Source of the DNA: a virus
Virus record (IMG/VR): IMGVR_UViG_3300005098_000032
Location: 1 to 30,700 of that record
DNA length: 30,700 bases
Direction: 5' to 3' (one strand)
Shown here piece by piece: positions 1 to 30,700 of this stretch; positions within the stretch are counted from its first letter, which is position 1, and every line of letters starts with the position of its first letter. Both the position numbers and the translations under genes were made by a program. The notes below the pieces were generated by a model that saw only the letters and a program-made list of their open reading frames with translations, was not told the DNA's origin and searched no databases.

Positions 1-1246
1 TTCTTAAACTTGCTTGAGTTCTAATAACATTATCAGTAACATATTCTTGTTCAAGTGCATCTTTAAAAAATCTAGACTTTCTAGCCCTGGCACAATGAAT
101 AACTTCATCCGCTGAAAAAGTAAAGCTAGAAGTTAAATTAAATCTCCAATCTCCATCGTGTACTGTTACTGAACCCACTTCTCGAACTTCAGAGCTCCCA
201 TCTTCTTTTGTGATTCCGATATATTTTACTTCATTTAAATAACTGGTACTACCTCTCGAATAAACATCAATGTATCCAGAACCAATCGCCTTTACTCTCC
301 ACCCTCCTTGAGCATCAATTACCCAAAGAGGAAGAAGCCGTCCACGTCGAGAGTCAAAAAGTTTAAGAAATTTATACCCCTCTTCGCGATCTTGAAGAAG
401 ATTAATAGACGTTATTCTTTTCGGGGCATCTCCCCAGGTTTCGGTGTAGATTCCACGACCAGAAGCACTTTGAATTCCAGCTCGTTGATCTTGAATCTTT
501 AAAGTCCCAACCCAATTATGTAAATAAAAGGGATCAATAATAGGAAGATCTTCAAAAGTATTCCAGCCCAGAGGTAATCCGGTCCAAGCAGGCGGTAAAG
601 CATATTTGCTAATAGCTTCTTTAAGGGTAATAGAAATCTGACCAACTTCATCGGTGATCAAATTCATGTCACTATCTAAAAGCTGTTCCGCAGTTATACA
701 GGGACAAATTTTTAACGTTCCGGCATCACCACTCCAGGGCAGAGCAGAATCTATCTTTATGCCATCCTTAGTGAAACCTGTCAATCGACGAAAAGCTAAT
801 TCACCTTCTTTTTCCACACAGACATAACCATTGATAAAATATCTACAATTTTTTGTTTCTACAGCAACGACTAGTGGGGTTGCACCTCCGTTATCATAAT
901 CTTCACTATTAAAGTTTATATCTGAATAAATTGGCACCAAGAATCGTTCCTCATTCATATAACGCATGAGGTGTAACATCTTTTCCAGATCTTCAGTAGG
1001 AATAGAAGTCCAGTTTACTTTTAGAGTTCGAGTCGGTCGTCCGAATAAAGCTCGACGCTCTTCAGTTTGTTTATCTTTTGCGATTGTTACATCGGTATGG
1101 TAAGCCGTTTCTATAGAGAAAGACTGTACCCAATCATGGGGAAGTAATTGGTCTTGCCAAGAAGGTTTAGAGATATAAGCTCGTAAAATGTCTTCAGCTC
1201 TTTTTAAGACCTGAATCGTAAACTGAGCTACTCGAATCTTAGCCAT
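1..1246 (-). CDS. Phage tail protein, partial (runs off the left edge)
   Basis: An uninterrupted reading frame of 415 codons starts at the ATG at 1246 and continues through the left edge, so the C-terminus is missing. It begins 2 nt after the stop of the LamG-like gene, in the same operon, as the next gene after tape measure and LamG. Around residue 70 is an RRALFGRPTRTLKVNW stretch, and near residues 390-405 is CARARKSRFFKDALEQEYVT. I associate an Arg-rich segment followed by R-F-(F/W)-x-D with phage tail-tip and baseplate-side proteins, but I cannot name the family. Its position downstream of the tape measure supports a distal tail or tail-tip role. The body is mixed alpha/beta with no signal peptide or membrane segment. 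The exact function is inference. Confidence 0.72.
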   Translation of the reverse strand, partial: MAKIRVAQFTIQVLKRAEDILRAYISKPSWQDQLLPHDWVQSFSIETAYHTDVTIAKDKQTEERRALFGRPTRTLKVNWTSIPTEDLEKMLHLMRYMNEERFLVPIYSDINFNSEDYDNGGATPLVVAVETKNCRYFINGYVCVEKEGELAFRRLTGFTKDGIKIDSALPWSGDAGTLKICPCITAEQLLDSDMNLITDEVGQISITLKEAISKYALPPAWTGLPLGWNTFEDLPIIDPFYLHNWVGTLKIQDQRAGIQSASGRGIYTETWGDAPKRITSINLLQDREEGYKFLKLFDSRRGRLLPLWVIDAQGGWRVKAIGSGYIDVYSRGSTSYLNEVKYIGITKEDGSSEVREVGSVTVHDGDWRFNLTSSFTFSADEVIHCARARKSRFFKDALEQEYVTDNVIRTQASLR

Positions 1247-1248
1247 TT

Positions 1249-2202
1249 TTAATCCTTCTCAAATCCATGAGTTGAAGGCAAAGCGGAATCTGTTTTAATT
1301 TCGCTTTTATGCTCCCAAGAAGTTGAAGTAATAGTAAAAGAACTTCCATCAATAATATGCATGTCTTCTGATCCAGCAGCATCTAGTTCCGCAAAAATAT
1401 CTAATTGATATCCTTCTAATTCTTCATGGGTTTGAATTTCTTGAGCCAATCCAAAAACTTCTTTTTGTCCTGCAGTATCTTCTTCTAGATAATTATTTGT
1501 AGGAGTAGAACTTGGCTCTATGTCTTTATAGTGGTCACTGTTTGGATTGGACCCTCCGGGAGACCACTGATTCGGACTGGCATCAGAAACCATCTCAATT
1601 CCTTCAACGATTTGATCGCCAAGAAATTCTTTTCCAGTACATAAATATATATCATCAAGGTAGCTACTATTTAAAGTAAAACCTATATTATCTACTCCAG
1701 AGGAACTATCGGCTTGAAGGTCTTCTCCAGAAATTACAATGTCTGGAAAACCATCAATTCTCAATTCTAGATCTCCATTATCTGTAGCTTTAAAATAAAT
1801 TTCGATATAGTGCCAGCCTTCTAAATTATGGATCTCTTTTGTACCAGAGGCAATTTCTGTTGAATCCCTTAAGATGGCATAAACAAATGAACTATTAGTT
1901 ACTCTTTTAAATTTTAAAGTAAATTGTTCTATTCCCGCTTTACGAAAGGCAATGTAATTATTTGGTTCGTAAACATCTGTAGGATTTGCACTAAAGCCTT
2001 GTTTTATTGCAAATCCAATTGTCCACTCATCATTTACTGAAAAAGGACGAAAAGAAAAAACAGGTTGATGAGCTGATTTTCCAAAATATCTTCCAGTTCC
2101 TACTGAAACATTTTGACTACTATTGAAAGTAGTATATTTTGCTTGAAAAAAAGCATCATTTCCGTGGAGAAACTCAAACCCTTCTACCCACTTTAAAACC
2201 AT
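1249..2202 (-). CDS. LamG/concanavalin-like virion structural protein
   Basis: A 317-residue protein. The N-terminal two thirds resemble a concanavalin-A/LamG jelly roll: short beta-like strands around residues 60-200, with WTIGFAIKQGF, GWHYIEIYFKA and a YLDDIYLCTGKEFLGD motif. From about residue 195 it carries a region widespread in siphovirus virion proteins, recognisable by FLGD, then Q-W-(S/T)-P followed by a glycine-rich turn, then AGQKEVFGLAQ. Such proteins sit in the tail or on its surface and are thought to bind carbohydrate or act as adhesion modules. The ATG overlaps the tape measure stop (TAATG), with a GGGAGG ribosome site about 9 nt upstream. The family and virion location are fairly sure. 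Ligand binding is inference. Confidence 0.78.
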   Translation of the reverse strand: MVLKWVEGFEFLHGNDAFFQAKYTTFNSSQNVSVGTGRYFGKSAHQPVFSFRPFSVNDEWTIGFAIKQGFSANPTDVYEPNNYIAFRKAGIEQFTLKFKRVTNSSFVYAILRDSTEIASGTKEIHNLEGWHYIEIYFKATDNGDLELRIDGFPDIVISGEDLQADSSSGVDNIGFTLNSSYLDDIYLCTGKEFLGDQIVEGIEMVSDASPNQWSPGGSNPNSDHYKDIEPSSTPTNNYLEEDTAGQKEVFGLAQEIQTHEELEGYQLDIFAELDAAGSEDMHIIDGSSFTITSTSWEHKSEIKTDSALPSTHGFEKD

Positions 2203-5200
2203 TATTTTAAAGCCTCCCTAATTTTCGCGGAGTGCTTGTTCAAGAAACGAAGGAAAGCTCCTTTTCCTCCTGTCAGGAGTCGATCTAGAGCTTCATCGTT
2301 TGCTACGATGATCGCTGGAGTAATGGTAGCTTCTTTTTCGGTTTTTGCAGGCTCTTTACTGTCTGCCACGGTGGCAACCACACCGCCCTCGGCATAGCCA
2401 GGTCCCTGAGGCGTGCGCAGGATCCGAGAAGTGTTCCCTAACATCGACCTAAGGGCCACTGGATTCAAGAGCCCACGGTTGATGGCCTCTAGGGCTTGGA
2501 CTCCATATTGGCGGACGGCCTCTCTGCGGACGATATACTCGCCTGGAGCCACCCAGATCGGGATGGTATCGGAAGGGTGGATGCCCGCCGGGCGTCCGCC
2601 CTGAGCGAAGCCTGAGGCTCCTAGATGAGCGAGAGTCGGTCGAGCCCGACTTTTAGAAACTCCATCAATTAAACCACCTCGCCATTTGCTTACACCCCCA
2701 CCTCCAACATTCAAATTAACTCCAACCCCTCCACCCAAAGCTGAAGAAATAGCTTTAGCAATTGCCATCTTGATAGCAAATCGCATAATCATCCTGGCTA
2801 AATCTTGAAGGAATTCTCCAAATCTTTCTTTAATGGGTTTATCTTTGGTAGGATCAAAAGCATCAACGATAGCGTCGGAGATGAAATTAGCTAATTTTTC
2901 CGTCATATCTTGCATGAGATCAGAAATCATTTTGATCTCATCTTTATACTTATCGGCAAAGAGTTTTAAACCATTTTCTGCGGCGGCAGGAATTCCTCCT
3001 TCATAAACTTCTGCGACCCGTTTAATTTTTTCATCTTGTTTATCATATTCATCGTTGATTTTTTGTTCAGTAGCTAGGCGCTTTAAAGCAATCTCATTTA
3101 AAGTTTCTGCTGTAGCTCCATGTTCTCGTGCAAATTTTTCTTCTGCTTCATAGTACGCAGCTACAGCTTTTAGTTTAACTTCTCTTTCAGCAGTGAGCAA
3201 GTTTCTTTTTGCTTCTAACAATTCAATTTCTGATATTTTTCCTTGTTCAAAATTCATTTGTGCAGCCATTTCTTTATGGCTCAACAAGGAAAGTTTGTAC
3301 TCCTCCCGAATTTTAATAGAACTTTCTTGTTCTCGTAATTGAGCTTGTTCTTTTTGGAATTGTAACTTGGCATTAGCTAATTCATGTTTAGCATCCATGT
3401 CCGCCAATTTGGCACGCCATTTCAATCGAGTCTGTTCAACTTCAGTGTCTAAAGCCCCCTTAGCGCGAAGATCGTCTAACTCTTTCCGTCCTTGTTTAAT
3501 AAGGGCAGTGCGCTCTTCTCGTTGTTTAATGAGTTGAAGATTTAATTCTCGTTGTAACTTAACACTCCGTGGGAGAGCGGAAGATTCAGTTTCACTACGC
3601 AATAAATTTAAAGTAGCTTCAAGATGGTTTTTGGTAATTTCCAATTCATTGTTCAATAATTGTTGCGAAGTTAAAACCGCCTGCTGTCTACGGTGAAATT
3701 CTCCTTCTTGTTTTGCCATTTTCTCGATTTTATTCTTGGCAGCATCCGCAGCTCGATCATATTCATCCATAGCCCGAGCGGCATTTTTAGAGATGTCCAT
3801 TGTATCCAACATCTTTTTACGTTGAATCTCCCAAGCAGCAGTTATTTTAGTTAAAGTTTTGGTGGAAATCAAATGCAAAGGATACAATAATTCAGCACTC
3901 TTTTTAGCCATAGTAGCAATCGAAAATAAAATTCGATTGGTTACCGCCTCAATGGTGGCCTTTAAGAGCTTCCAGGCATAAGTAAGTTGATAGGCAACAG
4001 AAAAACTAGTTCCAATTAAAGATTGAGTTGCTTCATTAATACCATATGTAAGCGCCATTACGCCCATAGCAGAAATGATAATAGATTTAAAACCACTAGC
4101 CAAAGCTTTTGTAGAAGAAACTAAAGAAGTAAATGTAAGACCTCTTAAGGCGATAAAGGCTGTCTTGATTTCTTTAGCTGTAATCGCTAATGCTCCCCAT
4201 ACTTTTTTCAACCGCAATGCAGTAAAGACAGCAAGCTTTTGGCCGATAACAATTAAACCCAAAATTTGAAAAATATTTTTTGCTTCAATTCCAACTAGTT
4301 GAGCGACTGAAGTAATAACTTTTAAAAGTTTAGCAATGATATTTAAGGAGTTTACTACAACAATAAAACCGCCCACAAAGTAGTGTCCAATAAGTCTTCC
4401 AGCTTGCAGTAACATGGTAATAATTCTAGCCATGCCTGCCAAGAAATCTCCCTGAGCTAAATCATGCAGATCTTTCAAAATTAATTCGAGCTGCTCAAAG
4501 ATGAGTTTGAATGCCTGTACAGCTTTCTGAGACGGGCGAATGAGCCCACCCCTCATCTGCAAACCCGACTTGATGATGTCTGCCAGGTAGCCCTTGAGAC
4601 GCTTGAAGAAGCTCTCTCCGGCTTCTCCAGCCACCACTTGACCAAAATCCTTAAGCCGCTGAATTAAGCCATGGAGAGTACCTGCGGCAATATCTTGCGT
4701 CTGCGCAAAAGCTTGAAATTTCTTATTTAAGAATTCGTAGAGCTTCCCCGCCTCTTTGGCGTTGCGGATGTCCTCATTGGTAATCCCTAAGGCCGCAGCA
4801 ATTCGGGTCGTACGGAGCTGGATGGTCCCGGCCAGAGTAGATCTAATTTCTTCAGCCAGCTGATTCATGGGAAGCCCAATAGCCGCCGCTGCCTGGGCGA
4901 TGCGCAAAGAGAACTTCCTAATTTGATCTGGATTCAACCCTGCCTGAATGCCTGGAGCGATGGCAACCTGATAAGTTTCAACCAATTGCTGAAAAGTAGC
5001 CGTAGACTTCAATGCATCCAACCGAAGCTGTTGCATCTGACGTTGTGCTTCTTGCAGAGCCAGGGGGAAGCGCTGACTCTCTTCGACCAATTTACCGGTC
5101 TGATCAGTCATCTCCGAAGTTGCCATGAACAAAGTAGCAATCCCAATTCGGGCTTGTTCAATATTAGCATTGAAAGCAATCGAGCTTTTGATCAGACCGA

Positions 5201-6155
5201 AGAAGCCCGCCACAGCGTAGCGAGCGGCGGCGAATGCAGCCAAGATGCCAAACAATCTACGGAAGGTGAAAGAGATTCGATTCATCTCTTGATCGCCTGC
5301 TTTCATTCCAGCGATCATAGCTTTCCAACGAAGCTGCACTTTAGCGAGTGCTTCAGAAGTAGCGGTTACAGGCGTACGAAGCGCTCGTAACCTTGCGATA
5401 TTGGTTTGAATGCCTTTCGAAAAAACAGTACTTTTCGCAGCTGCAAACTGTGCATTTACTCCAAATTGACGCAATTGCTGAATCGGCAACCCTGACAATT
5501 CAGAACGAAGTTTTTTAACGGTGTCAACAGCCTTTTTGATTCCTTTAGTAGTTTGAGGAGAAGATAAGGCTTTAAATTGTAAATTGGTTTGAAGTGCTTT
5601 TTCTTCGTCTGCTGTAAGCTCTCTAGCTCCTGTCCAGATATTTCTTCCTGCTCCCCGTGTAATGGGCTTCCCCGCTGCAGCGGAACGCTCTTTGGCAATA
5701 GCCGCTTCTCGGGCTGCCGCCGCTAAACGTTGGTATTGAGCCGCTTGAGCTTTGAGGAGCTGGGAAAGATTTACTTCTTGACTCGCCAGCCGTTTTGAAA
5801 GAGCTTCTAAATTGACGAAAGCTTTACCGAGTTTACTGGTAGCCCGAGAAAAAGAACGAAGCTCGTTATTGGCAACTTTGAGATTGTTTCGTAAACTTCC
5901 AAAAGATTGGGTGGTTCCACGCACCTGAGCAGAAAGTGCAGCCTGGGCAGCTTTTAATTTGCCCATTCCGGCGGCGGTTGAGTTCATCACTCGATTGAAA
6001 GCTCGGAGATCAGTAGCCGCAGATTTAAAATTATCCTTAAACGAATTGAGAACAGAAGTCAAGCCCTTGATCTGTTGATCTAATCGTTTTAAAGTTTTAG
6101 AGAACAAGTCACGAATGACTAGTTCAATTTCTAACCTATCTTTTTTATTTACCAT
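2202..6155 (-). CDS. Tail length tape measure protein
   Basis: About 1,317 residues, the longest gene in the window, directly after the G/GT chaperone genes as in most siphoviruses. It has long helical/coiled-coil stretches (the first 300 residues, and about 790-1040 rich in Lys, Glu and Arg) around hydrophobic segments at roughly 300-330 and 570-720 that could cross a membrane during DNA injection. The C-terminal part has a Gly-rich linker and the typical tape-measure segment DTIPIWVAPGEYIVRREAV. At about 0.15 nm per residue, an empirical rule for tape measures, the tail would be near 200 nm. I place the start at ATG 6155 because GGAG lies 9 nt upstream; an upstream TTG in frame has no such site. 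It overlaps the GT frame by 11 bp. No peptidase or lytic domain was recognised. Confidence 0.93.
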   Translation of the reverse strand: MVNKKDRLEIELVIRDLFSKTLKRLDQQIKGLTSVLNSFKDNFKSAATDLRAFNRVMNSTAAGMGKLKAAQAALSAQVRGTTQSFGSLRNNLKVANNELRSFSRATSKLGKAFVNLEALSKRLASQEVNLSQLLKAQAAQYQRLAAAAREAAIAKERSAAAGKPITRGAGRNIWTGARELTADEEKALQTNLQFKALSSPQTTKGIKKAVDTVKKLRSELSGLPIQQLRQFGVNAQFAAAKSTVFSKGIQTNIARLRALRTPVTATSEALAKVQLRWKAMIAGMKAGDQEMNRISFTFRRLFGILAAFAAARYAVAGFFGLIKSSIAFNANIEQARIGIATLFMATSEMTDQTGKLVEESQRFPLALQEAQRQMQQLRLDALKSTATFQQLVETYQVAIAPGIQAGLNPDQIRKFSLRIAQAAAAIGLPMNQLAEEIRSTLAGTIQLRTTRIAAALGITNEDIRNAKEAGKLYEFLNKKFQAFAQTQDIAAGTLHGLIQRLKDFGQVVAGEAGESFFKRLKGYLADIIKSGLQMRGGLIRPSQKAVQAFKLIFEQLELILKDLHDLAQGDFLAGMARIITMLLQAGRLIGHYFVGGFIVVVNSLNIIAKLLKVITSVAQLVGIEAKNIFQILGLIVIGQKLAVFTALRLKKVWGALAITAKEIKTAFIALRGLTFTSLVSSTKALASGFKSIIISAMGVMALTYGINEATQSLIGTSFSVAYQLTYAWKLLKATIEAVTNRILFSIATMAKKSAELLYPLHLISTKTLTKITAAWEIQRKKMLDTMDISKNAARAMDEYDRAADAAKNKIEKMAKQEGEFHRRQQAVLTSQQLLNNELEITKNHLEATLNLLRSETESSALPRSVKLQRELNLQLIKQREERTALIKQGRKELDDLRAKGALDTEVEQTRLKWRAKLADMDAKHELANAKLQFQKEQAQLREQESSIKIREEYKLSLLSHKEMAAQMNFEQGKISEIELLEAKRNLLTAEREVKLKAVAAYYEAEEKFAREHGATAETLNEIALKRLATEQKINDEYDKQDEKIKRVAEVYEGGIPAAAENGLKLFADKYKDEIKMISDLMQDMTEKLANFISDAIVDAFDPTKDKPIKERFGEFLQDLARMIMRFAIKMAIAKAISSALGGGVGVNLNVGGGGVSKWRGGLIDGVSKSRARPTLAHLGASGFAQGGRPAGIHPSDTIPIWVAPGEYIVRREAVRQYGVQALEAINRGLLNPVALRSMLGNTSRILRTPQGPGYAEGGVVATVADSKEPAKTEKEATITPAIIVANDEALDRLLTGGKGAFLRFLNKHSAKIREALK

Positions 6156-6534
6156 CCTTCTTAACTCCAAACTTTCGTATCATTAAATCGTGCGGATTTT
6201 TTTGTCGTCTAAACTGTTTTAAATAATATTTAGACAGCTCAGAAATAGATTCTCGGGTTCCTTGAGATCCCACCAACGTGATCTGGAGCAATTCGTAATG
6301 TTCTCTGGCCTGGACCCGCACGAAACTGCCCATAAGGCGGTCGAAAGAAGGAAGAGGAAGATCTAAAAGGAATTCTAAACAGAAACCACCCGATGAAACC
6401 AAATAAATAATAGCTTCTCGCAGTTCTGTCCAGAAATTTTCAGAGACTACTCCGCTTTGGGAGCCTCTTCGTCCTCCTTGACCTCTTCGGTCACCAGATT
6501 GTTGAGCCCGTCCATCAACGGGAGGCCGCTGACT
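6145..6534 (-). CDS. T-part of the GT tail chaperone (second ORF)
   Basis: This is the portion of the -1 reading frame used only after the shift. It codes for 129 residues down to the stop at 6145 and overlaps the tape measure start by 11 bp. A caller that ignores frameshifting would report only 6145-6402, from a TTG codon. The domain includes GFCLEFLLDLPLPSFDRLMG and a basic C-terminus, LKQFRRQKNPHDLMIRKFG. Independent translation is unlikely because no ribosome site precedes 6402. Confidence 0.7.
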   Translation of the reverse strand, partial: SQRPPVDGRAQQSGDRRGQGGRRGSQSGVVSENFWTELREAIIYLVSSGGFCLEFLLDLPLPSFDRLMGSFVRVQAREHYELLQITLVGSQGTRESISELSKYYLKQFRRQKNPHDLMIRKFGVKKDGK

Positions 6535-7019
6535 AAAGGGCCAAAAATGCCTCCGTTGGCTTTCGCCAAGCCCATCAGCATTTCCTTAAGGGTGTCGAGG
6601 TCCATTGAACGAACGAATTCGAGAGCATCCTTGTTGGTGTAGTTTTCAGGACGAAGATCTCTCAAGGAATCAAAAAGAAGTCTACCAATCACCATAGCGG
6701 TATCCTGATTGGTCAAAAGATCCATGAGCTTCCCCAGAGCCTCCTCGCGCCCTTTAGCGAGCTGTTCAGATAGCTTAGGGTCAATGGCCTGGATGCGGAT
6801 TTCCGACCGCTCACCGTCCTGAATTTGCTCCTGAGCCACGTCTTTCGACGAATCCCGAAACAAGACCGAAAGCGCCTTGGCAAGGGTTCCGGTCAAGGAA
6901 CGCAGGGAAAAAAGAGCGCCCATCGAGAGCGGATAAAAACGAAGAGTCTGTCCTTTGATTTCCTTTTCGTAAACGTCGCTCGGTTCGGAGAGAAATGCGA
7001 AAGAATCTTTCCAGCCCAT
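6145..7019 (-). CDS. Tail assembly chaperone GT, -1 frameshift fusion
   Basis: Predicted 291-residue product of ribosomal slippage at 6534-6540: residues 1-162 come from the G frame and 129 more from the -1 frame, ending at the stop at 6145. The -1 frame stays open from the slippery site, first as an Arg/Gly/Gln-rich linker of about 30 residues, then as a folded-looking domain with ENFWTELREAIIYLV and REHYELLQITLVG. Read alone, that domain has only a TTG at 6402 with no clear ribosome site, which argues for synthesis as a fusion. GT normally bridges the G-coated tape measure to the tail tube protein. The fusion is inferred from frame and motif; there is no direct evidence of the shift. Confidence 0.75.
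6447..7019 (-). CDS. Tail assembly chaperone, G-type (unshifted product)
   Basis: A 190-residue, mostly helical, acidic-tailed protein between the tail tube and tape measure genes, the invariant place for the G chaperone. It begins with a perfect GGAGG ribosome site 6 nt before ATG 7019. Size and composition fit the family: an N-terminal region with KEIKGQTLRFYPLSMGALF, a helical middle, and a Lys/Glu/Ala-rich C-terminus ending at residue 190. A slippery heptamer at codons 161-162 allows some ribosomes to shift to -1 and make the longer GT protein. In this family G and GT coat the tape measure and recruit tail tube subunits during assembly and do not end up in the virion. Assignment rests on gene order, size and the frameshift signal. 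Confidence 0.85.
   Translation of the reverse strand: MGWKDSFAFLSEPSDVYEKEIKGQTLRFYPLSMGALFSLRSLTGTLAKALSVLFRDSSKDVAQEQIQDGERSEIRIQAIDPKLSEQLAKGREEALGKLMDLLTNQDTAMVIGRLLFDSLRDLRPENYTNKDALEFVRSMDLDTLKEMLMGLAKANGGIFGPLVSGLPLMDGLNNLVTEEVKEDEEAPKAE
6534..6540 (-). promoter_or_regulatory. Programmed -1 frameshift slippery heptamer
   Basis: On the minus strand the heptamer CCCTTTA is in the correct phase (C CCT TTA) relative to the G reading frame. This is the canonical X XXY YYZ arrangement, at G codons 161-162. Slipping back one base re-pairs CCC and TTT and opens the 129-codon T frame. About 30 nt of GC-rich sequence follow that could form a stimulatory structure. Confidence 0.7.
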
Positions 7020-7061
7020 GTTTAACCTCCAGTTAAGATGTTTAGAAATGAAACAGTCAAG

Positions 7062-7085
7062 GCTCGGGGGAGAGGTCCCCCGAGC
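7062..7085 (-). terminator. GC-rich hairpin after the major tail gene
   Basis: A perfect 9-bp stem (GCTCGGGGG / CCCCCGAGC) with a 6-nt loop lies 32 nt downstream of the tail tube stop and 43 nt before the G chaperone. There is no long T-run on the minus strand, so it may be a weak terminator or an mRNA 3'-end stabiliser that lets tube protein be made in excess over downstream products. Confidence 0.6.
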
Positions 7086-7117
7086 TTTGATCTATTATAC
7101 ATCAAGCTGTTGGAGAA

Positions 7118-7981
7118 TTAAGCATTTTCATGAGTGATAATCGTAAAATAGGGGCTGTCAGGATCGGCCGTCGAAGCTTTCTGAACCACTCCCTTAAAGG
7201 AGAAAGTAGACCAATCATCTCCGATCAACGCCAAGTCACCATCAGCCTGGAGCCGAACAAGGTGAATCTGATATTCGACCTTCACCCCATTAGAGGCAGG
7301 ATTCTCAGCGATAAACTTCAAAGCGCCTTCGATACTGCTGAGACTCATGGCCTGCACCCGATCCAAATTAGCAGCAGCACTACCATTGGCCGCAATATCC
7401 AAATCGTAAGCAATACCAGAACTCGAACCGGTGATAGATCCCCCATCGATCACGAAAATTCGGCCCATCACGGAATCGACAGTATAATCCGTACCTTCCA
7501 CGAAAGCGGACCCACCGCCCGAGGGCTGAATCGTCACTGTACCGATGTCATAAATCCGATCTCCCTGAGGGTCGGTCGTAGGCCGCCCACTAGCATCGCT
7601 ATAGAGATCATACCAACGCCCCTGTTCATAGACAACAAAGTTATCACTACCAGTAAGAGCACTTCCACCAGCATTGGTCCTCTGATTCGCTTCACCACTC
7701 ATGAAGAGGGCAAGATTCTCGAAGTTTAACTCGTCCAGGGTAAAAGAGACTTCCCACTTCTCCGAGAGCGTCACCTCTTTATCGGTAACCTTCAGGCCGG
7801 TCCGAGAAGACTTGTGCTCCAACGTCTCCACCGTAGGAGTCAGTTTGAAGTCGGTGACGTTCCCCAGATCACGATAATCCATGGGAACCTGATTGGAATC
7901 CACAGGAGCAAAATAGAGAATTCCTCGACCCAAATTATAATCATTTACATTGTTCGTTCCAGCTTCATTAATACCAGGCAT
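7118..7981 (-). CDS. Major tail tube protein
   Basis: A 287-residue, beta-rich, acidic protein directly upstream of the tail chaperones, where the tail tube subunit is normally encoded. Residues 1-50 contain LGRGILYFAPVD and DLGNVTDFKLTPTVETLEH, a pattern common in phage tail tube proteins (an early strand, then an ETLEHKSS-type segment). The middle carries Gly/Ser/Thr-rich turns (SGGGSAFVEGTDYTVDSVMG) that may form a surface insertion. The ribosome site GGAGG lies 4 nt before ATG 7981. It polymerises into the hollow tail tube around the tape measure. The following hairpin at 7062-7085 suits a highly expressed gene. Assignment rests on composition, length and synteny. Confidence 0.83.
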   Translation of the reverse strand: MPGINEAGTNNVNDYNLGRGILYFAPVDSNQVPMDYRDLGNVTDFKLTPTVETLEHKSSRTGLKVTDKEVTLSEKWEVSFTLDELNFENLALFMSGEANQRTNAGGSALTGSDNFVVYEQGRWYDLYSDASGRPTTDPQGDRIYDIGTVTIQPSGGGSAFVEGTDYTVDSVMGRIFVIDGGSITGSSSGIAYDLDIAANGSAAANLDRVQAMSLSSIEGALKFIAENPASNGVKVEYQIHLVRLQADGDLALIGDDWSTFSFKGVVQKASTADPDSPYFTIITHENA

Positions 7982-7990
7982 GTTTCCTCC

Positions 7991-8431
7991 TTATACGGGA
8001 CCTAAAGTCGCATGAAAAGTTAAAGTTACTTGTGTTCCATTAGCCGGTTCTCTTTTAACCGGATGAGTATATTCTGAATCCACCAATTCCAAAGTTACTT
8101 GTTGTAGTTTATTTTCTTTATCGTAAGGCAAAATAATTGCTTGTTCGATCAATTCCTTTTCAAATGCCTCGACGATTACTTCTTTATCAAAAGCCAAATA
8201 CAATTGCCAGGTCCAGCCCGACCTTTCTCTTCGAGCATAACGCCGAAATTGCATTGGAATATCAAAACTCGCCGCAGTCTCATTCACCAGGACAGTTTTA
8301 GGAGCAACTCTATCGTCTTCATTCAAATCTCCCAACATTGTCCCATCGGACAAATAGCGCACTCGATAGAAGGATCCGCCTTTGCCCAATTGAAACAGTC
8401 TATTGTAGATGCGAGCTTTTTGTAGTTGCAT
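7991..8431 (-). CDS. Tail terminator / tail completion-like protein
   Basis: A 146-residue protein between the connector block and the tail tube gene, the usual place of the tail terminator (tail completion) protein that caps the tube and joins it to the head. It is alpha/beta, with RSGWTWQLYLAFDKEVIVEA in the middle and a strand-rich C-terminus ending HATLGPV. The start codon overlaps the stop of the upstream gene (TAATG), suggesting translational coupling; there is no strong ribosome site of its own. No catalytic motif is visible. Assignment is by position and fold-like composition; a minor capsid-tail joining role is an alternative. Confidence 0.6.
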   Translation of the reverse strand: MQLQKARIYNRLFQLGKGGSFYRVRYLSDGTMLGDLNEDDRVAPKTVLVNETAASFDIPMQFRRYARRERSGWTWQLYLAFDKEVIVEAFEKELIEQAIILPYDKENKLQQVTLELVDSEYTHPVKREPANGTQVTLTFHATLGPV

Positions 8432-8739
8432 TACTTGCGCTTCTTCCTGCGGGAAGTCTTAGGTTTTCTTGCCTCAGCTCGCTTTTTAAGTTCGGGAAAC
8501 TTACGATAAACTGCCCGCCTTACCCGAGCCTCCAGAGCAGGATCATTCTGCTGCGCTGCCCGAGCTAAAGCATTTCTAGCATGGGCCAAATCTGGAATTG
8601 GATAGCTCCCATGTCCAGGAGCTTTTGACGGAACAGCAAAATTTGAAGACTTGTTCTTCTTAGCTAAACGCTTTCTCTGTTCAGTACTTAAGTGTTTCTG
8701 CTTTGGAGCAGATTTCTTAGGCTTCTTCCGAGCTGCCAT
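8431..8739 (-). CDS. Small basic phage protein with DUF6582-like motif
   Basis: I place the start at ATG 8739 (102 residues) because GGAGG lies 9 nt upstream; ATG 8748 sits directly against that site and the longer reading is unlikely. Both ends are very basic (AARKKPKKSAPKQK at the start, SRRKKRK at the end). The middle holds YPIPDLAHARNALARAAQQ, matching a motif I know from phage head proteins of the DUF6582 type (Y-P-I-x-D-x-x-H-A-R-N-A-L-A-R). In other phages that module is often attached to capsid or protease proteins; here it stands alone among connector genes. DNA or head binding is plausible from the charge but unproven. Confidence 0.65.
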   Translation of the reverse strand: MAARKKPKKSAPKQKHLSTEQRKRLAKKNKSSNFAVPSKAPGHGSYPIPDLAHARNALARAAQQNDPALEARVRRAVYRKFPELKKRAEARKPKTSRRKKRK

Positions 8740-8740
8740 T

Positions 8741-9289
8741 TTATTCATCCTCCGAATTAAAAATACTAGTACCACTCCGACCTGGAGTAGTCTTCGGTTC
8801 AATTAAAGTAATATTCCAATTGGAAGTATTTTCCATTTCCTGTTCACCACTAAGCACACGAAGAGCGCTTTCTACCTGAGAAGCTAACTGTAATTTGAGC
8901 TGCTCCAACGCTGCTCGGTCACTCTTTCTGAAAGTGCCTTCCGTGTTCCAGGCTTCTCCTTCTTCTCCAGAAGAGTCTTCAAAAAGAATCGGCAACCTAT
9001 TCAGCAGCAACAATTTTACCCAACGGATTTCGGTAAGTTCTGCTAAATAGGCTTTATATTCAAGATCGGTGTTAGGATCTTCTACCAATTCCTGATTAGC
9101 ATATGTAGAAATCAAAGTTGCCCCTAAGCGGCGATAAAATCCAACTCTGCACTCCCGCACAGCTTGATTAATGAGCGCCTCAGCATCCGATTCTTCTGGA
9201 ACCCCAGAAAGACGAAGCTCTCGCTTTAATACTTCTAAAGCAGTTAATGGAGCCTCAGCTCGAACAAAAAGAGGTTTGAGTGCAACCAT
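8741..9289 (-). CDS. Head-tail connector (adaptor)-like protein
   Basis: A 182-residue, largely helical acidic protein located after the capsid genes and before the tail terminator-like gene, the usual place of the gp6/adaptor-type head-tail connector. Helices are evident at residues 15-50 (TALEVLKRELRLSG, EALINQAVRECRVGFYRRLG) and 75-110. The C-terminal 30 residues are polar and probably extended. The start has GAGGA 6 nt upstream and begins 1 nt after the preceding stop. Adaptors of this type form a 12-mer ring under the portal. The assignment is inference from position and helical character. Confidence 0.5.
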   Translation of the reverse strand: MVALKPLFVRAEAPLTALEVLKRELRLSGVPEESDAEALINQAVRECRVGFYRRLGATLISTYANQELVEDPNTDLEYKAYLAELTEIRWVKLLLLNRLPILFEDSSGEEGEAWNTEGTFRKSDRAALEQLKLQLASQVESALRVLSGEQEMENTSNWNITLIEPKTTPGRSGTSIFNSEDE

Positions 9290-9290
9290 A

Positions 9291-9635
9291 TTACATCCTC
9301 AAAAAGGCAATAGCCTCTTCCACGGTTTCAAAAGGTTCCATTTCTGGATCCTTTTCTTTGACCAAAAGATTTAATTCATCCAAACTTAACTTTTCATATT
9401 CTGGGGCTTTTACACCTTCTTCTTTTTCCATTTTCGATGATTTAAACCCAATTTTTTCATCTTCCACGGCTTCAACTTCTCCGACAGAAATGATTAAACC
9501 ATGGTCAAATAACCATTCAATCGACTCACGAGGAAGTCGCTCAAGAGCCTGAATAGGTACTTCAGCGCCAGGAAGAAACAGTCTACCTTTCAAACAAAGT
9601 GATCCCTTATCTTTGGCAACAAAATATCTTTCCAT
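9291..9635 (-). CDS. Small head protein with C-terminal HeH/LEM-like motif
   Basis: A 114-residue protein just downstream of the major capsid gene. I use ATG 9635 because CTGGAG lies 7 nt upstream; an ATG two codons earlier is too close to that site. The N-terminal half is beta-like (YFVAKDKGSLCLKGRLFLPG). The last 30 residues, LSLDELNLLVKEKDPEMEPF then TVEEAIAFL, resemble the short helix-extended-helix (HeH/LEM/SAP-like) motif often found at the ends of small phage head proteins. Function unknown; probably a minor head or head-completion factor. Confidence 0.5.
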   Translation of the reverse strand: MERYFVAKDKGSLCLKGRLFLPGAEVPIQALERLPRESIEWLFDHGLIISVGEVEAVEDEKIGFKSSKMEKEEGVKAPEYEKLSLDELNLLVKEKDPEMEPFETVEEAIAFLRM

Positions 9636-9660
9636 AATCATTCTCCAGTAAAGGGGGTTC

Positions 9661-9686
9661 GCCCGGTCCCGTTTTTGGGACCGGGC
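9661..9686 (-). terminator. Perfect 10-bp hairpin after the major capsid gene
   Basis: Perfect inverted repeat GCCCGGTCCC / GGGACCGGGC with a 6-nt A/C loop (minus strand), 17 nt downstream of the capsid stop. There is no T-run on the minus strand, so it may terminate weakly or protect the upstream capsid mRNA from 3' decay. Confidence 0.65.
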
Positions 9687-9702
9687 TTATGTTTAACCAT
9701 CC

Positions 9703-10749
9703 TTAGGACGCCACCTCCATGGAAACAGTGGAATCAGGAAGGATGGGGACACAAAGGGGTCTAGTGTGGACAAGAAGCTGCCGCACACTGGGATCCTTCT
9801 CCATCCAGCTCTTAGAAAACCGCTTCCCGACGAACTTCCTGCCTTCCAGGGCTTCAAAGTCAGGGATAGCGCCATACAGAGTCTCGAAACGGTTGCTGGG
9901 ACCCTCCACCACGAATTCAGCATACTTGGGGCGAATCAAGTCAACCGCAGAACCGTCTTCCTTGAGCACCTGACGAGAATACTCCCAAACACGAATTCCG
10001 CTGAACCGACCCAGATAAAGTGCGCCCTGCGCAGAGAAGTCTCCAACTCGGGTCACGTTACCGACTTCGTAATTTCGAGTATCCAGCATGCTCTGCACCT
10101 TAGGGTTAGCAAGAAAAGCCGCAGAAGCATCAGATCCAAGATAAACATCAGACAACACCAGGCCCGTATCCTTATTCACAAGCCTCTTTGCAGCGAGGAA
10201 ATCACTAGCCGGATCCCCACCCGAAGCATCCCACAGAGGCGAGGCAGTCACGCTATGACTAGCCTGGCGAGGGAAGGTGATCGTAAAGACTTCCTGGTCA
10301 CTCACGGAATACGTGATCTCGCCCCGGAGCGCCATAGCCGCCATCCACTCTTCACGATTCTCGATCAGGTCCATCAGGTGCTTTGCATCACGAGCAATAG
10401 CCTGCTGGATAGCCGAAAGCTGTTCTCCAGTAGACGGGAAGATGACCGTGCCAGGCTGCCGACCAAAGAAAAGTTCCGACGGCGTCATGGGGCGCTTGAT
10501 GCGAATATTGGGCATGGAAACCGTAGCGAATTTCTTTCCCAGACCCTCCACCATGACAGCCTCTCCGTTGACCCGCACCATGGGAGCCATCTTCCGCCCA
10601 CCGGTGAAGTATCCGATTTCAGCCGTTTCAGTAGAAAGAGTTCTTTCAGCCGCAAAAAGTCTATTTTTCAAAAAGCTCTGAGGCAGCTTGATCTCATTGA
10701 CCATCGCCGTCAGAGTCTGCCATTTAAGTTCATCAACAGAATATGCCAT
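9703..10749 (-). CDS. Major capsid protein (lambda gpE / phage_cap_E family)
   Basis: A 348-residue protein of the lambda E type. Family features in order: an N-terminal arm with FLKNRLFAAERTLSTE (about residues 26-41), IGYFTGGRKMAPMVRVNGEA (about 45-64), IRIKRPMTPSELFFGRQPG (about 82-100), and a C-terminal region with YGAIPDFEALEG, F-x-K-S-W and a run of Leu/Pro/Val near the end. Length matches the family (about 340-350). GGAGG lies 9 nt before ATG 10749. The gene follows the decoration protein gene, as D and E do in lambda. It forms the icosahedral shell with HK97 fold. A perfect hairpin follows the gene. Confidence 0.93.
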   Translation of the reverse strand: MAYSVDELKWQTLTAMVNEIKLPQSFLKNRLFAAERTLSTETAEIGYFTGGRKMAPMVRVNGEAVMVEGLGKKFATVSMPNIRIKRPMTPSELFFGRQPGTVIFPSTGEQLSAIQQAIARDAKHLMDLIENREEWMAAMALRGEITYSVSDQEVFTITFPRQASHSVTASPLWDASGGDPASDFLAAKRLVNKDTGLVLSDVYLGSDASAAFLANPKVQSMLDTRNYEVGNVTRVGDFSAQGALYLGRFSGIRVWEYSRQVLKEDGSAVDLIRPKYAEFVVEGPSNRFETLYGAIPDFEALEGRKFVGKRFSKSWMEKDPSVRQLLVHTRPLCVPILPDSTVSMEVAS

Positions 10750-10763
10750 TTTTTATTTCCTCC

Positions 10764-11162
10764 TTATCGGACCTCATCCAGGCCAGTAATCCACAATCCA
10801 CGTTCCCGCACAGCATCAGCTCTCAAACTATCTTTCAGATCGGATTCGGTTTCACCCGACGGCAGGACAATATCATCGTAATGAATCTCGCCCGCCATCA
10901 TAACCACACCCAAAACCTCTTTGCCACTTACAAGCTGAATAGCTTCCGGATAAACAAAACCTCTGATTTCCCCCGTTCCATTGGCCCCGCCGGAGGTCCA
11001 AACCACCCATTGTTTAGTAGACGTATTAAAAGCCACAGGCGTCCCAACTTCCAACTTATCCGTTCCAGCAGCAAAAGTCTTAGGATACTGATGAACGGGT
11101 TTAATCCTCGGATAAGGATCATAGGAGCCCTGAGAAAAGAGCTGATTGTCGTCGTATGCCAT
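10764..11162 (-). CDS. Head decoration protein (lambda gpD-like)
   Basis: A 132-residue protein immediately upstream of the capsid gene. It shows the pattern of the lambda gpD/HDPD family: an early segment with a free N-terminal arm, a FAAGTDKLEVGTPVAFNTST core (turn plus strand), GEIRGFVYPEAI, then LGVVMMAGEIHYDDIVLPSG near the C-terminus. GpD-like trimers bind the outer surface of expanded capsids and stabilise them after packaging. GGAG lies 8 nt before ATG 11162. The pairing with a gpE-type capsid strongly supports the call. Confidence 0.87.
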   Translation of the reverse strand: MAYDDNQLFSQGSYDPYPRIKPVHQYPKTFAAGTDKLEVGTPVAFNTSTKQWVVWTSGGANGTGEIRGFVYPEAIQLVSGKEVLGVVMMAGEIHYDDIVLPSGETESDLKDSLRADAVRERGLWITGLDEVR

Positions 11163-11174
11163 TTTTTTATCTCC

Positions 11175-12167
11175 TTATTTCTTCTTCTTTTCAATTTCTG
11201 CATTCACGGCCTTAGCCATTTTCCGACCAAGTTCCACCAATTCCAAATCGGCCTTGCTTAAAGAGACCACCTTATCAGACTTCTTGAGATCCTCATCCTC
11301 CGGAGGCTGATTAGAGGCTTTTTGCAACTCCTCCAATTCCTTCTTCAGTTCGGCAGCCTTCTTGTCGGCCTCTTCTTTTTCCTTCTGAAGACGAGCCAAC
11401 TTCTCTTCAGGGGTCTCTTTCTCGTCGCTCTTCTCATCCTTCTTCTGCTTCTCCAGCTCTTCAATTTTCTTCTTGAGAGCTTCCAGTTCTTTCTGCTTCT
11501 GCTCTTCAGCTTCCTTCTGAAGCTTTTCAAGAGCGGCCTTCTTCTCGGCCTCCAGGGCTTCCAGACGCTGGTTCATCTTGCTCAACATTTCTTTGATTTC
11601 ATCCACGTCTACATCCTCCGTTTTTTGACCTAAAATCTTCTTTACTAAACTAAGAAGGGCATTCTCTTTTTCAACTTCCGCCACTTCTTCCATTTGCGCT
11701 GGTCCAAACATGGAAACTCCGTTCCACTGGCCCTCTCTGTAGAGCTTGCGCAGTTCTTCATCCTCAATTTTAATGACCATTCCCCAACCGCCGGTTACGT
11801 CTACCTTCTTTCCCGAATAGTCTCTGAAGTCTTTGAAACGTTCATCACCCTTATGAATAAGAAAAGATTCAGCCACAAATGCCTGTTCTTTACTCAACGG
11901 CTTTCCACTATGTTGAAGATCAATCTCTCCTCCCCGACGCAGAAAATCATAAGCCATCTCTTTAATTACTTTCGCATCGGCGAAGTCGCCCTGGGAATCT
12001 ACGATCCCAGGAGCATAAACCACTGAGAGCAGTTCCCCTTCCTCTTGCATCTTGGTAAGGCTTCGGATCTCAATACTTCCATCTGCTTTGAAAAGAACAG
12101 GAAAGTTATTGGCCCCTTTAGGAACCAAAGAGATAAACTGAATCTTAGCTTTCTTGATCTTTCTCAT
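11175..12167 (-). CDS. XkdF-like prohead protease with C-terminal scaffold coiled coil
   Basis: About 330 residues from ATG 12167 (GAGG about 9 nt upstream; a longer reading from 12329 would begin inside the control region). Residues 1-155 match the putative XkdF-type serine protease family (Peptidase_S78_2): KIQFISLVPKGAN, VVYAPGIVDSQGDFADA, DLQHSG (candidate catalytic His86) and VAESFLIHKG (candidate Ser101). Residues about 165-300 are an almost continuous Lys/Glu/Leu coiled coil, the hallmark of a scaffolding domain. The protein probably scaffolds the prohead and then cleaves itself and other head proteins. First gene of the leftward late operon, next to the decoration and capsid genes. 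The protease family is fairly sure; catalytic residues are inferred. Confidence 0.85.
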   Translation of the reverse strand: MRKIKKAKIQFISLVPKGANNFPVLFKADGSIEIRSLTKMQEEGELLSVVYAPGIVDSQGDFADAKVIKEMAYDFLRRGGEIDLQHSGKPLSKEQAFVAESFLIHKGDERFKDFRDYSGKKVDVTGGWGMVIKIEDEELRKLYREGQWNGVSMFGPAQMEEVAEVEKENALLSLVKKILGQKTEDVDVDEIKEMLSKMNQRLEALEAEKKAALEKLQKEAEEQKQKELEALKKKIEELEKQKKDEKSDEKETPEEKLARLQKEKEEADKKAAELKKELEELQKASNQPPEDEDLKKSDKVVSLSKADLELVELGRKMAKAVNAEIEKKKK

Positions 12168-12334
12168 ATCTTCACGCCTCAATAATTTTTCACAAACTTT
12201 TTTGGGAAAAGTGCGTATCAAAGAGGGTTCGCACTTTGTTCCCCCTTGATACGCAAAAGGGCGAAAAAAGTTAGCGACTATTTTTTGATAGATGTATCTA
12301 ATTTCCCCAAAATTTTGGCGAAAGGACAAAAATT
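12168..12334. promoter_or_regulatory. Divergent control region with overlapping dyads
   Basis: This 167-bp gap separates the leftward head/tail operon from the rightward portal gene, so it must hold control signals for both. It contains: an 8-bp inverted repeat (AAAGTGCG 12208-12215 with 12230-12237); a 10-bp inverted repeat (TGCGTATCAA 12212-12221 with 12246-12255) that shares bases 12212-12215 with the first, so the two hairpins exclude each other; TAGAT-2nt-ATCTA (12289-12300); and the palindrome CCAAAATTTTGG (12307-12318). No convincing sigma70 promoter was found, so a phage-specific late activator is likely. Confidence 0.6.
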
Positions 12335-13642
12335 ATGACTAAAGAAGAAAAAGAAATCTCGAAAGCTTCCGTGCTTGTTCGTGTAGACGCACCGGAGCTG
12401 TATCCCACCTTGGGGCGATCCTCGGAAGAATCCTGGACCACCTACATCTTGAAGGCGGCCACGCCCAGGGACAGCAATATCCAGCTCCCCCATGGGAGGA
12501 AGACTCGCCCCTTCAATCTAGAGGCCACCAACAGCTTCAAGAATTTCAATGCCCACCACGCCAACTGTATCGAGACCAAGAAATCCGCCCACGTAGGGCT
12601 CGGCATGAAGAACGACAAGATCGAAAGTCGCCTGGATCGCTATTGTGTGATCTCTTGGCAAGAAGTGATCTCGGCCATTTCCGAAGATTATCATGCCAAT
12701 GCCAATGGGTATTTGGAAGTGGTGCGGCTGAAAAAGTCTGGCACAATTACCGGACTGCACCATATTCCCGCCAAAAATGTTTTCGTCAATCTTGAAGACG
12801 ATAAAATGAATTATCATTACGAAGTCGTGGGAGCGCATGGGGTAACGCACTTTGCTAGGTTCGGTGATTATACTCGTTTTAGTCGCACTTACAAACAATA
12901 TGCTTCAAGTGGCCCTACTTATTCTGAAATTATTCAATTTAAAGAACCTGGAAATCTTAGCCGTTGGTATGGAGTGCCTAGCTGGCTCTCTGCTACAGCG
13001 GCTATCGAACTGGTCCAATGTATGCATCAATTCTCTTATGATTTCTATTTGAATCGAGGTGTACCTGAGTTCTTGCTCTTCGCTCTTGGAAAACAGATCG
13101 ACAAGAAAACTTGGGATACCTTAACGACGGCTTTACAAAATGGGATCGGGCTCGGCAACAGTCACAAAAGTCTCGCTTTAAATATTCCCGATGAGGCGGT
13201 TAAAATTCAGCTAGAAAAGCTTGCAGTAGAGAATTCTGATCGAGGTTTCTCAGATCGAATGACAAATCTGGCATTGGAAATCGTAACAGCTCACAGAGTT
13301 CCACCCGCCCTTGCTAATATCCAAATTCCTGGGAAGCTCGGAGCGGCCAATGAACTTCCGAATGCCATTCTTTCGTTCCAGACTTTGGTGATCGGTCCGG
13401 CCCAGCATTTGTTCCAGACTATTCTTGCCAACACCATCGGAAAGGCGCTTCAGCTTCGGCGGAAAGATTTTGCCTTCAACACGATTACCGATGAGATGGG
13501 AAAGCAATTCAAGAAGACTAAGCCTGCAGATACTCTTGCTCGAATGCGAGAACCTGCGGCGGCGGGCGGAAGAAATCCTGCGGATGGACTTCTAAATGAT
13601 AAGGAGAAGCGGACCACGCAAAGAAATCAGACCAATGCGTAA
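12335..13642 (+). CDS. Phage portal protein (PBSX/XkdE type)
   Basis: A 435-residue protein of the PBSX-type portal family. Features in order: an N-terminal segment on the edge of the particle; NAHHANCIETKKSAHVGLG (about residues 72-90); QEVISAISEDYHANANGYLE (about 110-130, the conserved N-G-Y-x-E region); IIQFKEPGNLSRWYGVPSW (about 200-218), the most diagnostic portal stretch; and a helical C-terminal region with AHRVPPALANI before the wing/crown helices. The portal is the dodecameric DNA gate at one head vertex. AAAGGA lies 8 nt before ATG 12335. It is transcribed opposite to the other head genes, which is unusual. Its final codons overlap the next gene. Confidence 0.9.
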   Translation: MTKEEKEISKASVLVRVDAPELYPTLGRSSEESWTTYILKAATPRDSNIQLPHGRKTRPFNLEATNSFKNFNAHHANCIETKKSAHVGLGMKNDKIESRLDRYCVISWQEVISAISEDYHANANGYLEVVRLKKSGTITGLHHIPAKNVFVNLEDDKMNYHYEVVGAHGVTHFARFGDYTRFSRTYKQYASSGPTYSEIIQFKEPGNLSRWYGVPSWLSATAAIELVQCMHQFSYDFYLNRGVPEFLLFALGKQIDKKTWDTLTTALQNGIGLGNSHKSLALNIPDEAVKIQLEKLAVENSDRGFSDRMTNLALEIVTAHRVPPALANIQIPGKLGAANELPNAILSFQTLVIGPAQHLFQTILANTIGKALQLRRKDFAFNTITDEMGKQFKKTKPADTLARMREPAAAGGRNPADGLLNDKEKRTTQRNQTNA

Positions 13643-14129
13643 ATACGTTCAAAACTACTTGCGCATCGCGGCGCGCAAAATTAAATTCTTAGCCCAGCGC
13701 GAGGTCCGTAGCCGGACCTTGCGCCGGGCTATGGCAATTGATGAAAGCCAAATTGGAAATGGGGTCATCAAAGTATACGTGCCGCACTACTGGGCCAGAT
13801 TTGTCCACGATGGCACGGGACGAGTTCGTGGCGTGTCCATGGTCTGGTTTCCCAATCCCAAAGATGATCCCCGTCTGCGATGGGGACGACCGATCAAAAG
13901 GAGTCAGGTAAAACGGCTACGACTTAGTCGTCGAAAGTTTTACGCTCTAAAAAAGGCAGGAATTTTAGTGTGGTGTAAAAATCGCCGAGCGATCAAAGGC
14001 AATCCCTTTTTCAAAAAGGCCATTCTTAGATCAGGCCCAGCAATCGAGAAACTACTTGGAGATGTTTCAAAAAATCTTCAAATGGAAATCATTCGAACTT
14101 TCGACGGACTCCGCACTAAAGTGTCTTAG
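13635..14129 (+). CDS. HK97 gp10-like tail completion protein
   Basis: About 164 residues if it starts at ATG 13635, which overlaps the portal stop by 8 bp; an in-frame ATG at 13596 would give 177 residues, and neither has a strong ribosome site. The protein is very basic. It has VYVPHYWARFVHDGTG, matching the (V/I)-x-(V/A)-x-x-Y-A-x-x-(V/H)-x-x-G-T motif of the HK97 gp10 family, and the late NPFFKKAI motif of that family (P-F-x-x-A). Such proteins complete the head-tail interface. The call is by motif; the position next to the portal on the plus strand is atypical. Its 3' end overlaps the convergent resolvase gene by 14 bp. Confidence 0.6.
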   Translation: MRKYVQNYLRIAARKIKFLAQREVRSRTLRRAMAIDESQIGNGVIKVYVPHYWARFVHDGTGRVRGVSMVWFPNPKDDPRLRWGRPIKRSQVKRLRLSRRKFYALKKAGILVWCKNRRAIKGNPFFKKAILRSGPAIEKLLGDVSKNLQMEIIRTFDGLRTKVS

Positions 14130-14664
14130 CGCCCCAAAGAGCCAAACCTATTCCATCCATAACCTGTTTCCACTCCCCAGGCTTGAAGTGTGCCCCCCGA
14201 GACCCCGTAGGGTAAGTATAGCCCTGCGTCCTCTTACAGGGCCATCCTAGGGCCCTACAGGTACGCTCCTGGTGGATGGGCTTCGGGACGTTGCCCTTCC
14301 ATTCTCTGGGAGTAGGAATACGAACTAGAGACGGACCAAGAGCGGGTGTCGCTGCTCCAAGAATAGCTCCAGTAACATGCGCTAGCTTTAAAAGGTCGTT
14401 TGGGCGGGCCCGTCCTTTTCCCGTGTAAATTTGTTGACCCTCAATGATTAACAATTCACACTCGTCTACTAAAGAAATATAGCTCCAAATATATTGATCA
14501 AAAAACCACAACAGCTTATCGGCCATAGCAAGAACGGCATCTTTGCCTTTATATTTTTTAGAGACCGAAATAATTCCATAATCATAGATATTCTTCGATT
14601 CTAAATTATAAAAACCAAACCCACAATCGTGTAGATCCGGATCAATTCCAAAAACATATTTCAT
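14116..14664 (-). CDS. RuvC-like Holliday junction resolvase (RNase H fold)
   Basis: A 182-residue protein from ATG 14664, following the nucleotide phosphohydrolase gene after 4 nt. It fits the RuvC/RNase H-fold pattern: first strand VFGIDPDLHDCGFG with catalytic Asp8, a later strand ending in Glu75 (LLIIEGQQ), then KLAHVTGAILGAA, and a final helix with Asp170 (VMDGIGLALWG). Phages use such enzymes to resolve branched or recombination intermediates before packaging. The gene sits at the end of the replication operon, so it is likely produced with the polymerase set. It converges on, and overlaps by 14 bp, the gp10-like gene. The family call is good; substrate specificity is unknown. Confidence 0.8.
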   Translation of the reverse strand: MKYVFGIDPDLHDCGFGFYNLESKNIYDYGIISVSKKYKGKDAVLAMADKLLWFFDQYIWSYISLVDECELLIIEGQQIYTGKGRARPNDLLKLAHVTGAILGAATPALGPSLVRIPTPREWKGNVPKPIHQERTCRALGWPCKRTQGYTYPTGSRGAHFKPGEWKQVMDGIGLALWGAKTL

Positions 14665-14668
14665 GGTT

Positions 14669-15055
14669 CTATTCTTTCTTTTCCTGGCCGGTATTTGGAT
14701 CAAGTCGATTGTCCCGTCCAATTTTATATTTCGAATAGTGCAATAACATTGCCAAGTTGACGATAGCATGGGCAAGATGCGGTAGGCCCGACTCGGAATC
14801 AAGATCTTCTCCTCGGTGCCATGCCAAAAGATGCCGCATGGCTGAAGCGTAAGGCTGGAGCCAGGGGAGTCCCTTAGTCCAATTGTGTGATCCGTATTTT
14901 TGAGCCCCAAAAGTAAGTACTTTAGCGGCTTCGAGAATAAGAGCTGAGGGAACCAATTCGACTCTAGGTTTTCCTTCATCATACCGACAAGCCTCATGGG
15001 GATTATTAATATCGTGATTATATGGAGATTTAAAACGCGGATCTATTTCTGTCAT
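14669..15055 (-). CDS. dATP/dGTP diphosphohydrolase-type (MazZ/DUF5664) protein
   Basis: A 128-residue protein. It matches the phage family formerly DUF5664, which I recall includes MazZ-type dATP/dGTP diphosphohydrolases: RYDEGKPRVELVP (about residues 24-36), AAKVLTFGAQKYGSHNWTKG (about 43-62), AMRHLLAWHRGED (about 72-84) and SGLPHLAHAIVNLAMLL (about 89-105). The acidic and histidine residues in these blocks fit the metal site of an all-alpha NTP pyrophosphohydrolase. It would turn dATP/dGTP into dAMP/dGMP, changing nucleotide pools. I chose ATG 15055 because GGAGG lies 8 nt upstream. It overlaps the preceding gene by ATGA coupling and lies two genes from a family A polymerase. Activity here is inferred. 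Confidence 0.78.
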   Translation of the reverse strand: MTEIDPRFKSPYNHDINNPHEACRYDEGKPRVELVPSALILEAAKVLTFGAQKYGSHNWTKGLPWLQPYASAMRHLLAWHRGEDLDSESGLPHLAHAIVNLAMLLHYSKYKIGRDNRLDPNTGQEKKE

Positions 15056-15285
15056 TTTACATGCCTCCAAGGTTTTCTTAAACTGACCAAAGCCTTTGTT
15101 AGATCTAAAGAAGCCCTACGCATTGCTGCACGCTTAGAAGAAACAAAAATATAATGTGCCTGTTTTTGAGCTTCTTTGATTTCTTTTTTATAGGCTTTTA
15201 TTTTCTTTAGAAACCTATTTGTCTCATCAATTATTTCTTGTAAATGATTTATCTCTTGCTGAAATTCTTCACGAATTGACATCAT
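15052..15285 (-). CDS. Small basic coiled-coil protein, unknown function
   Basis: A 77-residue protein from the paired ATG codons at 15285/15282, with AGGAGG about 7 nt upstream. Residues 5-50 form a predicted coiled coil (REEFQQEINHLQEIIDETNR), followed by a Lys/Arg-rich tail. It overlaps the polymerase stop by ATGA and the next gene by 4 bp, so it is translationally coupled between the polymerase and nucleotide hydrolase genes. I do not recognise the family. A role with polymerase or DNA is suggested only by position and charge. Confidence 0.65.
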   Translation of the reverse strand: MMSIREEFQQEINHLQEIIDETNRFLKKIKAYKKEIKEAQKQAHYIFVSSKRAAMRRASLDLTKALVSLRKPWRHVK

Positions 15286-17309
15286 TTTTCTTCCTCCTCT
15301 TCCGGTTCCCAAACTTCTAACTTGCCACTCTTAAGTCGAATGGTTTCAGCCCGCTTGTCCCATCGGCGCATCAGAGCAGGCTGGGCTTTGACAGGAATTT
15401 TTGACATTACCATCTGCATTCCTTCACGCCAAAGTTTAGCGGCCTCGTCCGCTACTTCAGTCATGTATTTGTTTTCCACAATCTCTAAAATAATTTCATC
15501 GTGGATAAACGCCAGAGGCCAAGCTTGATTGTACAGAATAGAATTTTGAGTCCAATCATAGCAAGCTCGCACTAACTTGAAAATAGCAATCTTTGCCCCT
15601 TCTGCAGTACGAGACTGCAACCCCACGCCATTCGCCGCCGCACAATAGGAAGCTCCCGCTCGAGTCATCCCCAAAATGGTTTTATACGAAAATTCATCAT
15701 TGATATCTCCAAGCTGATTAATGTATTGAAAATAATCTTGCATTTCAGGGAAGGTCATAAACCAGAGATCTTTTAAAGTACGAGCTTCATCTTCTGTTAC
15801 TACAACACCATAAGTTGCTTTTGCAAACTTCACCATCGTAGCGGCTCCCAGACCGCCAGGATAGCCTAGTCCAACGGGCTTAGCAAACTTTCTCCAATGC
15901 TTGTAGAATTTTCGCTCATCCTCATCGTCACTATGCTTCAATGCAACAAAAATTGCATACAATTCTTCAGAATCTTTATCCGCATATTTCTTTTTGAAAT
16001 TTTCATCAAGATGAACAGCAAGATGCGCCCCCAAATAAGCGTGTGGATCTTTTCCCTGTTGTAGCAATTCTGCTAATTTTGAACGTCCAAAAAGATCCAA
16101 CAATGTTTGAGCCAAACTTACTAACTCTATAGCATCGTAATCAATTGAAACCAGAACCTTACCTTCCCGAGGAAGAAAGAGGTGGCGGGCCCGTGGATCT
16201 ATTTGTTGAATATTAGTAGATGGATAGAGCTTGCCTCCGTAACTAGAAGTCCGACCGGTCTCCTTCAATACATCATACTCTGGGAAGACTTCCGGTGCAT
16301 CCAATTTTGGAAGTTCAGTAGTAATCAGACGATTCACTTTCTGCCGGTCTTGATATTGCTTCAAGACGGGAGAAAAGTCGGCCAATTCTCTGAGCATCTG
16401 CGCATCAGCAGAAACAGCTCCTTTATCTGTATACCGCAGTTCAACTCCATTGGCTTCCGCCACCTCTTTCACAATTTCAATCAATCGCTTTTTATTAATA
16501 GAAGCAGGCTTCGGTTTAGTGAATTTATTCGGATGGGTTTTGTAAGGACGCGCAGGCACCGGCGGACGAAGAACGCCTTCCTCCACAAGCAAGGACAATT
16601 TTTCCGGGGCTATTTCTTTCTTAAGTTCTTCAAGGAGTTTTTCTACCCCTTCTTGATCTATTCTAAACCCTCGATCCGTCAGGTATTTCAAACAAAAATC
16701 AGCCGCCGTATGGAAGAATTCAGTTTTCAATGAGCCCGCATTCTGGACCCGTTCTGCTTGATTCTCGTAGATATAATAAGTATATTTGGCGTCATTGATT
16801 GCATAACGTCGAGCATCTTCCGGATATTGGTCAGCAGAAAGTTCAGAAAGAAGATGATAATTTAATCTCCAAGTTTCTTCTCCTGATTTCTCTTCATCCA
16901 AGTTATCTCCTAGATGGTGTTTTACTAACTCCGCCAAATGATACTTCAGAGGTTTAGTGTCACCGTTGGGCAATACTATTTCGTCCATCCGCCCTGTAGT
17001 AGAAAGATTGAGAAGTTTCTCTCGGATTCTAGTGTCGGTAATTCGTCCATCTTCAAGGGCTTGCCAAATCAAGGGCTCCAAAGCAGGAAAAGTATTTTTC
17101 AAGCAATGAAGATCATAACCTACATTATGTCCAACAAGAGTAATTTGATCATTGGCTAACCAAGAACGAAAAACTTCCTTCATGATCGACGGAGTAGCAT
17201 CGGTCCAAATATGTTCTTGTCCTTCATAGTAAGCCGTTAGACAAACTACTTTAGGGAACCGAGCTTCCGCGCCAATCGGAAATGTTTCTGTATCAAAAGC
17301 CAAGATCAT
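15282..17309 (-). CDS. Family A DNA polymerase with 3'-5' exonuclease
   Basis: A 675-residue replicative PolA-type polymerase. The exonuclease domain (about residues 1-200) has Exo I FDTET (Asp6, Glu8), Exo II GHNVGYD (Asp66) and Exo III YAIND (Tyr169, Asp173), all intact, so proofreading is expected. The polymerase domain has TGRTSS (351-356) and NIQQI (366-370), motif A SIDYDAIEL (Asp390), motif B RKFAKPVGLGYPGG (473-486) and motif C FIHDE (His603, Asp604, Glu605). Motif B has Gly at the usual Asn and a YPGG ending, a subtype seen in several phage polymerases. There is no 5'-3' exonuclease domain. It is next to the FmdB-like gene and the MazZ-like gene, so it works with a dedicated nucleotide-pool enzyme. 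Confidence 0.95.
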   Translation of the reverse strand: MILAFDTETFPIGAEARFPKVVCLTAYYEGQEHIWTDATPSIMKEVFRSWLANDQITLVGHNVGYDLHCLKNTFPALEPLIWQALEDGRITDTRIREKLLNLSTTGRMDEIVLPNGDTKPLKYHLAELVKHHLGDNLDEEKSGEETWRLNYHLLSELSADQYPEDARRYAINDAKYTYYIYENQAERVQNAGSLKTEFFHTAADFCLKYLTDRGFRIDQEGVEKLLEELKKEIAPEKLSLLVEEGVLRPPVPARPYKTHPNKFTKPKPASINKKRLIEIVKEVAEANGVELRYTDKGAVSADAQMLRELADFSPVLKQYQDRQKVNRLITTELPKLDAPEVFPEYDVLKETGRTSSYGGKLYPSTNIQQIDPRARHLFLPREGKVLVSIDYDAIELVSLAQTLLDLFGRSKLAELLQQGKDPHAYLGAHLAVHLDENFKKKYADKDSEELYAIFVALKHSDDEDERKFYKHWRKFAKPVGLGYPGGLGAATMVKFAKATYGVVVTEDEARTLKDLWFMTFPEMQDYFQYINQLGDINDEFSYKTILGMTRAGASYCAAANGVGLQSRTAEGAKIAIFKLVRACYDWTQNSILYNQAWPLAFIHDEIILEIVENKYMTEVADEAAKLWREGMQMVMSKIPVKAQPALMRRWDKRAETIRLKSGKLEVWEPEEEEEK

Positions 17310-17526
17310 TATTACGTCCCTTTTGTTTATCTTCTAGTTCGGCTCTGCGCCTCTCAATATCCGGCCAGCCCTTGCCTTTAAAAATTACTCCTCCTCCAGT
17401 GCCAATCAATCGAATCAGAGCTAATTTTCCACAAAAAGGGCATTTGCGTTTCTTTCCTTCTTTCATCATTTGAAAGATAGAAAATGTTCTGCCACAGGCT
17501 TTGCATTTATAATCATACGTAGGCAT
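17293..17526 (-). CDS. FmdB-family zinc ribbon protein
   Basis: A 77-residue protein from ATG 17526, with GGGGAG about 7 nt upstream. It has the zinc-ribbon pattern MPTYDYKCKAC (Cys8, Cys11) and CPFC (Cys29, Cys32), followed by GTGGGVIFKGKGWP, the conserved tail of FmdB-type proteins. Such small zinc ribbons may bind DNA or regulate transcription; in phages their role is unknown. It overlaps the polymerase start by 17 bp. A structured inverted repeat precedes it. Family assignment is by Cys spacing and the Gly-rich end. Confidence 0.85.
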   Translation of the reverse strand: MPTYDYKCKACGRTFSIFQMMKEGKKRKCPFCGKLALIRLIGTGGGVIFKGKGWPDIERRRAELEDKQKGRNNDLGF

Positions 17527-17549
17527 GATCAATCTCCCCAATAAAAAAC

Positions 17550-17622
17550 GAGTCCAGGTCTCCGTTGTGAAACGCCGCCCGCAGGCATTTGGCCGAATCA
17601 AATCAACGCAAGACCCAGACTC
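17550..17622 (-). terminator. Multi-branched inverted repeat between two replication genes
   Basis: Three paired blocks, GAGTC/GACTC, GGTCT/AGACC and GTTG/CAAC, enclose two further small hairpins (a 3-bp stem with 7-nt loop and a 5-bp stem with 7-nt loop). Runs of six Ts follow on both strands, so it can act as a bidirectional terminator or a structured leader of the zinc-ribbon gene. It fits no tRNA: the acceptor and T arms do not match. Confidence 0.5.
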
Positions 17623-17634
17623 ATTGTTTTTTAA

Positions 17635-18165
17635 TTACTCCTCACCTCTTACAGCAGCCCGGAGGGAGTCCAGCTCTTCAGGCAAAAGCGCTCGCTCCAG
17701 ATTCTCGGGAGAAATCAGCTGAAACACCTCTTCCGGAGAGAGGGCCCGAACATAATTCACGAGCGTGAACGGCTGACCCGCCTTGGTAGTGATCTGGCGG
17801 TTGTTCACCTCAATCACAAGCCCAGCGGCGGGCTGAGTGTCGCTCACCACCATCTCTGCATCTGCCGCCGAAACGGCATCGGCATCCTCTCCGAACATCG
17901 CCCCAATCATCGCCTTGACGTTGCCCAAGAAACTGTCCTTGTCGCTCATGAGCAAGTGCGTAATCTGCTCCCCCACCCCATGCGGCTCCTCCACAGGATC
18001 GAGAGCAATCACCTGGAGAACCACCTTCTCCACGGCAATGAACTCGATTCCCTTCCGGTTCTTGTCGAGCTTCACCCGCCGAACATACTCATAATAGCGT
18101 CCAGCCCGCTCGTAGTTGCCGCCCTTGCTAGCCCGTGCCTTTTCAATTCCATCAAAGATTCCCAT
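17635..18165 (-). CDS. Phage replication-module protein, possibly ssDNA-binding-like
   Basis: A 176-residue protein starting MGIFDGIEKARASKGGNYE. The first 75 residues look like a beta barrel (GRYYEYVRRVKLDK, EFIAVEKVVLQVIAL), followed by an acidic, Ala/Asp-rich stretch (about 94-106), a strand pair (GLVIEVNNRQITT) and an acidic helical C-terminus. Acidic C-terminal tails and a barrel are shared by phage ssDNA-binding proteins, and the gene lies between helicase and polymerase, but I recognise no diagnostic motif. Its N-terminus resembles that of the internal product at 20299-20988 (MGIFD...). Treat as hypothetical with a weak SSB suggestion. Confidence 0.6.
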   Translation of the reverse strand: MGIFDGIEKARASKGGNYERAGRYYEYVRRVKLDKNRKGIEFIAVEKVVLQVIALDPVEEPHGVGEQITHLLMSDKDSFLGNVKAMIGAMFGEDADAVSAADAEMVVSDTQPAAGLVIEVNNRQITTKAGQPFTLVNYVRALSPEEVFQLISPENLERALLPEELDSLRAAVRGEE

Positions 18166-18179
18166 GATAGTGCCTTTCT

Positions 18180-18192
18180 GCCGCCCTGCGGC
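18180..18192 (-). other. Short GC hairpin just before the MGIFDGI gene
   Basis: GCCGC-AGG-GCGGC forms a tight 5-bp stem with 3-nt loop about 14 nt before the start codon at 18165. It could hinder ribosome binding or stop transcripts after the helicase. No T-run follows. Confidence 0.35.
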
Positions 18193-18217
18193 TCTAATGT
18201 ATCAACGTCTAATCTAA

Positions 18218-20299
18218 CTATACGCCCTTTCCTGGAGATTGTGCTAAAAAATCTTGAAATTTTCCAAATCTCTGTTGCATGAAGTGCCTGTCTCGTTGTG
18301 AGAGATCCCGGTTCTGCATCCCGTGTTCCTGGAGGAAATCTGGAGAATAGATCTTAGGCAAGGGAGCATAGCTCCCAAAAACCAATTTCTGTCGATTACC
18401 CGTCGTTTGATGGATGTAGAGCGCATCCGTCAAACAGGCTGCAAACATAATATGGTCGAAGAGAAGAGTCCGATTCATCTCCACCACTAAGGTATCGGCT
18501 TTCTGTCCCTGGCGGTGAGTCCGTCCGAGAACCTGCTCCGCCACCTTGGCCGAGCGAGGCCACTGAAGGAAGTATTGCTCTTGGAAGGCTTGCAGATTCT
18601 TGCCCTCTCCATGGGCAGAGATGCTCGCTACGATGAGGCGACCTTGGTTTTTGGGATTTAGGATTACCCGGTTTCCATGCGCCCCTGCGGGGGCGTAGAG
18701 CGGCTCTAGGCCCGCTTCTCGCATAGCCTCGACCAACCAGCGGCCCATCTCCTGATGGTAGATCCAGAGCAAAGCCCCGCCCTTCACCTGTTGCGCCCAC
18801 CGAATCGCCTCCTGAATCTTGAAATCATCTATTCGAACCTGGGACTGGTCCCGCTCGGGTCGTCCCTCAAAGTCCAGGCTTTTCACCTTTCTCCATAAAT
18901 TAGCCAAGGTCGAACCTACACGACGCCCCCCATTCTTGGAAATCTCCAGGCCCACCAACATTGGAGTATCTGCTTCCGGATGAGGATTTTTTAGATACTC
19001 TCGAAGTTCCGCCGCATATTCTTGGGTAGCGGCATGGTGCTCCTTCGCTCGTTCTAAAATGCTTTTCGCTTCAGGCAAACTAATCTTTTTTCGTTCTGCC
19101 AGAGCTTCTTCACTCGGCCAGATTAACTGATTGTAAAAACCCGAGGACAACTCATAAAGCCACTTAAATTTATGAATTCCAAAATCAATTTCGTCCCCGT
19201 TTGGAGTCTTCCAATCTTCTTCCACCTTTTTGATCAGCTCCATCAACGGCTCTCCCGGCTGTGGTGCTGGTTTATTGTGGAAAATTAAACTAGTTCCAAT
19301 TCCGGATTCAAAAGAGGCCACGACTCCTGGAGCAGAATGTAAACGTTGTTTAAAACTTTTTCGCATTCCGGCAACCGTGAAAGGAAATGGTTCTGTTGGA
19401 AAATTTCGTTGCGCCCATTTTCTAAGTGGTTGCAAAATCTTTAATTGATTTTCTGACGGCTGGACTTCGGTATCTAGTATTCCTGCCCAGTCCTGAGCCA
19501 TGGCAATAATACGAGGAACTGGAGAGTGCTCATCCAAAGCATATCGAATTAAATGTTGATAATCCATAATGCTTTTTGAAGTGATCGTACCGGAGAGAGC
19601 CGCTAAAAGGGGCTGTTTATTTGTAATGTAATCCATCAATCGCCGTGTCCGTGCCGCTCTTCTATTTTTAATCCGATGCACTTCATCACAAATAATTAAC
19701 TCTGGTTCAATTGTGTTGAGGAGAAAAGAGGTGTCGGTGGTGGAAAGATAGCTGTACGGCATGATGTAGCAACCCACCCTTTTTGCCGAAACAATTGCCT
19801 TACGTCGAATTTTTGATTTCCCTCCCAAAAAATAAAAAGGTATCGATAGACTGAGGTTCCACCGTGCCATCGGAATATCTACTTTTATCAATTGTTCATA
19901 AACTTGAGACGGAACGATAAGAAGTGATCTGGAAATGTCATTATGATAAGCCCAGTCTGCGATCTTTAACGTAATCAGCGTCTTTCCACCACCGACAGAA
20001 ATTGGAGCAAATAATCCTCCATATTTAATAAAACTATTGATAGCTTCTACCTGAACATTAAACAAACGGAAACCTTCTCGATATGCCCTAGCATCTACCC
20101 ATTGATAATTAAGTCTTTCAATTTCTTTCTTTGATAATTTTTCTATCAAAGGAAGATCACAAATACGCGCCATTTCACTCTTGTGCGAGTCCACCCTAGT
20201 GGATTTTCTCGACTGGAGCTTCTCCGTCAAAGGGACAATCTTCGATTCCAATTGTTCCTTTTGTTGGAGTCTGGCGCGTATTTTATCCGAAAGACCCAT
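18218..20299 (-). CDS. SNF2-type (SF2) DNA helicase/ATPase
   Basis: A 693-residue superfamily 2 helicase of the SNF2-like type. Motifs seen: Walker A GGGKT (103-107, in PISVGGGKTLITLKIAD), Walker B DEVH (205-208), motif III LSGT (235-238), and motif VI QVLGRTHRQGQ (about 589-599), the RTHRQGQ form typical of SNF2. The long stretch between (about 300-500) is the usual insertion. Phage SNF2-like enzymes are thought to remodel or unwind DNA during replication or recombination. The gene starts by TAATG overlap with the upstream nuclease gene and is followed by the possible ssDNA-binding gene. Composition is mixed: residues beyond about 460 are encoded by GC-richer DNA. Confidence 0.9.
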   Translation of the reverse strand: MGLSDKIRARLQQKEQLESKIVPLTEKLQSRKSTRVDSHKSEMARICDLPLIEKLSKKEIERLNYQWVDARAYREGFRLFNVQVEAINSFIKYGGLFAPISVGGGKTLITLKIADWAYHNDISRSLLIVPSQVYEQLIKVDIPMARWNLSLSIPFYFLGGKSKIRRKAIVSAKRVGCYIMPYSYLSTTDTSFLLNTIEPELIICDEVHRIKNRRAARTRRLMDYITNKQPLLAALSGTITSKSIMDYQHLIRYALDEHSPVPRIIAMAQDWAGILDTEVQPSENQLKILQPLRKWAQRNFPTEPFPFTVAGMRKSFKQRLHSAPGVVASFESGIGTSLIFHNKPAPQPGEPLMELIKKVEEDWKTPNGDEIDFGIHKFKWLYELSSGFYNQLIWPSEEALAERKKISLPEAKSILERAKEHHAATQEYAAELREYLKNPHPEADTPMLVGLEISKNGGRRVGSTLANLWRKVKSLDFEGRPERDQSQVRIDDFKIQEAIRWAQQVKGGALLWIYHQEMGRWLVEAMREAGLEPLYAPAGAHGNRVILNPKNQGRLIVASISAHGEGKNLQAFQEQYFLQWPRSAKVAEQVLGRTHRQGQKADTLVVEMNRTLLFDHIMFAACLTDALYIHQTTGNRQKLVFGSYAPLPKIYSPDFLQEHGMQNRDLSQRDRHFMQQRFGKFQDFLAQSPGKGV

Positions 20300-20988
20300 T
20301 AGTTCTGAAGCGCCTCCACGACAACTTTAGCCCGACTACGAAGGAAAGCGAGGACGGCCTTCTGAAGAGGAGTATTCTCTCGCCCAATTAAATGGGTAGG
20401 AATCTCATACATATCTCTTCGCAAAGCATTAATGACCAGTTCTCGCTTCTGATAAAAATCTAAAGCCTTAAATTTTTCTTCATTTTCCGCTTTGGCGTCC
20501 ATCATGATCTCTTCGATCAAAACATCCAACATCTCCCCTTTCTTACCTTTTGTGGGGACGCAATTGATATAAAGCGTAAATTTGTTGGACTCTTTCTTTT
20601 CCTTCTTTTCCTTAGAAGCAGTCTCCTCCTTGCGGGGCCTACCTCGTCCTCTCTTCTTCGGAGGAGTCGGAGCTTCAGTCGGTTTTTCATAATTGGTAAC
20701 CTGCGGCGCATCGGCTTTCGGCTGAGGGGGAGAAGGGGGAGAAGACGGAGGAGTGGCCTTACCCCGAATCTTGTAAACCTGCTGACAAATGCGGCAAGGC
20801 TTTCCCTTAGAATTATATCCAGTCCCCTCACAAGCTTTACAACCCGGCTGAGCCCACTCCGGCGGAGCCTGCGGCGTTGGCGCTTCTCCCTGCTGGGCCG
20901 GAACCTCCGGAGTCGCTGTTTCAGCTTCTTCCTTAACTTCGGCATCCTTAACTTCATTGTCCTTTTTGATCTTGTCGAAAATACCCAT
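20299..20988 (-). CDS. Internal in-frame gene: zinc-ribbon, AT-hook protein
   Basis: Within the nuclease gene, ATG 20988 is preceded at 8 nt by a perfect GGAGG. It would encode a 229-residue protein beginning MGIFDKIKKDN, like the start of the 17635-18165 protein. It contains CKACEG and CRIC (a zinc-ribbon-like pair), Pro-rich linkers, the AT-hook motif GRGRPR and a globular C-terminal domain starting NKFTLYINCVPTKGKKG. AT-hooks bind the minor groove of AT-rich DNA, which fits this genome. It may be a former separate gene that lost its upstream stop, or a nested gene with internal initiation. Confidence 0.5.
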   Translation of the reverse strand: MGIFDKIKKDNEVKDAEVKEEAETATPEVPAQQGEAPTPQAPPEWAQPGCKACEGTGYNSKGKPCRICQQVYKIRGKATPPSSPPSPPQPKADAPQVTNYEKPTEAPTPPKKRGRGRPRKEETASKEKKEKKESNKFTLYINCVPTKGKKGEMLDVLIEEIMMDAKAENEEKFKALDFYQKRELVINALRRDMYEIPTHLIGRENTPLQKAVLAFLRSRAKVVVEALQN

Positions 20989-21855
20989 TTTCTTGGCCTC
21001 CATTTGTTCTAGAATTTTTTTACCCATCCGCTCTAACCGAACCTTACATCCTTCAAAAGTTTCTGATCCAGCACAAAGTCGCTGAAATGCGCATCCTCCA
21101 TAAGCATTACAGAGCGCTCCGGTACGAGGGATCTCTTCCCAGGTCTTCTTTTCTACTTTAATTTGTTTTTCTACTTCTAACATCTGTTTTACAATTGGAA
21201 TAATTTCATCTTGCCAAAATGCTTCAACTTCATCTCTTGGTACTAGCACCGAACGCTCAAAGACTTCTGGGTTTTTGTGGTCTTTTATGAAGTAGTTATG
21301 TTTCAATCTTACATAATCTAGTCCAGGTACCTCATCGATCAAATACTTAGCGTAACTCATCATTTGAATGTCTTTTCGCAAAGCTGCTTCAGAAAGAGCA
21401 TAACGTTTTTTGGATGAAGTTTTGTGGTCCTCCACAATTCCAAATTTATAATTGAGATTGTCTACCTTGCCCACCATTTCAACTCCAGGAATAACTTGCA
21501 TTTTAATCCAAGTCTCAATCATACGTCCCGGAGTGCGCTTAATTATGCCTTGGCTCACCGCCTTGGTAAAGAGCGTCCGCACTAATTCTTGATCCGCCGC
21601 ATCCATGGCAAAGAAAGTACCTCGCTCTTCCCAGACCCACCACTTTCCAGCAAAAGGATCGACAGGATTTCCCGCATTATCCCGCCCATTATCATTAGCT
21701 TTCAACCAACGTTCCATAATGCGGTGGAGAATACTTCCCCAAGCGAAGGCATCGCCCATAGGCAAGGACAAGCCCCAAATTCGTTCGAGAGCCCATTTTC
21801 TAGGACACGCAAAAGCCTTAATTTGTGTTGCTGATATTCTCATTGGTTTTTCCAT
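20299..21855 (-). CDS. Cas4/AddB-like Fe-S PD-(D/E)XK nuclease fused to AT-hook protein
   Basis: A 518-residue protein in two parts. Residues 1-289 are a RecB/Cas4-type nuclease: SATQIKAFACPRKW, His44, Asp132 (GKVDNL), motif EDHKTS with Asp143-x-Lys145, and Gln164. One N-terminal cysteine (Cys17) and three later ones (Cys249, Cys255, Cys261) match the spacing of a 4Fe-4S cluster as in Cas4/AddB. Residues 290-518 hold a zinc-ribbon-like CxxC pair (339/342, 354/357), a Pro-rich linker, an AT-hook (GRGRPR, 403-408) and an unknown domain. Methionine 290 begins MGIFDKI and has its own GGAGG ribosome site, so two products are likely. It overlaps the helicase start by 1 nt. Likely role: end processing in recombination. 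Confidence 0.85.
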   Translation of the reverse strand: MEKPMRISATQIKAFACPRKWALERIWGLSLPMGDAFAWGSILHRIMERWLKANDNGRDNAGNPVDPFAGKWWVWEERGTFFAMDAADQELVRTLFTKAVSQGIIKRTPGRMIETWIKMQVIPGVEMVGKVDNLNYKFGIVEDHKTSSKKRYALSEAALRKDIQMMSYAKYLIDEVPGLDYVRLKHNYFIKDHKNPEVFERSVLVPRDEVEAFWQDEIIPIVKQMLEVEKQIKVEKKTWEEIPRTGALCNAYGGCAFQRLCAGSETFEGCKVRLERMGKKILEQMEAKKMGIFDKIKKDNEVKDAEVKEEAETATPEVPAQQGEAPTPQAPPEWAQPGCKACEGTGYNSKGKPCRICQQVYKIRGKATPPSSPPSPPQPKADAPQVTNYEKPTEAPTPPKKRGRGRPRKEETASKEKKEKKESNKFTLYINCVPTKGKKGEMLDVLIEEIMMDAKAENEEKFKALDFYQKRELVINALRRDMYEIPTHLIGRENTPLQKAVLAFLRSRAKVVVEALQN

Positions 21856-22226
21856 TCTTCTCCTTCGTTGTCGTCTTCATCCTCATCATCTTCCTCCTCA
21901 TCTTCCTCAAGATCTGCAAATGGATCTTCTCCATTTTGTTCAATTGAAACTATACACTCGTCAAAATTAGTAACATATTTTCTCCATTGATGGTCACAAT
22001 CTCGACAATGATAAAAAAGAATTACGCCGCTATCAACATCTAACTCTAATTTCTCTCTATCTACATCAAAAATTGAATTTCCCTCCATACCTCGTTTTAA
22101 ATTAATATATTGAAAATGAAACTCTTTTACATATTTTGTGGGCAGGATGATTGCTACTCCTGCCAATTGAACATTGCTTTGATTGCAAAGAGGACAAAAT
22201 GTAAAATCGTGCGGCTCTAACTTCAT
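21840..22226 (-). CDS. Zinc-ribbon protein with acidic tail, unknown function
   Basis: A 128-residue protein with two widely spaced pairs, CPLC (Cys11, Cys14) and CRDC (Cys74, Cys77), indicating a zinc ribbon, and a strongly acidic C-terminus (about residues 101-124). GAGGA lies about 6 nt before ATG 22226. It overlaps the nuclease start by 16 bp, so the two are translationally coupled. I do not recognise a family. An acidic tail with a zinc ribbon could mimic nucleic acid or contact a polymerase, but that is speculation. Confidence 0.7.
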   Translation of the reverse strand: MKLEPHDFTFCPLCNQSNVQLAGVAIILPTKYVKEFHFQYINLKRGMEGNSIFDVDREKLELDVDSGVILFYHCRDCDHQWRKYVTNFDECIVSIEQNGEDPFADLEEDEEEDDEDEDDNEGEEWKNQ

Positions 22227-22228
22227 AA

Positions 22229-22298
22229 CTATTCCTCTTTATTTGTTTTCTCTCGGTCTTCAAAGATTTTCCAAATTTTATCTACATCTATACCTTCA
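22229..22298 (-). other. Probable frameshifted 3' end of the primase-helicase gene
   Basis: The primase-helicase frame stops at 22296, but the +1 frame stays open across the following 67 nt to a TAG at 22229-22231, just before the next ATG at 22226. It reads as a plausible acidic/basic C-terminus (GIDVDKIWKIFEDREKTNKE). No start codon exists in this stretch, so it is better explained as a continuation of the upstream gene after a one-base indel or a +1 shift. Confidence 0.5.
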
Positions 22299-24734
22299 TT
22301 TCGAGCATATTTCTTTTAATGCTTTTGAAATTTGTCTTAAATTAGACCATCTTCGACCATATTTAGTTTTTGTAAAATATTCATCTAATACTGTTACAGT
22401 TAAACAAATTGTAGAATTAGCAAATTTAATTTTTGGATGTCCAGTTTTTGCATAAAATTGTAAAGCATCCATTACAGCCAAAACAAATTCTTCATTATTA
22501 CCGACCTCTTCCTCCAAAAACTCTTCTTGCAATTCCATCATTTGTTCTGGAATTTCAACTTGAAATCTCTTGTCTTTTACGTAATCCACTGAATCTGCAA
22601 GGTACTGTAAATGCTTGGCTAAAATCTTTTTATCAATCCAATCTTGAGTTAATTTCCAATGACCCCGTTCCTCTAAAAATTTAAAAGCCTCATCAGAAAT
22701 AGTAATGATCAAGAAACGATCATTAATGGCTTTGCGGTTATTTTTTCTCAAACGCGAAGATTCGAACAACCCCTCCAGAACTTCCTCTGGTTCATTTGCA
22801 CAGATAACAATTCGTGCAAGACACGTCAAACTGAATTGCATTCCATATTTTTCATTGCCCAAGATTGGCGTCCCGGACAATAGACTTTTAAATCTTTTTG
22901 CGTATTCCCCCGTGCGGTTGATGCTTTTGGATAGTCCTTCTTCCAGCACTACATAAGCGGTATTCCTAAGTTGTCCAGTCCAGTCCTTCAACACGCTTTC
23001 ATCGGCAAAAATTCCAAATCCCAAATATTGACCAATAGCCCGAGCAAGCATAGATTTACCCGCGCTGGAAGCTCCCAACAATGCAAGAGCAGAGAGCGGA
23101 TGATCAAAACGTTTAGCCCCTTTTAACCACTGACAAAATGATTTCCATAAAAGAGGGGGAATAAAAGTCCTTAACCATCTATCAACATCTTGATTGTATT
23201 CCGCAGGTAGATCAGGTTCTCTATCTGGAGGAATCGAAAGAATATATCCTCCTTCTTTGATCTCAAGTTGACAAGTTGGAATAGTAGAATTAACTCGAAA
23301 TTCTAAAAGAATCTTTCCATGTTGAATATAAATATCCTCAAGAGAAACTGGAACTTCTTTCTCTCCTACAGGTTTTGTAAATTCAACAAAACGAGCTGTC
23401 CCCATGGCAAGTAATTGATTACGAATTTGAATTTTAGAAAATTTGAAAACCGGAGCTGTATACTGCCCTGTTTCAGCATGTAAAAAAGAAACTCTATCAC
23501 TGGCAGAATGCAAAAGCATTAGATGGCTCAAGATCCATTCCTTCTTTTCTCCCAGGCTTTTGGTAGTAAATTCCGGCAAAGTATTCCACTTCTCCACCCT
23601 GTGCACTAATTGGGTCAAATAATCTTCTTCTTCCTCTTGAGTCTTTTTTACTCTCGCCGCTTCACGTTTCCAAGCGAATTTGATCAAATCCCACAATAAT
23701 TCCGGAGGATCCTTTTCAAATCCCTGAATTCGCATTGCTTTTGTCAAATGATAAAGAAGTGCATAAGCAAGCTGTGGAGTAGCCTCATCCGGAAACCACG
23801 CCATCAGATATCCCACCAGCATTCCCGTGGCTCGTTTCAAGAAAGGATATCTTTTTCCCACTACGGGAAGTGAAGCCTTGTGCCGCCCACGAATATGCCC
23901 GTAATAAAGGTAGGGGAAAATTGATTGGCCTTTAAATTTAGAAATAATTTTTACTACTTCTGGATGGATCAATCCATCTTGATTTGTAAGTGTGCGAAAG
24001 ACTTCCTCTTCGGTGGGCTGAGGATCTTCTATTTCTTCAATCTCTAGATCCTCTTCTTTTTGGCCCTTATTTTTCAAGGAAAATTTACCGAGGAAATTAT
24101 TGCAGACCTTTTTCAAGTCTTCTAAATTCAAAGTCTCGCCCGGCCCCAGTAACAGCGACCAGTCCTCTTTCCAAGTCTGCATCCCGTTGTCGCGGGTCAC
24201 GAAGGGCAAGCGATAGCACCGAGTCCAGTCCGCGCAGGAAAGATCCAGGTGAAGGTCCGTCAGAGCCGCAGAAACCGGCTCCAGAGCCACGAGAAAAGCT
24301 TGAAGGTACATTTCCCATTCGTCAACTGGAAGTGGTTTCTGGAGGCTCCAAACGGCTCGAAAACCGTGGAGAGTAGAATAGACCCAAGTAGGGTCAGGAA
24401 TTTGCGCCAGTTGAAGAGCCAGAGAAAAATCAGACAAAACGCTTTCTACTTCGTGTAAGTGTTCCCACTTTTTGTGGTTCTTTAGGTCAAAATCAATAAG
24501 GAAATCTTGAGCGAGAAAATTATCCGCCTTTTTACGAACCGTAGAAAGAAACTTCTTTTGAGCGGGGATACAATATTCTTCATCACTTTCCACGAAGTAC
24601 GGAAAGAAATGGGCATCAAAATCCCAATGCTTCTTTACGGCCTCTTCGAAAAGAGTCCTAGAATAAAGTCGTACCCGTGAGCCAATCTCCTCCAAGGAGC
24701 CCGCTCTGGGAATGTTGCGTTTTGCTACAAACAT
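22296..24734 (-). CDS. PrimPol-type primase fused to SF3 helicase
   Basis: An 812-residue replication initiator/helicase. The N-terminal half shows primase-polymerase (AEP-like) motifs: FLIDFD (Asp81, Asp83), YSTLHGFRAVW (Ser120-x2-His123) and CADWTRCYRLPFV (Asp169, with Arg172/Arg175). The C-terminal half is an SF3/D5-type helicase: Walker A GASSAGKS (554-561), Walker B YVVLEE (594-599), and sensor IVICANEP (about 642-649). Such fusions prime and unwind DNA at phage origins. ATG 24734 has only a weak ribosome site; no better start was found. The apparent stop lies inside coding-like sequence, so the true C-terminus may be about 22 residues longer. Composition varies, with a GC-rich block around 24120-24260. 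Confidence 0.87.
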   Translation of the reverse strand: MFVAKRNIPRAGSLEEIGSRVRLYSRTLFEEAVKKHWDFDAHFFPYFVESDEEYCIPAQKKFLSTVRKKADNFLAQDFLIDFDLKNHKKWEHLHEVESVLSDFSLALQLAQIPDPTWVYSTLHGFRAVWSLQKPLPVDEWEMYLQAFLVALEPVSAALTDLHLDLSCADWTRCYRLPFVTRDNGMQTWKEDWSLLLGPGETLNLEDLKKVCNNFLGKFSLKNKGQKEEDLEIEEIEDPQPTEEEVFRTLTNQDGLIHPEVVKIISKFKGQSIFPYLYYGHIRGRHKASLPVVGKRYPFLKRATGMLVGYLMAWFPDEATPQLAYALLYHLTKAMRIQGFEKDPPELLWDLIKFAWKREAARVKKTQEEEEDYLTQLVHRVEKWNTLPEFTTKSLGEKKEWILSHLMLLHSASDRVSFLHAETGQYTAPVFKFSKIQIRNQLLAMGTARFVEFTKPVGEKEVPVSLEDIYIQHGKILLEFRVNSTIPTCQLEIKEGGYILSIPPDREPDLPAEYNQDVDRWLRTFIPPLLWKSFCQWLKGAKRFDHPLSALALLGASSAGKSMLARAIGQYLGFGIFADESVLKDWTGQLRNTAYVVLEEGLSKSINRTGEYAKRFKSLLSGTPILGNEKYGMQFSLTCLARIVICANEPEEVLEGLFESSRLRKNNRKAINDRFLIITISDEAFKFLEERGHWKLTQDWIDKKILAKHLQYLADSVDYVKDKRFQVEIPEQMMELQEEFLEEEVGNNEEFVLAVMDALQFYAKTGHPKIKFANSTICLTVTVLDEYFTKTKYGRRWSNLRQISKALKEICSK

Positions 24735-24820
24735 AATCTTTACTTTCTAGTCTAGTTTTCCCCCTGAGAAATTCAACTTCCTCCACGGTGAAAAGACTAT
24801 ACGCCAAGACCTCGTAGAAT

Positions 24821-25153
24821 CTAAAACTTTTTTCCAGAAATCGCTCCCCAAATGCCTTGTTCTGCAACAGTATAATATCGTTCTCTCCAATCGTATCGAA
24901 TTTTGGGCTTGAATCCCAGTCCTCGAAGCGCCTTCACGAGCGCCGCTCGATCTTCCCGGCTGGCCGGGTGAGCGGCCATGGTCATTTCCGCCAGTCCGCC
25001 CTTGCTAAATCCCAGCACCAAATCGAAGACCCGAACAAGTCCGCCACCGATATCGTCGTCAATGAAGAGAGCGAAAGGAGCCCACGGTTTGATTTCTCCG
25101 CACCAAATGCGAACGTCCTTTGCCCCTTTTTTATTACGTCGTCTAGTTGGCAT
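24821..25153 (-). CDS. Hypothetical basic early protein
   Basis: A 110-residue protein from ATG 25153, with GGAGG 9 nt upstream inside the preceding gene (11-bp overlap). It starts MPTRRRNKKGAKD, then a compact alpha/beta region (FALFIDDDIGGGLVRVFDLV, ALVKALRGLGFKPKIRYDW) and ends AISGKKF. No family recognised. It is GC-richer than its neighbours. It is the last small early gene before the primase-helicase, followed by an 86-bp gap in which no convincing gene is seen. Confidence 0.65.
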   Translation of the reverse strand: MPTRRRNKKGAKDVRIWCGEIKPWAPFALFIDDDIGGGLVRVFDLVLGFSKGGLAEMTMAAHPASREDRAALVKALRGLGFKPKIRYDWRERYYTVAEQGIWGAISGKKF

Positions 25154-25382
25154 AACGGAGCGCCTCCATAATTGCTTCATCCAAGGCCGCAATAGTTGAG
25201 CCGGAAGAATACCGATCCAAAATCTCCTGTACCCAGGGAAAAGAGGAAGACCAAATATAGCCTCCAGTGCGTCCCAATCCAGGATTAGCTTTAAATGGAT
25301 TCCATCTTCTTACTGCCAAAACTTCACGACTATCCGGATGAAGAATTTTAATCACGTCCGCATCATAGTCTTTTTCAATCAT
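25143..25382 (-). CDS. Hypothetical small early protein
   Basis: 79 residues. It starts 8 bp inside the previous gene with AAAGGAG about 8-9 nt upstream. Its N-terminal part (EVLAVRRWNPFKANPGLGR) and C-terminal helix (TIAALDEAIMEALRY) look coding. No known family or catalytic motif is visible. Tight coupling to both neighbours supports it as a real gene. Confidence 0.62.
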   Translation of the reverse strand: MIEKDYDADVIKILHPDSREVLAVRRWNPFKANPGLGRTGGYIWSSSFPWVQEILDRYSSGSTIAALDEAIMEALRYAN

Positions 25383-25635
25383 CGTTATTTCTCCTTTGCC
25401 TCATCTGATCTTGCCACTTTTGCCGCTTTTCGATAAACTCTATTTCATCCATTTCTGTCCAAGTCCCCCTCTTCTTTTCGTATTTTCTAATTTTTTTATA
25501 CACCGAAAGATAATAGGGCTCGTCGATAGCTACTACAATAAAAGCTTTTCCTTTCAATAACAGTTTTCCAGCACGACAATCTAGTAATCTGGCAAAAAGA
25601 GTAATAGTCCTCTGTGCCTCTTCCCACTCAATCAT
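25375..25635 (-). CDS. Hypothetical small early protein
   Basis: 86 residues, alpha/beta at the start (LFARLLDCRAGKLLLKGKAF, IVVAIDEPYYLSVYKKI) and a charged helical end (EFIEKRQKWQDQMRQRRN). It begins at an ATGA overlap with the preceding gene, with GAGGG about 7 nt upstream. Family unknown. Confidence 0.62.
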   Translation of the reverse strand: MIEWEEAQRTITLFARLLDCRAGKLLLKGKAFIVVAIDEPYYLSVYKKIRKYEKKRGTWTEMDEIEFIEKRQKWQDQMRQRRNNDD

Positions 25636-26054
25636 TTTTTTACCCTCACTAAAATCTTATGGTAAAATTTCAAAAAGTCCAAAAACTCAGTCGCCCTTTT
25701 TACTTCATCTTCTAGAATCCAAGATTCTTTGTTGCTGATTGCTACGATTTCTAATCCATCTTTCTTTGCTTGCCCATTCTCCCTTACTTCGAAGGCTAAA
25801 TGTAAAGGGCCTTTTTTATCTAAGAAATACTGACTCTTTTCAAAGAAGAAAAAAGGTCTCAAAGTTAATTTATAATGAGGAGTCTGAAAAAGAGGAATCG
25901 AAATAACTTTTTTAGAAAAATTTTTCCAATCCCATTCACGAGGAAAAGCTTTTGCAACCTCGATAATCGGCCTTCCTAATTTTATGAGGGCCTTAAGTAC
26001 TTCTTTCCAAGAAAAGATCCTATCTTCTGGCTCTACATATTCAATATAACTCAT
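25632..26054 (-). CDS. Hypothetical early protein, AT-rich gene
   Basis: 140 residues from ATG 26054, chosen because GGGAG lies 8 nt upstream; an ATG 15 nt earlier lacks such a site. It is mixed alpha/beta with Phe/Lys-rich stretches (LTLRPFFFFEKSQYFLDKKG) and a C-terminal helix pair. The gene is markedly AT-richer than the genes at 24.9 and 26.4 kb. No family recognised. Confidence 0.6.
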   Translation of the reverse strand: MSYIEYVEPEDRIFSWKEVLKALIKLGRPIIEVAKAFPREWDWKNFSKKVISIPLFQTPHYKLTLRPFFFFEKSQYFLDKKGPLHLAFEVRENGQAKKDGLEIVAISNKESWILEDEVKRATEFLDFLKFYHKILVRVKK

Positions 26055-26224
26055 TTTTTCTGCTCCCATTTGTCAATAAATTTTTGAATTTTCTGATAAA
26101 TCGTAATCAAGGTCCAGCCAGGGTCCTCCGTACCCTGGCGAACATGATCCAAGACTTCGTGCATCAATTCAAATGCATTCTCGATTACTTCACAATGTTC
26201 CTCTTCCCGCTTTTCCCAGCTCAT
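26051..26224 (-). CDS. Small early gene, 57 residues
   Basis: Reading from ATG 26224 to the TGA at 26051 gives 57 codons. It is joined by ATGA overlaps to both neighbours, exactly as the others in the operon. The product is helical and charged: it starts MSWEKREEEHCEVIENAFEL, has MHEVLDHVRQ in the middle and ends KFIDKWEQKK. A small gene with this coupling and helical composition is very likely real. No family recognised. Confidence 0.7.
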   Translation of the reverse strand: MSWEKREEEHCEVIENAFELMHEVLDHVRQGTEDPGWTLITIYQKIQKFIDKWEQKK

Positions 26225-26532
26225 TTACTGGCCCCCTTTCTGCGATCATATCCGATCCAATCAATGACCGCCTTTCGGCTAATGTTTTTAGTGTTGGTCC
26301 TCTTAAAATAATCAGCATTGCCCTCGTAGGTCGCGACAGCGGTCTTGAGGTAGTCCCGTAAAGCGATCCAATTTCCCTTATCGGTGACAAAAAGGACTTC
26401 CTTGCAGTCGTCCACCACGGCCAGCCTTTCGCCCAAGTAACCAACCTCTACCCAAGGCAACCGCCGCGCGAGCTTCAAAAAGTTTTCCGGAATTTCTTCG
26501 CAATTCACACAAATGAGTTTTGGATTGTTCAT
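26221..26532 (-). CDS. Hypothetical small early protein
   Basis: 103 residues with AAGGAGG about 7 nt before ATG 26532. It has a CVNC pair near the start (Cys8, Cys11), a strand-rich middle (WVEVGYLGERLAVVDD, EVLFVTDKGNW) and a helical C-terminus (DYLKTAVATYEG, ADYFKRTN). A single CxxC is too little to call a zinc site. The gene is GC-richer than the next one downstream. Function unknown. Confidence 0.62.
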   Translation of the reverse strand: MNNPKLICVNCEEIPENFLKLARRLPWVEVGYLGERLAVVDDCKEVLFVTDKGNWIALRDYLKTAVATYEGNADYFKRTNTKNISRKAVIDWIGYDRRKGASK

Positions 26533-26544
26533 GTTTTGGCCTCC

Positions 26545-27030
26545 TTATTTTTCTCCACAGTCCATATTAAAAATAACCGATCTCAAAACCTTTTCAAATT
26601 CTTCTGGTTCAACTCTTTTTACTAGCATAATATCGTCACAAAAAATCGTATTAAAGGGACGGTCCATTAAATCATCTAGTTGTTCATACCCGCCCATGCG
26701 AGTCCATAGCACTTTATCTCTCGAAATTGTAACCGTTGCATGCCAAACCTCAAAAGGAATTTCTGCTTTCCATTTTCCATAATTTTTAATGATATCTGAT
26801 GAGGTTGGATGAGGAAATTCATTTACCATCATTATCGCCGCATCAGTCAACGTAGGAAAAGCGGCCAGCGGTCCTCCGTTCGGGTGTCTCTTCGTAAGCT
26901 TGCCGGGAGCGTAAACCCGGCCAAAATTCGAAAGCCACTTTACTCCCAAATAAGATTCCAATCTTCCTTCCGACTTTAAGGTGCTGGGAGGAGAAATGCT
27001 TACTACTTTAAAGGCATTTACTTTTTCCAT
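26545..27030 (-). CDS. Early protein, divergent member of GPLAAF paralogous family
   Basis: 161 residues from ATG 27030 (GGAGGG 7 nt upstream; TAATG overlap with the previous stop). It shares the layout of the proteins at 27757 and 28137: an opening VNAFKVV strand, then GGPLAAFPTLTDAAIMMV, a FEVWHATV strand in place of EIWEGEA, and a late MLVKRVEP strand. An extra insertion makes it about 40 residues longer. The family resembles phage proteins with G-P-L-x-x-F and E-I-W-E motifs and no known function. Confidence 0.65.
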   Translation of the reverse strand: MEKVNAFKVVSISPPSTLKSEGRLESYLGVKWLSNFGRVYAPGKLTKRHPNGGPLAAFPTLTDAAIMMVNEFPHPTSSDIIKNYGKWKAEIPFEVWHATVTISRDKVLWTRMGGYEQLDDLMDRPFNTIFCDDIMLVKRVEPEEFEKVLRSVIFNMDCGEK

Positions 27031-27386
27031 TAGTCTTCCCTCCATGCTACTTCAACTCCTCGCAAGAATGCCAAAACCAATTCGATTTCTTCCGATTCGT
27101 AAAAGATTCTTCCATCTTTACGACTTCGAACAATCCAAGTAAAGGGCTTCGGATCCAGCACTACGTCCAAAAAGGAACCAAAACTGGTCTCCAATTCAAA
27201 AAGCAAGTCCTCGATCTCCTCCAAAAATTCCTGCTCTTCTGGATCAATCGTAGGCCGCCCCGATACTTTCTGAATACTTTTTGCAATATATTCTTGGATG
27301 CTTAAATAGGCCATAACTATTTCCTTTCTGGCTTGCGCCTCAAATTCCGCAACTTTACGAAGAATTCTTTTTAGTGGATTTTCCAT
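27030..27386 (-). CDS. Hypothetical early protein, helical
   Basis: 118 residues. The first 80 are helical and charged (LRKVAEFEAQARKEIVMAYL, EFLEEIEDLLFELETSFG); the last 35 are strand then helix (FTWIVRSRKDGRIFYESEEI, LVLAFLRGVEVAW). That end resembles the C-terminus of the proteins at 27452 and 28887 (a strand-rich stretch, then a helix with F/L-x-x-x-x-F/L-x-G). The ribosome site is weak (TGGAAAATAA). Family unknown. Confidence 0.58.
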   Translation of the reverse strand: MENPLKRILRKVAEFEAQARKEIVMAYLSIQEYIAKSIQKVSGRPTIDPEEQEFLEEIEDLLFELETSFGSFLDVVLDPKPFTWIVRSRKDGRIFYESEEIELVLAFLRGVEVAWRED

Positions 27387-27451
27387 TTATTTTCCATTTT
27401 AACAAAATATTGAAGTAAGCAAGATTGCCACGGTCACCACCGCAACCACCT

Positions 27452-27727
27452 CTATTTGTCATCGTCGTTCCCCTTTCCCCACTCGTTCTCTTTAACCCAT
27501 TCCAAGGCTTCCGCAAAACCTGACAAATACGCAATGATTTCCTTGAAAGTCTGCGCTCGATGCATCACAATTTCCGGATCTCCCTCAAACGACGACGGCA
27601 AGTAGTCGGAAGCATCCTTCTTAAGCTCAAACCGGGGAATCGTGTTATTCGGATAATGCTCCAATTCCATTCCAGTCCTTTCTAACAAGTTTCGAAGTTG
27701 AATATACGGCACTCTTTCTTTGTTCAT
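27452..27727 (-). CDS. Hypothetical small early protein
   Basis: 91 residues; AAAGGA about 8 nt before ATG 27727. It has a strand-rich middle (HYPNNTIPRFELKKD) and a C-terminal helix (FKEIIAYLSGFAEALEWVKE). The Y-P-N-(N/D) motif followed by a strand also occurs in the 28887 protein (ENYPNDAVLYLVE). The C-terminus is acidic. No known function. Confidence 0.6.
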   Translation of the reverse strand: MNKERVPYIQLRNLLERTGMELEHYPNNTIPRFELKKDASDYLPSSFEGDPEIVMHRAQTFKEIIAYLSGFAEALEWVKENEWGKGNDDDK

Positions 27728-27756
27728 TTTCCTAGTCCTTTCTTTTAATGTACATA

Positions 27757-28119
27757 CTACGATTGAAGGGCATAAACCAATCTTTTAGGAATGAAAGATC
27801 TTACTAACACGGTTCCCTTTGGCAATTCTTGAATTAACAAATGCGATCCCGGCACCCAAACTTCGCATTGAATTTCTGCTTCTTCTGCTTCACCTTCCCA
27901 AATTTCTAACTTATAATGAAAAGGGGGAAATCTTCGGCTTTCCAAAAACTTCTTAGCACTTTCGATCGTATCGAAAACCGCCAGAGGTCCGCACTTCGGC
28001 AGAGGAATCGTCTTTTGGTTGGAATAGTATCGAAGACATCCGGACGACGGCGCACTATAGGAAAGTCTTTCCCACTTTGCTACCCGTAAAACTTTATAGG
28101 CTGTAATTCTTTTTCCCAT
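27757..28119 (-). CDS. Early protein, GPLAAF/EIWEGEA paralogue
   Basis: 120 residues from ATG 28119; AAAGGTGG lies about 5 nt upstream. It pairs closely with the next gene upstream (28137-28517): RITAYKVLRV versus KITVYKVVVH at the start, CGPLAVFDTIESAKKFL versus YGPLAAFSLIEDAVRFL, KLEIWEGEAE versus KFEIWEGEAE, and PKGTVLVRSFIPKRL versus PPGTILVDSFTPRTL. A tandem duplication is clear. The fold appears alpha/beta with a conserved W-E-G-E-A strand. The biochemical role is unknown. Confidence 0.7.
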   Translation of the reverse strand: MGKRITAYKVLRVAKWERLSYSAPSSGCLRYYSNQKTIPLPKCGPLAVFDTIESAKKFLESRRFPPFHYKLEIWEGEAEEAEIQCEVWVPGSHLLIQELPKGTVLVRSFIPKRLVYALQS

Positions 28120-28136
28120 GATTTCCACCTTTTCTT

Positions 28137-28517
28137 TTAATGGTTTGTTTTAAATGTTTCGATCAAAGTCCTTGGAGTAAACGAGTCCACCAAGATGGTC
28201 CCAGGGGGAAACCTGCTTTTTCCTATCCGTTGAGAAAGATTCCAGAGAGTAAAATGTTTTGATGGTTCCGCTTCTCCTTCCCAAATCTCAAATTTAGGCC
28301 AGGGATTATCGTGCCGAACTTCCCATTGAAGAAATCTCACCGCATCTTCGATCAAAGAGAAAGCCGCCAAGGGTCCATAGCCCTTATGAGGCCGAGTCGT
28401 TTTATTGGGGACGTAGTCCACCACCGCATCATCCGGCGCAGAAAACGAAAACCGCCGTTTTGAAGTCAGATCTAAATGCACTACTACTTTGTAAACTGTT
28501 ATTTTCTTTTTTGTCAT
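28137..28517 (-). CDS. Early protein, GPLAAF/EIWEGEA paralogue
   Basis: 126 residues; AGGA lies 4 nt before ATG 28517. It is the partner of the 27757-28119 protein, with the same four motifs in the same order and spacing. Known relatives, as far as I recall, are phage proteins of unknown function with a G-P-L-x-x-F and E-I-W-E core. Position in the early operon suggests a host-takeover or regulatory role, but that is inference. Confidence 0.7.
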   Translation of the reverse strand: MTKKKITVYKVVVHLDLTSKRRFSFSAPDDAVVDYVPNKTTRPHKGYGPLAAFSLIEDAVRFLQWEVRHDNPWPKFEIWEGEAEPSKHFTLWNLSQRIGKSRFPPGTILVDSFTPRTLIETFKTNH

Positions 28518-28530
28518 ATTTTCCTACTTC

Positions 28531-28887
28531 CTATCTTTCGTCGAAATAATATTCCGAATGCGCCAAATCATAGTAGATATCCACTAAGCCCGCCAGGAGC
28601 GCTGAACCGTCCTCGAAAAACTTCTGAGTATTCCTAAGAAAGCGAACGAAGTCCTCTTCCCGGTTTTCCTCTTCAAGATCGAGGAGCGTATCATTGTCGG
28701 TATCCGACAAGATGAAATACGGGCCCGGCACGTTGGAGGGCAGAAGATCTTCCCGAAGGATCTTTGCCGGGAGAACGTTGACCCCGAAGTGGGATTGGAT
28801 CTTTTCACACCAGCTGAAGATCTTCTCTCCAAGGTCCTCGTCGGCAAAAGACTCGATAATATCAAACCACGGAGATTTGGTCGCCAT
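28531..28887 (-). CDS. Hypothetical early protein, acidic
   Basis: 118 residues from ATG 28887 (AAGGAG 8 nt upstream; 1-nt overlap with the previous stop). An acidic protein with ENREEDFVRFLRNTQKFFED, a helical C-terminus and an early FDIIESFADEDLGEKIFSW. No known motif. The gene is GC-richer than the 27-28 kb genes. Function unknown. Confidence 0.6.
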   Translation of the reverse strand: MATKSPWFDIIESFADEDLGEKIFSWCEKIQSHFGVNVLPAKILREDLLPSNVPGPYFILSDTDNDTLLDLEEENREEDFVRFLRNTQKFFEDGSALLAGLVDIYYDLAHSEYYFDER

Positions 28888-29159
28888 TAGTTTTGCTCCT
28901 TTTCGCTGGAGGTCTTGCCCAAGTAGTAGCCCTGGGCGATTCCTTTTTTGTAACCTCGCACAAACTGCAAGGCTTTTTCGAAATTCCAAAAAGCCCAAAC
29001 GTTTCGTTGATTCAATCGAGAAGGCTGTTCCACTAGGTAAAGCACGGCGTCATTTGGATAGTTTTCCAAATCGAATCGAGTAAGATCGTCCACGACCAGG
29101 GGTGCTCCGGGAATCGTATCGAGAATTTCCGCGATCGTTTGCACTTCTTCCTTTTTCAT
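28887..29159 (-). CDS. Hypothetical small early protein
   Basis: 90 residues with GGAG about 10 nt before ATG 29159. It has a strand-rich centre (LENYPNDAVLYLVEQP) and a C-terminal helix (NFEKALQFVRGYKKGIAQGY). It resembles the proteins at 27452 and 27030 in this strand-then-helix layout with a Gly after the helix. A charged tail follows. No known family. Confidence 0.62.
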   Translation of the reverse strand: MKKEEVQTIAEILDTIPGAPLVVDDLTRFDLENYPNDAVLYLVEQPSRLNQRNVWAFWNFEKALQFVRGYKKGIAQGYYLGKTSSEKEQN

Positions 29160-29174
29160 GATTGTTTTTCTCCT

Positions 29175-29468
29175 TTATTTTTTCGAGTTGGTCCCCGGGT
29201 TGAGAAGCCGATGGTAAGCGAGGACGCCTTTGTAGAAAGACCATAGGGCTCCAAAACTTCCTTCGTGGGCCCCGTAATGCGAGGAGTCGTCGCTCCGGGC
29301 CGACCAAAGGAGCTTCTCCGCTCCTGACGGCCCTTCGAGAACGGAGTATTGTAACTCCCCTTCGCAAAGGAGGGTAATGCAGAAGGAAAAATTTTTGCCC
29401 GTAACTTTGTTGACGAATCTTTCGAGTCGCAAAAGATCGCCCATGTTTTTTGAATGAAAACTATTCAT
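29175..29468 (-). CDS. Hypothetical small early protein
   Basis: 97 residues. The start overlaps the previous stop by ATGA, and the ribosome site GGAGGTGA is embedded in the end of that gene 4 nt upstream. It has a helical start, a strand-rich middle (NFSFCITLLCEGELQYSVLE) and a C-terminal helix (ALWSFYKGVLAYHRLL). The final helix with an internal Gly fits the loose pattern of the 28887 protein. Function unknown. Confidence 0.6.
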   Translation of the reverse strand: MNSFHSKNMGDLLRLERFVNKVTGKNFSFCITLLCEGELQYSVLEGPSGAEKLLWSARSDDSSHYGAHEGSFGALWSFYKGVLAYHRLLNPGTNSKK

Positions 29469-29845
29469 TTGGTCACCTCCTCAAAGACCTCTAGGAGGCC
29501 CTGGAACGAGACCCGAGGAGCTATGGGCCTAGGGTCGCCCTGGGCCGGGATCGTCGCTTGTAGGGTCGTTTTTGCCAGCCTGACGGCCTCCGGGGAGGGA
29601 GGAGCTTCCTGCAGGGCCGTTCGGAGGGTCTCCAAGGCGTCCGGGACCTGGTCCAGGAGCACGGCAAGAAGCGCCCAAGGATCGAGGGAGGGCTTTCGGA
29701 AGGAAGGGGAGCCGACCTGGAGGTGACCTCGGATGGTGACCGTCGCATCGACAGGGTAGGTCTTATCGTGCGCCGGAGCCTGGGACGGCTTGAACCGGCT
29801 CAGGCACTTCGAAAGGGCCAGTTTCACGGTGTCGGTCTTGTTCAT
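29465..29845 (-). CDS. First gene of the early operon, conserved phage protein of unknown function
   Basis: 126 residues, GC-rich. ATG 29845 follows AGGAG at 8 nt and a strong promoter at 29913-29941. The middle reads VDATVTIRGHLQVG, then LDPWALLAVLLDQVPDALET, resembling a small phage protein type I recall with a strand-forming N-terminus and a P-W-x-L-L-A-V-A-L-type helix. A Pro-rich linker and an amphipathic C-terminal helix (FQGLLEVFEEVTK) follow. It is the first gene of the leftward early operon, so it is probably expressed immediately after infection. No function is known to me. Confidence 0.6.
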   Translation of the reverse strand: MNKTDTVKLALSKCLSRFKPSQAPAHDKTYPVDATVTIRGHLQVGSPSFRKPSLDPWALLAVLLDQVPDALETLRTALQEAPPSPEAVRLAKTTLQATIPAQGDPRPIAPRVSFQGLLEVFEEVTK

Positions 29846-29912
29846 GGTTCAGTCTCCTGAATGGTTGGGCCGCTGGGCGGTGGCCGGGGCGGCGGTTTCG
29901 TTCGACACCTAT

Positions 29913-29941
29913 AGCTTAGAGGGGGATGGGCCCGGTGTCAA
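29913..29941 (-). promoter_or_regulatory. Sigma70-type early promoter
   Basis: On the minus strand a perfect TTGACA (29936-29941), a 17-nt spacer and TAAGCT (29913-29918) form a credible promoter about 70 nt upstream of the first early gene. It is the best promoter I found in the window and would drive the leftward early operon. Start site near 29906 is inferred. Confidence 0.7.
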
Positions 29942-30218
29942 GGAGGAGAAGGGATTTTTTTATTTTTGGTGGTCCAAAATAATGCAAAATCTATTTATTT
30001 TGATTTTTCGAAGTGGAAGGGGGTCTGAACCGCTCGGAAATCGAACACTTTTTTGTAAGTGAGGGCTGGAAAGGGCCCAAAATCGGGCCGAGACGCTTCC
30101 CGGCATGACGGATGGTGTCACAGTTTAAGTCCTTGAAAAGAAAGGGGTTAGGACTGGAAGAGGCCCGATTTTTCTTGTAAAAAGGGGGGTATTGAGGCCC
30201 CTATATTTCCCTTAGAGA

Positions 30219-30243
30219 ACCCCCTCATCTATTTGAAGGGGGT
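30219..30243. repeat. Short hairpin ACCCCC / GGGGGT
   Basis: A perfect 6-bp stem with a 13-nt loop just left of the AT-rich core. No T-run immediately follows on either strand. Confidence 0.4.
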
Positions 30244-30267
30244 ATAGAAAGAATTATTTTATATAAG

Positions 30268-30291
30268 AACCGTCAAGCGTCCAAACCGTCA
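30268..30291 (+). repeat. Direct repeat AACCGTCA, two copies 16 bp apart
   Basis: Copies at 30268-30275 and 30284-30291. The second continues into CA, so it carries the reverse-strand form of the TGTGAC motif found nearby. Confidence 0.45.
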
Positions 30292-30296
30292 CAGTA

Positions 30297-30328
30297 TAAT
30301 ATAAATAATTCTAAAATAATATAAATAA
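30297..30328 (+). repeat. Direct repeat TAATATAAATAA, two copies 20 bp apart
   Basis: Identical 12-mers at 30297-30308 and 30317-30328 in pure A/T sequence, about two helical turns apart. It could be an easily melted element. Confidence 0.5.
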
Positions 30329-30362
30329 ATTATTTTTTCTGAAGTTTTTTAATTTTTTTAAG

Positions 30363-30392
30363 TGTGACAGATATGTGACGAATGTTGTGACA
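30363..30392 (+). repeat. Three phased TGTGACR iteron-like repeats
   Basis: TGTGACA at 30363, TGTGACG at 30374 and TGTGACA at 30386, spaced 11 and 12 bp, so all face roughly the same side of the helix. AAGTGT and ACACTT bracket the array (30360-30365 and 30390-30395). Reverse-orientation copies TGTCACA (30116) and CGTCACA (30287) lie nearby. Confidence 0.6.
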
Positions 30393-30534
30393 CTTCTGAT
30401 AACTTTTTACGCTCTTGAATAAAAATAATTCATTTTTGATTTTTTTGAAGTCCAAAAATCATTTTGATTTTTTCGAATTTTTTAATTTATTTTTATTTAT
30501 TTTTGAATATTTTTAATGAAAAAACTAACAAAAG

Positions 30535-30600
30535 CCGAACAAGTCCACTTTTTAGCCAAAAATTAAGGAAAAAATTACAAAATTCTTACAACTTGTTCGG
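30535..30600. repeat. Long inverted repeat CCGAACAAGT / ACTTGTTCGG
   Basis: Perfect 10-bp arms at 30535-30544 and 30591-30600 enclose a 46-nt AT-rich loop. It may be a binding-site pair or a cruciform-forming element at the edge of the AT-rich region. Confidence 0.5.
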
Positions 30601-30604
30601 GCCC

Positions 30605-30700
30605 AGTCCCTAACTGTGCGATATCGCACACTCGGTCGAGTCGGGTTGGGGCGAGTTGCGGCACCCCTGAAGTCCTCGGCGAGTCCCTGGACGAGTCCCT
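30605..30700 (+). repeat. Repeated AGTCCCT motif reaching the right edge
   Basis: AGTCCCT at 30605, and GAGTCCCT at 30681 and 30693 (12 bp apart). The last copy ends at the edge, so the array may continue outside the window. Related GAGTC/GAGTT motifs lie between. Confidence 0.4.
30615..30630. promoter_or_regulatory. Perfect 16-bp palindrome, operator-like
   Basis: TGTGCGATATCGCACA is a perfect palindrome with no spacer, typical of a site for a dimeric DNA-binding protein. The sequence changes abruptly here from AT-rich to GC-rich. Confidence 0.5.

Follow-up and report, generated by a model that had tools for sequence, protein, structure and literature searches.

A phased TGTGACR repeat array beside AT-rich DNA as a candidate iteron-type replication origin of an uncultured tailed phage

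The intergenic region at the head of the leftward operon of IMGVR_UViG_3300005098_000032, a tailed phage whose IMG/VR contig measures 30,700 bp (the whole stretch analysed here, hereafter the window), contains an array of TGTGACR repeats which probably forms the core of an iteron-type replication origin. This core would comprise positions 30287-30392, perhaps starting already at 30116, and would be opened by the primase-helicase of the phage. The repeats, their helical phasing, the exact bracketing of an AT-rich segment, the replication genes that follow and the tendency of similar arrays to lie near genes for a primase or helicase were all observed and support this reading. From these features we infer which protein binds the repeats, that the AT-rich segment melts and that replication starts there. 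The initial annotation had proposed either an iteron origin or a cooperative repressor array; the origin half of this proposal is strengthened by the bracketed, melting-prone segment, by the position at the operon head and by the arrays found elsewhere beside primase and helicase genes.

The window encodes portal, S78-type protease and tape-measure proteins, followed by PolA, a DEAD/SNF2 helicase, a PD-(D/E)XK exonuclease and a DUF5906 protein, and most of its large genes run leftward, starting from 29845. A second contig (G001, 41,984 bp) was 99.8% identical to the window across 6-22315 and 97.8% across 22298-22664, and contributed 19.2 kb of further sequence on the left. These 19.2 kb and the window were combined in a composite of 49.9 kb, which represents the known part of an incomplete phage genome. 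The right end of G001 falls inside the primase-helicase gene and this contig is therefore uninformative on the array; TGTGACR was absent from both strands of its 41,984 bp. Genes for a 5'-deoxynucleotidase-like protein, a trypsin-like protease and an RNA ligase were noticed left of the window at L124 (G001) 3419-10190. Comparison of the window with known phages at the DNA level gave no match, the Rfam search of the window was equally without match, no tRNA was found in it, and a protein search for a host or prophage in genome_contigs returned nothing. GC skew, proposed earlier as a check of the origin, had negative values over the leftward genes and positive ones beyond ~29 kb to the right, with a turn at ~29.0-29.5 kb, a change of sign which may reflect the coding strand alone. 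The skew was positive at both ends of the composite, and ORFs of the opposite direction occur at the far left end of G001.

Three direct copies of the repeat are located on the plus strand at 30363-30369 (TGTGACA), 30374-30380 (TGTGACG) and 30386-30392 (TGTGACA), with steps of 11 and 12 bp. Two inverted copies lie on the minus strand, one (TGTGACG, 30287-30293) on the far side of the AT-rich segment from the triple, and an outlying one (TGTGACA, 30116-30122) which has GTCACAGTWTAA in common with it. The triple is enclosed by an outer dyad (30360-30395) made of AAGTGTGACA and TGTGACACTT, nine of whose ten positions are complementary. The initial annotation had described the phased triple, both inverted copies and an AAGTGT/ACACTT dyad, and all were recovered at their coordinates. 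The AT repeats spaced by 20 bp which it had mentioned are also present (30298 and 30318, 86% alike); being almost pure A/T, they are weak evidence if taken alone.

The number of copies is modest in itself, with six TGTGACR in the whole window compared to a shuffle mean of 2.83, and 10 of 100 shuffles reached six. Five of the six copies are found within 30116-30392, the sixth (26634, minus strand) being located inside an ORF. By a Poisson score of hexamer counts per 350 bp, which is a cruder measure, TGTGAC came no higher than fourth in the composite (log10 p -6.1), so that the strength of the cluster lies in phasing and position, not in copy number. Among all 6-mers with at least three G/C, the TGTGAC copies at 30363, 30374 and 30386 form the only phased triple (9-13 bp) in the 49.9-kb composite, and shuffling 29846-30700 by dinucleotides 3000 times never produced one.

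The inverted copy at 30287-30293 on one side and the direct triple on the other exactly bracket a segment of 69 bp with 91% A+T (30294-30362), the probable DNA unwinding element. Its limits match to within 1-2 bases the least stable 60-bp and 70-bp stretches of the composite, which start at 30295 and 30293, respectively; at the 100-bp scale, the stretch from 30418 is the least stable and the one from 30295 comes second. A second, lesser AT-rich stretch occurs around 22.3 kb, at the 3' end of the primase gene, where no repeat array was found. The two sets of putative iterons are unequal: three copies lie right of the segment, against a single adjoining copy and another one 171 bp beyond it on the left. 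The whole array belongs to the intergenic region 29846-30700, which is situated upstream of the leftward operon and ends at the contig end. This region is devoid of DnaA boxes (TTATNCACA or TTWTNCACA), which does not fit a DnaA-dependent iteron plasmid origin.

The first ORF of the leftward operon (29465-29845, minus strand, 126 aa) has no family match in PHROGs or Pfam, and its start codon is 518 bp away from the triple. The region of this ORF has ~60% G+C, compared to 44% for the composite. Further along the operon, and on the same strand, are encoded a primase-helicase of 812 aa (22296-24734), a PD-(D/E)XK exonuclease (20299-21855), a DEAD/SNF2-type helicase (18218-20299) and a family A DNA polymerase (PolA, 15282-17309). 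The array thus heads an operon encoding both PolA and a primase-helicase of the P4/D5-like DUF5906 type, the latter being the putative initiator. Its DUF5906 match (552-652) reached 33.9 bits for a cut-off of 27.6, and the P-loop GASSAGKS, N647 and R673 were recognised as conserved residues, while Pfam gave no assignment for the N-terminus. Structure prediction of this protein yielded a pLDDT of 47, from which no DNA-binding domain could be derived, and was not used.

In the proposed mechanism, the TGTGACR copies would act as iterons. The three direct copies, presented on one face of the helix, would load the primase-helicase, or a partner protein, beside the AT-rich segment, with the inverted copy positioned on the opposite side of it from the loading triple. 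The bound hexamer or hexamers would then melt the segment and prime, and the phage polymerase would extend. The main departure from the iteron-origin model is the distance of 5.6 kb between the array and the primase-helicase gene, whereas the two are adjacent in most array-bearing DUF5906 loci, in phage S1 and in Cch2.

The array was taken as an origin opened by the primase-helicase because Cch2 and P4 alpha bind direct or origin repeats. According to PMC7581432, Cch2, the D5-type helicase of SCCmec, binds a 23-bp stretch of direct repeats in which only three iterons were found, and AAGTG is required for its unwinding. In that system three short direct repeats are sufficient for binding, and the first copy of the triple in the window reads AAGTGTGACA. 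The word and the spacing are different, however, the Cch2 site lies directly downstream of cch2, and binding, predicted for the window, was demonstrated for Cch2. P4 alpha, a multifunctional primase-helicase, binds origin repeats by a winged-helix domain (PMC4234260). It possesses a Toprim primase, and the N-terminus of the window protein was left without assignment by Pfam. TGTGAC is not known as the iteron word of P4.

In the origins of PICI and SaPI, as presented in PMC6092414 and PMC7581432, short iterons flank an AT-rich stretch in a replicon with a primase and a rep helicase. The window resembles them in its primase/helicase replicon, and may also do so in having short iterons on both sides of such a stretch. 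It differs in that their origin is placed after the rep gene, while the array heads the operon 5.6 kb off, in that its left set consists of one adjoining and one outlying copy, and in that the repeats belong to a full phage which encodes a PolA of its own. A replicon with an archaeo-eukaryotic primase and an SF3 helicase is likewise shared with pRN1 and BIP-1, where PMC4234260 describes a stem-loop origin. Such an origin of the pRN1 type was rejected here, as the folding of 30280-30400 was no stronger than that of shuffled sequence (z -0.29) and no stem-loop is present. Passages of PMC7145576 and PMC11447400 deal with other initiators. Altogether, the array in the window is probably a new example of an already known origin type.

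Protein searches revealed few relatives of the phage, and none in genome_contigs. G010 was the only distant relative seen to span the operon head (47% identity for the helicase, 27% for the primase-helicase), and apart from G001 the searches yielded no closer one. It shows at this place a gap of 796 bp (16308-17103) which is AT-rich at its start and then GC-rich, and no TGTGAC pair was detected in this nearest outgroup; position and composition of the intergenic block may thus be kept while the word is not. A lack of conservation of the repeats had been named in the initial annotation as speaking against its proposal, and this applies in part: the AT-rich block of G010 lies at the same place without a TGTGAC pair, and G001 stops short of the array. 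MW202816 is related to the window by PolA, helicase and exonuclease at ~23-25% identity, and a repeat-rich gap separates its two gene arms. BLASTP found no similarity between its replicative helicase and the primase-helicase of the window.

Similar arrays were searched in other viral contigs with a pattern of three TGTGAC copies separated by 3-7 bp, giving at least 120 viral loci, and with the same word read backwards (CAGTGT) as a control, giving at least 120 loci as well. Arrays without a covering ORF of at least 100 aa were defined as noncoding, which applied to 64 of the 120 listed TGTGAC loci and to 31 of the 120 listed control loci. Noncoding two-way arrays, i.e. with at least two inverted copies within 400 bp, were found in 26 of the 120 TGTGAC loci listed versus 2 of the 120 control loci listed (Fisher p 8e-7 among these loci). 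In 14 of these 26 two-way arrays, a primase or replicative-helicase family was present among the nearest ORFs: DUF5906 (L035, L041, L073, L074, L087, L090, L104 and L117, with L059 below cut-off), DUF3987 (L027, L111), Prim-Pol (L043), a DnaG-like protein (L044) and RepB_primase (L053). Among the 31 noncoding control loci, three had such neighbours (L322, L319 and L239), the control being entered as 4/31 in the Fisher test on these neighbours. The CAGTGT arrays of L319 and L322 lie beside Prim-Pol/DUF3987 and DUF5906 genes, an indication that the rule holds for arrays beyond those of TGTGAC.

DUF5906 was sought by itself in 99 distinct loci of the 120 TGTGAC loci listed and in 50 of the 120 control loci listed. 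It was present in 15 of the former, within ~1 kb of the array in 12 of them (distances worked out by hand), and in 5 of the latter, near the array in one; L041, which Pfam finds, was missed by this search. Six of the primase or helicase proteins encoded beside such arrays were aligned with the primase-helicase of the window and were only 13-18% identical to it. The order of copies in the window, i.e. inverted, then a gap (72 or 92 bp in these loci), then three direct ones, is repeated in L073 and L111. The arrays of L073, L104, L087, L111 and Stenotrophomonas phage Bhz60 share with the window the TGTGAC word, steps of 9-12 bp and both orientations, but mostly have more copies and are adjacent to the gene. 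Over the 64 noncoding loci listed, 187 of the 240 same-direction steps of 7-30 bp measured 9-12 bp, a dominance partly built in by the scan pattern. The base following TGTGAC was A in 57% of 221 distinct copies, and in three of five in the window. The least stable 60-mer was located within 300 bp of the array in 14 of 31 control loci and 20 of 64 TGTGAC loci; since control arrays show it as often, AT-richness beside arrays was rejected as general evidence and considered solely with regard to the exact bracketing of the segment in the window.

Phages were also chosen by protein, as 16 named phages out of 562 records matching the L087 primase. TGTGAC pairs occurred in only one of them (Bhz60), and TGTGAC as a general word of DUF5906 phages was therefore rejected; a search over 23 records gave four matches for the reversed control word and one for TGTGAC. 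Hexamer clusters were ranked in 14 of the 16 phages, leaving out Vibrio phage QH and Bordetella phage FP1, with at most 0.3 kb missing from the end of S1 and K292, and with LKO4 and R18 limited to 60 kb. In six of these 14 (S1, Mcat4, MA12, Bhz60, FoX2 and PCA1), the strongest cluster of the genome lies at most 1.2 kb from the primase, for ~1.4 expected (p 0.0013, the 1.2-kb limit having been chosen after viewing the list). The cluster words are TGTGCG in S1, CAGGGT in Mcat4, TTAGGG in MA12 and GTGACA in Bhz60, the clusters of FoX2 and PCA1 being weaker. Dense two-way arrays were seen beside the primase genes of Stenotrophomonas phage S1 (L170 2471-2733), Moraxella phage Mcat4 (L171 5060) and Pectobacterium phage MA12 (L179 3999). 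From the six phages and their differing words it follows that arrays beside such primase genes are common and that the words depend on the lineage.

To our knowledge, the replication origins of most phages are not known. As a tentative extension, TGTGAC may be an origin word widely shared by unrelated phages with very different primase-helicases of the DUF5906, DUF3987, Prim-Pol, RepB and DnaG types; it would then be shared across initiator families by convergence or origin exchange, and origins of uncultured phages could be found from sequence alone. In that case, these phages would have in common a 6-bp iteron used in steps of 9-12 bp and in both orientations. Full-text searches of open-licence papers found nothing relevant on TGTGAC as an iteron or phage origin word, which may nevertheless have been described. 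If the origin reading of the window is right, an uncultured phage now has an origin open to testing, and others could be sought by a simple rule, namely a helically phased array of short repeats in both orientations next to a gene for a primase or helicase. One could then also ask how the word is selected by a small domain linked to the helicase, as TGTGAC, TGTGCG and CAGGGT seem to serve in phages whose primases are related.

The main rival to the origin is an operator array to which a phage or host regulator would bind cooperatively, thereby controlling the leftward operon; we consider this unlikely. The repeats are upstream of the operon, and the promoter-like sites recognised at 30256-30343 on the minus strand share sequence with the AT-rich segment and adjoin the 30287 copy, while a 16-bp palindrome at 30615 shows that other operators may exist. 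However, 518 bp separate the triple from the first start codon, and TGTGAC arrays elsewhere accompany primase or helicase genes. No HTH_3 domain was detected in G000 or G001, which together lack part of the genome, and none of the ten small ORFs tried gave a Pfam match near the cut-off. A dual role, in which the initiator would bind the repeats to start replication and at the same time repress its own operon, appears less likely still. The array does head the operon of the putative initiator and the 30287 copy abuts the promoter-like site 30283-30256, but the promoters were called by consensus matching only, with 5 found for 1.2 expected.

The families of neighbouring proteins bear on two further explanations. 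Neighbours were scanned at 56 of the 64 noncoding TGTGAC loci, those with at least four copies in ±400 bp, taking the nearest two ORFs per side where these had at least 150 aa (102 proteins, plus two added by hand from L094 and L095), and at all 31 noncoding control loci (43 proteins); individual scans of large neighbours comprised 20 proteins from TGTGAC loci and 10 from the control. The arm sites recognised by tyrosine recombinases have a layout like that of the array, with helically spaced direct copies and inverted copies on the other arm. An attP with arm-type integrase sites would agree with this layout, with the ORF of L107 directly beside its array, which carries an integrase-like motif (by regular expression only), and with the integrase of L097 at ~390 bp from the array. 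It is nonetheless very improbable: Phage_integrase had no match in G000 or G001 (~50 kb of an incomplete genome) and was as rare beside TGTGAC arrays (3 of 104 proteins) as in the control (2 of 43). Just as improbable is a pac site for packaging, to which the small terminase subunit would bind. Terminase_2 was the commonest family beside TGTGAC arrays (10 of 104 proteins), but it was equally frequent in the control (4 of 43) and absent from G000 and G001, and the large-terminase gene, at L124 (G001) 5407-6846, lies past the end of the window opposite to the array. Finally, a chance cluster in AT-rich DNA, as the fourth rank by copy number might suggest, is hardly credible when none of the 3000 shuffles produced a phased triple.

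Other repeats were observed in the same intergenic region as the candidate origin. AGTCC occurs six times in 30450-30700, the last three copies being phased by 11-12 bp near the contig end, and these 12-bp steps could also be a coding repeat. An inverted repeat of 10 nt, CCGAACAAGT and ACTTGTTCGG, occupies 30535-30544 and 30591-30600, with the arms 46 nt apart. The perfect 16-bp palindrome at 30615-30630, TGTGCGATATCGCACA, is the longest found in the 49.9-kb composite, and an inverted repeat with GATATC, as present in the window, was seen at the corresponding place within the 796-bp gap of G010.
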